DNA of 64,000 nucleotides from Planctomycetota bacterium. Lineage in GTDB: Bacteria > Planctomycetota > Planctomycetia > Planctomycetales > Planctomycetaceae. Below are positions 1 to 64,000 of the stretch, piece by piece. The stretch is taken from the NCBI GenBank assembly GCA_003388505.1, contig QQVO01000029.1, positions 1-64,000 of the forward strand, read 5' to 3'. The position numbers and the translations under genes were made by a program. The first letter of the stretch is position 1. Every line of letters begins with the position of its first letter. The notes under the pieces are model-generated. The model did no database searches. It was not told where the DNA came from and worked only from the letters and a program-made list of their open reading frames with translations.

Positions 1-174
1 ATCCACGTGGAGACCGCCCGGCAGCGTCGCCTGAATCACATTCGGATCAAACCGCCAGTGCAGAAACAGCAGGTTCGTCCAGGAATGGTACATCGCCGGC
101 CGCCGTCCGGGACGATCGCGTAACGCAAGACGTCGTCCCAGAGTCGGCGGCAGAGTTGCTGAAGCGGTTTTCAT
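1..174 (-). CDS. DUF2071 (YqjF-like) family protein, N-terminal part, cut by the window edge
   Basis: Only the first 58 codons are present; the gene runs off the left edge. Reading leftward from the ATG at 174, the peptide contains RPAMYHSWTNLLFLHW and then DPNVIQATLPGGLHVD. This matches the start of the DUF2071/YqjF family, where a conserved M(Y/H)xxW...LLFLHW is followed by a ...LLPxGLxxD segment. The function of the family is unknown; it is cytoplasmic and shares the acetoacetate-decarboxylase-like fold. No signal peptide is visible. Its promoter would lie in the 345-bp spacer to the right, which is rich in palindromes. Confidence 0.75.
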   Translation of the reverse strand, partial: MKTASATLPPTLGRRLALRDRPGRRPAMYHSWTNLLFLHWRFDPNVIQATLPGGLHVD

Positions 175-290
175 GCTCGACTTCGGTGCGCACCCACGGA
201 AACTTCGGCTGCGGAAAAGAAACCGCGATTCGTTCTGTCAATTAACGCTCGATCGAAACCGATCGTGCGCAGCGCACGGAGTCGCCCACA

Positions 291-320
291 ATGTAGCCGA
301 CTCGCTCCGCCGAGTCGGCC
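291..320. repeat. REP-like palindrome, copy 1
   Basis: The core reads TAGCCGACTCGCTCCG followed by CGAGTCGG, a GC-rich inverted repeat able to form a hairpin. Nearly the same word occurs at 63163-63190 on the same strand, and a related palindrome occurs at 415-448. The arrangement (short palindrome, intergenic, several copies) is that of REP elements. Confidence 0.6.
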
Positions 321-414
321 GGAATTTGACTGACGCACGCAGTGCCGCCTCAGAACCGTACAGACACTGGACCGGCGTCGGAAAGCGATCGAAAGACGAT
401 CAGCCGACCGGGTG

Positions 415-448
415 CACATGCGACTCGCGGAGCGAGTCGCCCACGTAG
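415..448. repeat. REP-like palindrome, copy 2
   Basis: The core is GCGACTCGCGGAGCGAGTCGC, an almost perfect palindrome followed by CCACGTAG. It resembles the reverse complement of the copies at 291-320 and 63163-63190. Confidence 0.55.
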
Positions 449-519
449 TTGCTGAGCAGGCGCACTCCGCCGTTTGGTGGCGTGTAGCGGATTGGTGGCG
501 TGTAGCAGAGCGAGGAGAC

Positions 520-1263
520 CTATTTCGTCGCAATCGCCTGCGCGAGAGGCTGGAGAACCTCTCCCACGACATGGTCGTTCAGCAGCCTTTCCGCATCCTG
601 GCTGAGTTCGTCGAGCGCGTCGGGATACGACGTGTCGTGCGACAGGCTGCCGTACTGCCGGACGGTGAAGTAGACGCTGATCGATTCTTCCGCGAACTCG
701 TTGCGGCGCACCTGATAGGCGTTCGTCCGCGTCTCGATCATCAGCCGGCACTGCCGCCGACAGCTTTCATCCAGGCTGACCGTGAGCGTCGGCTCGTAAT
801 TGAGCGGCCGGGCGCCCGGCAGGTCCAGGAGTCCTTCCAGCGCCGTTCCGACCCCCAGTGCCTCGGCGACGAGCTCGTCGTGATTGCCGCGATACAGGAA
901 ATCGAAACCGACCAGATAGTCGAGCGCCTCACAGTCAAGCGGACTGACCGACAGCATGTAGGGCGCGAGTTCGAGCGCCAGCCGGTGCTGTTCCATCGCC
1001 TCCTCGACGCTGGGCGGGTTGACGTAGCCACTGCAGATACGGCGGGGCTCCAGGCAGGCCCAGCGATAGTGGGGCTGGTCTTTGTCCTCCTCGAGGACGA
1101 AGTCGCCGTTCTCGCGGGTGTAAAAGTTCCGCATGGTCGGATACGATTTCTGCACGCGGCCGAAGAAATCGAGCACCGTCTCGCGCGACGAGGGAAGTTG
1201 CATCTCCGTGTTGAGGTTGACGTTGATGAAGAAATCGTCGGAGAGGGTGGAGTAGGGAATCAT
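520..1263 (-). CDS. Conserved hypothetical protein, 247 aa
   Basis: I do not recognise a named family. The 247-residue product has no signal peptide or membrane segment and looks like a soluble cytoplasmic protein. It is acidic and rich in aromatic residues. The middle segment mentions no known catalytic motif; cysteines at about positions 86, 92, 121 and in RRQCRLM do not form a clear metal site. The start at 1263 is the only good ATG and lies close to the oppositely oriented alkyltransferase gene. If that gene starts at 1362, about 100 bp are left for two divergent promoters. It is probably a lineage-specific planctomycete protein. Confidence 0.7.
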   Translation of the reverse strand: MIPYSTLSDDFFINVNLNTEMQLPSSRETVLDFFGRVQKSYPTMRNFYTRENGDFVLEEDKDQPHYRWACLEPRRICSGYVNPPSVEEAMEQHRLALELAPYMLSVSPLDCEALDYLVGFDFLYRGNHDELVAEALGVGTALEGLLDLPGARPLNYEPTLTVSLDESCRRQCRLMIETRTNAYQVRRNEFAEESISVYFTVRQYGSLSHDTSYPDALDELSQDAERLLNDHVVGEVLQPLAQAIATK

Positions 1264-1361
1264 CGAGGATGGTTCTCCATTTCGGGGCGATGCCGGTCGC
1301 GCAGCCGGCTGATGGGCCGCAGGATTGGTGCATCCACACTTATTCTATAGGGCGGTGGAAG

Positions 1362-1937
1362 ATGGGTCAAAGAGCGGAATTCCGCACGGCGGAACGATAT
1401 CGGCCGCGAACTCGCACGGGAAGCACGGTCCTGTCGATTTTTCCAACCGACCTGGGCTGGTTCGGATTGCTGGGCCGCGGCGAGTCGGTGCTGCGGCTCT
1501 GTTTTGGACACGTCGGGCCCGCCGAGGTTCGACAAGCGCTCGCGGGTTGTGTGGATGCAGCCGGCGCGTCGGAGTGTGACTGGACGCCCGATCTCCGCAG
1601 GCGACTGGAGGGCTACGCGGCCGGGGAAATCGACAGTTTTCGTGATGTGCGCGTGGCGATGGAGGGACGTACGCAGTTTCAAAAAACGGTGATCGGAGCG
1701 CTGCGGAGCGTCGGTTACGGAGAGACGGTGAGCTACCGCGAACTCGCCGAACTGGCGGGTTCTCCCCGGTCGGCGCGCGCCGTCGGACGGGTCATGGCGG
1801 CGAACCGCGTGCCGATCATCGTGGCCTGTCATCGCGTGCTCGCAAGCGGCGGGGGACTGGGAGGATTCTCCGCTCCGCAAGGGACGGCGATGAAGCGAAG
1901 GCTGCTGCAGATGGAAGGCGCTGAGGCGATTCGCTGA
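1362..1937 (+). CDS. ogt: Methylated-DNA-[protein]-cysteine S-methyltransferase
   Basis: This enzyme repairs O6-alkylguanine (and O4-alkylthymine) by moving the alkyl group to its own cysteine in a suicide reaction. The C-terminal half shows the expected order: FQxxVxxALRSVGYGETVSY, then the DNA-binding helix ARAVGRVMAANR with its Arg finger, then the acceptor motif. The acceptor reads VACHRVLA, so the usual PCHRV has Ala in place of Pro; Cys, His, Arg and Val are kept. The frame is open back to 1269, but the ATG at 1362 is preferred because a GGTGGAAG stretch precedes it and the upstream residues do not look conserved. The chosen product is 191 aa, a usual length for Ogt. Confidence 0.85.
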   Translation: MGQRAEFRTAERYRPRTRTGSTVLSIFPTDLGWFGLLGRGESVLRLCFGHVGPAEVRQALAGCVDAAGASECDWTPDLRRRLEGYAAGEIDSFRDVRVAMEGRTQFQKTVIGALRSVGYGETVSYRELAELAGSPRSARAVGRVMAANRVPIIVACHRVLASGGGLGGFSAPQGTAMKRRLLQMEGAEAIR

Positions 1938-2152
1938 AGCGACGCGGGCAGCAGTTGGAGCCGCCGGGCCCGGTCGCCTATCGCGCCCTGCGGTCAGGAT
2001 CAAGACAAATTCGGGGCGAATTCCTCGAGATGCCTGCCGCCGCAAACAGCGCCGCTGTGCGCTGTTTTCCGATTGGAGTCAGCCGTATACTTCGGAAGAG
2101 TTCCGTCAGGAATTCGGGAGTCCCACGTCTCTCCTGTTGCAGCCGGTCCGTC

Positions 2153-2692
2153 ATGAAACTCGAATTCGCGCGACCCGACGCCTCACAACTTGTCTTTCAG
2201 GTGTTCGAACGATCGGTTCATCCCGAATTGTTCGATATCTACGCCGAGACGCACATCGCCGCTCCCGGCTTTGAAGGAGTCGTGCGGATTTGCCGCGCGG
2301 GGCACGTGGTTGAGTTCCGCCGCGAAGGCCGCCACTTGACGGAAGTCGTCGCCAGCCGCGATCAACAACTTCCGAGGAGGGGGCGCTGCGCATCGCAATT
2401 GCTGCACGGCGGTCGCGATTTTGATTGCGAAGTGAACGGCATCGCCTATTGCTGCAGCGCCCACGTCGAACACGTGGACGCCGAAGTCTTCAGCGAACTG
2501 CAGGATGAACTCTCGGTCGATGCGTCTCGTGCTCTTGTCTCGTACCGTTTCCCCGGAGCCAACCGTTTGCAGCCGGGCCCGGTCAGCGTGATTCAGGCGG
2601 AGGCCACCGAAAGCTGTCTGGTGCTGCACGCCTTTCACACCTTCCCCGAAAACCGCGCCATTCTGCGGACGCAGTCGCTGTTCGAGTATTGA
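2153..2692 (+). CDS. DUF2617 family protein
   Basis: The 179-aa product begins MKLEFARPDASQLVFQVFER and ends with LHAFHTFPENRAILRTQSLFE. The closing HTFPE...RTxSxFE signature is typical of the DUF2617 family found in planctomycetes and actinobacteria. The function is unknown. There is no signal peptide or membrane segment. The frame is open further upstream to 1955, but those residues are Arg/Ser-rich and look like non-coding translation, so the ATG at 2153 is chosen. The gene stands alone; 215 bp separate it from the alkyltransferase gene. Confidence 0.65.
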   Translation: MKLEFARPDASQLVFQVFERSVHPELFDIYAETHIAAPGFEGVVRICRAGHVVEFRREGRHLTEVVASRDQQLPRRGRCASQLLHGGRDFDCEVNGIAYCCSAHVEHVDAEVFSELQDELSVDASRALVSYRFPGANRLQPGPVSVIQAEATESCLVLHAFHTFPENRAILRTQSLFEY

Positions 2693-2741
2693 CGGGACGA
2701 CGGCGGCGCCCGCACGGCGCTGCTCTCGCGGCTGCGACTGC

Positions 2742-2771
2742 TTGACGATCCTCACGCGGCCCGCTTAGCAT
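2742..2771 (+). promoter_or_regulatory. Candidate sigma70-type promoter
   Basis: TTGACG (2742-2747) and TAGCAT (2766-2771) are separated by 18 bp and lie about 90 bp upstream of the secreted Tyr-rich protein gene. The match was found by eye. Confidence 0.35.
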
Positions 2772-2863
2772 GACTGGTGAGGACGTCCGGATTGCAGCCA
2801 TTCCGCTGCCGACTCAGCAGGACGCCTCTTGCCGCCGACGCCCAACCATCCCATGCGGAGACG

Positions 2864-3457
2864 ATGATGAGCATCCGAACACTTCTATCTGCGACACTCG
2901 GCGGGCTGATTCTGTGTGCGGTCGTCAGCACGGCGCCGGTCAATGCCGGCGAGCCGCTGCGCGTGATCCCGGCTGTCCGGCAGGTGGAAGCGGGTGAAAC
3001 GTCCGATGAGGTAAAGCTCACTGGCTGGCGGCGCGGCTTCTTCGGGCGGAGGCACTATCGTTTCGGCGGCGGGTTTTACGGATATCGAGGTGGGTTCTAC
3101 CGGGGCTTTTCGCCGATCGGACGCCGTTACTGGCGCTATCGTCCGTTGTGGCGTCCCTACGGTTACCGGTCGTGGGCGTATTCGCCGGTCCTGTCCTATC
3201 AGCCTTACCCGTACGGTTACTATCCCTATGGGGCCAGCTATTACTCGGCGTACCGTCCGGTCTATCTCTCGCCTGCGTATCCGGTCGCAACCCCCGTTTA
3301 CCCGACTGTAACACCCGTGTATCCGAGTGTCGCACCGGCCCCGGCCGTGTATCAGTACACCGCTCCGGCGACGGTCTACGTGTCCCGCTCTTATTACACA
3401 CCGGCTGTCTACACCGGCTACTGCGGCGGCGGTTACTACTGGGACGCCTGGCGATAA
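2864..3457 (+). CDS. Secreted Tyr/Gly/Pro-rich protein
   Basis: The product is about 197 aa. It starts with a clear Sec signal peptide (MMSIRTLLSATLGGLILCAV..., likely cleaved after VNAG or near it). The rest is low complexity: an Arg/Gly/Tyr/Phe-rich stretch with FGRRHYRFGGGFYGYRGG, then repeats of the type YPxxTPVYPxV, and a Tyr/Gly/Cys tail ending YWDAWR. Such proteins are common in planctomycetes and may form part of the cell wall or surface, but this is inference. Two adjacent ATGs (2864 and 2867) are possible; GGAG at 2857-2860 fits the second a little better. The stop is followed at once by the GTG start of the HAD gene, so the two may be co-transcribed. Confidence 0.8.
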   Translation: MMSIRTLLSATLGGLILCAVVSTAPVNAGEPLRVIPAVRQVEAGETSDEVKLTGWRRGFFGRRHYRFGGGFYGYRGGFYRGFSPIGRRYWRYRPLWRPYGYRSWAYSPVLSYQPYPYGYYPYGASYYSAYRPVYLSPAYPVATPVYPTVTPVYPSVAPAPAVYQYTAPATVYVSRSYYTPAVYTGYCGGGYYWDAWR

Positions 3458-4156
3458 GTGCCGGACGATGCCCGCCAGCGCTGGATCGTCTTCGATGCCG
3501 TGGGAACGCTGATTTTCGCCGATCCCCCGGTACACCTCGCCTACCACCGGATCGGCCGGGCGCACGGTTCAAGACTGAGTCCGGCCGAGGTGCAGGCCCG
3601 GTTTCAGGCCGCTTTCGCGCATCGCGTCGCACGGTCAGCCGACAACGGGCCTCTGACGACGAGCGAGGCCGAAGAACGGCGATTCTGGCAGTCCCTGGTT
3701 GGCGAAGTCCTGCCTGATGCCGTCGATCGTGACGCTTGCTTTGACGAGTTGTTCCGCCACTTCGCCTCTCCCGGATCCTGGCAGTGCTTTGCCGACGTCG
3801 AGGAGACGGCCGCCATTCTCCGCGAGCAAGACTGCCGCCTGGCGATCGCGTCCAATTTCGACGGCCGACTGCGCGGCGTCTGCGCAGCGCTTGAAGAACT
3901 TGCGGCCTTTGAGGAAGTCGTGGTCTCGTCAGAGGTGGGTTACGCCAAACCCGCACCCCAGTTCTTCGAGGCAGTCCTTGCACGGTGTCATTGCGCCCCG
4001 GAGCAGGTTGTGTTCGTTGGCGACGACGCGGTCAACGACGTGCACGGCGCGCAGCAGGCGGGACTTGAGGCCGTGCATCTGGATCGCACCGGAAAGGCGG
4101 GTGAGCGGAGTCTCCGGACGTTGACCGAATTGCCGGCTCTGCTGAATTCCGGTTGA
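3458..4156 (+). CDS. HAD-superfamily hydrolase (subfamily IA)
   Basis: A 232-aa cytoplasmic phosphatase-like protein. The four HAD motifs are visible: I, FDAVGTL at about residues 13-19 (nucleophile Asp); II, IASNFD; III, the Lys in VGYAKPAPQFF; IV, VFVGDDAVNDVHGA. In motif I the usual second Asp (general acid/base) is Val, as also seen in HDHD3-like members. The substrate cannot be told. The start is a GTG that touches the TAA of the upstream gene, with no better start downstream. A repeat containing a terminator-like hairpin follows the gene. Confidence 0.8.
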   Translation: MPDDARQRWIVFDAVGTLIFADPPVHLAYHRIGRAHGSRLSPAEVQARFQAAFAHRVARSADNGPLTTSEAEERRFWQSLVGEVLPDAVDRDACFDELFRHFASPGSWQCFADVEETAAILREQDCRLAIASNFDGRLRGVCAALEELAAFEEVVVSSEVGYAKPAPQFFEAVLARCHCAPEQVVFVGDDAVNDVHGAQQAGLEAVHLDRTGKAGERSLRTLTELPALLNSG

Positions 4157-4187
4157 CTGCGGGAGACCGTCTGCAATCCCGCCTGCG

Positions 4188-4310
4188 TAGTGCCCTGTCA
4201 GGGCTTTGTTTCGGGTTGGCGGGACTGCGGATTCGCACGAAACCCTGCGGGATTCGTGCTCCCGTGAGAACCGCTCACCCCCAAGACTCTGAATTGACTG
4301 ACCGGTAGGC
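4188..4310 (+). repeat. Dispersed repeat family B, copy 1 (about 123 bp)
   Basis: It starts with AGTGCCCTGTCAGGGCTTTG, a small hairpin (GCCC/GGGC) followed by T-rich sequence, so it could act as a terminator. Further shared blocks are CGAAACCCTGCGGGATT and GAACCGCTCA, ending near GTAGG. Full-length relatives are at 28894-29019 and a shortened one at 36352-36397. No coding frame is conserved between copies. Confidence 0.7.
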
Positions 4311-4328
4311 TGCCCGAATCACGGCAAC

Positions 4329-4334
4329 TACAAT
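4329..4334 (+). promoter_or_regulatory. Candidate -10 box very close to a start codon
   Basis: TACAAT ends only 6 bp before the ATG of the lipid kinase gene at 4341. If it is used, the transcript would be nearly leaderless. No good -35 box is seen. Confidence 0.2.
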
Positions 4335-4340
4335 TTCGCG

Positions 4341-5216
4341 ATGGAACGATCGTCGCGTTGGGTGGCCATTCAGCGGAATCCGAAATCCGGGTCAGGCTTG
4401 AGGCGCCCCCTCCTGGAGTTCATTCGGTCGCTGCGCACGCTTGGAATACGGCCTCGCTTGTTCTCCCAGCGCGAGCGCCTCGACGCCTGCCTGCAGGATC
4501 CCGTCCACAGGCAATCGCTGCACGGCATCGTGGCGGCCGGCGGGGACGGAACGATCCTCGACCTGATCAACCGCCACCCCGGCATCCCGGTTGGGGTTCT
4601 GCCGCTGGGAACGGAGAATCTTGTCGCGCGTCAGTTCCGTATCCCGCGCAACGGGGCCGCCGCGGCCGCGATCGTCGCCGGCGGTCGCCTCGAACCACTT
4701 GACATCGGGCGGATCGACGGCAAGCGATTCGCCATCATGGCCAGCGCCGGTTTCGACGCCGAAGTCATTCATCAGCTTCACCAACACCGGAGCGGCCACA
4801 TCGATCACACTCACTATCTTCGCCCGATCCTCTCGACGTTGAGAACCTATCGTCATCCCGAATTGCGGGTCTACGCGGACGACGCCACCGAGCCGGTCTC
4901 CGGCCGGATGGTCGTCGTCGCCAACCTGTCCGCCTACGCGCTCCGCCTCGGCGTGGTTCCGACCGCGGAGGGCTGTGACGGCTGGTTTGACGTCCGGATT
5001 TTCCAGAAAGGTTCGGCGTTTCAAATCATGAGGTACTTGTATATGGTGGCCCGCAAACGGCACGACCGTCTGCCGGACGTGATCTGTTTGAGGGCGCGAA
5101 CGATTCGCATTGAGGCGGACGCTCCCGTTCCGCTGCAGGCGGACGGCGACCCCGTCGGGACCACGCCCTGCGAGATCTCGATCGATGCGAGTTCCGCACG
5201 ACTCTTCGTCCCTTAG
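4341..5216 (+). CDS. Diacylglycerol kinase-fold lipid/sphingosine kinase family protein
   Basis: The 291-aa protein belongs to the DAGK-catalytic family (DgkB/YegS/BmrU type), which phosphorylates lipids such as diacylglycerol with ATP. The signature AAGGDGTILDLIN lies at about residues 56-68, followed by GVLPLGTENLVARQF (the usual GTxNDxAR). A glycine-rich segment, MASAGFDAEV, and a C-terminal ADGDPVGTTPCEI segment are also as expected. No membrane segment is present. The start ATG at 4341 follows an AT-rich stretch. It is transcribed alone and followed by a 370-bp spacer. Confidence 0.85.
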   Translation: MERSSRWVAIQRNPKSGSGLRRPLLEFIRSLRTLGIRPRLFSQRERLDACLQDPVHRQSLHGIVAAGGDGTILDLINRHPGIPVGVLPLGTENLVARQFRIPRNGAAAAAIVAGGRLEPLDIGRIDGKRFAIMASAGFDAEVIHQLHQHRSGHIDHTHYLRPILSTLRTYRHPELRVYADDATEPVSGRMVVVANLSAYALRLGVVPTAEGCDGWFDVRIFQKGSAFQIMRYLYMVARKRHDRLPDVICLRARTIRIEADAPVPLQADGDPVGTTPCEISIDASSARLFVP

Positions 5217-5586
5217 CTTACTTTTTTCCCGGAAGTCGTTGCAGTTGAGTCGAATTTCAGCGACCCGGCGAGCGGCGAGGCGTGAGCCCGCCGATTCGTC
5301 CTCCCACCAACAAGCTCGGATGGTCCGAGGCACTGCCTCGTTAGAGATCCTTTTCAGAATTGACGCATGGGTTGTTCGTATCCTTGAGTTGCGACTCGAA
5401 GCGCAGCGCTCCCCAGTCGGTCGCGGCGAAACGGGTGTATGAAACCATGTGACGTTTTTTGAAATGGACCACTGAGGCGCCGCAGGCACGAACGCCGGCC
5501 GGCGATCAACCGCATCCGGGTGAATTCCGGGCGGAACGGAGTTGCAGGAGCGGAACCTGGAAACCGGACGTTCAGCAGGAGGACTC
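5217..5586. other. Gene-free spacer upstream of kdsA
   Basis: No gene is supported in these 370 bp. At 5405-5432 there is a degraded reverse-strand copy of repeat family A (AGCGCTCCCC...GGTCGCGGCGAAAC; about 23 of 28 positions agree with the reverse complement of the copy at 48967-48994). Confidence 0.45.
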
Positions 5587-6420
5587 ATGCCGCACAGAAG
5601 CATCCAGGTCGACGAATATCGTTGCGGTCCGGGCGAACCGTTGCTGATCATCGCCGGCCCTTGCGTCATTGAAGATGATGCGCTGCTGGACCGCGTGTCG
5701 GGCGAACTGGCCGAACTGGCGTCGCAAAACGGCTGGCAGATCGTTTTCAAGGCGAGTTTCGATAAGGCGAATCGGACGAGTCTCGACAGTTTTCGCGGGC
5801 CGGGGCTGGAGGCCGGGTTGACCGGTCTGAACCGCGTTCGCGAACGGACCGGGCTGCCGGTCACAACCGACATCCACCTCCCCGAGCAGGCCGCCCCGGC
5901 GGCCGAAGTCTGCCGGATTCTCCAGATCCCGGCGTTCCTCGCGCGGCAGACCGACCTGCTCGTGGCCGCCTCGACGGCGACTGCTGCGCAAGGGGGCGTG
6001 GTGAACGTCAAAAAGCCGCAGTTCGTCGCGCCGCAGGACGTGGTCCACGCGGTCAACAAGTGCGAGCAATCAGGCAACCCCAACATTCTGCTGACCGAAC
6101 GCGGGACGACGTTCGGATACGGCCGCCTGATTAACGACATGCAGGCGATTCCGGTCATGCAGGAGATCGGCTGCCCCGTCGTGTTCGATGCGACGCACAG
6201 CGTGCAGCGTCCCGGCGGCAGCACGACGGGAGGGGCGAGAGAGATGATCGAACCTCTGGCAAGAGCGGCGGTGGCGGCCGGCTGCGACGGCGTCTTTCTG
6301 GAGACGCACCCCGAACCCGATCGAGCGTTGAGCGACGGTCCCAATATGCTGCCGCTCGCCGAGGTTCCGAGGCTGCTCGCCCGGCTGACGGAACTCCGTC
6401 AGTGGATCAACCAGCTCTGA
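5587..6420 (+). CDS. kdsA: 3-deoxy-8-phosphooctulonate (Kdo-8-P) synthase
   Basis: KdsA condenses phosphoenolpyruvate with arabinose-5-phosphate to give Kdo-8-phosphate, an early step toward the Kdo of lipopolysaccharide. The 277-aa sequence has all family blocks: [56 protein letters not shown] and [21 protein letters not shown]. The Cys in AGPCVIE, together with the His and Glu/Asp in the later blocks, places it in the metal-dependent class (as in Aquifex) rather than the Asn-containing E. coli class. AGGAGG at 5577-5582, four bases before ATG 5587, fixes the start. Its presence points to an outer membrane with Kdo. Confidence 0.95.
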
Positions 6421-6536
6421 CCCCGTGCCCCCGGTTCCTCGAAGCGGCACGGGAAATCCGTCTGAGATCGGTTAGAATTGAAGACGTACATTCGTTCAAT
6501 TGTCTTTCCTTCGTCTTCAGTTCTGAGGAGCAACGT

Positions 6537-8198
6537 GTGAGCGACGATTCGTATACGGCTCAAGGTTCGTCATGGAGAGTTCGGGCGGCGATCGGTCTCG
6601 GCGTCGTGATTCTGTTACTGGTCCTGGCCGCCTGGAAAGGCGGGGGTTCGGGCAGCGCGACGGTCGAAACCCCGGACGATCAGCAGGACAGATCCCAGGC
6701 GGAAGAACTGGAACGTCAGTTGTCATCGGTCCTCGATGGACTGCGGCCCGAACGCCTGGGAGTCAGCGTCGACGCCGATGACGTCGTCGACAGCGTGAAT
6801 CTCTGGTGGGCCGACTATCGGGAGGCTCCGGGGACCGTCATCCCCCAGCTTCAGACAGAAGCCGTCCGCGACGTGTATGGGGAGGCGGCGTTTGAATATG
6901 CGTCGGAGCGCCGGTTCAACACTCGCGACATGTCGCATATCCGCAACTGCCTGATGAACCGCGCGATCGTTGAACATATCGCTGAGACCGCCGATACAGA
7001 CATCGACCGCGCGATGGCGGCGTTTCAGTTCGTGGTCGACAACGTCGAGTTGGCTCCCGGAACGTCTCCCGGTCCCCCGGTGACGCCCTTCGAGGTATTG
7101 CTGCTGGGGCGCGGACGACCGGACGACCGGGCCTGGCTGCTGGCGGAGGTTCTAAGGCAGTTCGGTCGCGACTGCGTCTTGATCGCGCCGTCCGGCGAGC
7201 CAACCACCGGTGAAGACTCCGCCCGCCTGGTGGGCGTGATCGGCGCCGCCGGGGAGGTCTACCTGTTCGACGTCGAATTGGGACTTCCGATTCCTTCCGG
7301 TGAGAGCGATCCCGGATCCTGGAAAATCGCGCGGCCGGCCACGTTGCAGCAGGCCCGCGCGGAGGATGCGTTGCTGCGGCAGTTCGACGTCGAAGGGGGA
7401 GAGACCTATCCCATCACTGCCGCAGGACTGGCCGAGGTCCAGGTGCGCTACGTCAGCCGGAGCGAATACTCCGCCTCCCGATTCGCAGGGCTGCAACAGG
7501 CGCTGCCGGCGGAATTCGCGACGACTCTCGTCGATCCGCTCGTTTCCACCGAAGAGGGCGCTCCCGGACTGATTGCTCGCGTGCAGGCGGCCGGTTCCGG
7601 AGGGCGTTGGGACGCTGCCGACGTCGCCGCCTGGGACTATCCGGACGCCCGAACGGCGGCGTTTCATGCGGCGGGTGCGGAAGACGCCCCGGAACTGTCG
7701 CAGTCCATGCGGCGTCTCGCCGGACCGCGAGTCCACCGCACCGAAATCATCGACGACACGACCCAGATTGTGGACATCGTCGGCAATTCCGACCGCCCCC
7801 TGAGGTATGTCCGTGTGCAACAACTCCGGGGCGACCTCACCGATGCGCTAGTCGGTTACGGGTCGATCCGCTCGGCGTCGGCGTTTGTCACGGAAGCCGT
7901 CAATGACGAAGCCAGGGAGTATTCCGTCTACTGGATCGCGGTCTGCCAGTATCGACTCGGCCGTTATGAGTCGAGTCTCGGCACGGCGGGAATCTACCTG
8001 AAGGATTATCAGAACGGGGTGTGGAGTGAGGCCGCGAGGCAAATACAGGCAGCGTGCGAAGCGGAACTCGGCCGGTATGACGCGGCCGTGGAGATTCTCG
8101 AGAAGGCCTCTGCAGGCGGCCCGCCGTCTCCCCGCGATGCGTTCCTGATTGAGCGCTGGCGAACGATGGTCGACCAGGAGTCGGAAGACGCCTCGTAA
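6537..8198 (+). CDS. Membrane-anchored transglutaminase-like/TPR protein
   Basis: The 553-aa product has a short cytoplasmic start, one transmembrane helix (about residues 18-34, GLGVVILLLVLAAW) and a long extracytoplasmic part. The region around residues 140-200 (VVDNVELAPGTSPG...LLGRGRPDDRAWLLAEVLRQFG...CVLIAP) looks like a transglutaminase-fold segment without a clear Cys-His-Asp triad. Residues 440-540 (AREYSVYWIAVCQYRLGRY..., SEAARQIQAACEAELGRYDAA) look like TPR-type helical repeats. GAGGAG upstream supports the GTG start at 6537. Function unknown; the type is common in planctomycetes. Confidence 0.65.
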   Translation: MSDDSYTAQGSSWRVRAAIGLGVVILLLVLAAWKGGGSGSATVETPDDQQDRSQAEELERQLSSVLDGLRPERLGVSVDADDVVDSVNLWWADYREAPGTVIPQLQTEAVRDVYGEAAFEYASERRFNTRDMSHIRNCLMNRAIVEHIAETADTDIDRAMAAFQFVVDNVELAPGTSPGPPVTPFEVLLLGRGRPDDRAWLLAEVLRQFGRDCVLIAPSGEPTTGEDSARLVGVIGAAGEVYLFDVELGLPIPSGESDPGSWKIARPATLQQARAEDALLRQFDVEGGETYPITAAGLAEVQVRYVSRSEYSASRFAGLQQALPAEFATTLVDPLVSTEEGAPGLIARVQAAGSGGRWDAADVAAWDYPDARTAAFHAAGAEDAPELSQSMRRLAGPRVHRTEIIDDTTQIVDIVGNSDRPLRYVRVQQLRGDLTDALVGYGSIRSASAFVTEAVNDEAREYSVYWIAVCQYRLGRYESSLGTAGIYLKDYQNGVWSEAARQIQAACEAELGRYDAAVEILEKASAGGPPSPRDAFLIERWRTMVDQESEDAS

Positions 8199-8246
8199 TT
8201 CTCAAGCCGTGCCTTCCGATCACATTCCGCTGAACTCCCGTTGCCG

Positions 8247-9263
8247 ATGCTCGACCCCCTTCGCCGTCGCTGGTTTCTCGTCTCGTTGCTGATCATCATT
8301 CCCGGCGGGCTGTGGCTGGGAAGCGTTCTCTCCTCCGCCCAGTTCGGGCGGCTGGAAGCGTCGATCCCGCCTCCAACGACCAGCCTGCTCGTTGCCCTCA
8401 TCCTGTTTCTGATGTCGGTCACGCTCGACAACCGGCGTCTCCGCGCTTCGCTTGCAAGGCCGGGACCGGTCTGCTGGGCGACTCTCGTCACGTTCGGGCT
8501 GTTGCCGCTCGCCGCCTGGCCTCTCAGTCGGCTGCAGTTGACGGCCGATTTTCAGGTCGGGCTGGCGATCGCCGCCTGCGTCCCCTGCACGATGGCGGCC
8601 GCTTCGGTCTGGACCCGCAAGGCTCAGGGCAACGACGCCGTGTCGCTGCTCGTCACACTGTTGACAAACGGCGGCTGTTTTCTCGTGACGCCGCTCTGGC
8701 TCCAGTTTCTGCTGCCGTCTGCGGGCGGTGGAGAGACGTCGATTCAACTCGACACCGCCTACCTGATGAAGAAACTCATGATTTCGGCGCTCCTGCCGAT
8801 CCTGGCGGGGCAGGTCTGCCGGACGTCCGCGATGTGCGCCGCCTTCGCAGATCGTCATAAGGTTCCCCTGGGCGTCGTCGCCCAGTCGTGCATCCTGGTG
8901 ATTGTCTGCTGGGAGTCGATCAAGGCCGGGCCCAACCTGCAGGAAGGCGGCGGCGGACTCAGGGTCGCGGCAGTCGCGCTTGTCTGGGGTTCCTGCATCG
9001 GGCTGCACCTCGCGGCGATGCTGGCCGCCTGGTGGGGCGCCCGCGCGATCGGCTTCGCCTGGGACGACCGTGTGGCGATCGCATTTGCTTCAAGCCAGAA
9101 AACGCTGCCGATCGGCGTCTACATCGCCAGCGGGTTCTCGGATCAGAACGCGGCGCTCGCCGTGCTCCCCATGCTGATGTATCACGCGTCGCAGCTCTTC
9201 ATCGACACGGCGGTCGCGGACCGTCTGGTCGCGGCGCGGCCCGTCGAACGTGCGGCGGATTGA
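8247..9263 (+). CDS. Bile acid:sodium symporter-like transporter (SBF-like)
   Basis: A 338-aa integral membrane protein with about ten hydrophobic helices. The order and motifs (a long N-terminal hairpin, LFLMSVTLDNRRLR, ACVPCTMAAASVWTRKAQGNDAV, and near the end AFASSQKTLPIGVYIASGF) fit the SBF-like family related to bile-acid/sodium symporters (SLC10A7/YfeH type). The natural substrate is unknown; organic anions are likely. ATG 8247 is preferred over a TTG six bases upstream. It lies 48 bp after the TPR-like gene in the same direction. Confidence 0.8.
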   Translation: MLDPLRRRWFLVSLLIIIPGGLWLGSVLSSAQFGRLEASIPPPTTSLLVALILFLMSVTLDNRRLRASLARPGPVCWATLVTFGLLPLAAWPLSRLQLTADFQVGLAIAACVPCTMAAASVWTRKAQGNDAVSLLVTLLTNGGCFLVTPLWLQFLLPSAGGGETSIQLDTAYLMKKLMISALLPILAGQVCRTSAMCAAFADRHKVPLGVVAQSCILVIVCWESIKAGPNLQEGGGGLRVAAVALVWGSCIGLHLAAMLAAWWGARAIGFAWDDRVAIAFASSQKTLPIGVYIASGFSDQNAALAVLPMLMYHASQLFIDTAVADRLVAARPVERAAD

Positions 9264-9280
9264 TGTCGGGCGCCGTCGCG

Positions 9281-10252
9281 TCAGGTTTCCGCTGAGTGCT
9301 TGAGGTTCCACCCGGGAGTGGTGACGGGCGGCTCAGGCGGGGGTTCCACCAGCTTGCCGTAGAGTTCCGGTCTGCGGGCGCGGAGATACCGGCGACCCGA
9401 AGAAACGTCGATCTTGTCGCGCGTACAGAGACCGACGCAGGCGTCGTCTCCCAGCCGGTGACATTCGGCGATCACTTCGCCGAACGGATCGAGCACCATT
9501 GCGTTGCCGTTCCGGACTTCGCCGTAGTCCATGCCGATCGGGTTCGTAAACACGGCGTACACGCCGTTCTCGTAGGCGCGGGCCGGGAGCCAGCGCATCA
9601 GCCAGCCGCGGCCTTTGGGGCCGTTGAGTTCCATGCGGAGTGAGACCGGATCGGTTTCACGGTTCTGCCAGAGAGCCGGATCAACCAGGCCCCGTCCCGG
9701 CATGGCCGACGGCAGACACCCCGTGACGTGCGGCATAAAGATGATTTCAGCGCCCATCAGCGCGGTGATGCGCACGTTCTCCGGCAGGTTGTTGTCGTAG
9801 CACGTGAGGATGCCGCACTTCCATCCCAGCAGATCAAAAACAGTGTACGAGTCCCCCGACGTGAGGTGCGGGCTCACGAAGGCGTGCAACTTTCGGTGTC
9901 GGGCGATCAGGCCGTCGCCGTCGACGCAGAGATGCGCGTTGAACAGCCGGTCCCCGTCACGTTCGATCAGCCCCGCAAGAATCGGGGCGCCGAACTCCCT
10001 GGAGATCTCGCTGAGCGCCCGCGTGCTCGGTCCGTCCGGAACAGGCTCGGCCAGATCAGACAGTTCTTCGCGGGAGAGAGGCTGAACAAACGAGTAGGCC
10101 GGGATGCAGCATTCGTGGAAGCTGACGACCTGCGCCCCGGCGGCGACGGCGTCCCGAGTCAACTCCCGGATGCGTTCGAGATTGTACGTCTTATCAGCGT
10201 CGCGGTTCTCGAACTGGCACGCAGCGACTCGGAGACCTCGATTCGATGACAT
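9281..10252 (-). CDS. Carbon-nitrogen hydrolase (nitrilase superfamily)
   Basis: The 323-aa enzyme hydrolyses a C-N bond in an amide, carbamoyl or nitrile substrate. The Glu-Lys-Cys triad is visible in order: SFHECCIPAYSF (Glu), ARHRKLHAF (Lys) and GILTCYDNNLPE (Cys). The C-terminal part contains the usual ARAYENGVYAVFTNPIG segment. The exact substrate cannot be read from the sequence; N-carbamoyl amino compounds or short amides are possible. It has no signal peptide, so it acts in the cytoplasm. The gene points toward the convergent transporter gene, 17 bp away, and lies downstream of the ferredoxin gene on the same strand (90-bp spacer). Confidence 0.85.
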   Translation of the reverse strand: MSSNRGLRVAACQFENRDADKTYNLERIRELTRDAVAAGAQVVSFHECCIPAYSFVQPLSREELSDLAEPVPDGPSTRALSEISREFGAPILAGLIERDGDRLFNAHLCVDGDGLIARHRKLHAFVSPHLTSGDSYTVFDLLGWKCGILTCYDNNLPENVRITALMGAEIIFMPHVTGCLPSAMPGRGLVDPALWQNRETDPVSLRMELNGPKGRGWLMRWLPARAYENGVYAVFTNPIGMDYGEVRNGNAMVLDPFGEVIAECHRLGDDACVGLCTRDKIDVSSGRRYLRARRPELYGKLVEPPPEPPVTTPGWNLKHSAET

Positions 10253-10342
10253 GGTCGGATCCCCTTGCGGGCGACGCGGAATGACGGCGGCCCACGCCGC
10301 GGACGTTCGATGCGTCGTGGCACAACGCGGCGGAGAAGCGGT

Positions 10343-10705
10343 TCAGTTCCAGAACTTCTCTTCGCCGTGCCAGTTGACCGGAGGGTGCGTCTGGACTTCG
10401 CAGTCTCCATAAATCCGTGTGCGGCAGGCGAGCCTCAGCTTGTCTTCGTTACCGAGCCGCGCGAAAAACGTGATCGGTCCCAGCAGCAGACGGAGCCGCT
10501 CCAGAATCCCCGGCCGGCTGACGTTCTCCTGGCCCTTCTCAATGTGGACGCGGCAGCTTCCACATTGCCCGAAGCCGCGACAATTCGCGTAGCGATGCAC
10601 CCCCGAGTACAACTCCACGCCGTGTTTGAGCGCCTCTTTGCGCAGATTCGCCCCCTCCGGGACTTCGATCGAACGCTTTTCGTTTACGAACTTGACGGTC
10701 GGCAT
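10343..10705 (-). CDS. 2Fe-2S ferredoxin
   Basis: The 120-aa protein carries a plant-type [2Fe-2S] cluster domain: NCRGFGQCGSCRVHIEKG supplies three cysteines (C-x5-C-x2-C) and LACRTRIYGD the fourth. The fold starts with VKFVNEKRSIEVPEGANL. It would pass single electrons to an unknown partner. A TTG in frame lies 12 bases upstream, but ATG 10705 gives a normal N-terminus (MPTVKFVNEKR). It precedes the nitrilase-type gene on the same strand. Confidence 0.85.
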   Translation of the reverse strand: MPTVKFVNEKRSIEVPEGANLRKEALKHGVELYSGVHRYANCRGFGQCGSCRVHIEKGQENVSRPGILERLRLLLGPITFFARLGNEDKLRLACRTRIYGDCEVQTHPPVNWHGEEKFWN

Positions 10706-10851
10706 TGAAGGAGTCAACGGATAATTTCAGGGGCTCAATGGGTGATGAAACGCCTCGTGGGAGGGCCGATCGTAGGCTGCCCGACGGCGATTTTCCAGTA
10801 TGCAAATCGGAGGTGAGGGATCAATGCGCCCGAGCAACGCATCGCGTCCCC

Positions 10852-11505
10852 TCACGCACCGGTCTCACCGTCGCCCGACCTCCGGCGGTATTCGCGGACG
10901 ACCAGCAGAAAGGCGATGTAGTCGTACACCGCGTGGGTCACGATCGGCCTGAGCAGATTGGCCTCCCCCGGCCAGGCCGTGAGCAGACTCAGATAAAAAC
11001 CGAACAGCGCAGCGAGGATTGCGTAACCGGGGGTGAGTGCATGCAGCAGTCCGAAGATGACGTTCGCCGCGATCAGGCCGGCCAGCGGATGAATGCGGCC
11101 GATCCAGGGCTGCAGCACGCCGCGGAACATCAGTTCTTCTCCTAAACCTGCGAGCGCCGCGAGCAGCAGCAGGTCGTACCACGTGCACAGGCTGAGAGGC
11201 TCGCCCAACAACTCGACGACCAGCGTCCTCAAATTCCGCGCCGTGGCGAACACCACCAGCATCGGCAGGACGCCCAGGCAGCCGACGAGCACGTCCATCA
11301 GGTTCAGCCGGATCTGCTGCAGCGGTGGGAGCCCCGTCAACCAGCCCAACAGCACGGCGGCAAACACAAGCCCCCCCTGCAGGAGGCCTGCGAAGTTCAA
11401 GAACGAGGAACGCGAATCGAAGTCCAACTTGCACGTTTGGAGTGAGGGCGGGCGAAGTTTCCGTTGCGAACCGGCAGATTGGCATAGTCGTTCCCCTCGC
11501 GTCAA
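10852..11505 (-). CDS. CPBP-family intramembrane metalloprotease
   Basis: The product is an integral membrane protein of up to 217 aa with about five to six helices. It carries the three CPBP/Abi motifs: GLGEELMFRGVLQPW (EExxxR), FGLLHALTPGY (His) and VTHAVYDY (His). Relatives are the CAAX-prenyl protease/Rce1-like proteins; in bacteria the substrate is usually unknown. The start is unclear: the frame opens with a TTG at 11505, no ATG precedes the first helix, and TTG or GTG codons nearer the helix are possible. Confidence 0.8.
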   Translation of the reverse strand: MTRGERLCQSAGSQRKLRPPSLQTCKLDFDSRSSFLNFAGLLQGGLVFAAVLLGWLTGLPPLQQIRLNLMDVLVGCLGVLPMLVVFATARNLRTLVVELLGEPLSLCTWYDLLLLAALAGLGEELMFRGVLQPWIGRIHPLAGLIAANVIFGLLHALTPGYAILAALFGFYLSLLTAWPGEANLLRPIVTHAVYDYIAFLLVVREYRRRSGDGETGA

Positions 11506-11853
11506 ACGTTGTCCCCCGCATCGAACACGGACCAGTCAAGTTGCGCTCACGCGACGACGATGAAACAGAGAGCCGGGTGAGTGCGATGCCTTCCCGAATA
11601 CGGTGTGCGGCTCCCCTCTCGCCACACGCCGCGACGGGGCTCGGATTCCCAAGACGATGAGACAACACCAGGTGTAGTCGCATCGCGCAGCACCCGGTCT
11701 CACGGCCGCTGTCGGTTCCTCCCCCTCGAATCGACGGCGGCTTTTCTTGTGCGCGCACTCGTTTCGTCCGCAAGTCCCGGCTCCGGGGCAACGCCGGTAA
11801 CAGCCCGGCAGGCATTCGGCTATGATGGCGTCCGGAAAGGAACCGGAGCCAGA
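11506..11853. other. Divergent intergenic spacer
   Basis: The 348 bp separate the leftward CPBP gene from the rightward pyrC gene. No gene is supported here. It contains the candidate pyrC promoter near its right end. Confidence 0.4.
11797..11826 (+). promoter_or_regulatory. Candidate promoter of pyrC
   Basis: GTAACA (11797-11802) and TATGAT (11821-11826) are spaced by 18 bp; the -10 box ends 27 bp before the pyrC ATG. Confidence 0.35.
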
Positions 11854-13176
11854 ATGCGGACCCTGATCAGAAATGCGACGTGCGTATTGCCCGACGAAAC
11901 CCGGCGGGCCGACATTCTGATCGACGGGGAGCAGATTGCCGCGATCGACCCGCCGCCGACGGTTCGATTCGACGATGCGATCGACGCCGCGGGACTCCAT
12001 CTCCTGCCCGGGGTCATCGACGATCAGGTCCATTTCCGCGAACCGGGACTGGAGCACAAGGAGGATCTCCACACCGGCAGCATGGCCTGCGCCAAGGGGG
12101 GGATCACAACCTTTCTGGAGATGCCCAACACCCGTCCGGCGACGATCTCCCGCGCCGCGCTCCACGCGAAACTCGACCTGGCCGCCACGAAATGCGTTGT
12201 GAACTACGGATTCTACATCGGCGCCACCTGCGAGAATGTGGACGAGTTGAAAGCGGCCCGGCGGACCCCCGGCATCAAGATCTTCATCGGGTCAAGCACC
12301 GGCGACCTGCTGGTCGACGAACAGTCCGCCCTGGAGCGGATCTTCGCCGAAACAACACTCCCCATCTGCGCCCATTGCGAGGACGAGTCGACGGTCCGCG
12401 CCAACAGCGAACGGCTGGGGGGAGGCCGCGTCGTTTCCGATCACTCGCGCATCCGCGATCACGAGGCGGCGTTGATTGCAACGCGGCGATCCATGGAACT
12501 GGCCGTCCGTCACAACCACCGCTTCCACGTGCTGCACGTCTCCACGGCCGGGGAGTGCGAACTGCTGGCCGACCACCACAATCTGGTGACGGCTGAAGCC
12601 TGTCCGCATCACCTGCTGTTCAACATCGACGACTACGAACGGCTCGGGTCGCTGGTGCAGATGAATCCCTCCATCAAGACCGCCGCCGACAACGCCGCGC
12701 TCTGGGAGGCTTTGCGATCCGGTCGCATCCAGGTCGTGGCCACCGACCACGCCCCCCACACGCTCGAAGAGAAACAGCAGCCCTATCCCGCCTCCCCCTC
12801 CGGTCTGCCCGCTGTGGAAAACTCGCTCGCTCTCATGCTGAATGCCGTCAACAGCGGTCGCTGCACGCTGGAGGAGGTCGTTCGCTGGATGTGCGACGCC
12901 CCGGCGCGGGTGTGGGACATCGTCGGCAAGGGGCGGATCTCCGAAGGTTACGACGCCGATCTCGTCCTCGTCGATCTCGAAAAGACCCAGACGATACGCA
13001 ACGAGGAACAACTGACAAAGTCGGGTTGGAGCCCGTGGGCCGGAGAAGAACTGACCGGCTGGCCCGTGCGAACCTGGGTGCTGGGACAAACGGTCTTCGC
13101 CGACGGCCGCGTCGATGCAACCGTCCGCGGCCGCGAGGCGGTCTTCGACCACTCCCGCCCGGGTTACTGGGCGTAA
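11854..13176 (+). CDS. pyrC: Dihydroorotase (class I-like amidohydrolase)
   Basis: The enzyme cyclises N-carbamoyl-aspartate to dihydroorotate in pyrimidine synthesis. The 440-aa product has the amidohydrolase motifs in order: [13 protein letters not shown] (about 52-64), the Lys in [11 protein letters not shown] (about 142, the carboxylated metal bridge), ICAHCEDE (His), [10 protein letters not shown] (His) and VATDHAPH (Asp). In the first motif the usual HxH is QxH, as in the subgroup with [14 protein letters not shown] at 11845-11848 supports ATG 11854; the frame is open upstream but not protein-like. A related activity such as a hydantoinase-type enzyme cannot be fully ruled out. Confidence 0.88.
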
Positions 13177-13295
13177 GCTCGCGCGAAACTGCGGCAATGT
13201 TTTTGGCGCGGCTGATTGCCGTCGACCACTGGCAGCAAGCGGCCTAAGATGGAATCAGAGCCAACTCCCTGGGAACTCCAATTCGGGAACCGACT

Positions 13296-13766
13296 GTGAA
13301 CAACTCCAAACGCGTTGCGGGCGACCAATCTCCCGGCAAACCGGCGAGAAACCGCCGGGCGGCGAGCGTGGCGCTCTGGTCCGGATCGCTGCTGTTGCTC
13401 GCATCCTGTCTGTACCAGTCGCGGGACATTCCGCCGCCGGTCGACGGCGTCGAAGTCTCTCTCAACGAGGACAACTTCCAGTCTGAAGTGCTGCAGAGCC
13501 CGCAACTGGTCCTCGTCGAGTTCGGCGCCACTTGGTGCGGTCCCTGCCGCGATATGGAAAGCGTGCTGGCCCATCTCTCGCTCGACTACGAAGGACGAGT
13601 GAAGGTCGGGAAGGTCGATGTCGATGAGAGTGAGAGACTCGCGGCAGAGTACGAGGCCTCCGGCATTCCCTTGATGGTGTTGATCAAGGACGGCGTCGAG
13701 GTCGACCGCACCGTGGGTTGGCATTCACTCGATGAACTCTCCAACTGGGTCGACGGCTACCTTTGA
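13296..13766 (+). CDS. Thioredoxin-fold lipoprotein
   Basis: The 156-aa protein has a positively charged start, a hydrophobic segment (about 25-41) ending in LLLLASC, which fits a lipobox, and a thioredoxin domain with the active site ATWCGPCRDM (Cys 80 and 83) and the cis-Pro segment SGIPLMV. It is therefore probably a membrane-attached periplasmic thiol-disulfide reductase. The start codon is GTG at 13296; no ATG is nearby. It follows pyrC by 119 bp. Confidence 0.85.
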   Translation: MNNSKRVAGDQSPGKPARNRRAASVALWSGSLLLLASCLYQSRDIPPPVDGVEVSLNEDNFQSEVLQSPQLVLVEFGATWCGPCRDMESVLAHLSLDYEGRVKVGKVDVDESERLAAEYEASGIPLMVLIKDGVEVDRTVGWHSLDELSNWVDGYL

Positions 13767-13969
13767 GAGCGAGTCCGATCGAGTCGGCCCGTCGATTCGG
13801 TATCGCTGCCGCATGGCGTTGCGGGACGACAAACCGAGCCGGTTGGGAATTCTCGCTCTTCCGTAAATCGTTCGGCCGTCGCCCACGCCGTTTCTTGCCA
13901 GGGCTCTGCACGCGCCGCCCCACTTTGAGGCCCTCGCTGCGGAGCAGGGCAAGTAGAGCCTGCAATCCA

Positions 13970-13975
13970 TACAAT
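13970..13975 (+). promoter_or_regulatory. Candidate -10 box upstream of the epimerase-like gene
   Basis: TACAAT here overlaps an in-frame ATG at 13974. If it is a real -10 box, transcription starts after that ATG and translation must start at 14019. Confidence 0.25.
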
Positions 13976-14018
13976 GCGGGTCGACATCCGACCACTTCCC
14001 GACCCGATAACGGCATCG

Positions 14019-15044
14019 ATGGACGAGATCCGCAACATCGAAGAACTGGAGGAGCGGCTCAGCCGACCCACCGACGCGGCGATTGAAGCGCTCGAGAAAA
14101 TTCCGGGCGACCTGGTCCTCCTCGGCGTCGGAGGCAAGATGGGCGCCTCGCTCGCCGGTATGGCGAAAAGAGCCTGCGCCGCTCGGGGAGACACCCGCCG
14201 CATCATCGGCGTCAGCCGGTTTGGCGACCCGCGCGTTCGCGAACAGTTCGCCGAGTGGGGTGTCGAAACAATCGCGGGAGACCTCACCGATCGCCGGTTC
14301 GTCCAATCGCTGCCGGAGGCGGCCAGCGTCGTCTTCATGACCGGCATGAAGTTCGGCTCAACCGGACAGGAGCCCCTCACCTGGGCGATGAACGCCTACG
14401 TCCCGGCGCTCGTGTGCGAGAAGTACGCCGGCAGCCGGATTGCCGCATTCTCTACCGGCAACGTCTACGGCCTCGTCCCGCACGACAGCGGAGGCTCGGT
14501 CGAGAGCGATCCTCTCCACCCCGTCGGCGAATACGCCATGAGCTGCCTCGGCCGCGAACGGATGTTCGAATACTTCTGCGACCGCGACCGGACCCCCGTC
14601 TCCATCCTGCGGCTGAACTATTCCACCGAACTCCGCTATGGAGTCATCATCGATCTGGCGCAGAAGGTGCATTCCGGCGAGCCGATCGACCTGTCGATGG
14701 GCTACGTGAACGTCATCTGGCAGGGCGACGCCTGCGCGCTCACACTCTGTGCACTCGCGGACTGCGCCGTTCCTGCCAGGATCGTCAACATCGCCGGTCC
14801 CGAGATGCTGCGAGTCAAAGACGTCTGCGAGCAGATCGGCGCTCTGCTGGGAAAATCCCCAGTATTCACCGGGCGGGAAGCGGACGACGCATTGCTCAAT
14901 AACGGCTCGGCGGCGCATTCACGCTATGCCGCACCGTCGATCAAGATTGATCAGATCCTCGAATGGTCCGCAGCCTGGGTCGCCAACGGCGGAGAGACGC
15001 TCGACAAGCCCACGCACTTCGAGTCCAGGGAGGGCAAGTTCTGA
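14019..15044 (+). CDS. NAD-dependent epimerase/dehydratase family protein
   Basis: A 341-aa extended short-chain dehydrogenase-like protein. The nucleotide-binding start LVLLGVGGKMGASLAGMAKR lies near residue 32, preceded by a helical N-terminal extension. Later blocks are GDLTDRRFVQ, VVFMTGMKFG, AAFSTGNVYGLV and a YAMSCLGRERMFEYF segment, where the usual YxxxK has Tyr but Arg/Gly-rich residues around the Lys position. That may mean altered or lost catalysis. Sugar-nucleotide epimerase, dehydratase or reductase roles are possible. ATG 14019 is preferred over 13974 because a TACAAT box overlaps the latter. Confidence 0.7.
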   Translation: MDEIRNIEELEERLSRPTDAAIEALEKIPGDLVLLGVGGKMGASLAGMAKRACAARGDTRRIIGVSRFGDPRVREQFAEWGVETIAGDLTDRRFVQSLPEAASVVFMTGMKFGSTGQEPLTWAMNAYVPALVCEKYAGSRIAAFSTGNVYGLVPHDSGGSVESDPLHPVGEYAMSCLGRERMFEYFCDRDRTPVSILRLNYSTELRYGVIIDLAQKVHSGEPIDLSMGYVNVIWQGDACALTLCALADCAVPARIVNIAGPEMLRVKDVCEQIGALLGKSPVFTGREADDALLNNGSAAHSRYAAPSIKIDQILEWSAAWVANGGETLDKPTHFESREGKF

Positions 15045-15121
15045 CAACCGATGCCGCATCCGAATCGCACAGACCCTGAACCGCTTCTGCATCCCGAACG
15101 ACAGGAACTGGCAGCCCCGGT

Positions 15122-17332
15122 ATGACCGACGAGTCGACGCCAGCAACAGACGAACCGACCGGCGAGGGAGTCGGTACGCTCCGGCAGGACGACGCCGAGC
15201 GCGAACACTCTCGCCAGTTGAGCCTGCTTCCGCCGGAGTCGCCCGGAGAAATTCCCGGCTACGAAATCCTTTCCTGCCTGGGTGAGGGCTCCTTCGGTTC
15301 CGTCTGGCTGGCGCGGGAACTGAGGACGGGCAAGAGCGTCGCCATCAAGTTCTACACGAAGAGGCGGGGACTCGACTGGTCGCTGCTCACGCGCGAAGTC
15401 GAGAAGCTGGCCGTGCTTTCCACCTCGCGGAATGTCGTCGGCCTGCTCGACGTCGGGTGGAACCACGATCCCCCCTACTTCGTCATGGAGTACCTCGAAA
15501 ACGGCTCCCTCTCATCGCACGTCGATGGCGGCGCGCTGCCGGTCTCGGACGCGGTCCGTATCGCCAAGGCGGTCGCGCGGGGCCTCGTGCATGCCCACGG
15601 CAGCGGAATCCTGCACTGCGATCTCAAACCGGCCAATGTCCTGCTCGACCGGGAAGGCGAACCGCGGCTGGGAGACTTCGGGCAGTCGCGTCTGGCGACC
15701 GAACAGTCCCCCGCGCTGGGAACGATGTTCTACATGGGGCCCGAACAGGCCGACCTGCACGCCGTCCCCGACGCGCGGTGGGACGTCTATGCGCTCGGCG
15801 CGCTGCTCTATCACATGTTGACGGGAGCGCCGCCCCATCGCACTCCGGAGAACGAAGCCCGCATTCGCGCCAGCGGACAACTCGCCGAGCGCCTCGACGC
15901 CTACCGCTCGTTGATCGCCTCGGCGCCGCCCCCCACGGCGCACCGGCAAGTCCCGGGGATCGACAAGGAACTGGTGCGCATCATCGACGGCTGCCTCGCC
16001 GCCAATCCCGAGGACCGGCTGCCCAACGCCCAGGTTGTGCTGGACCGTCTGGAGCGCCGCGAAGAGGTCCAGGCCAAGCGGCCGCTCATCGCCCTCGGGT
16101 TTCTGGGACCGGTCCTGTTGCTGTTTGCGATGTCCTGGATCGCGTGGTCGTACGTGCCCCGCGCCGTCGGCAAGGCGGGCGACCACCTCGCCGAGCGGGC
16201 GCTCGCCGGCGACGAAATCTCGGCCGTCATCCTGGCCGACAGCATCCACCGGGAACTCCGCGCGCGCCGGCAGCGGCTGGAAGAAGTCGCCTCCACCCAG
16301 GCCGTGCGGACGATGATTCGCGAGGCGGAAGGACTGTCCCACCGCGAACTGTTTGAACTGATCGAAGAATCCTCCGGACGATCGGACGAACTCGCGGCCG
16401 CCTACGCCGCCATGAACGAGGCCCGCGAAGAGACCGATCGGCGGCTGCGCGCCGAAGGACGGACCGTTGATAGGAGTTGGTTCGTTCAGGATTCCGGCGG
16501 CCGGCAGATATATCGCCGCCCGTCGCGCAACCGTCGCGACCAGCCGCAAGGGACGATCGGAAGAAACTACCACTGGCGGAGCTACTTCCACGGAGGCAGC
16601 AGCGATCTCGATCGGGACATTCCCGTCGGATCGACGGAAATTCGCAGGCAGCCCGGCGTCTCAGCGCCGTTCCGCAGCGAAGCGACCGGGCAGTACATGA
16701 TCGCCATCGCCGTCCCCGTCTGGGACGAGGCGCATCACGACTGGCTCAGCGGCGGCCGGCAAGGCGACGATCCCGGAGAAGTCCTCGGCGTACTCGCGAG
16801 CACGCTGCATCTCTCGGAATTGCTCAGCCATTGGGAAGCAATGGTCGGCGCGACCGAAGAATCGAGTGCCCGCCCCGACCGCTTTCTGGCTTTGGTCAAC
16901 GTCAGCCGCTCGGGCGACGAGGGCGTCCCGGTTGCCACGCTGCTCGACCATCCCTGGATGACCGAACAGCACCTCCGCGCCGTTCCGAGTGAAGAGGAAC
17001 TCGACGCGCTCATGGATCGCCTGGGATTGGACAGACAGACGGCGGCGGAACTGAAGCGATTGCGAGAAGGTGAGATCCGGCAACATCGCGTACGCGATTA
17101 CAGAGACCCCATCGCCCGGGAAGCGCCTGAGTATGCCGGCGCCTGGCTGGCCGTTTTTGCGCCGGTGGAAGACACCCCGTGGGTGGCTGTCGTGCAGGAA
17201 CGCTCGAACACCGCTCTCGCCCCGATCGCAGACGTCACAAACATCTTCTACCAGGCGGGGCTGGTCGCCATCCTCGTGTTTGCCGTGCTGCTGGCCGTGC
17301 TGTGGTATCTCATCAACCGCGCCTCGGCTTGA
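15122..17332 (+). CDS. Membrane Ser/Thr protein kinase with extracytoplasmic Cache-like sensor
   Basis: The 736-aa protein has a cytoplasmic Hanks-type kinase domain: Gly loop LGEGSFGSVWLA (about 54-65), Lys in VAIKFY, catalytic loop ILHCDLKPANVLLD (about 162-175) and LGDFGQSR (DFG). It has HCD rather than HRD, so Arg is missing from that motif. A transmembrane helix at about 322-345 is followed by about 365 residues outside the cytoplasm and a second helix at about 712-731. The outside part has two alpha/beta-like lobes with helices first (SIHRELRARRQRLEEVAS...), consistent with a double-Cache small-molecule sensor. The topology, a ligand sensor hanging from a kinase, suggests signal-controlled phosphorylation. 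The FHA-cyclase gene starts 74 bp downstream. Confidence 0.88.
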   Translation: MTDESTPATDEPTGEGVGTLRQDDAEREHSRQLSLLPPESPGEIPGYEILSCLGEGSFGSVWLARELRTGKSVAIKFYTKRRGLDWSLLTREVEKLAVLSTSRNVVGLLDVGWNHDPPYFVMEYLENGSLSSHVDGGALPVSDAVRIAKAVARGLVHAHGSGILHCDLKPANVLLDREGEPRLGDFGQSRLATEQSPALGTMFYMGPEQADLHAVPDARWDVYALGALLYHMLTGAPPHRTPENEARIRASGQLAERLDAYRSLIASAPPPTAHRQVPGIDKELVRIIDGCLAANPEDRLPNAQVVLDRLERREEVQAKRPLIALGFLGPVLLLFAMSWIAWSYVPRAVGKAGDHLAERALAGDEISAVILADSIHRELRARRQRLEEVASTQAVRTMIREAEGLSHRELFELIEESSGRSDELAAAYAAMNEAREETDRRLRAEGRTVDRSWFVQDSGGRQIYRRPSRNRRDQPQGTIGRNYHWRSYFHGGSSDLDRDIPVGSTEIRRQPGVSAPFRSEATGQYMIAIAVPVWDEAHHDWLSGGRQGDDPGEVLGVLASTLHLSELLSHWEAMVGATEESSARPDRFLALVNVSRSGDEGVPVATLLDHPWMTEQHLRAVPSEEELDALMDRLGLDRQTAAELKRLREGEIRQHRVRDYRDPIAREAPEYAGAWLAVFAPVEDTPWVAVVQERSNTALAPIADVTNIFYQAGLVAILVFAVLLAVLWYLINRASA

Positions 17333-17406
17333 GTATCCGGCCTTCCCCGGCAACGATGCGCAGGGGAACATCGACCATTCGAGATTGATTCCGGCGGAAC
17401 AGTCCG

Positions 17407-19194
17407 GTGTTGCAACTGATTATTCGAGGACCGAATCCGCAGCAGCGGCTGCGCCATGCACTAACGGCCGGCAAGAGCCTCACGCTCGGCCGGACCGACG
17501 GCTGCGACATTCCCGTTCCCTGGGAACACGCCTTGTCGCGTACCCACGCCCGGCTGGAGTGCACCGACAGCCGGCTCGAGGTCAACGTCGTCGAGACCGC
17601 TCCCAATCCGGTTTTTCACCAGGGCCGCGGCGTGGAGCGCTGCTCGATCCTGCCGGGCGACTACTTCGTGATCGGCCAGACCAGTTTCTGGCTCGTCGCT
17701 CCGGACTCCTCGTCCGGCCCGGAAGACCCTGTCGAGGAAGTCGTCTTCACGAGGCAGCAGTTGCAGCAGGTGCGGTTTCAGGACGCCGACCGCCGAATCG
17801 AGGTCTTGAGTCGTCTGCCGGACGTGATCTCGGGGGCCGGCAGCCGGACGGAACTCCACGCGAATCTCTCAGGCGTCCTGCTGGCCGGAATTCCTCACGC
17901 CGACGCCGTCGCCGTCGTGGCCTTGGGCGAAGACCACCAGGTCACGTCTCCCTACTGGGAGCGGAGACGCGAAGCCGAGGGAGAGTTCCGTCCCAGCAGC
18001 CGGCTCGTGAGAGATTCGCTCGCCCGCAGGCAGAGCGTGTTGCACACGTGGGAAGCCGAACAGCCGCAGGAAGGGGAATATACCGTCTCCGCCGAGTTCG
18101 ATTGGGCGTTCTGCACGCCGGTCGTTTCCGGTGGACCTGGAGGCTGGGGACTCTACGTGACCGGCCGCCTGCCCGGCGCGGCTGCCCAGGTGCGGCGGCC
18201 CGACCCGCCCACCGGGTTCTACCTGCACGCCGACGTGAAATTCACCGAACTCGTCGCGGAGGTCGTCGCCTCGACGGAAAAACTGCGCAACCTCGAAGGC
18301 AATCTCTCGGTCCTCAGACAGTTTCTCTCACCCCCCATCCTCCGCGCGCTGGAGGAATCCTCCGAAGGGCGCGGACTCGACGAAGACCTCCTCTCCCCGC
18401 GCGAATGCGATGTCACCGTGCTCTTCTGCGACCTGCGCGGTTTCAGCCAGAAGGCCGAAGAAGCGGCCGGCGACCTGTCCGGACTTCTGGAGCGCGTCAG
18501 TTCGGCGCTCGAAATCATGACGCAGGAGATTCTCCACTACGGCGGCGTCACGGGAGACTTCCTCGGCGACGCCTCACTCGGATTCTGGGGCTGGCCGTTC
18601 CCCTCGGAGGAAGCGCCGCTCAACGCCTGCCGCGCAGCGCTCGCCATCCGCCGGCGGTTTCAGGAAGTGGGCGGCCAGCCCGGCCATCCGCTCTCGCACT
18701 TCGAGGTGGGAATCGGCGTCGCCCGCGGCCGCGCCATGGCCGGCAAGATCGGCACCAGCGACCGCATGACGGTGACGGTCTTCGGTCCCGTCGTCAATCT
18801 GGCCAGCCGGTTGCAGGGCATGACCAGACATCTGCACGTTCCCATCCTGATCGACGAGGAAACAGCCGGCACCGTCCGCAAACGATTGAGCCAGGCAGAG
18901 GGCCGTGTGCGCCGTCTGGCGAAGGTGCTCCCCTACGGACTCGAAACGCCGTTGATTGTGTCCGAACTGCTGCCGCCCGTCGCACAGTATCCGGACTTGA
19001 CGGACGAACATCTTTCCAGCTACGAAGAGGGCGTGGAACACTTCCTTGCCGGTCGTTGGGAGGAAGCCTATCGGTGTTTGCACGCCGTCCCTCCTTCGGA
19101 TCGCGCTCAGGACTTCCTGACGATGCGCATCGCTCAGAACGACCGCACGGCGCCGCGCGACTGGAACGGCGTCATCGCGTTACCGAGCAAGTGA
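17407..19194 (+). CDS. FHA-GAF-class III nucleotide cyclase
   Basis: The 595-aa cytoplasmic protein has an FHA domain (about 1-100; LGRTDGCDIPVPW...LSRTHARLE, the phosphothreonine-binding Arg/Ser/His residues), a GAF-like domain (about 140-270), a coiled linker (EKLRNLEGNLSVLRQFL) and a class III cyclase domain (about 330-510). Metal Asp residues appear in TVLFCDLRGFS and GDFLGDASLGFWG. The position usually held by the adenine-specifying Lys is Asp, and GPVVNLASRL replaces the usual GDxVNxAAR, keeping Asn and Arg. cAMP or cGMP as product is therefore open. An FHA domain directly after a Ser/Thr kinase gene suggests that the kinase docks to or regulates this cyclase. The start is GTG. Confidence 0.85.
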   Translation: MLQLIIRGPNPQQRLRHALTAGKSLTLGRTDGCDIPVPWEHALSRTHARLECTDSRLEVNVVETAPNPVFHQGRGVERCSILPGDYFVIGQTSFWLVAPDSSSGPEDPVEEVVFTRQQLQQVRFQDADRRIEVLSRLPDVISGAGSRTELHANLSGVLLAGIPHADAVAVVALGEDHQVTSPYWERRREAEGEFRPSSRLVRDSLARRQSVLHTWEAEQPQEGEYTVSAEFDWAFCTPVVSGGPGGWGLYVTGRLPGAAAQVRRPDPPTGFYLHADVKFTELVAEVVASTEKLRNLEGNLSVLRQFLSPPILRALEESSEGRGLDEDLLSPRECDVTVLFCDLRGFSQKAEEAAGDLSGLLERVSSALEIMTQEILHYGGVTGDFLGDASLGFWGWPFPSEEAPLNACRAALAIRRRFQEVGGQPGHPLSHFEVGIGVARGRAMAGKIGTSDRMTVTVFGPVVNLASRLQGMTRHLHVPILIDEETAGTVRKRLSQAEGRVRRLAKVLPYGLETPLIVSELLPPVAQYPDLTDEHLSSYEEGVEHFLAGRWEEAYRCLHAVPPSDRAQDFLTMRIAQNDRTAPRDWNGVIALPSK

Positions 19195-19445
19195 ATGGCG
19201 GACAGGATCCCGTCTCGAAGACGCACCGGCCGACAAGGGCCGGTCTCGATGACAGCGCGGCGGACGATGTCCGTTCCCGTCAGCGGGAAAATCTCGCAAG
19301 GCTGGGTTTCCACATTCCGGGTTTTGTGATTAAATCGAGTTGTCGAGTTTGTTGAGCGCCGAATGGGTCAGGCTGGGGCGCGCTGGACGAGCCGCGACAG
19401 GACGTTTGACTTCCTTCTTTTGCATTGCGAGAAGGCAACTGCATC

Positions 19446-19745
19446 ATGCTGCACTATACGTGCGATTCGTGCGGACGATCGATCGAAAGCGAGCGATACG
19501 TTGCGCGCGTTGAAGTCGCCCCCGCCTTTGATCCCGAGGACCTCACCGAGGAGGACCTCGACGACGACCATCTCGAACAGGTCGCCGAGTCGCTGCTCGA
19601 ACTCGAGAGCACCGGTGACTTTGTTCTGGACGAATGCGAGCCGAGAAAGTTCCGCTTCGACCTCTGTCCTCGTTGCTGGAAGAAGTACCTGGCCGATCCG
19701 CTCGGCCGAGACGCCGCACGGCGGCTCAACTTCAGCAAGAACTGA
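19446..19745 (+). CDS. Small zinc-ribbon-like protein
   Basis: The 99-aa protein starts YTCDSCGRSIESERY and ends with DLCPRCWKKYL, giving two CxxC pairs that could bind one zinc ion. The middle is very acidic (DPEDLTEEDLDDDHLEQ). Such proteins with paired CxxC occur widely in planctomycetes; the role is unknown. ATG 19446 has an AAGG about ten bases upstream. It lies 251 bp after the cyclase gene. Confidence 0.75.
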   Translation: MLHYTCDSCGRSIESERYVARVEVAPAFDPEDLTEEDLDDDHLEQVAESLLELESTGDFVLDECEPRKFRFDLCPRCWKKYLADPLGRDAARRLNFSKN

Positions 19746-19804
19746 AGTCCCGGCCCGCTGCTGAGCACGACCCGGCCTCCTCCTCAATCGCGGAGGATTG
19801 TGGA

Positions 19805-20341
19805 ATGGCACGTCTCGCGCGGCGATCCGGACGACTGACCCGGCGCATGCTGCTGTGGGGCGGAACCGGTGCGCTCATCGCGTCGCTGTCGTTCCTTCGC
19901 GCGGCGAACGTCTCACGCGTCCCCCCGCCGCTCGAGACGGCCGGGGAATACGAAGTCGCGCGCGTCGTCGATGGCGACACCCTGCTGCTCGAGACCGGGC
20001 ACCGGGTGCGCTTGTTGGGCGTCGACACGCCGGAAACGAAGCATCCCCACAGACCTGCCGAACCCTTCGGCCAGGCAGCGGCACAGTTTACCCGTCGCGC
20101 CGTCGAAGGCCGCATCGTGCGGCTGGAGTTCGACCGGCATCGCGTCGACCGCTACGGTCGGACCCTGGCCTTCGTCCGGCTGGGCGAAACGCTTCTCAAC
20201 GAAGAGCTGATTCGCGAAGGCTTCAGCCGCGCAGAAACGGGGTTCCCCTTTCGATCCGACTATCAGCGGCGATTCCAGGAAGCCGAATCCTCGGCCCGGC
20301 AACAGCGACTCGGAATCTGGTCGACCGAGGATTTCAAATAG
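19805..20341 (+). CDS. Thermonuclease (staphylococcal nuclease-like), membrane-anchored or secreted
   Basis: The 178-aa product has an N-terminal Arg-rich segment and hydrophobic helix (about 15-30, MLLWGGTGALIASLSFL), then an SNase domain: VARVVDGDTLLLETGHRVRLLG with the Ca-binding Asp, GVDTPETKHPH (Arg and Glu near the active site) and VDRYGRTLAFV (second Arg). These are the expected catalytic residues for Ca-dependent cleavage of DNA and RNA. The helix with twin Arg pairs could be a signal anchor or a cleaved export signal. ATG 19805 is chosen because it starts at this segment; the frame is open upstream. Confidence 0.85.
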   Translation: MARLARRSGRLTRRMLLWGGTGALIASLSFLRAANVSRVPPPLETAGEYEVARVVDGDTLLLETGHRVRLLGVDTPETKHPHRPAEPFGQAAAQFTRRAVEGRIVRLEFDRHRVDRYGRTLAFVRLGETLLNEELIREGFSRAETGFPFRSDYQRRFQEAESSARQQRLGIWSTEDFK

Positions 20342-20375
20342 TCGCCTGTCCACCCCGACAACAAAGGCGGCTGTG

Positions 20376-20479
20376 GAACTCTTTCAGAGTTCATGCGAAA
20401 ACGTCGTCCACGGCGACCCAGGGTGGCGCGGCTGCGCCGCTGACCCTGGGCTCTGATTGTCGTACGCCTTCAGCGTACG
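20376..20479. repeat. Dispersed multi-hairpin element (family E), copy 1
   Basis: Three perfect hairpins follow one another: GAACTC-TTTCA-GAGTTC (20376-20392), CCCAGGGT...ACCCTGGG with an inner GGCGC/GCGCC (20417-20450), and CGTACGC-CTTCA-GCGTACG (20461-20479). The last two match the element at 38231-38290 on the opposite strand, with different but still paired stem bases. A fourth hairpin with a TTCA loop, CGGCCT/AGGCCG, lies at 20597-20612. The rest of the 428-bp spacer holds no supported gene. Confidence 0.65.
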
Positions 20480-20769
20480 AACCGCACCCGCGAAATCCGT
20501 GTTGATCCGTCGAATCCGTGGAAATCTGTGTCCTGTGCGAGAATCCCCTGGGCCCGGTTCCTCGCTGGGGGCTCCATCCGAGTTGTGTGTTACTGACGGC
20601 CTTTCAAGGCCGGGGCATTGCGTCAACATCGATCGGGATTCCCATTTGCGCCCGGAGTGTGAACAATGGACTCGGCCGAACCGTTGTGCGCCGCTTGCGA
20701 ATCCCGCGCGGAGTGCGTCGCCCTCGGGGTCTCACTCATCGCGCCTTAGACGGAACAGGAAAGACCACA

Positions 20770-21570
20770 ATGCATCTGCGCCGCATCACGCTCAACAAAC
20801 GCCTCCAACATCGCCCCGGCCGCGTCTCTGTCGTCGCCGCCATTGTCCTCATCCTCACCGGCGCGGCCGGTTTCTTCGCCGCGTCCCGATTTCTGACGCC
20901 CGCGTTCGCCCAGGATCGCGAGAGGGAAGAACGGGACATCGATGAAGCCGAACGACGCGAACGGTTCCGAGAGGAACGACGTGAAGCCGAAGAACGGGAA
21001 GCCCATCGCCGCGAACGACGCGAACGGACGCGGGAGTTCGACGAGACGGTGGCCCACCTCCAGGAAGAGCGAAGGCGCCTGCTGCGGGAGATCGACGAAC
21101 TTCACGCCGAGCGGGAGCGGGTCTTGGACGACCTGAATGCCGCCATCGAAGAGCGGATGGACCAACTCCGCGAGCGCGAACATCAGCTCGAGGAATTACA
21201 ACGCCGCCGCGCACACGATGAGCACGCCCAACGCCATCGCGAACACGATCACCATCACGAACATCCTCCAATCCCAGACCCCGTCCGCGCCGAACTCCGC
21301 GAACTCCACCACCGCGTCGGTGAACTGACCGACATCGTCCACGAACTGCGCGAAACGATTCATCATCGTTTGCCCGCCGAGGACGAAGGCGTCCACGAAC
21401 ACCACCACGATCACGAGGCCGCGGAACGGCGAACTGACCCCGAGCATCGCGACGCCCCCGAACAGGTCCGCGAGGTCGAGGAAAGCGAGACGGACAATGC
21501 CCAGAAGTCTCTGGCCGAAGAAGTCGAAGAAGCGCTCAACGAGGAGGTCGCCGACGAGACCGAAGAGTAG
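20770..21570 (+). CDS. Exported or anchored His/Glu/Arg-rich coiled-coil protein
   Basis: The 266-aa protein has a Sec-type hydrophobic segment (about 20-48, ending LTPAFAQ, a possible cleavage site). A long charged coiled coil follows (about 50-150; ERRERFREERREAEEREAHR and similar). Two His-rich patches are present: HREHDHHHEHPP and HEHHHDHEAAE. A second short coil (RAELRELHHRVGELTDIVHEL) lies between them. The His clusters suggest metal binding in the periplasm, which is inference. The tail is acidic. ATG 20770 is the last start before the hydrophobic segment. Confidence 0.7.
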   Translation: MHLRRITLNKRLQHRPGRVSVVAAIVLILTGAAGFFAASRFLTPAFAQDREREERDIDEAERRERFREERREAEEREAHRRERRERTREFDETVAHLQEERRRLLREIDELHAERERVLDDLNAAIEERMDQLREREHQLEELQRRRAHDEHAQRHREHDHHHEHPPIPDPVRAELRELHHRVGELTDIVHELRETIHHRLPAEDEGVHEHHHDHEAAERRTDPEHRDAPEQVREVEESETDNAQKSLAEEVEEALNEEVADETEE

Positions 21571-21766
21571 GCGAACAACCGGCGTCAGCCCGTCGTCGTT
21601 CCCAAAGAACCGCAGGCCTCCCACCGCACGGAACCGGCCTTCCGACGACGACGATGAACATGAAGTTTTCGTTGAATTCAGTCCTGCAGCCAGATTTGGG
21701 GTGATCCAAACTGTGGAAGCGCCCGGTCGCGGTCAGACACCCTGAATTTGACACGGGCGATTACGT

Positions 21767-23089
21767 ATGAACCGCGCGGCCGCGATCTGTCTTTGTGTAA
21801 GTCTCTCGCTATCGCGTCCCCTGAATGCGCAGGATTCCGCGCCAACCGATATCGAACGTTCGGAGCAGAACGCAAATGACGAATGGGCGCGCGCCCTCTG
21901 GCTCTCGCTCCCATTGAGTCGCGCGTCCGATGCGGAAGTCACAGCGCAGTTCCTGCTTGCTTTGAAACTGGCGGATTCCAAGGCTCCGATTTACGTCTCG
22001 ATGGGTGATGCGGCGGCACAACTTGCCTACAGGCAGTCGGTAGAGGACGCATTTGATTCCGTGCAAGAAGAATTCGCCAGCGAATTGAGGAGCGAGCTTG
22101 AGCAGAAGCTTCCCCCGATCAATCTCGAAGACGAGGAGCAAGTCAAGGCCGCTCTCAAGGAGAGCCTTGAAAACTCTTACAGCGTGCTGGCTCGAAACGA
22201 TGCGACATTGGACGCCATCGGGAAACTGGTCGATGCGTCCGACAATGCAACCTCTGCCTCGGTGGCGTATTACCTCGCTGCAGTCGCAGAAGATTCAAAC
22301 TATCTTCCTGCGTGGTTCAAGCTGACAAAGTTTTCGGAAGGCGATGCGTTCGACGAATTCGCTCAGCATTTTCGCGAGGATGATCCCGACAACGCGCTTC
22401 CGCACTACATGATCGCAGGGGAGCATGTACGTAGGAATGAGTTGGATGCTGCTTTGGAAGCAACAAAAGCGGGCAACACGAAACCGAACTGTCGCTGGTA
22501 TCCGGCCGAGTTCCCCGCAAAGTTCGATCTGCGATATCCGCAGAGTGAGTTCTTGGAGCAATACGAGGCTGTCGGTGAGCCGATGACTGCCGCGAGTCTC
22601 CTCTCTTGGCGGAAGCGATTGGAGGATCTATCCGCCCATGAAGATCCTTTGCATCGGTCGCTTCGCATGACGAGCAGTGAATTAGTCGAACGTGCGAAGG
22701 TATTACGCCGGAATGGCAGACTCCGCGATTCCGTCGATACTCTGGAGGCTGTTCGGAGGATGGGCTATCACCTGATCACAGTCGAACCTCAGGATGGACT
22801 CATCATGGTCACCGGGCTTGACGTTGCATCGTCGTCGTACGGTCTCTTGCGAGAAGCGTATTCCGATCTGGAAGCAGACGCGAAGATCACAGCCCTCGAT
22901 GCATCGCAGGAGCGTCTCAAGGTTTTCCGTACCGAGTTTTCAAAGGCCCTTACCGATGGGCGGCCAACCGAGGAGGACGTCAAGCTCATTCTTCTCGGCG
23001 AGAAAAATGTCGTAGAGGAAGAGCGAATTCGCCTCCGACAGGCCCTGGTTGATTCGGGAATCATCGAAGCGGACGACGCATCCGATTGA
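21767..23089 (+). CDS. Secreted hypothetical protein of unusual composition
   Basis: The 440-aa product starts with a signal peptide (MNRAAAICLCVSLSLSRPLNAQ). The mature part is helical and acidic, with segments such as EEFASELRSELEQKLPPINL and AYYLAAVAEDSNYLPAWFKL that resemble TPR-like repeats. I recognise no named family. Codon use differs from its neighbours: many A/T third positions (for example gca, tca, ctt, gat and aag runs) compared with the strongly G/C-ending codons around it. That suggests recent acquisition or weak codon selection. It sits alone between the coiled-coil gene and the selB operon. Confidence 0.75.
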   Translation: MNRAAAICLCVSLSLSRPLNAQDSAPTDIERSEQNANDEWARALWLSLPLSRASDAEVTAQFLLALKLADSKAPIYVSMGDAAAQLAYRQSVEDAFDSVQEEFASELRSELEQKLPPINLEDEEQVKAALKESLENSYSVLARNDATLDAIGKLVDASDNATSASVAYYLAAVAEDSNYLPAWFKLTKFSEGDAFDEFAQHFREDDPDNALPHYMIAGEHVRRNELDAALEATKAGNTKPNCRWYPAEFPAKFDLRYPQSEFLEQYEAVGEPMTAASLLSWRKRLEDLSAHEDPLHRSLRMTSSELVERAKVLRRNGRLRDSVDTLEAVRRMGYHLITVEPQDGLIMVTGLDVASSSYGLLREAYSDLEADAKITALDASQERLKVFRTEFSKALTDGRPTEEDVKLILLGEKNVVEEERIRLRQALVDSGIIEADDASD

Positions 23090-23167
23090 GATGGCCCCGT
23101 GGTTTTGTGACTACTCTCTCTGATAGGATCGCGTTCGACGATTCTGGAGACGGTTCACGAGAGTGTG

Positions 23168-25120
23168 ATGGCACACCTGGTCCTTGGCACGGCCGGTCAC
23201 ATTGACCACGGCAAAACAAGCCTCATTCGCGCGCTTACCGGCGTCGACTGCGACCGGTTGCCGGAAGAAAGAGCGCGCGGGATTACGATCGACCTGGGCT
23301 TCACATCGCTCGATCTCGGCGAAGTGCAGTTCGGCGTCGTCGACGTGCCGGGGCATGAGCGGTTCGTTCACAACATGGTCGCCGGCGCGACCGGAATCGA
23401 CCTCGCGCTGCTCGTGATCGCCTGTGACGATTCCGTCATGCCGCAGACTGTCGAACACCTCGCGATTCTCGACCTGCTCGGCATTCGCGCCGGCGTCATC
23501 GCGCTGACGAAACGGGATCTGGTCGACGACGAGCACTTCGCACTGGTCCGCGAGGAAGTCGAAGAGCTCGTTTCCGGAACATTTCTCGAAAATGCGCCCG
23601 TCGTGCCGGTGGCGTCCACGACCGGCCTGGGACTGGAGCACTTGCGAGCCGCGCTCATCGACGCAGCGCGAAACGTGGTCGACGAGGGTGATTCCGACCG
23701 GCTGAACGGTGGCGGCGATGCGAGGCCGTTTCGGATGCCTGTCGATCGCGCGTTCACGCTCGCCGGCCATGGTACGGTCGTCACCGGAACGGTCCGCTCC
23801 GGGGCCACGCACACTGGCGAGACACTGCAGCTCTTGCCGGCCAGTCTCGACGTGCGCATTCGCAGTCTGCAGACGCACGGCGTCGACAGCGAAGCGGCCG
23901 GGGCAGGGCGGCGCACCGCCGTCAATCTCGCCGGCGTGAAACTCGACGACGTTGCACGCGGCGACGAACTCACGACTCCCGGTTGCTTCGAACCGACGCG
24001 GCGACTGCTGGTCAAACTGCAAACGCTCGCTACCGAGAAAAGGCCGCTCAAGCATCGCCAGCTTGTGCGGTTGCACGTCGCAGCCCGGGAAGTCACGGCG
24101 CGGATCATGACAGACGGCGAGCCGCTTGGTCCGGGCGCTGAGGGCTATGCGGTCGTCAAGTGCGCCTCCCCCGTCATCGCCGAATACGGACAGAAATTCA
24201 TTCTCCGGAGGCTCTCGCCCGTCGAGACAATCGGCGGTGGCCGCGTGCTCGCGACCGACAACCGCCGCCGGACAAGGCACCTCCTTGAAGCAGCCCCCGC
24301 ACTCGACGCCGGCGATCCCGCACAGCGCCTGCCTGCCTGGCTGGACCTCCTCGGAGAGGATGCCCTCGCTCCGGAGAAGTTGTGGATCTCGCTCGGCATC
24401 AACCCCGCCGAGCGAGACGCCTTGCTGGAGCAACTCATCGCCGCCGGGCAGATTCTCCCCTCGCCGGGGAAGACTGGCCGCTACATGTCCAACGACTACA
24501 AGGAAAAGCTCAAGGCCTGGCTCGTCCGCGGAGTCGAACGCGAACTGGAACGCCGCCGCCCCGCGCGTCTCGTCGATCGCACCCCCATCCTCACCGCCGC
24601 CGCAAAACGGACGGCCTCTGCCACGGTGATCGGCCTGCTGGACGAGCTTGTCAAAGAAGGACGGCTGCTCCAGCGCGGCGAACGGATCGGCGCAGCGGGC
24701 GACGCCGCCCAACTCACGCAAAGAGAGTCGGACGTCCTCAACCGTCTGGTCAAGAAGCTAGATGCGGCAGGCCCGTCGCCCCCCTCGCTCAAGGAATTCT
24801 CCACCGATTGCGATCTGTCGATAAAGCAGCTTGAACCGCTGGTCCAGGTGGCGGTCGACCAGGGACGCGTCGTCCGCGTCTCTCCCGATCTCGTCGTCGC
24901 TCCCGAGCAGCTTGACGAACTGAGGCGGCGGGCAGTCGAATGGATGGCCAACCACGGTCCCGCAACCGTGGCGCAGATCAAGGATCACTGGAATGTCTCG
25001 CGGAAATACGCCGTGCCCTATCTGGAATTCTTTGACGAAGTCGGCGTAACGCGACGCGACGCGGATAAACGGACCGCCGGCCCGAACGCCGACCGTCCGC
25101 TGGAGGAATGGCTGCCGTGA
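23168..25120 (+). CDS. selB: Selenocysteine-specific translation elongation factor
   Basis: SelB carries Sec-tRNA to UGA codons marked by a SECIS hairpin. The 650-aa product has the GTPase motifs [14 protein letters not shown] (P-loop), [25 protein letters not shown] and LTKRDL (in place of NKxD), then beta-barrel domains, then several winged-helix repeats in the C-terminal third (for example [16 protein letters not shown] and [24 protein letters not shown]), which bind mRNA in this family. Sequence length and order are normal. ATG 23168 is used; a GTG directly precedes it. The end overlaps the start of selA by 13 bp. Confidence 0.95.
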
Positions 25121-26535
25121 GCGAACAGCAGGACGAAACAACCACAGTGCCCCCCGGCGTCGCGCTCGCCCGATTGAGGATGCTGCCCTCGGTCGACGAA
25201 GTGCTGAACCATCCGGAATTACAACGCGTCATCGACGACGTCGGCCGGCCGCGCTGCGCGGACTGGGCGCGTCAGAGCGTCGATTCGCTGCGGACCTCAC
25301 TCGTCCGGACCAACGGCAATTTCGATCGCAAAGACCTGCTGACGCAGGCAGTCCGCGCAACGGCCGAAGAATACGAAGCACGAATCACAAGTCGATTAGG
25401 CCGCGTCATCAATGCCACCGGAGTGCTGTTGCACACAAACCTCGGCCGGGCGCCGTTGGCCGACGCCGCAATCGATGCCGTCGCAGAATCGTCCCGGTTC
25501 ACCAACATCGAATTCGACCTCGCCACAGGCCGCCGAGGCCGCCGCGGCGCCGACGTCGAACGTCTCTTGTGCGAACTGACCGGCGCGGCGGCCGCTCTGG
25601 TCGTCAACAACTGCGCCGCCGCCACCCTGTTGGTGTTACAGACCTTGGCGGCCGGACGTGAAGTCGTCATCTCGCGCGGCCAGTTGATCGAAATCGGCGG
25701 CTCGTACCGTTTGCCCGATGTCTTCGCTGCGTCCGGCGCTGTTCTGCGCGAGGTCGGAACGACCAACCGCACCCGTTTGGCCGATTACGAAAGCGCCATC
25801 TGCGAAGACACAGCCGCGCTCCTCCGCGTGCATCACAGCAACTATCGCATTGTCGGATTCACCGAAGACGTCCCGATCGGTCCGCTCGTCGAGTTGGCCC
25901 ACTCAAAAGGCCTCCCCGCCGTGGACGATCTGGGGAGCGGATGCCTGCACGACCTCACCCCCTTCGGCTTGACCGGAGAACCGCTCGTGGGAGACAGCCT
26001 CAACTGCGGCGCAGACGTTGTCCTCTTCAGCGGCGACAAACTCCTTGGAGGACCGCAATGCGGCGTCATCCTCGGCGGCCGGGAACTCGTCGACCGACTC
26101 CGCGCCAGCCCGCTGACCCGCGCGCTCCGCGTCGATAAACTCACCCTCGCCGCGCTGAGTGCGACACTGCAGATTCACGCCGCCGGCCGCGCGTTCGACC
26201 AGATTCCCGTCCTGCGGATGATCGCCGCCGGCGCAGACGACCTGCACCGGCGGGCCGCCGCAATCTGTGAAGAAGTGAAAGCATCCTCGAACCACGCCGA
26301 CTGCGACCCCGTCGCCCTCGAATCAACCGTCGGCGGCGGTGCGCTCCCCGCCCAGACCCAATCGAGTTGGGCCGTGCGACTCCCCTCTTCCGCGCCCCAG
26401 GAGACCGCACTCCGCTTGCGGAGCGGGCGACCCGCAGTCGTCGGACGCATCGAAAACGACGCCATCCTCCTCGATCTTCGCTCCGTCCTGCCGGAAGAAG
26501 ACCAACTCCTCTCTCAAAGACTCGCCTCCCTCTGA
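25108..26535 (+). CDS. selA: L-seryl-tRNA(Sec) selenium transferase
   Basis: SelA is a PLP enzyme that converts Ser-tRNA(Sec) to Sec-tRNA(Sec) with selenophosphate. The 475-aa sequence shows the N-terminal tRNA-binding helix region, RVINATGVLLHTNLGRAPL, EFDLATGRRGRRG, VVNNCAAATLLVL, the acidic AVDDLGSGCL and the PLP Lys in LFSGDKLLGGPQCG (about 311). It overlaps selB by 13 bp. GGAGGA lies directly before ATG 25108; a GTG at 25117 with better spacing is an alternative start. Confidence 0.95.
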   Translation: MAAVSEQQDETTTVPPGVALARLRMLPSVDEVLNHPELQRVIDDVGRPRCADWARQSVDSLRTSLVRTNGNFDRKDLLTQAVRATAEEYEARITSRLGRVINATGVLLHTNLGRAPLADAAIDAVAESSRFTNIEFDLATGRRGRRGADVERLLCELTGAAAALVVNNCAAATLLVLQTLAAGREVVISRGQLIEIGGSYRLPDVFAASGAVLREVGTTNRTRLADYESAICEDTAALLRVHHSNYRIVGFTEDVPIGPLVELAHSKGLPAVDDLGSGCLHDLTPFGLTGEPLVGDSLNCGADVVLFSGDKLLGGPQCGVILGGRELVDRLRASPLTRALRVDKLTLAALSATLQIHAAGRAFDQIPVLRMIAAGADDLHRRAAAICEEVKASSNHADCDPVALESTVGGGALPAQTQSSWAVRLPSSAPQETALRLRSGRPAVVGRIENDAILLDLRSVLPEEDQLLSQRLASL

Positions 26536-26614
26536 TTCCGCTTCGCCGCCGTCGCATCGGCCCCAACCAGACTTTTCGCCGAACATTCGCACTCAGGAAC
26601 CGTGGACCGCACCC

Positions 26615-28849
26615 ATGCAGACCCGTCTTCCTTCTCGCGAAGTCGTGCTGCTTGGCATCGGCCACACGAATGCGCACGTCCTGCGGATGTGGCGGATGCA
26701 CGCCCCGCCCGACGCCCGCCTGACCTGCATCTCGGACTTCCCGGTCGCCACATATTCCGGCATGTTGCCCGGCGTCCTCGCCGGCTTGTATCCGAGAGAA
26801 CGGATGCAGATCGATCTGGTCCGCCTCGCCTCCGCGGCCCGCGCAAGACTGATCCTGGGCGAAGTCACCGGTCTCGATCTCACTGCTCAAAGGCTTCTGT
26901 TCGATCACCGGGCCCCGATTCCGTTCGATGCGCTCTCGATCGGCATCGGCTCCTCACCGAGAACGGACGGCGTTTCGATCAACGGAAGCAGTCTGGTCCC
27001 GATCAAACCGATGCAGACGCTGATCGAACGGCTCACCGCCCGCTTGGAGGAGTGGCAACAAAGTCGCTCCACTCCGCAATCCCCCCTGCGCATCGTGATC
27101 GTCGGCGGCGGGGCCGGGGGCGTCGAAATCGCCTTCTGCCTGCCGGCGTTCATCCGCCGCATGCTCGGCGAGAAGGATCTCGAGGTATCGCTCGTCCATG
27201 CCGGCGAATCCCTCATCCCAGGCGCCCGGCCGGAAACAAGCCGGCGCGCCGCGGCCGAACTTCGCAGCCGGGGAGTCGATTTGCGGTTGAGCCGCTCCGT
27301 CACCCGCGTCGAACCCGACACGGTGCGAACCGACGACGGAAACTCCCTCGCGGCCGACGTCGTCCTGTGGGCGACCGGCGCAGCGCCTCCGGAATTGCTC
27401 GGCCGACTCGGCTTGCCCACCGATGCGAACGGATTCCTGCTGACGCGCGACACGCTCCAAACAACCGCAAACGCGCCGGTCTTCGTCGTCGGCGACTCCG
27501 GCACGCGACAAACCGACCCCACTCCAAAAGCCGGCGTGTATGCCGTCCGCCAGGGGCCGGTCCTCTGGGAGAACATTCAACGCACCTTGGCAGGTCGCGA
27601 ACCGACGCCGTACGAGCCGCAACACGACTTTCTTAAACTCCTCAACCTCGGCGACGGGCGGGCGCTCGGGGAATACAAGGGATTCTCATTCTCCTCGCGC
27701 TGGGCCTGGAAACTCAAGGACTGGATCGACGGCCGCTTCATGGACAAGTACCAGGACTACACGCCCGCCATGATGCCCGCTCAGTCCGACAACTCACACA
27801 AACCGGGCGAAGACCAGCCTGCAATGCGGTGCGCCGGATGCGGCGGCAAAGTCGGCGGACGCGTCCTCTCCCGTGTCCTCTCCCGCTTGGAGATTCCGCC
27901 GGACGAACGCGTCGTCGTCGGTTTGGCCTCTCCCGATGACGCGGCCGTCTTGAAAACACCCGCCGGTGGACGAACGGTCGTCACCACCGACTTCTTTACC
28001 CCCCCGCTCGACGACCCCTGGCTCTCCGGAAGAATCGCCGCGCTCAACGCCGCCGGCGACGTGTTCGCCATGGGGGCCCGGCCGACCGCGGTCGTCGCAT
28101 CATGCGCAATTCCCCCGGGAGCGCCCGCCGCCCAGGAAGAACTGCTCTACCAACTCCTGGCCGGCAGTCTGCATGAGTTCCGTTCCATGGGGGCGTCCCT
28201 CGTCGGCGGCCATACGATTGAATCATCCGAACTGCTCATCGGCTTCACCGTACTGGCAGAATCCGGCGCCGCAGCCGACAGCGCCAAATCGGGCCTCCGA
28301 GCAGGCGACGCAATCCTGTTAACCAAACCGCTCGGCCTCGGCGTTCTCCTGGCCGCGCACATGCAGGCCCGGTGTCCCGCCGAGGCGTTCATGTCTGCGG
28401 TCAACGCAATGCTCACCAGCAACCAGCACGCTTCGGAGATCGCAGCCCGTCATGGTGTGCGGGCCATGACGGACGTCACCGGTTTCGGCCTCGCGGGTCA
28501 TCTGCTCGAAATGCTCACCGCTTCGTCAGTCCATGCCGAACTGCCGCTCTCTTCCGTGCCGCTCCTTCCAGGAGCTGCCGAACTCCTCTCCGCAGGCGTC
28601 GAAAGCACACTGGCCCCGTCCAACCGGCACGTCGAGACCGACATCTCGGCCGGAGACGAGCTGCGGCGCGGTCCCAAATACGCCGCACTCTTCGATCCTC
28701 AGACCAACGGGGGACTGCTGATCGGCCTGCCGGCAGATCGCGCAACCGGCCTGCAACAATCGCTCCGGGAAGACGGCGGCGTCGAATCCTGGATCGTGGC
28801 GCACATCCACGACGGGCGCGACGGCTCAGCTCGTCTCACTCTTCTCTGA
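26615..28849 (+). CDS. selD: NADH dehydrogenase-like flavoprotein fused to selenophosphate synthase
   Basis: The 744-aa protein has two parts. Residues 1-400 are a two-dinucleotide-binding flavoprotein of the NDH-2 type (first nucleotide site VVLLGIGHTNAHVL, second IVIVGGGAGGVEIAF at about 160, and the FAD-binding AVFVVGDSGTR-like segment). Residues 403-744 are SelD, which makes selenophosphate from selenide and ATP. The SelD active site is RCAGCGGKVGGRVL: the catalytic Cys (409, codon TGC, not UGA) and Lys (412) are kept, while the second Cys of the E. coli GCGCK motif is Gly. Later blocks SPDDAAVL, VTTDFFTPPLDDP, GGHTIES and MTDVTGFGLAGHL are typical. Fused SelD of this type is known in diverse bacteria; the flavoprotein may supply reduced selenium. 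Confidence 0.95.
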   Translation: MQTRLPSREVVLLGIGHTNAHVLRMWRMHAPPDARLTCISDFPVATYSGMLPGVLAGLYPRERMQIDLVRLASAARARLILGEVTGLDLTAQRLLFDHRAPIPFDALSIGIGSSPRTDGVSINGSSLVPIKPMQTLIERLTARLEEWQQSRSTPQSPLRIVIVGGGAGGVEIAFCLPAFIRRMLGEKDLEVSLVHAGESLIPGARPETSRRAAAELRSRGVDLRLSRSVTRVEPDTVRTDDGNSLAADVVLWATGAAPPELLGRLGLPTDANGFLLTRDTLQTTANAPVFVVGDSGTRQTDPTPKAGVYAVRQGPVLWENIQRTLAGREPTPYEPQHDFLKLLNLGDGRALGEYKGFSFSSRWAWKLKDWIDGRFMDKYQDYTPAMMPAQSDNSHKPGEDQPAMRCAGCGGKVGGRVLSRVLSRLEIPPDERVVVGLASPDDAAVLKTPAGGRTVVTTDFFTPPLDDPWLSGRIAALNAAGDVFAMGARPTAVVASCAIPPGAPAAQEELLYQLLAGSLHEFRSMGASLVGGHTIESSELLIGFTVLAESGAAADSAKSGLRAGDAILLTKPLGLGVLLAAHMQARCPAEAFMSAVNAMLTSNQHASEIAARHGVRAMTDVTGFGLAGHLLEMLTASSVHAELPLSSVPLLPGAAELLSAGVESTLAPSNRHVETDISAGDELRRGPKYAALFDPQTNGGLLIGLPADRATGLQQSLREDGGVESWIVAHIHDGRDGSARLTLL

Positions 28850-28893
28850 CCGGGCTGTGGCGTCGACTGCCGCTCTCCCACTATCCTGAGTGC

Positions 28894-29019
28894 AGTGCCC
28901 CGTCAGGGCTTGATTCTCGGGTTGGCTGAACCGCAAACGCGCGCGAAACCCTGCGGGATTTGTGCTTCCGAGCGAACCGCTCAACCCGACGGTCTTGGCT
29001 CGACAAACCAGTAGGTTCT
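28894..29019 (+). repeat. Dispersed repeat family B, copy 2
   Basis: It starts AGTGCCCCGTCAGGGCTTG and shares CGAAACCCTGCGGGATT, GAACCGCTCA and a closing AGTAGG with copy 1 at 4188-4310. It fills the spacer between selD and the ABC ATPase gene. Confidence 0.7.
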
Positions 29020-29054
29020 GTTTCTTCCGATTTCGATTCACGGCCCGCACCAAG

Positions 29055-29762
29055 ATGCCCGAACTCGCGGCGCAGTTGATCAATCTTCACAAACACTACG
29101 ATCTGGGGCCCGACATCCCCCCCGTGCAGGCGCTGCGCGGCGTTTCGCTCGACATCCCCGCCGGAGGCTTCCTCGCCATCATGGGAACCTCCGGCAGCGG
29201 CAAGAGCACGCTGCTCAACCTCCTCGGAGCGCTCGACCGGCCCACCCGCGGTCAGTATCTGCTGCGGGGCCGGGATGTGTCGCAGATGGACGACGATGAG
29301 CTTTCGTCAGTCCGCAACACCGAGGTCGGCTTCATCTTCCAGTCGTTCAATCTGATCGCCCAGTACACCGTCCTGGAGAATATCGAGGTTCCGTTGCACT
29401 ATCGGCCGGGAGCGCCTTCGATCTCCGCGGACGACCGCCGCCGCTGCCTCGATCTGGCCTCGCTCGTGGGGCTCGGCGACCGTCTCGATCATCGGCCGTT
29501 CCAACTCTCCGGCGGGCAGCAGCAGCGGGTCGCGATCGCGCGGGCGATGGTCAACGACCCCGCCATCATCATGGCGGATGAACCGACGGGAAATCTCGAC
29601 AGCGCCACCAGTGAGGAAATCCTGCAGATCCTCGAACAGCTCAACCGGGAGGGCCGCACCATCATCCTCGTCACGCACGAGCCGGAGATCGCCCGGCGCG
29701 CCAAACAACAGGTCTACATGCGCGACGGCCTCATCGCCGGCGAGGGAATCTTCCCGGGCTAG
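29055..29762 (+). CDS. ABC transporter ATP-binding protein (MacB/LolD type)
   Basis: The 235-aa ATPase powers transport together with membrane partners that are not encoded next to it. It has Walker [17 protein letters not shown]-loop IFQSFNLI, signature [15 protein letters not shown], Walker [13 protein letters not shown] and the His switch ILVTHEP. The start [21 protein letters not shown] and TPGNLD-type block place it in the MacB/LolD group of lipoprotein or efflux transporters. ATG 29055 follows the repeat. The gene ends exactly where the next repeat begins. Confidence 0.88.
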
Positions 29763-29864
29763 AGCGCCTCGCGAATCAGTGTTGGCGATCTGTCTCGCGG
29801 AATCTCGGGTTCGATAGTCAAAAGACCGCTGTACGCGGACACAGGGTAGAGCAATTTGCTCTAA
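29763..29864. repeat. Dispersed repeat family C, copy 1, filling a convergent spacer
   Basis: It begins GAGCGCCTCGCGAATCAGTG, contains CGATCTGTCTCGCGGAAT, and ends with the palindrome TAGAGCAATTTGCTCTAA. The copy fills the whole gap between the stop codon of the ABC gene and the stop codon of the leftward CBS gene, and its end supplies that CBS stop (TAG on the minus strand). Other copies are at 34914-35016 and 43316-43410. Confidence 0.7.
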
Positions 29865-30787
29865 CTCACCGGCGCTTCATGCCGTTCCACGATTCCACTC
29901 AGGTACAGCAGGTTCGACTGCTGTTGCGGCGGCGGAGCAAGCATCGCATGCGTCGCGGAAAGCAGATCGCGTCGGCTGATCTGCCCGGCCAGTTCACCGT
30001 CCCGAATCACCGGCAACCGCCGGTGATTCGTGTTCAGAAAGATCTGTGCAATCTCCAGCAGGCTCGCCTCCTCGTCGATCGTCCGCGCATCGGCATCCAT
30101 GTATTCCGCCAGCGGCGCCCCGGCGCGGTACGGCGTTCCCGGCTGATCCGTCTGTGGCGACTCGAGGCCCCGCGCCGACTCCAGCATCGGAAACGCTGCG
30201 CGAATCGCATCCCGCCGGCTGATCTGCCCGACGACCTTCCGCCCCCGCATCACCTCCAGTCGCCGATAAGGCGTTTCGACGAACAGTTCGAGAATCGACT
30301 TCAGGGGCGTCTCTTCACTGATCGCGCGATCCGGATCGGGGTTCATGTACGCGCCGACCTCCGCCGTCGGGTGTTGATCGTACGCCGCGTCGAGCAACAC
30401 CTGCATACTCGTCCGTTCGGAGAACACGCCCACGAAGCTGCCGTCCCGTTCGAGGACGGGCGCTCCGGAAATGCGGTTCTTCAGCAGCAGACCAATGGCG
30501 TCAATCACGTCCATGTCGGGCGTCAGTGTGATCAGCTTCCGCACCATGATGTCGCGGGCCGTCTGCGGCCGTCCCCGGCTGCGAGTCTGCTGAGCCGCGA
30601 CCAGAGCCGTCAAACACGACTTCTCCGCAAAGATCGCCAGAAACCGGCCGTACGGATCGAGCACCGGCGCCCCGGTGATGTTGTTGCGGAGCAGCTTGCG
30701 CACCCCCTCCACGACCGGCATCTGCGGACTGAGCGTCACCAGGCGCGTCACCATGATGTGACGGGCGATGCGGGGTTCAGACATCAC
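29861..30787 (-). CDS. Protein with four CBS domains
   Basis: The 308-aa soluble protein is built of four CBS motifs forming two Bateman modules: ARHIMVTRLVTLSPQMPV, ARDIMVRKLITLTPDMDV, GAYMNPDPDRAISEETPL and AEYMDADARTIDEEASLLE each begin a repeat, and each ends with a GxSxxRR/R-D type segment (QISRRD twice). CBS modules bind adenine nucleotides and usually regulate a partner; no catalytic domain is attached here. The final stop codon falls within the adjacent repeat. Confidence 0.85.
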   Translation of the reverse strand: MMSEPRIARHIMVTRLVTLSPQMPVVEGVRKLLRNNITGAPVLDPYGRFLAIFAEKSCLTALVAAQQTRSRGRPQTARDIMVRKLITLTPDMDVIDAIGLLLKNRISGAPVLERDGSFVGVFSERTSMQVLLDAAYDQHPTAEVGAYMNPDPDRAISEETPLKSILELFVETPYRRLEVMRGRKVVGQISRRDAIRAAFPMLESARGLESPQTDQPGTPYRAGAPLAEYMDADARTIDEEASLLEIAQIFLNTNHRRLPVIRDGELAGQISRRDLLSATHAMLAPPPQQQSNLLYLSGIVERHEAPVS

Positions 30788-31187
30788 GACCTCCTCAACA
30801 AGTCTTCACGGCAAACCTGACGCGATACGACAACAGCCGGCCTCCCATGCGGAACACCGGGGACGCGGAACGCGAACAGAATCAAGCACTGCGAGAAAAA
30901 ACAGAAACGGCACGAAAGTGACCGAACGCAAAATTCTAACGAAATCGCCTCTCCCATTCCCAGCCTGTGTCCCCCTTTCCGTCAATTCGCCGCCGGCCTG
31001 AGTGGTCCAACCCCTTGGAATTGAACGGATTGCGTTCATCGGAACCGTTTCGCCATTTTGCCGGATTCGTCCATCCAGCCGGATCGCTGCACCGCGATCG
31101 TTAGACCGCGACCCGCTCGAGAGCGCTGCAACACCATCCCGCCTTCACGGACTCGCATCACACGCATGAATGAGACAGACTGATTGA
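30788..31187. other. Divergent gene-free spacer
   Basis: No gene is supported in these 400 bp between the leftward CBS gene and the rightward heme-binding protein gene. I saw no repeat copy here; promoters for both genes must lie in it. Confidence 0.4.
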
Positions 31188-32360
31188 ATGAAACCATTCA
31201 CGCCGGCCGGCCGACCCCGCAGCGCACAACGATGGTTGTATGCGTTGCCGCTGTTGACAATCACGCTCTCCGTCGCAGAAGCAGCAGGCCCGGTCGATGA
31301 GGAAACGCTGGCGCTCGTGCGGGACTCGGCCGGTTCGCTCTCGCGTTCGCAGATCGCCGCCCTTGTCTCGGCCGACGAGACGCTGGCCGCCACTCGCGAC
31401 GAAGACTCCCGCAAACTGCGCGGCGAAATCCTGGTCAGGCTCGCCGAGAGCGGCACGACCGCGGCCGTCGAATATGTCCGGGGCGTCTTCGAGTCGGAGG
31501 TCGACCGGCGGCACGACGCCGCCTACGCGATCAGCCGATTCTGCCTGGAGCATCGCCGAGTTCCGGCCGACTGGCGATACCTCGTCCGGTCGCTGATGGT
31601 TGTCGAAGGCGAACAGGCGCAGAGCGTCGTCCGCGCGCTCAACGGCTTTCGCGAACGCGCGACCAAACCGGTCTGGATTCGCCAGGTCCTGCTGCTCGCC
31701 CTGACGTTCGATGAGCCGGGACGAGAGGAGGCGATGGACCTTCTCGCCCAATGGAGCGGCCGGGAGTCCGTTCCGGAGGCTGAGAATTCCGACGATCAAC
31801 TCGCGGCCTGGCAGAATTGGTTTCGCGAGACCTATCCCGATGAGCCCGATCCCTCCTGGCCCGGCCAACCCGAAGGCAGCCCCTGGAGCTATCAGCAACT
31901 GCTCGCGGAGTTTGAAGCGATCGGAGAGAATCAAGGCCCGACCGAAGCCGGCAGAGCCGTGTTCGAGAAGGCCGCCTGTGCGAAATGCCACCGCGCCGGT
32001 CGCGTCGGAACTCAGGTCGGCCCTGAGTTGACGCGCGTGGCCGAACGATTGCAGCGGAAGCAGATCCTGCAGGCGATCCTCTTCCCCTCGCTGCACCTCA
32101 ACGAGGAATATCCTTCGGCGACCGTGCTCCTGCTCGACGGCCGTGTGCTGGTCGGCACGGTCACGTCGGCAGGCCCCGATGCGGTGTCGGTGGGGGGGCT
32201 GGATGGAAAACGGACCACCGTTCAGAAATCCGAGATCGACCAGGTGCAGCCGAACCGGCTCTCCGGTATGCCCTCCGGCCTGCTGGACGACCTGTCACTG
32301 GACGAAATCCGCGACCTCTTCAAGTTCCTTCTCAACCCGCCCAAGGCGGAAAGTTTCTGA
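31188..32360 (+). CDS. Secreted cytochrome c-like heme-binding protein (Planctomycetes/Verrucomicrobia type)
   Basis: The 390-aa product has an N-terminal signal segment (about 15-33, ending VAEAAGP), a helical repeat-like part (about 40-200) and a C-terminal CxxCH domain. The heme motif is ACAKCHRAGRVGTQVGPEL at about 265. The following RKQILQAILFPSLHLNEEY, LDGRVLVGTVTSAG and MPSGLLDDLSLDEIRDLFKF blocks match the TIGR02603-like domain typical of these phyla, found at the end of many large dehydrogenase-like proteins. It is exported, and heme is attached outside the cytoplasm. The electron partner is unknown. Confidence 0.82.
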   Translation: MKPFTPAGRPRSAQRWLYALPLLTITLSVAEAAGPVDEETLALVRDSAGSLSRSQIAALVSADETLAATRDEDSRKLRGEILVRLAESGTTAAVEYVRGVFESEVDRRHDAAYAISRFCLEHRRVPADWRYLVRSLMVVEGEQAQSVVRALNGFRERATKPVWIRQVLLLALTFDEPGREEAMDLLAQWSGRESVPEAENSDDQLAAWQNWFRETYPDEPDPSWPGQPEGSPWSYQQLLAEFEAIGENQGPTEAGRAVFEKAACAKCHRAGRVGTQVGPELTRVAERLQRKQILQAILFPSLHLNEEYPSATVLLLDGRVLVGTVTSAGPDAVSVGGLDGKRTTVQKSEIDQVQPNRLSGMPSGLLDDLSLDEIRDLFKFLLNPPKAESF

Positions 32361-32397
32361 CAGAGCCACTCCAGGGGTGCCGTCGCTGGACTGAAAG

Positions 32398-32429
32398 GAA
32401 GCCCCGGAGGTGCGATCAACCGGGGCTTC
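32398..32429 (+). terminator. Hairpin downstream of the heme-binding protein gene
   Basis: GAAGCCCCGG and CCGGGGCTTC form a perfect 10-bp stem with a 12-base loop, 38 bp after the stop codon. No T-run follows, so it may be a transcript-stabilising or weak terminator hairpin. Confidence 0.5.
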
Positions 32430-32530
32430 ACGAAGCTCCGGCCGCAGATGGGTATGAAAGGCCGCCCAACTCCCATTCAAGATCGATTTAGGACTCTTGG
32501 GAAGATCTCGATACAGAGGGAGCGCGAGTC

Positions 32531-33535
32531 ATGCAGGCCATGGTGCTGGAACAGACAAGTCCGATCGAAAACTCGCCCTTGCAGCTTCGGGATCTCCCCC
32601 GTCCCGAACTGGGGCCCGGCGAGATTCTGGTCAAGGTCCGCTGCTGTGCGATCTGTCGGACCGACCTGCACGTCATCGAGGGAGATCTCCCCGAGGAACG
32701 TCGTCCCGTTGTCCCCGGTCACCAGGTGGTCGGTCTCGTCTCGGAACTCGGAGAGGGGGCGGGTCGGTTTGCGATCGGCGATCGCGTCGGTATCGCCTGG
32801 CTCCGCGAGACCTGCGGTGAATGCCGCTTCTGCACAGCAGGCCGCGAGAACCTGTGTCAGCGAACCCGCTTCACCGGCTATCAAGCCGACGGGGGCTACG
32901 CCGAGTTCGCCGTGGTCCGCGAAGACTTCGCATACGCAATCCCTGACGAGTTCAGCGACACCGAGGCAGCGCCGCTCCTCTGCGCGGGAATCGTCGGTTT
33001 TCGCGCCCTGCGCCGCAGCGAATTACCCGCAGGAGGCCGGATCGCCCTTTACGGTTTCGGCTCCAGCGCTCATGTCGTGATGCAAATCGCGCAGCACCGC
33101 GGCTGCGTAGTTTACGTCGTCACCCGCGGGGAAGATCATCGGCGGCTGGCGAAACAGATGGGCGCCCGATGGGTCGGCGAAAGTGCGGAGGAACTCCCCG
33201 TCAAGGTCGACAGCGGCATCCTCTTCGCCCCGGCCGGCGAACTCGTTCCCTCGGCACTCGCGGCCCTCGACCGTGGAGGCACACTCTCTCTTGCCGGCAT
33301 CCACATGAGCGACATCCCCCAACTCGATTACCACGCTGCGCTGTTCTACGAACGCAATCTGCATTCCGTCACCGCCAACACGCGGGACGACGGGCGCGAA
33401 CTACTGAAGGAAGCGTCGCAGATACCACTCCGGCCGCACGTCACAACGTACCCTCTGGCCGACGCCAACCGCGCGTTGCAGGACCTCAAGGCCGACCGGA
33501 TCAACGGCACCGGCGTGCTGCTGGTCGAGAGTTGA
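32531..33535 (+). CDS. Zinc-dependent alcohol dehydrogenase family protein
   Basis: The 334-aa medium-chain dehydrogenase oxidises an alcohol or reduces an aldehyde with NAD(P). The catalytic zinc ligands lie in CCAICRTDLHVIEG (Cys; usual CGTDLH form) and VVPGHQVVG (His). The structural zinc site is CGECRFCTAGRENLC with four Cys. The Rossmann core is ALYGFGSSAHVVMQIA (about 176-191), where the usual GxGGxG is GFGSSA. It is closest to the AdhA-like group. The gene stands alone, facing a leftward gene. Confidence 0.88.
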   Translation: MQAMVLEQTSPIENSPLQLRDLPRPELGPGEILVKVRCCAICRTDLHVIEGDLPEERRPVVPGHQVVGLVSELGEGAGRFAIGDRVGIAWLRETCGECRFCTAGRENLCQRTRFTGYQADGGYAEFAVVREDFAYAIPDEFSDTEAAPLLCAGIVGFRALRRSELPAGGRIALYGFGSSAHVVMQIAQHRGCVVYVVTRGEDHRRLAKQMGARWVGESAEELPVKVDSGILFAPAGELVPSALAALDRGGTLSLAGIHMSDIPQLDYHAALFYERNLHSVTANTRDDGRELLKEASQIPLRPHVTTYPLADANRALQDLKADRINGTGVLLVES

Positions 33536-33573
33536 AGGCGAGGCCGCCGCCCGCAGGCGCTGATGGTCTCGCC

Positions 33574-34062
33574 TCACGGCTGCTGCACGTAATCGGGGCG
33601 GCAGCAGCACCGGCAGGGACATTCGTTGCAGTCGCAGCAGGGCGTCCGGCGGAACAGATGCCACCAGGCCGGACCCTCCATCGACTGCGGATGCTTCACC
33701 CGGTACGGAGCGTAATCGGCGCGGTACGGCGCAAGATGTTTGGGCCACCCATGCCCGCGCGGAGCGAACGCCGTCGGCGTGCACCGGGCGTCGTGTCCGA
33801 AAACTTCCGTCCGCGGCCAGAGGCCGTAGAAGCTGCTCGGCAGTTCATAGTTGCGAATCACGGCGGGCTCCCCGAGATGAAACGGTTGCATCACCCGCTG
33901 CGCGACCCGCTGCACGAAAGAACGCGATTCGCCGGTCGCCGGTTCGTCCCCCGCCGCAGTCTGCACCTGCGCATCATTCGCGGCAACGTCCTTTGCGCAC
34001 CGCTCCAAGCCGAACAGCGCGACCGCGACCAACATCAGTGGCAGACAGTGAGATCTCAGCAT
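33574..34062 (-). CDS. Small secreted Cys-rich hypothetical protein
   Basis: The 162-aa product starts with a hydrophobic signal (MLRSHCLPLMLVAVALFGLE) that may be a Sec signal or lipobox-like (GLERC). The middle has SSFYGLWPRTEVFGHDARCTP and HGWPKHLAPYRADYAPYRV, and the tail is Cys-rich (RTPCCDCNECPCRCCCRPDY), which could bind metal or form disulfides. Similar small proteins occur in planctomycetes; the function is unknown. It converges with the dehydrogenase gene, 38 bp away, where AGGCGAG/CTCGCCT can pair. Confidence 0.65.
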   Translation of the reverse strand: MLRSHCLPLMLVAVALFGLERCAKDVAANDAQVQTAAGDEPATGESRSFVQRVAQRVMQPFHLGEPAVIRNYELPSSFYGLWPRTEVFGHDARCTPTAFAPRGHGWPKHLAPYRADYAPYRVKHPQSMEGPAWWHLFRRTPCCDCNECPCRCCCRPDYVQQP

Positions 34063-34823
34063 CCGTGCCTCGCTTGGCGGGAGGTCCGATCCGGGCCCGG
34101 GTCAGTCGCGTTATCCTCAACGCGCAGGGGACCACTCAGACGATCGGCACGGCGAATCTCGCAAATCCAGCACCGCAAAGACGACCGTCACCACCGCGCC
34201 AGACCGAATAATCCGCACAGCTTGCCCCAGCCGCGTCGCGGCTGACAATCCGCAAGTCGCAAACGCGCTTCCTGAACCGCCGCCCCGAGGGAAAACGCTT
34301 CATCGAATCCAGACAGCCGCCCGCATCGGCAATCGCTGAAATGCACGCCACCACCGCGACGACAATTTCTTGACATCCACTCAACAGCGTTGGTAGCCTC
34401 AGATTGTTGAGCCTTTCTTTCGCGGCTGAAGTTTTCCCGCCGCAGACAGTCCGCCTCCTCCCTCGACGATGCGGTCGACCGACTGCGACACAAGTTGGGG
34501 GCCGGTTCTCACAAACAATCCCGATACAAGTGTTGCTCGGGCTGTTTCAAAGCCGTACCGTGGAATTGTCCGCTCAAACAAAGGCGGCATGGCACTTGCT
34601 GAGGAGTTGGGGTATTCTGTGTCGGCGTAGCCGTTCGGCCGAAGTCCCGGGTGCGGACGTGTTTCAAGCGAAGGGTCACTTCAGGCCGCTGCATGACCGA
34701 TTCCATCACACGAGATCCGAACAACGCCGGGTTCATGGGGATCATCAGCCACCCTGAATCCGCGTTGACGGTCATCCGGCTCCCCGCAGGCAGCACCGGT
34801 GACCTCAGTCGGCGGCTGCCCTG
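34063..34823. other. Large gene-free spacer
   Basis: The 761 bp lie between a leftward and a rightward gene. Short open frames on both strands are Arg/Ser-rich and look like chance. A good -35/-10 pair is listed separately at 34370-34399. Confidence 0.4.
34370..34399 (+). promoter_or_regulatory. Candidate promoter in the large spacer
   Basis: A perfect TTGACA (34370-34375) is followed after 18 bp by TAGCCT (34394-34399). If used, the transcript would carry a leader of more than 400 bases before the gene at 34824. Confidence 0.3.
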
Positions 34824-36353
34824 ATGAACGAATCGAACCGAAGGAATCCGCCGGTGGAACCGATTGTCCGTGCGATCTTCGATCACTGCGTGAAACTGCG
34901 ACGCTTCGCATTCGAGCGCTTTGCGAATCAGTGTCGACGATCTGTCTCGCGGAATATCGGGCGCGACCTCCCGGAAACGACTCGACGCGGTCACAAGGGA
35001 GTCCAATTCGCTCTCGCGGCCTGTGCCGTGGCGACGGTCTTGCTGTTTTCCGTGGCCGCCGCCGCTCAGGAGAATGAGCCTGAAACCCCCGCCGAAGAGA
35101 CGACCCCGCCCGCCGAGACGACGACCGACGAGACCGAGTACGCCGGAGAGAAAATCACAAAAGAGGAACGGAAGTCCTGGGAGCGGCAACACCGGACGAA
35201 GTTTACGAACGCTCTCCGCAAGCTCGACACAGCGGAGATCGATTTGGGAGTCCGCTATCACCTCTACGGGCTCACGATGGAGGAGTACCGCGACGAACTC
35301 CCGGAGTTGGTGCGCGATTTCCTCGATGAGTTGAAGTCGCCCGTGGTCAGCGCCGAGTCGCGGGAATACGCCAATCAGGAGGCGGTCGAGGTGGCTCAGG
35401 AACTGTTGGACCAGCCGCCCGAAGTCCGGATTAACGTCTGCATCCTGGTGGCGAGTCTGAATGTCGAGAATGCGGGACCGCGCGGCGAACCGGCCGTCCC
35501 CTACATCCCGGCCATCGACTTCCACTCCGCCGTGCTCAACGACCCCGACCAGTTGGTCGCCTGCAAGATCTGGGCGGCGATCGGGATGGGACGCATCGGC
35601 CGCGACGCGCAACCCAACGTCACCCAGCGCAGCCAGATCGCCAACTCGCTTGCGGGCGCGCTGGCCGCCCCCGACGCCGCCGGCGACGAGCACATGTGGT
35701 ATCGCATGCGGCTGGTCGAGGCCATGGGCAACTGCGGTCTCACGCATAACGTCACCCGTCAACCGGTCGTGATCGACGGCTTGATGCGGGCCCTGGCGGA
35801 CCCGGAGGAGCACTTCGTCGTTCGCGCCACAGCCGCCCGCTCGATCCCGCAGTTGCCGCTCGGCCCCGGCACCGAGATCCCGCTCATCTGTTACGAGATC
35901 GGGCGTCTCACGAATCAGATGACCCAGGCCCGAAATCAGAATCTGAAGGCCCCCTACTGGAAATACTGTTACCTCCTGGTCTATTCCTCTTTTCGGCCGC
36001 AACTGAAGGAAGAACAGGACAAAGGCTGGGGATTGCTCAACCAGACGCAGCAGGCGCAGTTGCGGCAGCACGCCCCCGTCGTCAACTCACTCTTCGACGT
36101 GATCCTGCCGGTCGTGAACTCGGTGACGGAATCGGTCCAGCCCCAGGCGACTCCGGCCCCCCTGCTCGAAGGACTCGGCGACTGGATTCAGAACAATGTT
36201 CCGAAGAACTGGAAAGTCACGCCGGAGAGCAACGAACTCAAGCGGCCGACAGAAGACGAAGAGGCCACGATGGCCGATGCAGGGGGGGCCGATTCAGGCG
36301 CGGGCGTCGAAACCGGCGCCGCTCCGTCGGGCAACACGTCAACAGGTGAATAG
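34824..36353 (+). CDS. Secreted HEAT-like repeat protein
   Basis: The 509-aa product has an unusual N-terminus: about 60 charged residues precede the signal-peptide core ALAACAVATVLLFSVAAAAQ. An acidic Pro/Thr/Glu-rich linker follows, then helical repeats (VPYIPAIDFHSAVLNDPDQL, VACKIWAAIGMGRIGRDAQ, VIDGLMRALADPEEHFVVRA) typical of HEAT/armadillo-like surfaces. I see no enzyme motif. The coding stretch 34914-35016 is a copy of dispersed repeat family C, so part of the N-terminus comes from a repeat. No other ATG, GTG or TTG lies between it and the signal core. Confidence 0.7.
   Translation: MNESNRRNPPVEPIVRAIFDHCVKLRRFAFERFANQCRRSVSRNIGRDLPETTRRGHKGVQFALAACAVATVLLFSVAAAAQENEPETPAEETTPPAETTTDETEYAGEKITKEERKSWERQHRTKFTNALRKLDTAEIDLGVRYHLYGLTMEEYRDELPELVRDFLDELKSPVVSAESREYANQEAVEVAQELLDQPPEVRINVCILVASLNVENAGPRGEPAVPYIPAIDFHSAVLNDPDQLVACKIWAAIGMGRIGRDAQPNVTQRSQIANSLAGALAAPDAAGDEHMWYRMRLVEAMGNCGLTHNVTRQPVVIDGLMRALADPEEHFVVRATAARSIPQLPLGPGTEIPLICYEIGRLTNQMTQARNQNLKAPYWKYCYLLVYSSFRPQLKEEQDKGWGLLNQTQQAQLRQHAPVVNSLFDVILPVVNSVTESVQPQATPAPLLEGLGDWIQNNVPKNWKVTPESNELKRPTEDEEATMADAGGADSGAGVETGAAPSGNTSTGE
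34914..35016. repeat. Dispersed repeat family C, copy 2, inside a coding region
   Basis: GAGCGCTTTGCGAATCAGTG and CGATCTGTCTCGCGGAAT match the copies at 29763-29864 and 43316-43410. The closing palindrome is degraded (GAGTCCAATTCGCTC). It is read in frame by the HEAT-like protein gene. Confidence 0.65.
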
Positions 36354-36397
36354 TGCGCTGCCAGGGCTTTGTTCTCGCGTTGGCTGGACCGCGAATC
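36352..36397 (+). repeat. Dispersed repeat family B, copy 3 (shortened)
   Basis: AGTGCGCTGCCAGGGCTTTG and the GTTGGCTGGACCGCGAATC block match the first third of the copies at 4188 and 28894. Its first bases overlap the TAG stop of the HEAT-like protein gene. Confidence 0.55.
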
Positions 36398-36595
36398 TCC
36401 CAGGGTCGAGCGCGGATCGGCCCGCACAGGGATGCATAAACAGACCCCCGACAGGCATGATTTCGCCGGTCAACCCGCGCTGCGCTCACGCCCCAGATCA
36501 GAGAGTGCAACGGTGAGCGGGCCGACGATCCCTGCGACCTGCCCTCGCGCCTTCCTCGCTGTTTCCTTTAACGCGGCCCGCCGGATCATCGACGG

Positions 36596-36964
36596 ATGAA
36601 CGAAGAACAGAGAGACGATTTCGAACTCGAATGGCACGGCGACGCCGTTGTCGTGACCCCCGCCGGCAGCGTGGAAACAATGTCGTGGGACGTCGTTGAG
36701 CAGGCCGCCGATCTCGTGCTGGCGCCTCTGGGACAGCGCTCCGCGCCCCTCGTCGTCGTCGATCTCAGCCGGGTCTCCTATTTCGGCTCGGTCTTCCTCG
36801 CGTTGCTCCTCAGATGCCATAAACTCGTGCGGCAGAAAGGGGGCGAACTGGTCCTCTGCGGCGCGAGCAAGCTCGCTCGCGAACTGCTCCAGATCACGAA
36901 TCTCGACACGCTGTGGGCGATTTACGACACTCGCGAGGAGGCCCTGGAGGCCGTCGGGGCGTAA
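36596..36964 (+). CDS. STAS-domain protein (anti-sigma factor antagonist-like)
   Basis: The 122-aa soluble protein has the STAS fold: [31 protein letters not shown] and [20 protein letters not shown]. The Ser in YFGSVFLA takes the place of the phosphorylated Ser of SpoIIAA (usually DSxGLG), so control by phosphorylation is possible. No anti-sigma factor kinase is encoded nearby. It lies 60 bp before the LOG-family gene in the same direction. Confidence 0.8.
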
Positions 36965-37024
36965 GCCGGACAGACTAGTTGTTGGAGAGCCCGCATCTGT
37001 CTGCCGAACAACCGGGAGTGAGCG

Positions 37025-38083
37025 ATGGCACGGAAGCACAAACGCGCAAAACCCGACGTCTCCGAATCGGTCGTCCTGCCGACAGAGCATGAGATCGAAC
37101 CCGATCGGACGTCCGATCTCGTCGACGAGATTCGCGAAACCGCCGACCGCCTGGAACGCGACAAGGCGACGCGCGGTGACCTGAAAATCATCTCCCGCGC
37201 GCTCCGCGAATTTCGCTACTCCTTCAAGGTGTTCAAACCCTTTCGCCGGCAGCGCAAGGTCACCGTCTTCGGATCGGCGCGGCTGCCTCCCGATCACGCC
37301 GCCTATCAGCAGGCGGTTGAATACGGTCGCCGCATGGCCGCCGAAAGGTGGTTCGTCGTCACAGGGGCCGGGGGCGGAATCATGGAGGCGGCCCACGTCG
37401 GCGCAGGCCGCGAATGGTCGATCGGCCTCAACATCATGCTCCCCTTCGAACAGTCCGCCAACCGGATCATCGAGGGCGACAAGAAACTCATCAACCTCAA
37501 GTACTTCTTCACCCGCAAGCTCCTGTTCGTCAAGGAAGTGCACGCGATTGTCCTCTTCGCCGGAGGGTTCGGCACGCAGGACGAGTGCTTCGAATCGCTG
37601 ACGCTGATCCAGACCGGCAAACGCGACATGATGCCCGTCGTCTGCGTCGACGAACCGGGCGGCAGCTACTGGAAAGACTGGCTCGCCTACATCGAAAAGC
37701 ACCTGCTCGGCGACGGCCTGATTTCTCCCGAAGACCTCTCGCTCTTCAAGGTGACCGACGACGTGGACGAGGCCGTCGAAGAAGTGATGGGCTTTTATTC
37801 CGTCTACCACAGCATGCGCTACGTCAGGGACAAACTCTACTTCCGCCTCACGTTGGATCCGCCCGACGAGTTTCTCACGCGGCTGAACGACGAATTCTCC
37901 GACATCGTCGAACGCGGGCGAATCCAGCGCGTCCCCGTTCATCCCTACGAAGAAGACGATGAGCACTTGGCCGATCTGCCGCGACTGGCGTTCCGCTTCA
38001 ACCGCCGCGACTTCGGCCGCTTGCGGCAGATGATCGACCTCATCAACGACGAACTCGGCGAAGACGAACCGGATGCGATGTAG
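37025..38083 (+). CDS. LOG-family (Rossmann-like) nucleotide-binding protein
   Basis: The 352-aa protein carries the lysine-decarboxylase-like LOG fold: [28 protein letters not shown] and [16 protein letters not shown] (usual PGGxGTxxE; Pro replaced by Ala). Family members cleave nucleotide-monophosphate ribose bonds (cytokinin-like LOG) or have unknown roles. The N-terminus (about 1-75) has charged helices and the C-terminus (about 250-352) is an added helical and Arg/Asp-rich part, so it is longer than LOG enzymes of about 180-200 aa. SD-like GGGAG precedes ATG 37025. Confidence 0.85.
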
Positions 38084-38230
38084 CCGGCGTGAAAACGCGG
38101 GCAATTGCTTCCGATCGCAAGTCCGAATTCCCGCAGGCAAACCGTCGTAGGACAGGGGTATCAACCTGTTGTTGACACACAAGTCTTCCCGATGCCCTCG
38201 TGCGACGTTGACCAGAAACGCCGACTGCGA

Positions 38231-38290
38231 GCGACGCTGAAGGCGTCGCACAGCAAAGCCGGGGGTCGCGACGAGAGGAGCGCACCCCCG
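38231..38290 (-). repeat. Dispersed multi-hairpin element (family E), copy 2
   Basis: On the minus strand it reads CCGGGGGT...ACCCCCGG, then a short gap, then CGACGC-CTTCA-GCGTCG. It has the same order, loop and spacing as 20417-20479, but the stem bases differ in a paired way. It lies between the LOG-family gene and the DUF1080 gene in a 345-bp spacer that otherwise holds no supported gene. Confidence 0.65.
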
Positions 38291-38428
38291 GTCTGCTTTT
38301 CTGCGTGGCGAATGCCCATCGACCCGGGAGCAAAGAAATCCGCGTGCCACCGGCGCGCTCCCCTCTCGCGCGGTCTCGCGATACCATAGCAGCCTCGCGC
38401 CACACCGCACTCTCTGAGGGGAACCAAT

Positions 38429-39178
38429 ATGCCGATTCGCGCCGCAATCACGTTGTCCTTCGTCGCATCCATCGCTCTCCTGGTGGCCGCTGCCCCGCAG
38501 CGCATTCCGGCTGCCGATGACAAAGACGAAGCGCTTCCCAAGGCATTCGTCGACGGGACCGGGCCGGGCTGGCGGGAGTTATGGGAGGACGACTTCGTCG
38601 ACGTCAACGGAGACGAAGACACCTGGACCTTCGAGGACGGGGTGATCTACTGCACCGGGCAGCCCATCGGCGTGATTCGCACCGCTCAGCAATACACGAA
38701 TTTCGAACTGGTCGTCCAGTGGCGGCACCGCAAGTCGGGAGGCAACTCAGGCGTCTTTGTCTGGGCGTCGGAAGAGGCGCTCACCGATCTCCCCCCGGGA
38801 AAATTGCCCCCCGGCGGCATCGAGGTGCAGGTGCTCGACCACGGCTACGCCGACCAATACGAGAAGAACACCGGCAAGAAACCGGACTGGTTTACAACCA
38901 ACGGCGACGTGTTCCCGGTCGGCGCGTCGACAATGACGCCGTTCGAACCGGTCTCCCCGAACGGCAGCCGCAGCTTTCCCCGCAAGAACCTCAGTAAGGG
39001 CGTCGACGAGTGGAACCACTATTACATCCGCGCCATCAACGGTGAGGTCCGCTTGTGGGTCAACGGCGAAGAGGTCTCCGGCGGCAGTGACTGCAATCCC
39101 GCCTCCGGGTACCTCTGCCTGGAATCGGAAGGAGCGCCGGTCGAATTCAAAAAACTCCGCATCCGCGAATTGCCGTGA
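38429..39178 (+). CDS. Secreted DUF1080 (3-keto-disaccharide hydrolase-like) protein
   Basis: The 249-aa product has a signal peptide (MPIRAAITLSFVASIALLVAAA, cleaved before or near ADDKDE) and one DUF1080 domain: WRELWEDDFVDV, WTFEDGVIYCTGQPIGVI, YTNFELVVQWRH, SGGNSGVFVW, GIEVQVLDHG and NHYYIRAINGEVRLWVNGEEV. This concanavalin-like fold is extremely common in planctomycetes, where it is linked to polysaccharide use; some members hydrolyse 3-keto-glycosides. The exact substrate is unknown. Confidence 0.88.
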   Translation: MPIRAAITLSFVASIALLVAAAPQRIPAADDKDEALPKAFVDGTGPGWRELWEDDFVDVNGDEDTWTFEDGVIYCTGQPIGVIRTAQQYTNFELVVQWRHRKSGGNSGVFVWASEEALTDLPPGKLPPGGIEVQVLDHGYADQYEKNTGKKPDWFTTNGDVFPVGASTMTPFEPVSPNGSRSFPRKNLSKGVDEWNHYYIRAINGEVRLWVNGEEVSGGSDCNPASGYLCLESEGAPVEFKKLRIRELP

Positions 39179-39252
39179 ACAGAAGCACCCTGCGCGGGCG
39201 AAACGGGAGCGTCGCAGCAGGGCCAGGTTCCTCGACCACGATTTCACATACC

Positions 39253-39279
39253 GTTTAGCCGCGACCCGTAGGGGAGCGC
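39253..39279 (+). repeat. Dispersed repeat family A, copy 1
   Basis: GTTTAGCCGCGACCCGTAGG then GGAGCGC. It differs at one base (T for C) from the copy at 48967-48994. Other copies are at 41950-41977, 52065-52092 and, degraded and reversed, 5405-5432. Confidence 0.75.
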
Positions 39280-39488
39280 GATTCGAGCCTTCCGCGCGGT
39301 CTCTCACGGACTGAGCCAAGTGTACCAAGTCCCGGTCCTCTCGCCCGATTCTTGAAACCAAGTCGAGCCCCGGCCGGTATCCCGTATCGTCGGCACGCGC
39401 GACGCGCGGGTCGACGTGTCCGCTGCATTCGTGCGAAAAAACGGCGATCGATCGCCGCCCCCGCTCATTCAACAGGTGAAATCTCGAA

Positions 39489-41294
39489 ATGACACGGCCC
39501 AACCACGTTTCGTCCCTTGCTCGTTCCCAGTCAACAGACGACCACAAGAGAACTCGCCCCGGCCGTTTGGCCGGTTTCTGGCTCGGATTGCTGGTGGTTG
39601 CCGGCTGTTTGTTGTCGACGCCCGGTCTGCACGCCCAGGAGGAAGATGCGGAGGAGCCTGACCGTCAGCCGTTGGCCACCGACCCCGTGGTGATGCTGAG
39701 CGTCACGTCGGTCGATCGCAGCCTCGAATTCATGCGGGATGCCTTTGAGTCTGTCGATCGGGGCGACATGGCGGGCGTTATGGACGATCTCATGAGCCGC
39801 GCCGGGGATCTGAAGGGGTTCGACCGCACCAAACCGGTCGGGATGGCGCTCTTTCTCCCCTCCTCGCTGCCGCCGCAGCCGATTCCGGTCGTCTATGTTC
39901 CGGTCGAGGACATGGACGACCTGATTGAGACGATGCAACTCGGTCCGGTCCGCGTGGAGAAGAACGAGGAGGCGGGCGAAGGCCGCTACGAATTGACAGG
40001 AGGCCGTGGAACACGGCACATCGCCGTCCGCGATGGATACGCCTTCATCTCGCGCAACGAAGAGTTCCTCGACGCCGACGTGGCGATCCTTTCGCGGATG
40101 ATCCCGCAGGTCGCCGCACAATACGACCTCTCCCTGACGGTCCGCCCCCAGAGTATTCCCCCGCTGCTCCGCGACGTTTTTATGAACTTTCTCCGCAACC
40201 AGACGGAGGGACAACTGCAGCGGCGGGACGAGGAACCTCTCTCGCAGTACCTCGCGCGGCGCGCGAACGGCATGAGCACGCTGGAGTTCCTCGAGCGGCT
40301 CGTCAAGGAGGGCGAGCAGATGACGATCGGCATGCGGACGATACCGGAGTCCTCGGGCATGGAAATCGAACTGCACGTCGACGCGACGCCCGAGAGCGAG
40401 TTCGCGGAATACCTGGACGACATCGGCAGCCGGGCCAGCAGTTACGCGTCGATGTTCAGCGCCGAAGAACCGTTCACGCTGTCAGTGTCGTGGATGCTCG
40501 AAGAGCGGGAACAGACCGCGGCGCATGGATGGATCGAAGCTTTGGAAGCCGGTCTCGTTCAGCAGTACGCCGGACCTGCAGGCGAGGAAGCCGCGGCCGA
40601 GGCGGACGAAAGCGCGGAGCGGCCGCTGCCGCCGGAACTCGCCAGGCTGCTCGATCCGCTCAAGGCGACGATCGACGCCGGTCATCTCGACATGTGCGTC
40701 CAGATGCGATCGGTCGACGCAGACCAGTTCGCGCTGGTCGGTGCGATCCATCTCGTGGGGGGCGAAACCTTCGCCGACGGCTTGCGCGAAGTGCTGACGC
40801 AGGTCTCCGCCCGCGAGGGGGACTTCACCATCGAACTCGACGTCGCCCAGCATGCAGGCGTGGCGATACACCGCGTGCAGGGGGGCGAGGCCCGTCCGCA
40901 GGATGAACGGGTTTACGGCGAAAAACCGTCGCTCTACGTCGGCTCCAGCGGCCGCACATTGTGGTTCGCCGTCGGACAGGACGACGCCGTGACTGAACTG
41001 AAGTCGTCGATCGACGCCGTCAGCGAAGCGGCCGGCAGCCGGGAGGCGGAACGGGGTTACCCCGTGCAGATGGTCGTGCGGGCCAACCAGTGGTTGGGGC
41101 TGCCGCCCGACGAGAACGCCGATGCCGCCGGAGCGGAAATCGCCGCCGAGGCCTTCACCTCCAGCAACGACGTGCTGCGGATGGAACTCCGCCCCACGGA
41201 AAACGGCGTCGTGCTGCGGATGAACCTCGATGAGGGATTCACCCGGATGCTGATGCTCACGCTCGCACAGCGGTACGACCAGAGCCAACTCTGA
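39489..41294 (+). CDS. Secreted hypothetical protein, 601 aa
   Basis: The product has an N-terminal signal segment (about 28-48, FWLGLLVVAGCLLSTPGLHAQ) and a long mature part of mixed alpha/beta type. Blocks such as DPVVMLSVTSVDRSLEFMRD, VGMALFLPSSLPPQPIPVVYVP and ALVGAIHLVGGETFADGLRE recur in a two-half arrangement, as if the protein were an internal duplication of a beta-rich module. I recognise no named family; such proteins are common in planctomycete genomes. A degraded lipobox (VAGC) is possible, but the AQ site favours signal peptidase I. Confidence 0.65.
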   Translation: MTRPNHVSSLARSQSTDDHKRTRPGRLAGFWLGLLVVAGCLLSTPGLHAQEEDAEEPDRQPLATDPVVMLSVTSVDRSLEFMRDAFESVDRGDMAGVMDDLMSRAGDLKGFDRTKPVGMALFLPSSLPPQPIPVVYVPVEDMDDLIETMQLGPVRVEKNEEAGEGRYELTGGRGTRHIAVRDGYAFISRNEEFLDADVAILSRMIPQVAAQYDLSLTVRPQSIPPLLRDVFMNFLRNQTEGQLQRRDEEPLSQYLARRANGMSTLEFLERLVKEGEQMTIGMRTIPESSGMEIELHVDATPESEFAEYLDDIGSRASSYASMFSAEEPFTLSVSWMLEEREQTAAHGWIEALEAGLVQQYAGPAGEEAAAEADESAERPLPPELARLLDPLKATIDAGHLDMCVQMRSVDADQFALVGAIHLVGGETFADGLREVLTQVSAREGDFTIELDVAQHAGVAIHRVQGGEARPQDERVYGEKPSLYVGSSGRTLWFAVGQDDAVTELKSSIDAVSEAAGSREAERGYPVQMVVRANQWLGLPPDENADAAGAEIAAEAFTSSNDVLRMELRPTENGVVLRMNLDEGFTRMLMLTLAQRYDQSQL

Positions 41295-41324
41295 TCATCG
41301 CCCAGCGGCCCACACCGCCTGTTC

Positions 41325-41950
41325 AGGCTTTGCCAGAAAAGTCGTAAGAGGGGTGGCTGGGGTCGACCAGAGCTTAGACTTAGCATTACCCACAATTTCA
41401 GATCAGTGAACAACCACGGAATGCACGGAAGCCACGGAAAATGGCCACGAAAAACACAAAGAGACCCAGCGCGGCCTCCGCCCGCAACCCAACCGGAAGC
41501 GAATAGAAACGGAGCGGCGAAGCCGCGCCAGCAAGTAGCCGTGAGCGCAAGCTCATGGAAAACTTCTTGGTGTTCTTTGTGCCTTTGTGGTCGTCCAATT
41601 GAGCACTCGAACACGAAACGGGCTGGCAGAATTCGCGCACCACGCGAAGATTCTCACCGTTCGTAGCACGAAAAAGAGACGATCTCGCGGCTTTACTTTT
41701 TGTGGCTTTTTGTGTTTCTCGTGGCAATCCTGTCGCATGGTTCCAAGACCACGGGTGACAGGTTCACTTCATTGCCGCGATAAGCCGCCGGGATTTCCGA
41801 ATGATCCGGTGGTTCGCTGCTCTCAAGTGCCAGACAAATTGTGGGTAACGACAAGGGTCGCCCAGAGGGAGCCCCCAGACGCGAACGCTGGGGGCTTCGC
41901 TGCCCTACGACCCCAGCCACCCTTCCATGACAGCAGTTTTCTGACAAGGC
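41325..41950. repeat. Composite region flanked by inverted repeats (MITE-like)
   Basis: GGGTGGCTGGGGTCG (41351-41365) is repeated perfectly in reverse complement at 41908-41922. Further inside, TTACCCACAATTT (41386-41398) matches in reverse at 41836-41848; outside, CTTTGCCAGAAAAG (41328-41341) matches with two changes near 41934-41948. Inside are words such as CCACGGAATGCACGGAAG and TTCTTTGTGCCTTTGTGG, and no transposase. The layout resembles a non-autonomous element or a nest of repeats. Confidence 0.55.
41626..41673. repeat. Dispersed repeat family D, copy 1
   Basis: GAATTCGCGCACCACGCGAA and GATTCTCACCGTTCGTAGCA match 63219-63263 with few changes. It lies inside the composite region. Confidence 0.55.
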
Positions 41951-41977
41951 TTAGCCGCGACCCGCAGGGGGGCGCTC
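41950..41977 (+). repeat. Dispersed repeat family A, copy 2
   Basis: CTTAGCCGCGACCCGCAGGG then GGGCGCTC; it directly touches the right end of the composite inverted-repeat region. Confidence 0.7.
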
Positions 41978-42017
41978 CACGCTCGCCGCGGGTTGCGGCC
42001 GCGCGCCGGTCGACCGG

Positions 42018-43028
42018 TCAACTCGCCTGCGAAGCGAACTTGACGTAGTTCTGCACGAAATCCGCTTCGGACATCTCGCTGGACAGATCGACGCCCGCCG
42101 ATTCGAACATTTCACGGATGCGGCGGCTCGGCGCCCATTCGACCGGGGAAATCTTGCCATCCCGGTCGCGATCGAGGATGCCGAAGTAGCGCCGCGCGTT
42201 GACGGCCAACTCCGTCTCATCGACCGGGGGGGCCGAAGTCTCTGCTTGGGGAGGATCGCCGCCCACGGCTGAGTTGTCCCCGCGGTCGGCCGTCCGCGCC
42301 GTTGGCACTTCGCCGGTTTCCGGCGAGGACGTGGCGACAACGATTTCCTTCGGTGTGAGAAATCCGTCCCCGTTCCGGTCCATGGCGACGAATTCCGAGA
42401 ACCGCCGGCCGTTCCATCTCCGCCACTCGAAGAACGTCACCTGCCCGTCGCCGTTGGCGTCGCCGGCCCGGTATTCCTCCGGCAGGTCGAGCGTCACGCG
42501 CGGCTTCGCGTCCTTGTCCGCAGACTTGTCCCCCGAGGTTTCTTCGGATGAACCGGTCGCAGCGGGTTCGTCGCCCGATCGATTCCAGTTCCAGCGTCCG
42601 CTTCGGCCGCGCGGCCGGTCTCCGGCTTCTTCGTCATCATCGTCGCCGTCGTCGCGACGCCGTCTGCGGCGCTCACCGTCGTCGCCTTCGTCTCGCCGCC
42701 GGTCTTCCCCTCGTCGGCCGCTGATGGCGCGCTGCTGGAGATCCTGGATTGTCTTGACGAACTCGTCACGCGACATCGCTTTCGACGTGTCGGTCCCGGC
42801 ATTCTGCAGGAATGCCTTCATCGGCCCCTGGACTTCGTCCGATTCCAGCTTGCCGTCGCCGTTCTGGTCCAGACGGGAGAAAATCTCCTCCGGCGATCCG
42901 AACCCGCGCCGCCCGCCGCGCTGCTGCGCGTCCGCTGGAGTTGCGAGCAGCCCGCACGCGAGGCAGAACCCGCACAAGCGAAGAAATTGGAGAGATGTGG
43001 GGCTGAACGATCTGTTTTTCCGGACCAT
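42018..43028 (-). CDS. Secreted EF-hand calcium-binding protein
   Basis: The 336-aa product has a signal peptide (about 10-34, ending TPADAQ). EF-hand loops with the D-x-D/N-x-D-G pattern appear as LDQNGDGKLESDEV, GDANGDGQVTFFEW, MDRNGDGFLTPKEI and LDRDRDGKISPVEW, each able to bind Ca. A highly charged Arg/Asp linker (about 110-160, RRRRRRDDGDDDDEE) separates the first from the others. Such proteins are frequent in planctomycetes. The start ATG 43028 gives the signal peptide; an upstream ATG exists at 43112. Confidence 0.8.
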   Translation of the reverse strand: MVRKNRSFSPTSLQFLRLCGFCLACGLLATPADAQQRGGRRGFGSPEEIFSRLDQNGDGKLESDEVQGPMKAFLQNAGTDTSKAMSRDEFVKTIQDLQQRAISGRRGEDRRRDEGDDGERRRRRRDDGDDDDEEAGDRPRGRSGRWNWNRSGDEPAATGSSEETSGDKSADKDAKPRVTLDLPEEYRAGDANGDGQVTFFEWRRWNGRRFSEFVAMDRNGDGFLTPKEIVVATSSPETGEVPTARTADRGDNSAVGGDPPQAETSAPPVDETELAVNARRYFGILDRDRDGKISPVEWAPSRRIREMFESAGVDLSSEMSEADFVQNYVKFASQAS

Positions 43029-43614
43029 ATCTCGTTCTCGCGTGTTCAATGATCGGCGACCGCCTGCTGTCCACCGGTCTGCGCTGCGCGGCCGTACTTC
43101 AGTAGGATACAATAATGAGAAACCCCGCGCGGGCGAAACCAGACTGCGAAATCGGGGGGTAACGTCTCAGGAGAAGCCCCCTGATTCGATCGAGAAGTGC
43201 TTGTTTTTTATAACCTCAAATATTTCAGGAAGTTATGGTTGTTCGGCCTCCGCCAGGTGGGACGCTAGCGAACTTTCACAATGCCCCGTCATCGTCCCGC
43301 AGACGAGAACGATCTCGAAATCAGTGTCGGCGATCTGTCTCGCGGATTCTCGTCCTCGACAGTCCAAACACCGCTCGACGCGGACACATGGTAGAGCGAT
43401 TTGCGCTAAACTGAATCCCACAGCCCGGACGCCGGACTCCGGCAGCCCGCTGCCTCCGGCCACGGCACTGATTTGTCGTTACCCGTTGAATTCACAGAGA
43501 TTACACACCGTGCCCACGTCGCAATGGGAAGGCGACTAAAGAACGAGAACCGGCGGAGAAACAGCCCGGGACGGATCTCTTCACCTCTTCTCTCGAATCG
43601 ACGTCGGAGATCCT
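43029..43614. other. Divergent spacer upstream of the secretion cluster
   Basis: The 586 bp hold a copy of repeat family C (43316-43410) and an AT-rich patch near 43201-43240 (TTGTTTTTTATAACC... AAATATTTCAGG... GTTATG) that stands out from the GC-rich surroundings and could be a promoter or operator for the T2SS genes. No gene is supported. Confidence 0.45.
43316..43410. repeat. Dispersed repeat family C, copy 3
   Basis: AAATCAGTGTCGGCGATCTG, TCTCGCGGATTCTCG and the closing palindrome TAGAGCGATTTGCGCTAA match the copies at 29763 and 34914. Confidence 0.65.
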
Positions 43615-46600
43615 TTGAGCAATCGCATGACTTTTTTCCGCATTTCGAGGAACTGTCTGGCCGTCACCGCGATTCTGGCGGCGCTGAGCGACGTGGCGCC
43701 GGCCCAACAGCGACCGTTCGGACCCGCCGCGCGCGCTTCCAGGCACATCGCCGAACTCCAGCAAGAGGCGGTCCGCGCGGAACTGGAAATGACCGAGGAG
43801 CAGATCGGTCAAGTCGCAGAGGCCGTGGAAAGCTTCGATGGGGATGACTCCGGCATGGGAGAGTTCTTCACCCGCCTGCGGAACGCCGAGTCGGAGGAGG
43901 AACGAACCGCGATCATGGAGGAGATGCGCCTCGCCCAGCAGCAGCGGGCCGCCGAGGCGCGGGACATGCTCGCCGGAATCCTCTCGGAAGAGCAGATGAA
44001 ACGACTCGACCAGATCGTGCTGCATCGGCAGGGGCCGGCGATGCTCGCGCGGCCGGAGGTCGCCGAATCGATCGGCCTCTCCGAACAGCAGCAAAGCGAA
44101 ATCGAGACGCTTGTCTCGGAACGCCAGTCATCGCTGCGGGGACCGGCCGCCTTCACAATGTCTCGCGAGGAGCGGGAGGCCGCCCAGGCAGCGTTCCACC
44201 AGACAATTCTCGACGTGCTCGATGAGGACCAACTTGCGGCTTGGAACGACCAGATCGGACCACCCCCGCCCGGCGACGGCCGGCCTCCGGCGAGCACCGT
44301 CGCGCAGCCCGCTCCGCAGAGCACCGCGCCGGCCGGGGAGAAACCAAATGACGAAGACGTCGTCTCGTCGTTCGAGCCCACCGAACCGGGCGCAGACGGC
44401 GAAGAGAAGATGTCCTTCAACTTCAAGCACGCCCCCTGGTCCGACGTGCTGGCCGATTTCGCCGAACGGGCCGGCCTCACGCTCGACCTGACTGCAACCC
44501 CGCCGGGGACGTTCAACTACACCGATCAGCGCTCCATGACGCCCACCGCGGCGCTCGACGTGCTGAACGGCTACCTGCTGCAGCGCGGCTTCATTCTCGT
44601 AAAGCGCGACGACTTCCTCGTCTGCATCAACATCGATGAAGGCGTCCCCCCGAATCTCATTCCGCACATCACGGCGGCCGAACTCAAAGAGCGCGGCCGG
44701 AACGAACTCCTCACGGTCGTCTTCCCGGCGAAAGGCGTCGAAGTCGCGAAACTGGCCGAACAGATCGGAGAAACGCTCGGACCCCAGGGCAAAGCGGTCG
44801 GAATCGAGGCGACGCAAACGCTCGTCGTCACCGACATCGCGACCAATCTCCGTCGTGTGCACGAGATGCTCGAGTCGATGGCCGTCCTCTCCGGACCCGA
44901 GGACGTGACGTTTCAGTCCTATCCCCTGCAGCACGTGCCCGCCGGTGAAGCCGAGCAACTCCTGCGGAACCTCCTCGGGTTGAAGTTCGTCGTGCAGAAC
45001 GTCAGCGCCGCCAATGAACGCGGCGACTGGAGAAGCCGGAGCCGCTGGGGACAGCAGCAGGGAGGAAACGACAACGATGAAGACTCCGGAGCAGAAACGT
45101 CCCCCTTCGACCAGGAGTTGCTCGCCAAAACCCAACTCACCGCGAACACCCGCACCAACCAGTTGCTTGTCACCGCGCCGGTGATCGTGCAGAAGCTCAT
45201 CAGCGATGCGCTGGAATCGATCGACGTCGAGGCCGACGGCAGCTACGTCGCGGCGGGCGAGGGCGAGCCCTATCTGCAGGTCTACCAGGTCTCCGGCACC
45301 GATGCCGGCGAAGTCACAAAAACGCTGGACGTCCTGATGCCCGGAGTCGTCGTCAACGAAGACCGCTCGAGCGGCAAGGTGCACATCTTTGCGACCGCCG
45401 CCCAGCAGCGGGAAGTGGCCGAACTGATCGAACAACTCCAGGGCAAAGGCGGCACGCAGACCGTCTCCGTCATTCCCCTGGTCGCGATGGACCCCATCGC
45501 CGCAGCGGCGACCGTGCGGGCCATGTTCATCGCCGACGGAGACTCCGCCCCGGTCGTCGAGGCCGATCTCGCCGGGAGGCAACTGATGCTCCGCGGAACC
45601 GCCGACCAGTTGGCCCAGGTGAAGACGCTGCTGGCCCAGTTGGGAGAGGACGGCAGCGGCGACCGCTCGCTCCGAGATCGCGGCCCGTTGCGCCGTTTCT
45701 CCCTCAGCGGCCGCAACACCCGCCGCCTGCTGGAGATCATCGAGGGCGCCTGGGGCGCCACGCAGGCCAATCCCATCCGCGTCATCGAACCCGAAACCAG
45801 AGGCCCGATCCGGGACGTGCGGACCCCCGAGGAACGATCATTCGCACCGCCCGCCCGCTCCGAAGACCCCCAGGAGGAAGTGCAGGAGGAGACGCAACCG
45901 GAACTGAAACAAGACGAGGGCGCCGCCTCCGGCGCATTTCGCACTCCGCAGGCCCCGCCGCAGATCGCCCGCATCCGGACGCAGTTAATCTCGCTGGATG
46001 AGACACCGAACGAGGAACACGATACGGAAGAGACTCAACCGGAAGCGCCCGCCGCACCGGCAGGCGACAACCGCGACAACGCCGATTCAGAACAACCAGA
46101 GCCCGCGCCCGAGATCATCATTCGCATCGACGGCGACGAACTGATCCTCATGTCGAACGACCAGGAGGCGCTCGACCGGCTGGAACTCCTCCTCGAAGAC
46201 GCGCTGCAGTTGCTCCCCCCCGAAACCGGTTGGACCGTCTTCACGCTCCAGAGCGCCGACGCGATCGAAGCCGCCAACATGCTGGAACTCCTCATCCCCG
46301 ACAGCACCGTCGCCGAAACCGACGCGTCGACCAGCGTGCTCGGCACCCTGCAGGGTTTCGGATCGAACCTGATCGAATCGGTCGGACTCGACACCGCCGC
46401 GTCATCACTCACCCGGTTGCAGATCGTCCCTGAATCGAGACTGAACGCGCTGTTCGTCTCCGGGCCCCCCTCGCGGATCGAGGAGGTCAGCCGGTTTCTC
46501 GAAATCATCGACGCCGCCGACTGGCCCGGCTCAAAGCGCGACCGCGTCCCGAGGATGATCCCCGTCGAACACGCGGACGTCCAGGATGTCCACAAGATCG

Positions 46601-47175
46601 TCAGCGACGTCTACGCCGATTACCTCGCCATCGCCGCGCTCGCCCAGAACCCCTTCGCAGGAGGCGGACGCGGAGGCAACCCCCTCTCCATGCTGCTCGG
46701 CGGAGGCGGCGGGGACGACGCGCAGGCGATCGACGCCCCCCTGACGATCGGCATCGACCAGCAGACCAGCAACCTCATCGTCTCGGCCGACGAACCGCTG
46801 TTCCAGGAAATCAGGCAGCTCGTCGAATCGATCGATCAGGCGGCCCAACAGGCAAACCGCACGATCCGCGTCTACTCGTTACAGAACGCCAATGCGGCGA
46901 TCGTCCAGCAGACGCTCGGCGCGGTCGTGCCCCGCGTCCAGGTCAGCACCACCGGATCGCGTCCCACAACCGACCGGACGCCGCAACCGCAACCGCAGAT
47001 CCCGGACGGAAACCGGGGCGGGGACGACGCCAACGATCAGATGCGGCGCTTTTTCGAACAGCGGATGCGCGAGCGGTTCCAGCAGATGCAACAGCCGCAG
47101 CAATCCGGAGGAAACGACGATTCCGGGAGGCGCGGATTTGGTGGAGACCGCGGCCGGAGCCGTCGCGGCAACTGA
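43615..47175 (+). CDS. Giant secretin N-domain protein without a barrel domain
   Basis: The 1186-aa product starts with a signal peptide (about 5-31, ending APAQQ). Residues 45-200 are helical and resemble LTxxQ/CpxP-like repeats ([29 protein letters not shown]). From about 255 on, several N-type secretin domains follow (for example [60 protein letters not shown]), each with the ...TNxLxV... motif. A Pro/Glu/Asn-rich linker lies at about 750-830. The barrel-forming secretin core is missing. It opens the T2SS cluster, so it may build an extra periplasmic ring. GGAG at 43606-43609, five bases before a TTG at 43615, supports that start over ATG 43627. Confidence 0.75.
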
Positions 47176-47245
47176 TCGACACAAGCACCGAAACGGTCAT
47201 TGCGCAGCCGCGAATCCAGCCACTGCGGCTGAGAATTGGAAACCC

Positions 47246-48925
47246 ATGGAAATCGGCAACGTACTTGTCCGCCGCGGACTCGCCAGCACGCAGGATGTCG
47301 AATCCGCGCGCCTCGAGGCCAACGGCCGCCGCATCGATCAGATTCTGGTCGACCGCGGCGTCGTCACCGAAGAGGGCACGCTCCGCGCGCTCGCCGACGA
47401 ACTCGGCATGCGGTTCGTCGCCCTGACCGAAGACGATGTCGACCCCCAACTCCTCCGCCTCTTCCCCCCCGCCGCGATCTTCCGCCACGAAGCGATCCCG
47501 CTGTCGCGCGACGGCGACACCATCACCCTCGCCACCGCCGATCCGTTCGACCTCGAAGCAGTCGACGAACTGAGCAACGTCAGCGGCTGCCGCATCCAGC
47601 TCGTGCTGGCCTGCCGGGAAGAAATTTTGGGGCTCATCAAACAGGAACTCGGCGTCGGCGGCGACACCATCAACCAGCTTGTCGCCCAGCGCGCCGAAGC
47701 GGGCGTCGAACTGCTCGACGAAATCCCCGACGAACTGGGCGAACTGGCCGCCTCCGCCCAGGCGCCCTCCGTCATCCGACTCGTCAACGAACTGCTCGTC
47801 GAAGCCCTCGAACAGCGGGCGAGCGACGTGCACATCGAACCCCAGGAACGCGGACTGACGGTCCGCTTCCGTGTCGACGGCCTGCTCCGCGTCCAGCCCG
47901 TCCCGGCCGAGATCCACCAGTTCGCGTCTTCGATCATCACGCGACTGAAGATCATGGCCCGGCTCAACATCGCCGAGAAGCGTCTGCCGCAGGACGGCCG
48001 CATCAACGTCCGCGTCCAGGGCCGCGAGATCGACGTTCGCGTCTCGATCATCCCCATGCTCCACGGCGAAGGAATCGTGCTCAGGCTGCTCGACAAGGAG
48101 CGGATGGTCTTCAATCTGACCAACGTCGGCATGCCGGACGACGTCGCCGGCTCGTTCCACGAACTGATCGCGCTGCCCCACGGCATCGTGCTCGTCACCG
48201 GTCCGACCGGAAGCGGTAAAACGACGACCCTCTACAGCGCGCTCAACGAAATCAAAAGCCCCACCACGAAGATCATCACGATTGAGGATCCGGTTGAGTA
48301 TCACATGTCCGGCATCAGCCAGATTCACGTGCATACGAAGATCGGTCTCACTTTCGCCGCCGGACTCCGCTCGATCCTGCGTCACGATCCGGACGTCGTG
48401 CTCATCGGAGAAATCCGCGACGGGGAGACAGCCACCAGCGCCATTCAGGCGTCGCTCACCGGTCACCTCGTCTTCAGCACCCTGCACACCAACGACGCCC
48501 CCGGCGCGTTCACGCGACTGGTCGATATGGGCGTCGAACCCTATCTGGTCGCCAGCACCGTCGAAGGCGTTCTCGCGCAGCGGCTGGTGCGCGTGTTGTG
48601 TCCGGACTGCAAACAGCCCTACCAGCCCGACGACGCCGACCTCCCCGCCGATTTCGCCCGGCCCGTGGAAGAGCTGTGGCGATCCGTCGGTTGCCGGAAC
48701 TGCCGGGATGCCGGATTCACCGGCCGCTCCGGCGTGTTTGAACTGCTCGTCAACGACGACGCGATCCGCCACCTGTGCATCGAACAGGCCAGTTCGGGCG
48801 ACATCCGCAACCATGCGCTCAAGCACGGCATGCTCACCCTGCGTCAATGCGGCTATCGCATGGCCAGAGCAGGCCGCACCACGCTCGACGAAGTGCTCCG
48901 AGTTACGCGCGGCGATGTTAGCTAG
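47246..48925 (+). CDS. gspE: Type II secretion ATPase GspE
   Basis: GspE is the cytoplasmic hexameric ATPase that drives pseudopilus growth. The 559-aa protein has an N-terminal GspE/PilB domain (about 1-150, [20 protein letters not shown]), then Walker [17 protein letters not shown] (about 317-331), the Asp box [13 protein letters not shown] (TIEDPVEY), Walker [14 protein letters not shown] and His box [12 protein letters not shown]. The tetracysteine zinc motif, VLCPDC (about 451-456) and CRNC (about 484-487), is present as in GspE and PilB. It lies 70 bp after the N-domain protein gene. Confidence 0.95.
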
Positions 48926-48966
48926 GTGTCCCTTGTCACAAATTCCAACACGTTTTGAAAACCCCC

Positions 48967-48994
48967 GTTTAGCCGCGACCCGCAGGGGAGCGCT
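48967..48994 (+). repeat. Dispersed repeat family A, copy 3
   Basis: GTTTAGCCGCGACCCGCAGG then GGAGCGCT, in the 112-bp gap between gspE and gspF. Confidence 0.75.
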
Positions 48995-49037
48995 TCTCTT
49001 CTGAGAGTTCTTGGCTCCGAGACCACGCCCACGATTC

Positions 49038-50246
49038 ATGCCAGACTTCCAGTACATCGCCCGGGAAATCTCCGGCCGGCAGGTCACCGGCACGCTGGCG
49101 GCGTCTTCACAGCAGGACGCCCTCGGATTGCTCTCCGCGCAGCAGTTGTTTCCCATCAGCGTTGCCCCGGCGGAAGAACTGAAATCGCAATGGAAGCTCA
49201 GCGGCCGCAGGGTCCGCGCGCGGCAGAAGGCCGTCTTCTATTCGCAGCTTGCCGACCTCCTCAAATCGGGCGTCCCGCTGCTCAGGTCGCTCGAACTGCT
49301 CGAACAGCAGGCGACCAGCCCCGCGTTCGCAGCCGTTCTGCAGGACGTGCGCGAACAGGTCGCCGACGGAACCCGGCTGCACGACGCGCTTCGCAGGCAC
49401 CAGCGCGTGTTCGGAGACCTCGTGGTCAGCATGGTTCGGGCCGGCGAAGAGGGCGGCTTTCTGGAGGAAGTGCTCAAGCGGACCGCCGCGTTCACCGACC
49501 ATCAGGAAGACCTCAAGGGCCGCGTGCTCGGCGCGATGGTCTATCCGCTGTTTCTCATGATCTTCGGCACCGGAATCGTCGTCGTGCTGCTGATCAAGTT
49601 CGTCCCCAAGTTCGAGCCGATCTTCGAGCGCATGGCCGAGCGGAATCAGCTTCCCTGGGCCACCACGGCCCTGCTCGGCATGAGCGATTTCGCCCAGGCG
49701 TACTGGTGGCTGATCGCCCTCGCCCTTGCCCTCGGCGCGTGGGGATTGAATTACGCCGCACACACCGAAACGGGCCGCTGGCGGCTCGACACCATCCGCC
49801 TGCGGGCCTATGGCATCGGACGCATCATTGGCAGCCTCGCGGTCGCCCGCTTCTGCCGTGTTCTGGGAACGCTGCTGAGAAACGGCGTGCCGATCCTGCA
49901 GTCGCTGGGCATCGCCAAAGACGCCACCGGCAACGCCGTGCTCAGCAAGGCCATTGCCGACGCCAGCGACAACATCTCGGAAGGAAAATCACTCGCAAAG
50001 CCGCTGGGAGCCAGCGGCGAATTCCCGCCGGAAATCGTCGAAATGATCTCCGTCGGCGAGGAGGCAAACAACCTGGAAAACGTCCTGGTCGACATCGCCG
50101 ACAACCTGGAGCGGCGGACCGGACGGGAACTCGATCTGGCAGTCCGGCTGCTCGAACCGATCATGCTCGTCATCATGGCGGCCGTGGTTCTGTTCGTCGT
50201 CGTCGCCCTGCTGCTCCCCATTCTGCAAAGCTCGACAATCGCGTGA
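49038..50246 (+). CDS. gspF: Type II secretion inner-membrane platform protein GspF
   Basis: The 402-aa membrane protein anchors the pseudopilus machine and contacts GspE. The two homologous T2SSF domains are visible: QKAVFYSQLADLLKSGVPLL (about 63-82) and ARFCRVLGTLLRNGVPILQS (about 270-289), each followed by helices ending in GEEGGFLEEVL and GEEANNLENVL. Three long hydrophobic helices lie at about 170-190, 215-235 and 372-398. ATG 49038 begins MPDFQYIARE, the usual N-terminus. Confidence 0.93.
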   Translation: MPDFQYIAREISGRQVTGTLAASSQQDALGLLSAQQLFPISVAPAEELKSQWKLSGRRVRARQKAVFYSQLADLLKSGVPLLRSLELLEQQATSPAFAAVLQDVREQVADGTRLHDALRRHQRVFGDLVVSMVRAGEEGGFLEEVLKRTAAFTDHQEDLKGRVLGAMVYPLFLMIFGTGIVVVLLIKFVPKFEPIFERMAERNQLPWATTALLGMSDFAQAYWWLIALALALGAWGLNYAAHTETGRWRLDTIRLRAYGIGRIIGSLAVARFCRVLGTLLRNGVPILQSLGIAKDATGNAVLSKAIADASDNISEGKSLAKPLGASGEFPPEIVEMISVGEEANNLENVLVDIADNLERRTGRELDLAVRLLEPIMLVIMAAVVLFVVVALLLPILQSSTIA

Positions 50247-50250
50247 AGGA

Positions 50251-50382
50251 AAGTTGTCAGTCGTCAGGAATCAGTTGTCAGTGAAGAGCACAGCGCTAGA
50301 CTGTGAGAGAGACGACCGTTTACTGAAAACCGATCACTGGCAACTGACAACTGAAAACTGACAACCGAACACTGAAAACTTT
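50251..50382. repeat. Inverted array of a TCAGTTGTCAG word upstream of gspG
   Basis: AGTTGTCAGTCGTCAGGAATC and related words at 50251-50283 face reverse copies (CACTGGCAACTGACAACTG..., 50336-50382). The two blocks could pair across about 50 bases. It occupies the space just before gspG. Confidence 0.5.
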
Positions 50383-50401
50383 GAAGCCTACGGAGTTCAA
50401 G

Positions 50402-50863
50402 ATGTCCATCCCCCGGAAACAGACCCGCTCCCCCCGCGGCGGTTTCTCTCTGCTGGAACTGCTCATCGTGCTGGCCATCATCGGCGTCATTGCCGCGATG
50501 GTCGTGCCGCAACTGCTGGGGAGGCAAAAAGACGCTCAGATCAAGGCCACGCGGGCCAGCATTCACAATCTCGAACAGGCGCTCAAGCTCTACGCCGTCG
50601 ATCATGACGCCGAATTTCCCACCGAATCGGAAGGCGGTCTGAACGCCCTGCTGCAACCCAAGGACCGCGCCGGAAACGCCCAGAGCCCTTACCTGGAAAA
50701 AATTCCGCTCGACGCCTGGGGCAACGAAATCCATTACGAATACCCCAGCTCGAAGATCGTCGCGGTCGACAAGCCGGCCCTCTGGTCAAACGGCCCCGAC
50801 CGCCAGGACGACAATGGCTCCAATGACGACATCTCGAACTGGGCGGAACTGGAGTCACTGTAA
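50402..50863 (+). CDS. gspG: Major pseudopilin GspG
   Basis: GspG is the main subunit of the T2SS pseudopilus. The 153-aa prepilin has a 14-residue basic leader ending GG, then the N-methylated segment FSLLELLIVLAIIGVIAAMV with Glu5, cleaved after Gly and methylated by a prepilin peptidase not encoded here. The globular part includes LKLYAVDHDAEFPTESEGGL and the C-terminal KIPLDAWGNEIHYEYPS (usual DPWG) and DISNW blocks of GspG. A hairpin with a short T-tract lies 37 bp after the stop. Confidence 0.95.
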   Translation: MSIPRKQTRSPRGGFSLLELLIVLAIIGVIAAMVVPQLLGRQKDAQIKATRASIHNLEQALKLYAVDHDAEFPTESEGGLNALLQPKDRAGNAQSPYLEKIPLDAWGNEIHYEYPSSKIVAVDKPALWSNGPDRQDDNGSNDDISNWAELESL

Positions 50864-50899
50864 GCGTTCGTCTTCAGCGCCGGTGAGAACCCACGCGAA

Positions 50900-50927
50900 G
50901 CCCACGGGTCGCAGCCCGTGGGCCTTT
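50900..50927 (+). terminator. Rho-independent terminator-like hairpin between gspG and gspH
   Basis: GCCCACGGG (50900-50908) and CCCGTGGGC (50915-50923) form a perfect 9-bp stem with a six-base loop, followed by CTTTTC. It lies 37 bp after gspG and 20 bp before gspH, so it could lower expression of the minor pseudopilins below that of GspG. Confidence 0.55.
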
Positions 50928-50942
50928 TCGCCGAGTTCCAGA

Positions 50943-51584
50943 ATGCCGCACCTCAACCAACAACGCGCCACGCCCCGCACCGGCTTCACCCTCCTAGAAC
51001 TCGTGCTTGCGCTCTCGGTGCTGGCGATCCTGATCGGACTCACCTGGCCCTCCCTGATGCGGTTCGTCGGCGACCAGAGACTGCGGGACGACGTGGAACT
51101 CGTCCGCTCCCGCGCCGCCGCCGTCCGCTCGTCGGCGATCGCCGAGCGTCTCACCTTTCAATTCCGCTACGAACCGGGCGGAACACGCTACCTGATTCTG
51201 CCGTATGAACGGCCGCTCACCGGCCGGCAGGACGAAAACCTCGACGCAACTTCCGCCGGCTCGATCGACGACAAGCTCCGCGTCAGGGACTACGAACTCG
51301 ACGAAGGCAACCGGTTCAGCGCCGCCGCGCCGTCGCCGCTTGGCAGCACGTCGCAGCCGCCGCTGACCGAGCAGATCAGCCAGGACTGGCTCGCTCTCTT
51401 CGGCGGCGAGGCCACTCTCGCGCAGACAACCTGGTCAGAGGCGATCCTGTTCAAGCCCGATGGCTCGGCGACGGACACAGAATTCTTCGTCGTCGACGAC
51501 GATGGGCGGTATCAGCGAATCGCAGTCCGCGGTTTGACCGCGGCCGTGTCGTCCGGACCGGTGCAGCAGGAGGACCGGCGATGA
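50943..51584 (+). CDS. gspH: Minor pseudopilin GspH
   Basis: The 213-aa prepilin-like protein has a leader ending TG, then FTLLELVLALSVLAILIGL (Glu5 kept) and a globular domain. GspH is a minor subunit, here larger than most. The stop overlaps the ATG of gspI by 4 bp (ATGA), a tight translational coupling. Confidence 0.85.
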   Translation: MPHLNQQRATPRTGFTLLELVLALSVLAILIGLTWPSLMRFVGDQRLRDDVELVRSRAAAVRSSAIAERLTFQFRYEPGGTRYLILPYERPLTGRQDENLDATSAGSIDDKLRVRDYELDEGNRFSAAAPSPLGSTSQPPLTEQISQDWLALFGGEATLAQTTWSEAILFKPDGSATDTEFFVVDDDGRYQRIAVRGLTAAVSSGPVQQEDRR

Positions 51585-52015
51585 ACCGCAACCCTGTCTC
51601 CTGCGCCCCGCCAAACCCCCGCCGAAACGGCATCACGCTGCTGGAGGTCCTCATCGCGCTGGCGATCTTTCTCGGCGCCCTCGCCGTCATCGGCCAGATC
51701 GTAAGCACCGGCAGCCAGGCCGCCATGAGCGCGCAACTCAAGGCCGAGTCGGTCCGCCGCTGCGAGACCGTTCTCGCGGAGACGTTGAGCGGAGTGATCC
51801 CGCTCCAGAGCGCCAGCGGGACGTTCGAAGACGACCCGCAATGGTCCTGGACCGTCTCGGTTCAGGACGGCGCAGCCACCGACCTGCTCACTGTGGAGGC
51901 CGCGGTCTCCCGCAACGGAAACTCGGCGTCCGAATATCGTCTCACCCGCTGGGTCCGCGATCCGCAGGTCTTTCTGCAGTCGACCATCGACACCTCCACA
52001 GGAGGCAGCCGATGA
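51581..52015 (+). CDS. gspI: Minor pseudopilin GspI
   Basis: The 144-aa prepilin has a leader ending NG, then ITLLEVLIALAIFLGALAVI with Glu5. With GspJ and GspK it should form the pseudopilus tip. The stop codon overlaps the start of gspJ (ATGA at 52012-52015). Confidence 0.85.
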   Translation: MNRNPVSCAPPNPRRNGITLLEVLIALAIFLGALAVIGQIVSTGSQAAMSAQLKAESVRRCETVLAETLSGVIPLQSASGTFEDDPQWSWTVSVQDGAATDLLTVEAAVSRNGNSASEYRLTRWVRDPQVFLQSTIDTSTGGSR

Positions 52016-52992
52016 AACCTCGTCGTCGCACGAATCACAGAACACGGGTGGTCGGGGCTGGACTGTTTAGCGGCGACCCGCAGGGGAGCGCTCCGCGTCT
52101 CCGCAATCCACAAGGGTTCACCCTCGTCGAACTCATCGCGGCCCTCGCGATCAGTCTGCTCCTGGTCACCGCCGTGATCGCGTCGCTCGACATCTACTTG
52201 CGACTCACCACAGCCGGAGAGGAATCGGTCGAACGCCAGCAGATCGCGCGGGCGGTCCTCAGCCAAATGACGCGCGACATGGAGTCGATCGTCTTTCGCG
52301 CGCCGGACGAAACCACCGCAGAAGACGCCCGATCCGAGGAGACCGATGACTTCGCGGCGGAACCGGTCGTGGAGGTCCAGGATCCCGACGCCGCCTACAC
52401 CTCCGGCAGCCTCGGGCTGGTAGGTGATTCACAGTCCCTGGTGCTGCACGTTTCGCGGCCGTCGAAGGAACTCAGCTATTCGTCCTTCCAGCAGGCGACT
52501 GGCACGGTCTCCCGCACCAGCGATCTGATGTCGGTGTCGTGGTTTCAGGCGAGTCCCGGTTCGGCCGGACTGGCGGGCGAAGTCGGCAACCTCGCAGCCG
52601 CCGCGCAGCCGAATAACGCCGCGCGCAGCTCGTCAACCGCAGAGTTCACCGGAGGCTTGGCGCGGCTGGAGGGGGATCGGATGGCCATCCAGTACGCCGA
52701 CGTCGCTTCCGACGTGCAGGCCCTGGCCGGCGCGGCGGAAGTCCTCGCGCCGGAGATCGTTTCGGTCCAATTCCGGTACTTCGACGGACAGAACTGGGTC
52801 GCCGTCTGGGACAGCACCGCCTCCGGGGCGCTTCCCCAGGCCGTGGAAGTCACGCTCGGATTTCGCAACCAGACGCAGAGGCGGCAGGACAGCATTCACG
52901 TCGTCTCCGACGGCATCGAAATCGGCGAGTGGGTCCGCCACGTCATCCACGTGCCGCTCTCCCGACCTTACTCGTCTGAAATGGCCTTCTGA
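52012..52992 (+). CDS. gspJ: Minor pseudopilin GspJ with a repeat-derived leader
   Basis: The 326-aa prepilin has an unusually long leader of about 35 residues, then FTLVELIAALAISLLLVTAV with Glu5 and a long globular part. Within the leader, bases 52065-52092 are a copy of dispersed repeat family A, coding GLFSGDPQGSAPR. The globular part (EPVVEVQDPDAAYTSG..., WVRHVIHVPLSRPY) is GspJ-like. The prepilin peptidase must cut after ...NPQG before FTL. The gene is translationally coupled to gspI. Confidence 0.85.
   Translation: MKPRRRTNHRTRVVGAGLFSGDPQGSAPRLRNPQGFTLVELIAALAISLLLVTAVIASLDIYLRLTTAGEESVERQQIARAVLSQMTRDMESIVFRAPDETTAEDARSEETDDFAAEPVVEVQDPDAAYTSGSLGLVGDSQSLVLHVSRPSKELSYSSFQQATGTVSRTSDLMSVSWFQASPGSAGLAGEVGNLAAAAQPNNAARSSSTAEFTGGLARLEGDRMAIQYADVASDVQALAGAAEVLAPEIVSVQFRYFDGQNWVAVWDSTASGALPQAVEVTLGFRNQTQRRQDSIHVVSDGIEIGEWVRHVIHVPLSRPYSSEMAF
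52065..52092 (+). repeat. Dispersed repeat family A, copy 4, inside gspJ
   Basis: GTTTAGCGGCGACCCGCAGG then GGAGCGCT, one base different from 48967-48994. It is in frame in the leader of gspJ. Confidence 0.75.
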
Positions 52993-54681
52993 TTGAGCGC
53001 GCCCGTGCATTTTCGCAACGTGCAGATTCGGCAGTCGAAGACGTCGCATGCGACGGCGCGCAGAGGGACCGCGCTCATCACAGTCCTCGTCGTGATTCTG
53101 CTCCTCTCGCTGGCCGCCTACACGTTCACCGAGAAGATGATCCTGGAGAGCGAGGCATCGGAGTTTGCAGCGCGGCAGGCGCAGGCGCGGGCCAGTGCAG
53201 ACTCCGGCGTCGATTACGTCGCCGCCCTGCTGGCCGACATCGACGCCGCGTCCGATCCGATCAACATCTATCACGACCCGTCGCTGTTCGCCGCAATGCC
53301 GGTGCACGACCCGCAGGCCGACCGGGGGATCGGCATGTTCACCCTCGTGGCGCCGGTGGTCACCGCCGGGTCAACGCAGACCGTGCGGGCCGGACTGATC
53401 GACGAATCGGGCAAGCTCAACGTCAACGCCGTGCTCTCGTTCGATCTCGAAGACGACGAGGCCCGCGAGCTGTTCCTGGGCATTCCCGGCATGACCGAAC
53501 AAATCGCCGACGGCATCCTGGACTGGGTCGACGAAGACACCGAGCGCCGCCAGTACGGCGCCGAAGACGATTTCTATTCGACTCTCAGTCCCCCCTACAC
53601 CGCCCGCAACAGTCCGCTCGAGTCGCTGGACGAGTTGCTGCTCGTCAACGGTATGACGCCCGCACTTCTGTACGGCGAAGATGCCAACCGCAACGGCATC
53701 CTCGACCCCAACGAGAACGACGGACCCCTCTCGCTGCCCATGGACAACCAGGATGGGCAGCTCGATCTCGGCTGCGCCGGCTACCTCACGGTCTACAGCC
53801 GAGAGTCGAACCTGCAATCCAACGGCGCGGAGCGGATCAACGTCAACGACAGTTCGCTCGTCGATCTCTACGACGCGCTGGAAGAGCAACTGGGAGAGGA
53901 CGAGGCGCAGTTTATCGTCGCCTACCGGATGTACGGCGCGACCAACGTCGAACCGCTCGACGGGACCGGGCTCTCCTCCACCCCCGACTCGACCGGCGAC
54001 CAGCAGACCGACGACGCCCTCATGGACCTCGCCGGCCGACTGGCGAAAGCGCTGGGCGGAGGCAACACCGATCCGATCATGCGCGGCGGAATGGACCTCT
54101 CGCGGGGCCCCCGGCAGGAAATTGACTCACTCTACGAACTGATCGGGGCCGAAGTCGTCGCCGAGATCGACGGCAGCGACGAAACCCTCGCCAGCCCCTG
54201 GCAGAACGATTCCGGCGCCTTGGCCGGATCGCTGCCGTTGCTCTTCGACGTCGCGTCCACCATCGGGACGTCAACCATCGACGGTCGCATCAACGTCAAC
54301 CAGGCCCGCAAGGAGACTCTCCTCGGCATCCCGAACATGCCGAGCGATCTGGCCGACGCCATTGCGAATTCCCCCCTGATCGGTCCCGACGGCCAGGCCC
54401 TCTCTGGACAGTTCGAGGAACGGCAAACCACCGCCTGGCTGCTGACCCGCGGCCTGGCGGATGTCACCACCATGCGCCAAATCGACAGGTTTATCACGGC
54501 CCGTGGCGAAGTCTTCACCGTTCAGGTGCTCGGCCATTTCGACGTCAAGGGTCCGGTGGCGCGGATTGAAGCAGTCGTCGATGCGGTGGAAGACCCGCCG
54601 CAGATCATCGCCCGCAGAAACCTCTCGGAACTCGGCCCGGGCTACGACCTCACGCCGCTCGTCCCGGCGGGCGGACCATGA
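52993..54681 (+). CDS. gspK: Minor pseudopilin GspK
   Basis: GspK caps the pseudopilus tip with GspI and GspJ. The 562-aa product has a leader ending RRG, then TALITVLVVILLLSLAAYTF, which lacks Glu5 as is normal for GspK, and the QAQARASADSGVDYVAALL segment. The large globular part includes GLIDESGKLNVNAVL and GILDWVDEDTE typical of GspK and a Ca-binding-like loop, DANRNGILDPNEN. It is longer than most GspK proteins (about 300-350 aa). A TTG directly after the gspJ stop is the start; a GTG lies at 53005. Confidence 0.88.
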   Translation: MSAPVHFRNVQIRQSKTSHATARRGTALITVLVVILLLSLAAYTFTEKMILESEASEFAARQAQARASADSGVDYVAALLADIDAASDPINIYHDPSLFAAMPVHDPQADRGIGMFTLVAPVVTAGSTQTVRAGLIDESGKLNVNAVLSFDLEDDEARELFLGIPGMTEQIADGILDWVDEDTERRQYGAEDDFYSTLSPPYTARNSPLESLDELLLVNGMTPALLYGEDANRNGILDPNENDGPLSLPMDNQDGQLDLGCAGYLTVYSRESNLQSNGAERINVNDSSLVDLYDALEEQLGEDEAQFIVAYRMYGATNVEPLDGTGLSSTPDSTGDQQTDDALMDLAGRLAKALGGGNTDPIMRGGMDLSRGPRQEIDSLYELIGAEVVAEIDGSDETLASPWQNDSGALAGSLPLLFDVASTIGTSTIDGRINVNQARKETLLGIPNMPSDLADAIANSPLIGPDGQALSGQFEERQTTAWLLTRGLADVTTMRQIDRFITARGEVFTVQVLGHFDVKGPVARIEAVVDAVEDPPQIIARRNLSELGPGYDLTPLVPAGGP

Positions 54682-54951
54682 GAAAACGGCCCCGCACCGT
54701 CGCTGGGGAGAGTACAATTGGACGGCGTTTCGCACAGCAACCGCACGCCCCTCGTCCCCAAACTTCTGTTTGGGGACGCGTTATGGAGGCGCCCCAACAG
54801 AAGCGTGAGCACAACGTGAGGTGTCGTGTGGGTGCCACCGGCAAAGCCTGTCGCACGCCGTCGCCGAAAAACTGGAGCCGGCCTCATTGAGGCCGGGCAC
54901 CGGGCACACTGAGCCCGGTCACAAAGTTCACGATCAACGTCAACAGTTTCC
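54682..54951. other. Spacer with several strong hairpins between gspK and the gspL-like gene
   Basis: CGTCCCCAAAC-TTCT-GTTTGGGGACG (54753-54778, 11-bp stem), CCGGCCTC-ATT-GAGGCCGG (54878-54896) and CCGGGC/GCCCGG (54900-54918) lie in 270 bp with no gene. They could terminate, stabilise or separate the transcript of the two halves of the cluster. Confidence 0.5.
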
Positions 54952-56436
54952 ATGCCCGAAATCGTCGCGATCGACTGGGAAGCGAAATCGGCGCGCTTCG
55001 TCTGCGCAAAGATTGTGCGCGACAAGCTCGAATCGTGGCGGACCTTCCAGGCCGATCTCCCGGAAGAGATCGCATCCGCCGCTGACGCCGCCGCGACCGG
55101 AAAATGGCTGCGGGACACTTTCCGGCAACACGGCGCCGATCCGCAACAGGCGATCGTCGTCCTGCCGCGCGAATCGGTCGTCATGCGGCGGCTCGACCTG
55201 CCCGACGTGCCCGATCACGAATTGCCTGCGATGGCCCGCCTCCAGGCGGCGACCCGCGCGTCGACACCCGTCGATCAACTCGCCCTCGACTACCTCCCGC
55301 TTCCCAGACACGAGCATCGCCCCGGGCAATCAGTGCTCGTCTTCTCCTGCGAGGCAAGCCGTCTCAAACGACTGCGCGAATCCTTCAAAGCCGCCGAAGT
55401 CGACCTGCTCGGATGCACCACCAGTGCCACCACCGTCGGCGAAGTCGTCGCCCGCGCCGACGCGTCGGTGCGGGCCAACCTCCACATCCCCACGCTTGTG
55501 GTCTACCAGCGCGGATCGCGCGTGGAACTGTCGATCTATTTCGACCAGGGACACCTGATCTTCTCGCACGGCCTCCGGTTGCCCTCCGGCGACGCGGCCA
55601 ATCACGTGCAACCGCTGAAATCCGAACTCTCGCGGTCGATCGTCGCCCTGGGTCAGGTCCACGAACACGTTGTCATCGAACGGGCGATCGTCGTTCAGGA
55701 GGACGAACGCGATTCCCAGATCGTCCAGATGCTCGAAGAGTCCTTCCCCGGACGTGTCGAATGCATCGATCCCGATCAGGCCGCCCGCGCAGCCGGCAGG
55801 ACCGCGGAGACATCCGGCGCACTCTCCGCCGCAGCGCTCGGGGCAATCCTGGCCGAAACCTCTCCCACGCTCCCCAGGATCGATTTTCTCCGGGCCCGCA
55901 AACCACAGCCCCCGCGCGATGAACGCAAACTTCGCCTCGGAGCCGCCGCCGCAGCGGCGCTCCTCGTCTTTGCTGTCGGCGGCTGGTTCTATTACTCCGC
56001 CCTTGTCGAGCGCGATCAGCAGATCACCGAACTCCAGCAGAGAGAGTCCGATCTGAACAAACTGCTGGAGCGAAACGACGCGGCGCTGCGCACCGCCGAA
56101 GCGATCGGCAACTGGGAAAACGGCGACGTCCCCCCCGTCGAGACCCTCGCCGGACTCCAGGCCCTGCTCACAGGCACCGACCGGCTCTACTTTCAATCCC
56201 TGAAGTTCTCTCCCGGCACCCGCGACGCCGCAGCACAGATTCGCGGCAGCGGCTTCGCCCGAACACGCAGGGACTTTGAAGAACTGGAACAGAGGCTCGC
56301 CGACCAGGGCTACCGCGTCCGTTCACACACGCCGGCCACCAGCAACCGGGATCCCGACTATCCCGTGCTGTTCGAACTCGACATCGACGTTCTCCGCCCC
56401 AAGTCCGGCGACGCCCCCGAAGCGAACGCCACCTGA
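54952..56436 (+). CDS. gspL: GspL-like PilM + PilN fusion protein
   Basis: The 494-aa protein has an actin/HSP70-like cytoplasmic part (about 1-325, beginning IVAIDWEAKSARFVCAKI, with LVVYQRGSRVELSIYFDQG), as in PilM and the cytoplasmic domain of GspL. A membrane helix follows (about 327-352, GAAAAAALLVFAVGGWFYYS), then a coiled coil (LQQRESDLNKLLERNDAALR) and a small domain like PilN. In type IV pili these two parts are separate proteins. It should connect GspE in the cytoplasm to the periplasmic proteins. The gene follows gspK after 270 bp of hairpins. Confidence 0.8.
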   Translation: MPEIVAIDWEAKSARFVCAKIVRDKLESWRTFQADLPEEIASAADAAATGKWLRDTFRQHGADPQQAIVVLPRESVVMRRLDLPDVPDHELPAMARLQAATRASTPVDQLALDYLPLPRHEHRPGQSVLVFSCEASRLKRLRESFKAAEVDLLGCTTSATTVGEVVARADASVRANLHIPTLVVYQRGSRVELSIYFDQGHLIFSHGLRLPSGDAANHVQPLKSELSRSIVALGQVHEHVVIERAIVVQEDERDSQIVQMLEESFPGRVECIDPDQAARAAGRTAETSGALSAAALGAILAETSPTLPRIDFLRARKPQPPRDERKLRLGAAAAAALLVFAVGGWFYYSALVERDQQITELQQRESDLNKLLERNDAALRTAEAIGNWENGDVPPVETLAGLQALLTGTDRLYFQSLKFSPGTRDAAAQIRGSGFARTRRDFEELEQRLADQGYRVRSHTPATSNRDPDYPVLFELDIDVLRPKSGDAPEANAT

Positions 56437-56463
56437 TCGCCGAACGGCCGAATCAACCTCATC

Positions 56464-58185
56464 ATGTCGAAACGAGAAAAAATCCTGGCAGCCGGCCTCG
56501 CGGCCGTGATCGCGATCTTCGTGATCGGCCCGGCCGTCATGAGCGCCGTCCTCTCGCCGCTGCGCGAGCGGGACAACCGAATCAATACGCTCAAAACCAG
56601 CGTCGCGAAACTCGACGACGCGGAGTTCGCCCTGCTCGCCGCTAAGCGGGACGTCAATCGCTGGCGCGAAATGAGCCTGCCCCCCGACCCGCTCGACGCG
56701 CAGCGCGTCTACTACCAGTGGCTCAACGACGTCACCCTCCTCGCCGGTTGGCAGGAAGTCGAGATGACCCTCGGCACTGCCTCTCCGAGGCAAGGCGGAT
56801 ACACGACCATCCCCGTCACCATTGAAGCCGAGGCGACCCTCGACCAGATCGACCGCTTCATCAGGTTTCTCGACTCCACGCGACTGCTGCAGCGCGTCAC
56901 CCGCCTCGACATCGAAAGCCCCTACCCGGACGGCAATCCGCCGATGCACGTCGTCATCGGTCTGGAAGGAGTCGGACTCCAGGAGGCAACCCCCCGTTCG
57001 CGCCTCTTCCCCATCAGCCGACTGCAAAGCAATCTCGCTGACGACGACCAGCAGCTTAGGCTTGATGGCAGCGACGGGTTCCCCGAAGAGACTCCGTTTC
57101 GCATTCGCATCGATCAGGAACTGCTCCGCGTCGACGACGTCGACGGCGACACCTGGCGCGTCACGCGAGGCGTCGATCACACCGAGGCCGCCCCGCACGA
57201 GGCCGACTCGGTCGTGGAACTCACGCCGCAGATCGAGGACGACGCAACGTCAACCGCCGAGACCGAACTGCTCGTCGAGCGCATCTTCGTCAAAGCCGAC
57301 AACCGCACACCCGCCGGCGTCGAGATCGCCGCGCTCGACGCCCCGTCCGCCATGCGGGGCCAGCCCTGGTCGGCCGAACTCTCCCTCGCCAACTGGGACT
57401 CCCGTCGCCCCGTCAAATACGCGATCGACGGGGACGTGCCCCCCGGCCTCACCCTCGATGCCGACACCGGTCGCCTCGAATGGACTCCGCCCGCCGATGC
57501 GGAACTCGGCTACTACGAGCCCGAAGTCACGGCCCTCTCCGCCGACGGCCGGGAAACGATCGCCACCGGTTCGGTCGAAATCGAACTCCGCAGGCCGAAC
57601 AGCCCTCCGACTCTGGTTCTCCCGGAAACCGTCGACGTCTGGCTCGGGCAGGAACTGGTCCTCACCCCCGAAGTCAAAGACCCGGACCTCGCCGAAGAAG
57701 AGTTCCTCTTCGAGATCGAGGGGGATCTGCCCGAAGACGCATCCTTCGACGAACAGACCGGAACACTGACCTGGACTCCCCCCGTCTCGACCGATATCGG
57801 AGACATCGTCGTCACCATCTCCGTCAGCGACGACGGCCGGCCGCGCGAGACCGATTCGCAGGACGTCGTCCTCAAACTTCAGGACGACCCCGCTCTCTAC
57901 ACCTACCTGTTGGGCGGAATCATCCAGGGCGCCGACCGGCGGGTCTGGTTCCGCAACCGGGCCGCCGAGGAAAGCGAGGCCCGTATCGTCCTGTCTGAAG
58001 GGGACGAGTGGACCCTGGCCAACCTCGAAATGACGATCGAAACCGTCCGCATCGACTCCATCGACGTCGCCATCGACGGTCGCCTGTACCGCCTGGAGAA
58101 CGGAGAGAACCTCCGGCAACTTCAGCCGGTCGCTGAAAACCCGGCCGACTCAAGCTCCTCGACCACCGCACGTTCCGGCGAGTAA
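56464..58185 (+). CDS. PilO/GspM-like + Ig-like + PilP/GspC-like fusion protein
   Basis: The 573-aa protein has an inner-membrane helix (about 8-30), a coil, and a ferredoxin-like PilO/GspM domain (about 65-175; YTTIPVTIEAEATLDQIDRF). Next comes a beta-rich module with FRIRIDQELLRVDDVDGDTW and TRGVDHTEAAPHEADSVVEL, resembling repeats in phage and surface proteins. Then there are two Ig-like modules with PPGLTLDADTGRLEWTPPAD and PEDASFDEQTGTLTWTPPV (about 285-470). The C-terminus (about 478-545; YTYLLGGIIQGADRRVWF, DSIDVAIDGRLYRLENGENL) looks like the HR domain of PilP/GspC, which contacts the secretin. This is the bridge from inner membrane to secretin in one chain. Confidence 0.65.
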   Translation: MSKREKILAAGLAAVIAIFVIGPAVMSAVLSPLRERDNRINTLKTSVAKLDDAEFALLAAKRDVNRWREMSLPPDPLDAQRVYYQWLNDVTLLAGWQEVEMTLGTASPRQGGYTTIPVTIEAEATLDQIDRFIRFLDSTRLLQRVTRLDIESPYPDGNPPMHVVIGLEGVGLQEATPRSRLFPISRLQSNLADDDQQLRLDGSDGFPEETPFRIRIDQELLRVDDVDGDTWRVTRGVDHTEAAPHEADSVVELTPQIEDDATSTAETELLVERIFVKADNRTPAGVEIAALDAPSAMRGQPWSAELSLANWDSRRPVKYAIDGDVPPGLTLDADTGRLEWTPPADAELGYYEPEVTALSADGRETIATGSVEIELRRPNSPPTLVLPETVDVWLGQELVLTPEVKDPDLAEEEFLFEIEGDLPEDASFDEQTGTLTWTPPVSTDIGDIVVTISVSDDGRPRETDSQDVVLKLQDDPALYTYLLGGIIQGADRRVWFRNRAAEESEARIVLSEGDEWTLANLEMTIETVRIDSIDVAIDGRLYRLENGENLRQLQPVAENPADSSSSTTARSGE

Positions 58186-58269
58186 CGTGGACCCCGCCGC
58201 TCCGCGTAAATGCCATCGCCGATCGAATTCGACTGCGGAGTCTGGGCAAACTTTGCCGATGTTAACGGT

Positions 58270-58307
58270 TGTACGGCCTGATTGGCGCGACGGTGGCGGA
58301 CCGTACA
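58270..58307. promoter_or_regulatory. Inverted repeat upstream of the secretin gene
   Basis: TGTACGG (58270-58276) and CCGTACA (58301-58307) are perfect inverted repeats 24 bp apart, within 160 bp upstream of the secretin ATG. They may be an operator. Confidence 0.25.
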
Positions 58308-58345
58308 CTCCGCCTGGAGGAACCGAGCGCAGCACGGACGCAACC

Positions 58346-61300
58346 ATGCTCGACCCAACCAGATTCACAACAGCGGTCGCCCGCGGTCTGTCAATCGCAG
58401 CGGCCGTCTTCCTGCTTGCGCAGCCGCACAGCCTGTCCGCCGAACAACCGCGCTACGCCGCCGGCACGGCGGAAATCACCGCCACAGACGCCGCAGACGA
58501 ACCGCTGCTCAGGCTCAACTACCTCCCTACAAGCTGGGAGCGCGTCCTGCACGACCTGGCGGACAAGACCGGATCGACTCTCGTCCTGCACGACGTTCCC
58601 CGCGGCCGCTTCCAGCGCACCGATCGCCGCAAATACAACCGCAGCGAGGCGATCCGCATCCTCAATCAGGAACTCGAACCCCTCGGATTTCGCATCCTCG
58701 CGAAGGACCAGTTTCTGACGGTCATCGAAATCGATCGCCGCAACGAGGAGTACCCCCGCCGCGTCTACCAGCCGACGCCGCAGGAACCCATCCCCCGCGC
58801 CTACGAACCTGCAACCGCCTCCGCCGACCGCCGACCGCCGGCCACACAGCCGAGCGACAACCGTCGTCCCTCGCAGCGCCGCTCCGATCGCATCGTCGAC
58901 AGTTCCGTCCGCCCGGCGGCCTATGAGGAAGCCCAGCATCAGGAAACCGTCGAAGCCCGCTCTGAAACAGCGGAGCGCTCAACGGTAACACTCGATACCG
59001 ATCAACCGGCTGCCGACGTCGCACGGAAAATCTACGGCGCCTTCGGAAAACGCACCGAATTCGTGGAAGCCGGTCCGCAAGGTCTGCCGGCGTTCCATGT
59101 CTACCGGGGATCGTCCGATCCGGGCGAAGCCGAGTCGGCAACGCAGACGAAGGACGTCTGGTTCACCGTCGAACTCGATCAGTCACGGAATCAACTCCAC
59201 CTGCACGGCGCGGATTCGGTCACCGACAGCCTGGTCAAGCTGGTCCACCTGCTCGATGTCGCCCCGGCCCCCGGCGCCGCAACCACGCGCGTCATTCCCG
59301 ACGCCGGAAACGCCGGCAAGATCGCCCGCCAACTCGAACCGCAACTCGCCCAGCTTCAGGACGCCCGCAAAGAAGCCGCGCAGAATGAGCCGGCCGCCCC
59401 GGACGACGAAACCGCTCCGGACGCGCCCGCGCAGAGCGACCCCCTCGATCCGTCACAATTGGGCGACATGCCCCTCCCGCAGTTGATTGGAAACCTGCGG
59501 GGAGACGTGACCGTCGAGGCGCTTCAGGATCTCGATCTCCTGATTCTGCGCGGCAACGAAGCAGACGTCGAAGCCGTCATGGAAGTCATCCGCGCCATTG
59601 AAGAACTGGCCATCGGTTCGACTCCGGAGATCCATCTGCTCAACCTGAGATACGTCGACTCGGAATCACTCGCCGCGCTTCTCAACGATGTCTACGAACG
59701 ACTCAGCCAACTCAACACCGATTCCGCCGCCGCCGTGCGGCAGACGAAGCCGGTGAACGTCGTCCCCGTGGGACGGCCGAACGCGATTCTGATCATCGCC
59801 CCCGGCAGCGTGATGCCCTCCGTGTTGGACCTCGCCGAGCAACTCGACCAGCCCGTCACGCCCGGCAGCGAAGTCGAGGTGTTCCCGCTCAAGAGTGCGG
59901 TCTCCTCGCAGGTCGCCGCCCTCATCGAAGAGTTCTATGAGGATCGTCCCGGACTGGCCACGCAGGTGCGCGTCGTCGACGACGTCCGGACGAACTCGGT
60001 CGTGGTCAACGCCAGCCCCGCGGAACTCGAAGAGGTCGCACGGCTGGTTCGCCAGATCGATCGCGACCGCGCGCGGTCCGTCAATCAGGTCAAGCTCGTC
60101 CCGCTGGAATACGCCCTCGCCGACGAACTCGCCGAGTTCCTCACGCTGGCGATCCAGAGCATCCTCAACCCGCAGCAGGCCCAGGGGCAGTTGGGACAGT
60201 TCGGCGGTGCAGGGGCCCAGGGATCGGAAGATCTCCAGGAACCGAAATCGGTCGTCCTCGAATTCCTCACCACGGATGGTTCGGTCCAGCGCCTGCTCCG
60301 TTCCGGACTGCTCGCAGACGTCCGCATCACGGCCGACCTGCGGACCAACCGGGTCATGATTACCGCGCCGGAAGCCAGCATGCCGCTGTTCGTTGAACTC
60401 GTCAAGGTGCTCGACCAGCCCACCAACGCCGTGGCCGACATCAAGGTGCACACGCTCGAAAACGCCGACGCGACCGCGGTCGCCGAACTGCTGCTCACCC
60501 TCTTTCCCGAACCCGACGAAGACGAGCCGGGCATCCAGGTCGCCGGTTCGGGCGACGCGGGCGCCAGCCTCATTCCGCTCCGCGTCTCGGTCGACACCCG
60601 AACCAACAGCCTCGTGATTGTCGCCAGCCGCGACGTCATGGCCGTCGTGGAAGCGATCCTCTACCGGCTCGACGCCGGAGACCTGAGAAACCGGCGGATC
60701 GAGGTGCTCCGGCTCCGCAACAACCCGGCGCAAAGCATCGCAGACGCCATCAACGTCTTCCTGCAGTCGCAGCGCGACCTGCTGCTGCTCGATCCCGACC
60801 TCATCAGCTCGACCGAGCTGCTGCAACAGGAAGTCATCGTCACCCCCGAGCCTCTCAGCAACAACCTCATCATCAGCGCCACGCCCCGCTACTTCGACCA
60901 GATTCGCGATCTCGCCCTCGAACTCGACCGCGAACCGGAGCAGGTCGTCATTCAGGCGCTGCTGGTCGAGGTCACGCTCGACGACACCGACGAACTCGGC
61001 ATGGAACTCGGGTTCCAGGATCCCGTGCTCTTCGACCGCAGCCTGCTCACAGACGTCGTGACCATCACCGAAACAATCGCCGGCGTCGATACCACCCGCG
61101 TCGTGTCGGTCACAGGCGCGCCCGGATTCGGCTTCAACAACCAACCGTTCGGCAACAACGTGATCGGGAACCCCGGCCGCGTCGGAACGCAGGGGCTCAG
61201 CAACTTTGCCCTCGGCCGCACCAACGACGACCTCGGCTTCGGCGGACTCGTCCTCTCCGCCAGTTCCGATTCCGTCAGCGTGCTCGTCCGCGCTCTCGCC

Positions 61301-62128
61301 TCCCGCCGAGACGTGCGCGTCCTCTCGCGTCCGCAGGTCACCGCCCTGGACAATCAGATCGCTCAGGTTCAGGTCGGACAGCAGGTGCCGATCGTCGACG
61401 GCGTCAACATCACCGCCCAGGGCATCGCCAATCCGAACATCATTCAGGATGAGGCCGGCATCATCCTCACCGTCACTCCCCGAATCAGCCCCGACGGGCA
61501 GATCGTCATGGAGGTCGTCGCGGAGAAGAGCGCCTTCCTCGGCGACGGCGTGCCGATCTTCACCGACACCGACGGCGCCGTCATCACCTCGCCCATCAAG
61601 GACATCACCACCGCCCTCACCTCGGTCAAGGTGCCCGACGGACAGACGATCGTGATCGGCGGCATGATCACCAAAACCGAAGACAACGATCACCGCAAAG
61701 TGCCCTACCTGGGCGACATCCCCCTCATCGGCAGCCTGTTCCGCTACGACTCTTCGCAGCACCGCCGCACGGAATTGCTCATCTTCCTCACCCCGCGAAT
61801 CGTCCGCACCGATGCCGATATGGAACTGATCAAGCACGTCGAGTTCGAGCGGATGCACGCCTTCGAGGACGAGGTCGAAAAAATCCACGGACCGATCTTC
61901 GGGATTCCGTCCGCCCAGGGTGGGTTGCCCGCCGCCTATCCCGGCGCCATCAATCCGCCCGCGCCCGGTTCGATGAGACTGCCGACCGGTCCCGCCATTC
62001 CCGAAGTCCCCGTGCCTCCGGCGCCGGAAGTCGACGAGACACAGCCGCGCGTCCCGCCCACCGTACCCGATTCGGATCGCGAGTCCTCACAGGAACCCGC
62101 CGGTCCCGGAGTCCGTCGCCTGCCCTAG
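58346..62128 (+). CDS. gspD: Secretin GspD/PilQ with extra N-domains
   Basis: The 1260-aa product forms the outer-membrane pore. After a signal peptide (about 1-32, ending SLSA) comes an STN/N0-like domain (about 52-110, WERVLHDLADKTGSTLVLHD). A Pro/Arg/Ala-rich linker follows, then several N-domains (for example RTNSVVVNASPAELEEVARL, RTNRVMITAPEASMPLFVEL, RTNSLVIVASRDVMAVVEAI) and the secretin core (about 865-1155, VVIQALLVEVTLDDTDELGM ... VPYLGDIPLIGSLFRYDSS ... LLIFLTPRIV). A Pro-rich tail ends the protein. Typical GspD has about 650-750 aa, so the periplasmic part is about twice as long. ATG 58346 begins the signal peptide. Confidence 0.93.
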   Translation: MLDPTRFTTAVARGLSIAAAVFLLAQPHSLSAEQPRYAAGTAEITATDAADEPLLRLNYLPTSWERVLHDLADKTGSTLVLHDVPRGRFQRTDRRKYNRSEAIRILNQELEPLGFRILAKDQFLTVIEIDRRNEEYPRRVYQPTPQEPIPRAYEPATASADRRPPATQPSDNRRPSQRRSDRIVDSSVRPAAYEEAQHQETVEARSETAERSTVTLDTDQPAADVARKIYGAFGKRTEFVEAGPQGLPAFHVYRGSSDPGEAESATQTKDVWFTVELDQSRNQLHLHGADSVTDSLVKLVHLLDVAPAPGAATTRVIPDAGNAGKIARQLEPQLAQLQDARKEAAQNEPAAPDDETAPDAPAQSDPLDPSQLGDMPLPQLIGNLRGDVTVEALQDLDLLILRGNEADVEAVMEVIRAIEELAIGSTPEIHLLNLRYVDSESLAALLNDVYERLSQLNTDSAAAVRQTKPVNVVPVGRPNAILIIAPGSVMPSVLDLAEQLDQPVTPGSEVEVFPLKSAVSSQVAALIEEFYEDRPGLATQVRVVDDVRTNSVVVNASPAELEEVARLVRQIDRDRARSVNQVKLVPLEYALADELAEFLTLAIQSILNPQQAQGQLGQFGGAGAQGSEDLQEPKSVVLEFLTTDGSVQRLLRSGLLADVRITADLRTNRVMITAPEASMPLFVELVKVLDQPTNAVADIKVHTLENADATAVAELLLTLFPEPDEDEPGIQVAGSGDAGASLIPLRVSVDTRTNSLVIVASRDVMAVVEAILYRLDAGDLRNRRIEVLRLRNNPAQSIADAINVFLQSQRDLLLLDPDLISSTELLQQEVIVTPEPLSNNLIISATPRYFDQIRDLALELDREPEQVVIQALLVEVTLDDTDELGMELGFQDPVLFDRSLLTDVVTITETIAGVDTTRVVSVTGAPGFGFNNQPFGNNVIGNPGRVGTQGLSNFALGRTNDDLGFGGLVLSASSDSVSVLVRALASRRDVRVLSRPQVTALDNQIAQVQVGQQVPIVDGVNITAQGIANPNIIQDEAGIILTVTPRISPDGQIVMEVVAEKSAFLGDGVPIFTDTDGAVITSPIKDITTALTSVKVPDGQTIVIGGMITKTEDNDHRKVPYLGDIPLIGSLFRYDSSQHRRTELLIFLTPRIVRTDADMELIKHVEFERMHAFEDEVEKIHGPIFGIPSAQGGLPAAYPGAINPPAPGSMRLPTGPAIPEVPVPPAPEVDETQPRVPPTVPDSDRESSQEPAGPGVRRLP

Positions 62129-62319
62129 GACATCTGCGCCGCGAATTCGCCGGCAGCACCCCGTAATGCTGATTCAATCCAGGTTCTCCCTATCAACCAC
62201 TCCGCCGGCAGGCAGGACTTCATCACACAACTCCGCGCCTCCGTGGTAAATATCTCGGGTTGCGCGTGCCGCTGTGTCACCGCATTCAAGTCTCCGTCCG
62301 CAGAAGGGACGAACGACTC

Positions 62320-63168
62320 ATGAGCATTCGCTTGTTCTCACTGCTCACTGTCCTGATTGTTCCGCTCATGGGCGGATGTCAGTCGCTCGATCTCATTTCG
62401 TTCTCCGACGACGAGCCGCAGATCCCGGCCGCTACCGACGTCAATCCCGTGCGGGAGATCATCTGCATGTGGGAGGCGGCGGAAGGGCTCGGCCTCGACG
62501 GAAAGCCCGCTCGGGGATTCGCGGGACAGATCCTCTTCTTCACCGCAGCGCATCCGCAGCCGGTCCGAGCCGACGGGGACGTCCGGATCCTCTTGTATGA
62601 CAAACAGGGACTGGCGGAGGACGATCCGCATCCGTTCAAGCAGTACGAATTCTCCAGCGAAGTCTGGGACGCCTTCCTGCGGGATACAAACCTGGGCGCA
62701 GCGCACCACGTCTTTATTCCCGACCCCCGGCCGGGGAACTACTACGAAGAATGCGCAATACGCGTTGTCTTCACCCCGAAATCCGGGCTGCCCGTCTATT
62801 CCAAAACGGCCATGGTCGTGCTCCCCGGCCGCAAGCGGCCGGAGGAGACGCGCACCGCGGAATCGGCCGTCGAGACGGCGATGCGTTCCGCCGCGCAACA
62901 CGTCGAAACGTCTCCTCCCCGCGATCTGCTCTCGCTCAAGGTCTCCGCCGATCCGATGCAACCTCGCCGCGGCGCCGCTCGCATCAATGAACTCCGCCGC
63001 ACCGCGGATCAAATGATGCAGGGACTCCAGCCCGATGCCGATGAAAACCCGGCAGGCCAAACCGCGCCGGAATCGGCCTCCCGGCCGGAGCCGACCCGGC
63101 CCCGCTATCGACTCACCGGAGCCGCCGACGAATCCACCCAGCGCGGCCTCCGGCCGCAACCAATGTAG
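62320..63168 (+). CDS. Lipoprotein downstream of the secretin
   Basis: The 282-aa product has a signal with lipobox PLMGGCQSLDL, so it is lipid-anchored. The mature part has VREIICMWEAAEGLGLDGKP and AGQILFFTAAHPQPVRADGD beta-rich segments, plus a Pro/Glu-rich tail. I recognise no named family. Its position right after the secretin would suit a pilotin-like or accessory role, but this is only context. The last codon and stop (ATG TAG) belong to a REP-like palindrome. Confidence 0.6.
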   Translation: MSIRLFSLLTVLIVPLMGGCQSLDLISFSDDEPQIPAATDVNPVREIICMWEAAEGLGLDGKPARGFAGQILFFTAAHPQPVRADGDVRILLYDKQGLAEDDPHPFKQYEFSSEVWDAFLRDTNLGAAHHVFIPDPRPGNYYEECAIRVVFTPKSGLPVYSKTAMVVLPGRKRPEETRTAESAVETAMRSAAQHVETSPPRDLLSLKVSADPMQPRRGAARINELRRTADQMMQGLQPDADENPAGQTAPESASRPEPTRPRYRLTGAADESTQRGLRPQPM

Positions 63169-63190
63169 CCGACTCGCTCCGCGAGTCGGA
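63163..63190. repeat. REP-like palindrome, copy 3
   Basis: ATGTAGCCGACTCGCTCCGC then GAGTCGGA, matching 289-317. The first six bases are the final codon and stop of the lipoprotein gene. Confidence 0.6.
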
Positions 63191-63218
63191 TGTCCATGAC
63201 GAGGAACTTGCTGCACGC

Positions 63219-63263
63219 GAAAATTGCGCGCCACGCGACGATTCTCCCCGGTAGTAGCACAGA
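63219..63263. repeat. Dispersed repeat family D, copy 2
   Basis: AAATTGCGCGCCACGCGACG then ATTCTCCCCGGTAGTAGCAC, closely like 41626-41673. Confidence 0.5.
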
Positions 63264-63290
63264 GTTCCCTCAAGAACACGATCAAGCCTG

Positions 63291-63318
63291 TTGGCGAGCG
63301 GCGCTCCCGTGGTAGAAT
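63291..63318 (+). promoter_or_regulatory. Candidate promoter of the BON-domain protein gene
   Basis: TTGGCG (63291-63296) and TAGAAT (63313-63318) are 16 bp apart and lie 49 bp upstream of the ATG at 63368. Confidence 0.4.
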
Positions 63319-63367
63319 CTCGGGCGGCGGAATTCGTACGAAAATCCCGACTCGACGCTGACGAAAC

Positions 63368-64000
63368 ATGCCTGATTTCAGACTCTCCCTGATTGTCGCC
63401 GCACTGCTGCTCACCGTTGCATCGACCGCCTCGGCACAGACAAACGGCCTCTTCGGAAACAGCAGTCCCATCAATCGCACCTCCGAGTCGTCGCTGCTGA
63501 CGGGCGGTATGGGGCGAACCGGCGGAACCCGCGGCATCGGCGGTCAACAGACAGGAGCCGGCATCGCCGACCCACAGATCAGCACCGAATTGGGCGCGCT
63601 CAGTTCGATGGTGGGGCAGGGCAGCTTCGTCGGCCAGGGGAATACAGCGCAGGGGTTCGTCGGCAGCCGGCAGGCGGGTACGCAGACGCAGGGCGCGTCG
63701 AATCGCAACTTCTCCGCAAGCGGCTTTTCCGGGGGCGATGATTTCAATCAGTTCAACCAGCAGCAGGGGCAAGGTCCGTCCAGCCGCCGCAGGATCCAGC
63801 CGCAGTACCGCATTGCGTTCGAGCGTCCCCCCCTCGCCACATCCGAGGTCAACGATCGTGTGCAACAGTCCTTGAGCCGGCTGTCAGAGACGCATCCCGC
63901 GTTTGACGGCATCGACGTCGCCGTAGACGAAGCCGGCACGGTCGGCCTGCGCGGAACCGTGCAGTCCGATGACGTCCGCCGCCTCGTGGAGGCGATCGTT
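63368..64000 (+). CDS. Secreted BON-domain protein, cut by the window edge
   Basis: The frame is open from ATG 63368 to the window end (211 codons). It has a signal peptide (MPDFRLSLIVAALLLTVAST, cleaved near ASAQ), a Gly/Gln/Ser/Asn-rich low-complexity part (about 25-140) and the start of a BON domain (GIDVAVDEAGTVGLRGTVQS followed by DDVRRLVEAIV). BON domains often bind membranes or lipids. The gene lies 199 bp after the lipoprotein. Confidence 0.7.
   Translation, partial: MPDFRLSLIVAALLLTVASTASAQTNGLFGNSSPINRTSESSLLTGGMGRTGGTRGIGGQQTGAGIADPQISTELGALSSMVGQGSFVGQGNTAQGFVGSRQAGTQTQGASNRNFSASGFSGGDDFNQFNQQQGQGPSSRRRIQPQYRIAFERPPLATSEVNDRVQQSLSRLSETHPAFDGIDVAVDEAGTVGLRGTVQSDDVRRLVEAIV

Follow-up and report, generated by a model that had tools for sequence, protein, structure and literature searches.

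A predicted GspM-GspC fusion in an Xps-type type II secretion cluster of Planctomycetota

We analysed a stretch of 64,000 nucleotides from a Planctomycetota bacterium (contig QQVO01000029.1, hereafter the window), which carries a type II secretion system (T2SS) cluster. The genes of the cluster are the following.

43615..47175, + strand: first gene of the cluster, a secretin-like protein without a channel (six Secretin_N stretches and no Secretin domain in Pfam)
47246..48925, + strand: gspE, the ATPase, with MshEN and T2SSE domains (GspE 611 vs PilB 532 bits)
49038..50246, + strand: gspF (GspF 369 vs PilC 274 bits; Pfam)
50381..50863, + strand: gspG, the major pseudopilin (TIGR01710, 105.8 bits, above the cut-off of 88.85)
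50943..51584, + strand: gspH-like minor pseudopilin (N_methyl; GspH at E = 0.019 on a longer frame; position)
51581..52015, + strand: gspI-like minor pseudopilin (Pfam and NCBIfam matches below cut-off; position)
52009..52992, + strand: gspJ-like minor pseudopilin (Pfam T2SSJ, 30.9 bits, above the cut-off of 28; NCBIfam)
52993..54681, + strand: gspK minor pseudopilin (Pfam T2SSK_1st, 64.9 bits, above cut-off)
54952..56436, + strand: gspL (protein 1), 494 aa, with a PilM-like cytoplasmic domain, a TM at about residues 329-347 and a periplasmic domain of PilN/GspL type
56464..58185, + strand: predicted gspM-gspC fusion gene (protein 2), 573 aa, with a single TM at about residues 7-25
58346..62128, + strand: gspD secretin (protein 3), with six Secretin_N stretches and the channel domain; start placed by eye

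The frames of proteins 1, 2 and 3 are open, co-oriented and at the coordinates given in a first-pass annotation of this DNA, whose run of gspE-F-G-H-I-J-K before protein 1 is confirmed by the frames, Pfam and NCBIfam. The minor pseudopilin set (H, I, J and K) is present: J and K exceed a Pfam cut-off, and H and I are recognized by weak matches, the N_methyl motif and position. Matches to Peptidase_A24 (prepilin peptidase) occur elsewhere in the same genome. Protein 3 was rightly called a secretin: its Secretin domain exceeds the Pfam cut-off, and NCBIfam gives it 343.5 bits with GspD vs 203.6 with PilQ. Its start is more likely the ATG at 58346, which by eye directly precedes a signal-like stretch, than the GTG at 58187. 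The channel-less protein is partially covered by the NCBIfam GspD profile and is probably an accessory part; by eye, it contains an N0-like stretch.

Protein 1 had been described as a fusion of PilM with a GspL-like PilN. This holds, but a PilM-like part followed by a PilN-like part is what defines GspL, whose homology to PilM and PilN is stated in a passage of PMC4471445, and protein 1 is thus an ordinary GspL. It matches Pfam PilM_2 at residues 44-149 (E = 1.4e-3) and GspL_C at 329-460 (E = 1.9e-4), both below the Pfam cut-offs, and is absent from a whole-genome PilM_2 search at E = 0.001. A profile of its 19 homologues matches the PDB PilM structure 2ych (E = 8.3e-14); individually, these homologues match PilM_2 (15/19), T2SSL (3/19), PilN (2/19) and GspL_C (1/19). 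Actin-like domain, TM and ferredoxin-like domain thus occur in one chain, as in GspL, with weak matches for the periplasmic half. The annotation would have been contradicted by the lack of a PilN-like domain after residue 352; the GspL_C match and the two PilN matches, weak as they are, suggest that this part is present. Rankings were made against a library of 15 reference proteins and a later comparison of protein tails against one of 8, and E-values refer to those sizes. In the ranking with the L profile, where scores stay at or below 15 bits, E. coli HofN leads and Comamonas GspM, Comamonas GspL, E. coli GspM and E. coli GspL follow in this order; this suggests a relation of PilN/GspM/GspL type and no more. 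An anti-sigma-factor match on GspL (NCBIfam, E = 1.8e-4) is far below cut-off and was put down to chance.

The first-pass annotation saw the gene order of a type IV pilus (T4P) assembly operon as the notable feature of the locus. This comparison falls because the PilM-PilN fusion is GspL and because the order E-F-G-H-I-J-K-L-M-C-D is that of the Xps-type T2SS, as published in passages of PMC11981180 and PMC2585010. The cluster shares with Xps-type systems this order, the component set and an HR-bearing C protein placed beside M and before the secretin. It differs in that those systems have M and C on two chains, each with its own TM in Xanthomonas (a passage of PMC11981180), and in that Ig or tail domains are not described for them. 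A plasmid of Comamonas odontotermitis has the same order, without an annotated secretin-like gene before gspE.

A single hybrid machine, in which a T4P-type assembly platform (PilMNOPQ) drives T2SS pseudopilins, had also been proposed. Several resemblances speak for it: L-M-C-D matches PilM-N-O-P-Q domain by domain and in the same order (compare E. coli hofMNOPQ; the homologies are given in a passage of PMC4471445), PilM models outnumber T2SSL on the PilM half of L (15 vs 3 of 19), PilO is commoner than T2SSM_b among protein 2 homologues (8 vs 4 of 29), the L profile places HofN, of PilN type, above the GspL proteins, and in the GspE tree two PilB-like paralogues of the same genome are closer than E. 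coli GspE is, though support is modest and branches are long. This tree, with one Xps-like reference and with long branches that meet, gives the group no position relative to T4P and T2SS references. However, the NCBIfam profiles favour T2SS over T4P or related families for GspE, GspF, GspG and GspD, with GspG alone passing its cut-off (GspE reaches 611 of 630, GspF 369 of 424 and GspD 343.5 of 351.35), and the HR domain of protein 2 is nearest to that of GspC. Whereas PilM, PilN, PilO and PilP are separate chains in T4P, M/N and O/P are here fused and a T2SS pseudopilin set adjoins them. The PilM_2 and PilT matches over cut-off lie on other contigs (pilT_fam on C3 and C11, with GspE as its one match on the window's contig, below cut-off), and no PilT retraction ATPase was found in or near the cluster. 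Since T2SS profiles win and the PilM and PilT matches lie elsewhere, the hybrid is unsupported, and we regard it as very improbable.

What is truly unexpected at this locus is the joining of M to C and the spacer between the two. Protein 2 comprises the following parts.

56464..57006, + strand: GspM/PilO-type part, residues 1-181 (Pfam in homologues, PDB PilO match, fold)
57007..57234, + strand: phage-tail-type beta-domain, spacer module 1, residues 182-257 approximately (structural and profile matches)
57319..57885, + strand: two Ig-like (He_PIG/cadherin-like) domains, spacer modules 2 and 3, residues 286-474 (He_PIG 53.7 bits; structure comparison)
57889..58143, + strand: HR domain of GspC/PilP type, residues 476-560 (model pLDDT 89; structural match to GspC HR)

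The PilO/GspM, Ig-like and PilP/GspC parts had been recognized in the first reading, which missed the tail-like domain. The GspM part has the N-terminal TM (the only one in the protein), the long coiled-coil helix and the ferredoxin-like periplasmic domain of GspM and PilO; it differs from them in bearing a spacer and an HR domain at the C-terminus. Pfam finds PilO in 8/29 homologues (best E = 3.5e-5) and T2SSM_b in 4/29, and neither in the window's own copy, which matches NCBIfam XpsM at E = 0.014. These counts refer to alignment A1, which retains 29 of 30 rows (L036 was dropped, with an internal TGA). In the PDB, PilO 3jc8 is matched (E = 0.0054), and the M profile puts the three GspM on top of the 15 reference proteins, at very weak bits (3.8, 2.2 and -0.4; the next at -0.7). 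The tail-type domain matches 8rk3_b (Z 12.1, rmsd 2.0, 77 residues aligned within 89-257) and the minor tail protein 8vjh (E = 1.9e-10), and 23/29 homologues match the tail protein phrog_1101.

Structure searches with the whole fusion model were filled by Ig and beta-sandwich chains (Foldseek returned cadherin-like and other beta-sandwich chains, VIA mostly Ig-type rows), and we therefore folded the HR domain alone. Its best match is the HR of E. coli GspC (3oss_C, Z 8.0, rmsd 2.4, 63 aligned of a 65-residue chain), read with the caveat that this aligner also gives best Z values of 7 to 8 to models that match nothing clearly. All of the first eight rows belong to GspC, PilP, GspB or T4P-complex chains, the PilP, GspB and T4P-complex ones at Z 5.9-7.2, and unrelated rows start at 4.4. 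The HR profile, run against the same 15 references, has the four GspC/N-type proteins in the leading places (12.6-7.0 bits), ahead of HofP (2.2). The resemblance to GspC HR thus lies in fold and rank: the Pfam T2SSC and PilP models do not recognize the domain, neither was matched by six more relatives scanned with Pfam, four short fusions among them, and the A2 profile retrieved nothing usable from PDB sequences. Pfam matches in this region are weak and mixed; the commonest is T2SSB (5/29 homologues, best E = 0.029), and GspB 4wfw matches the model at Z 6.7, as expected if the domain were a GspB-like anchoring or accessory part and GspC had simply been lost. But GspC HR is the best structural row, E. 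coli GspB stands near the bottom of the ranking, and where HR is a separate gene it sits between M and the secretin, like XpsC (a passage of PMC11981180). We thus hold the GspB reading to be highly improbable. The annotation had taken the absence of a PilO/PilP-like fold as grounds for rejection; a fold like GspC HR/PilP was found instead. Protein 2 is best described as a predicted GspM-GspC fusion: TM, GspM/PilO-type domain, beta-sandwich spacer and C-terminal HR. In it, the GspM of the inner membrane and the GspC clamp of the outer channel would form one chain. Unlike in GspC, this HR has no TM of its own and no folded region after it, and is fused behind GspM.

Full-length protein 2 is conserved within the order far beyond chance: in 58/100 genomes, our own included, one alignment spans residue 3 or earlier to at least residue 545. 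The fused form is that of Planctomycetia and of a few further Planctomycetota. M, HR and secretin are separate neighbouring genes, in that order, in 19/19 loci (Phycisphaerae, Verrucomicrobiota, Sumerlaeota, Hydrogenedentota, Victivallales and unclassified relatives). The HR profile was rebuilt over four rounds on the loci that it scored, so its E-values for separate genes are biased in its favour; before rebuilding, it matched 3/19 of them, at 3e-4 to 4e-3. Among 43 M frames in 80 named loci, 15 are clearly fused and three very weakly (E = 0.2-0.3; L102 is one of these). Five loci (L103, L112, L113, L124 and L160) have a long M protein without HR by profile search. Profile-profile comparison recovered HR in the tails of L102, L103 and L113 (prob 95.8), and a 43-column piece of it in those of L112, L124 and L160 (prob 38.6), where an M-C fusion is likely judging from these alignments. 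The row of L156, which stops at the end of its locus, was dropped. In the GspE tree, the 19 separate-gene loci all fall in one 26-row clade that holds none of the tree's fused loci; the tree leaves out four GspE rows as too short (L039, L053, L099 and L116) and nine of the 20 loci of one set that lack a gspE frame (L040-L045, L048, L050 and L056). Of eight genomes in which E and D have other locations, seven keep the L and fusion genes adjacent. In the window's genome, a cut-off of E = 0.001 leaves the M and HR profiles with one match each, which gives no sign of another such GspC or GspM; the scoring covered part of the candidates from the first look.

Across all classes, the spacer measures 30-362 residues and is a short linker, one Ig domain, or the tail domain with Ig repeats. 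All 44 rows of the window's class (M-PTD-Ig-Ig-HR), which represent 35 distinct genes, have a spacer of 286-298 residues. Instead of bridging a distance, the tail and Ig domains could conceivably bind substrates, as a substitute for GspC's 2P/PDZ region. Ig and phage-tail domains frequently bind sugars or proteins, which suits this view; against it, the 2P region of GspC is C-terminal to HR, whereas the tail and Ig domains precede it. The variable 2P region is named as a possible substrate site in a passage of PMC11981180. Yet in 14 M-HR rows the spacer is short or has no recognized domains, and the length in the window's class is kept although protein 2 homologues share 28-35% identity with the window's copy. 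We find substrate binding possible but doubtful. Co-variation of spacer and secretin lengths was rejected in its simple form (eight loci, D frames of 1278-1467 aa vs spacers of 35-362 residues). Four loci with short spacers (30-34 residues; L123, L134, L135 and L138) have giant channel-less proteins (1728-2845 aa); all four belong to one clade, and the coincidence thus lacks independent lineages.

Our main reading, to which we give a probability of about 80%, is that proteins 1 to 3 make up the core that spans the envelope in an Xps-type T2SS, with GspM and GspC as one protein. Most likely, the fusion would tie the GspL/M platform to the secretin as a covalent strut, forcing a GspM:GspC ratio of 1:1. 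From the known families, GspL would hold the ATPase GspE and pair with the GspM domain, and the spacer would reach across the periplasm. The strut would take the place of GspC's own membrane anchor, and the secretin ring would face six HR domains on one hexameric platform. With the forms observed, the spacer may serve as a replaceable ruler; a simple ruler model gets no help from the secretin, whose length does not track that of the spacer. PulC:PulM was measured at about 2:1 in Klebsiella (a passage of PMC6882859), and a forced 1:1 would therefore mark a genuine difference, unless the fusion is cut in the cell.

HR might instead hold the channel-less protein, perhaps by its N0-like stretch, and that protein would then form an extra periplasmic ring. 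That protein, with its six Secretin_N stretches, N0-like stretch and lack of a channel, lies upstream of gspE in many Planctomycetales and Pirellulales loci. In the Gemmataceae-type loci L102, L103, L112, L113, L124 and L160, which have the long M protein, no such gene was seen ahead of gspE, and the known partner of HR is the secretin N0 (passages of PMC4471445 and PMC6882859), making this alternative unlikely. A broader picture would join an exchangeable Ig/phage-tail ruler in GspM-GspC, only six HR clamps, a second, channel-less N-domain ring, and a secretin made of two genes (N-module and channel) in Verrucomicrobiota, Sumerlaeota and Hydrogenedentota; we offer it tentatively, as the less probable outcome.

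By title or abstract start, PubMed Central, which mostly does not cover subscription journals, yielded no description of a GspM-GspC fusion and no paper on planctomycete type II secretion with GspC and GspM. The fusion bears on how the six-fold inner platform of the T2SS joins the 15-fold secretin, and on how many GspC are used. A 2025 model of the Xanthomonas system has six C-L-M trimers (a passage of PMC11981180). Unless cut, the fusion allows one GspC per GspM, which argues that six clamps can suffice. It could show how the inner half of the export machine is connected to the outer one. Structural work would gain a platform held together covalently, and the range of spacer lengths found in nature may be used to probe whether the distance from platform to secretin is fixed.

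The window is part of contig C33 in a genome of 6.78 Mb; judged by GspE, its closest named relatives are Planctomicrobium and other Planctomycetaceae. The cluster runs entirely on the + strand, in the following order:

43615-47175, + strand, channel-less secretin-like gene
+ strand, gspE, F, G, H, I, J and K
54952-56436, + strand, gspL (protein 1, 494 aa)
56464-58185, + strand, two-in-one gene, gspM-gspC (protein 2, 573 aa)
58346-62128, + strand, gspD, the secretin
62260-63168, + strand, putative lipoprotein gene

Protein 2 is a GspM-GspC fusion. Its fold, predicted with 28 homologues (mean pLDDT 84.6, pTM 0.43), starts with the M part (residues 1-181), in which a TM helix is followed by a long helix and a ferredoxin-like region. 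Pfam PilO matches this part in 8 of the 29 members and T2SSM_b in 4, the window's own protein matching neither, and the profile matches PDB PilO (E 0.0054). Next comes a phage-tail-type beta-domain (PTD, residues about 182-257), which in structure resembles a JBD30 baseplate chain (Z 12.1, rmsd 2.0, 77 aligned, all between model residues 89 and 257). A PDB minor tail protein matches at E 1.9e-10, and 23 of the 29 members match a PHROG tail protein family. Two Ig-like domains (residues 286-474) precede the C-terminal GspC/PilP-type domain (HR, residues 476-560; pLDDT 89 for the predicted fold of a 91-residue piece). The top VIA row for HR is E. coli GspC (3oss_C, Z 8.0, rmsd 2.4, 63 aligned of 65; a best Z of 7 to 8 is also met without a clear relative). 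Of rows 2-8 (Z 5.9-7.2), four are PilP, one is GspB and two are the T4P-complex chains 3jc8_Pa and 4av2_M, which we take to be PilP; later rows are unrelated folds at Z 4.4 and below. For this predicted domain, the assignment counts on the first eight rows all belonging to the GspC/PilP-type family. Foldseek returned the same families with weak E-values (best 0.037); the identity of HR is based on fold and rank, without a strong sequence match. Protein 2 has a single TM helix, hence GspC's own membrane anchor is gone. The M part, the two Ig-like domains and HR bear out the first-pass annotation, which had read this protein as PilO/GspM, Ig-like and PilP/GspC-like.

Protein 1 is GspL. A profile of 19 homologues matches PDB PilM (2ych, E 8.3e-14, profile positions 44-199) and 15 of the 19 match Pfam PilM_2; the window's own protein has a weak PilM_2 match (E 1.4e-3) and is absent from the whole-genome PilM_2 search listing. 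One TM helix (about residues 329-347) is followed by a domain with a weak GspL_C match (E 1.9e-4), where PilN matches occur in 2 of the 19 homologues. The proposed PilM+PilN fusion is thus present as a PilM-like half, a TM helix and a PilN/GspL-type half with weak matches, but it is not new, because PMC4471445 describes such a chain as the normal build of GspL.

The cluster had also been read as the T4P gene order PilM-N-O-P-Q, perhaps forming a hybrid machine. This order did not hold up: the window follows the known Xps T2SS order with M and C joined, since the Xanthomonas Xps cluster (E, F, G, H, I, J, K, L, M, C, D; parts of PMC11981180) and that of a Comamonas plasmid run likewise. The Xps transcription units are E-F and G-to-N(C)-D (parts of PMC2585010), and the Comamonas C-like protein has 153 residues (Pfam T2SSC E 0.0014, under the cut-off). 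M and C are two genes in Xps-type systems, whereas they are one gene here. E. coli K-12 has gspC-D-E-F-G-H-I-J-K-L-M in one place and hofM-N-O-P-Q apart from the gsp set. For GspE, F, G and D, T2SS profiles lead the best profile of T4P or competence type by margins of 68 to 140 bits, GspG being the only one to pass its profile cut-off. PilM_2 and PilT matches over their cut-offs lie on contigs other than the window's. Elsewhere in this genome (L180, G000:C1:46000-62000, about 2468-8630), a 708-aa frame with a strong PilM match is followed by two large frames (512 and 792 aa); these may belong to a T4P-like assembly cluster of their own.

Of the named loci retrieved through GspE, the best 80 were kept, and 43 of these have a GspM frame: 15 fused to HR, 3 very weakly fused, 19 in which M and HR are separate genes, 5 long without a recognised HR and 1 cut by the locus end. 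The separate-gene loci come from Phycisphaerae, Sedimentisphaerales, Verrucomicrobiota, Victivallales, Sumerlaeota, Hydrogenedentota or unclassified relatives, and have the order M, HR, secretin in all 19 cases. The fusion was found in 20 of 20 further loci, a sample picked for having the protein. Across 147 genomes drawn from the whole phylum, the M profile matched in 20 and the HR profile in 13, with both in one frame in 11 and HR without M in 2. Two more genomes, G191 and G221, have an M frame with an HR-like tail (27.8 and 37.1 bits), while M and HR are separate genes in G129. The 80-locus sample, the 20 further loci and the phylum draw indicate that the fusion is typical of Planctomycetia, with a few cases among other Planctomycetota. 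In the GspE tree, which leaves out phylum-draw genomes from outside the class, the unfused loci are all inside one 26-row clade (SH-aLRT 100) and the fused loci in the tree all within the neighbouring 61-row clade (88), a pattern that suits a single origin via joining of adjacent genes.

The secretin is apparently split over two adjoining frames in L155:13811-16629, L147:18921-21552 and L148:19024-21552, the first frame having N0 and Secretin_N without the channel and the second the Secretin channel (Pfam); L153 appears split too, by profile, and further loci show similar match patterns. The hosts are one Hydrogenedentota, one Verrucomicrobiota and one unclassified bacterium. These frames are read stop to stop, overlap in L155 and L148, and two run to the locus end. 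The window's 1186-residue product of 43615-47175, 5' of gspE, carries six Secretin_N stretches but lacks a secretin channel; a relative in L123 has an open frame of up to 2845 residues, and the protein may form an extra periplasmic ring. Downstream of gspD, the product of 62260-63168 shows, on visual inspection, a signal-like stretch followed by a Cys, and it has no Pfam match. Relatives follow gspD in several loci, and a pilotin or accessory part is possible.

Eight genomes have scattered clusters. In 19.5 kb around their fusion gene (blastp with the window's proteins), L is the only other T2SS gene detected, and the best E and D matches are elsewhere, at least 40 kb off. As L directly precedes the fusion gene in seven of the eight, the two stay paired while other T2SS genes disperse, as would be expected of direct partners. 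G017 seems to have a second T2SS (L053), in which the M-HR fusion is short and lacks Ig and tail domains, and G033, G042 and G052, with second D and E matches, also seem to carry one.

The spacer between M and HR was surveyed in 73 rows. M-PTD-Ig-Ig-HR accounts for 44 (35 distinct genes; spacer 286-298 residues), M-Ig-HR for 6 (131-141) and M-HR for 14 (30-113, the longer ones possibly holding unrecognised domains). PTD-HR (113), PTD-Ig-HR (200) and PTD-PTD-Ig-Ig-HR (362) are single rows, and 6 rows have M only. At about 30% identity, length stays constant inside a class, which suggests a length constraint, and it changes by whole domains, which suggests a modular strut. In the eight loci compared, secretin length does not track spacer length.

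In the assembled system, GspL-GspE would be located at the membrane, the GspM part would pair with GspL, the spacer would cross the periplasm and HR would sit on the secretin N0. A PulC:PulM ratio of 2.13:0.99 was measured in Klebsiella (parts of PMC6882859), and a Xanthomonas model has six C-L-M trimers (parts of PMC11981180). In the window's own genome, one M-profile match (22 of 37 candidates scored) and one HR-profile match (36 of 49) were obtained at E 0.001, with no free GspC of HR type among the scored candidates by the HR profile at that threshold. A free GspC of this type that would raise the number was thus not found among the scored candidates; M and C in one chain imply one GspC per GspM.
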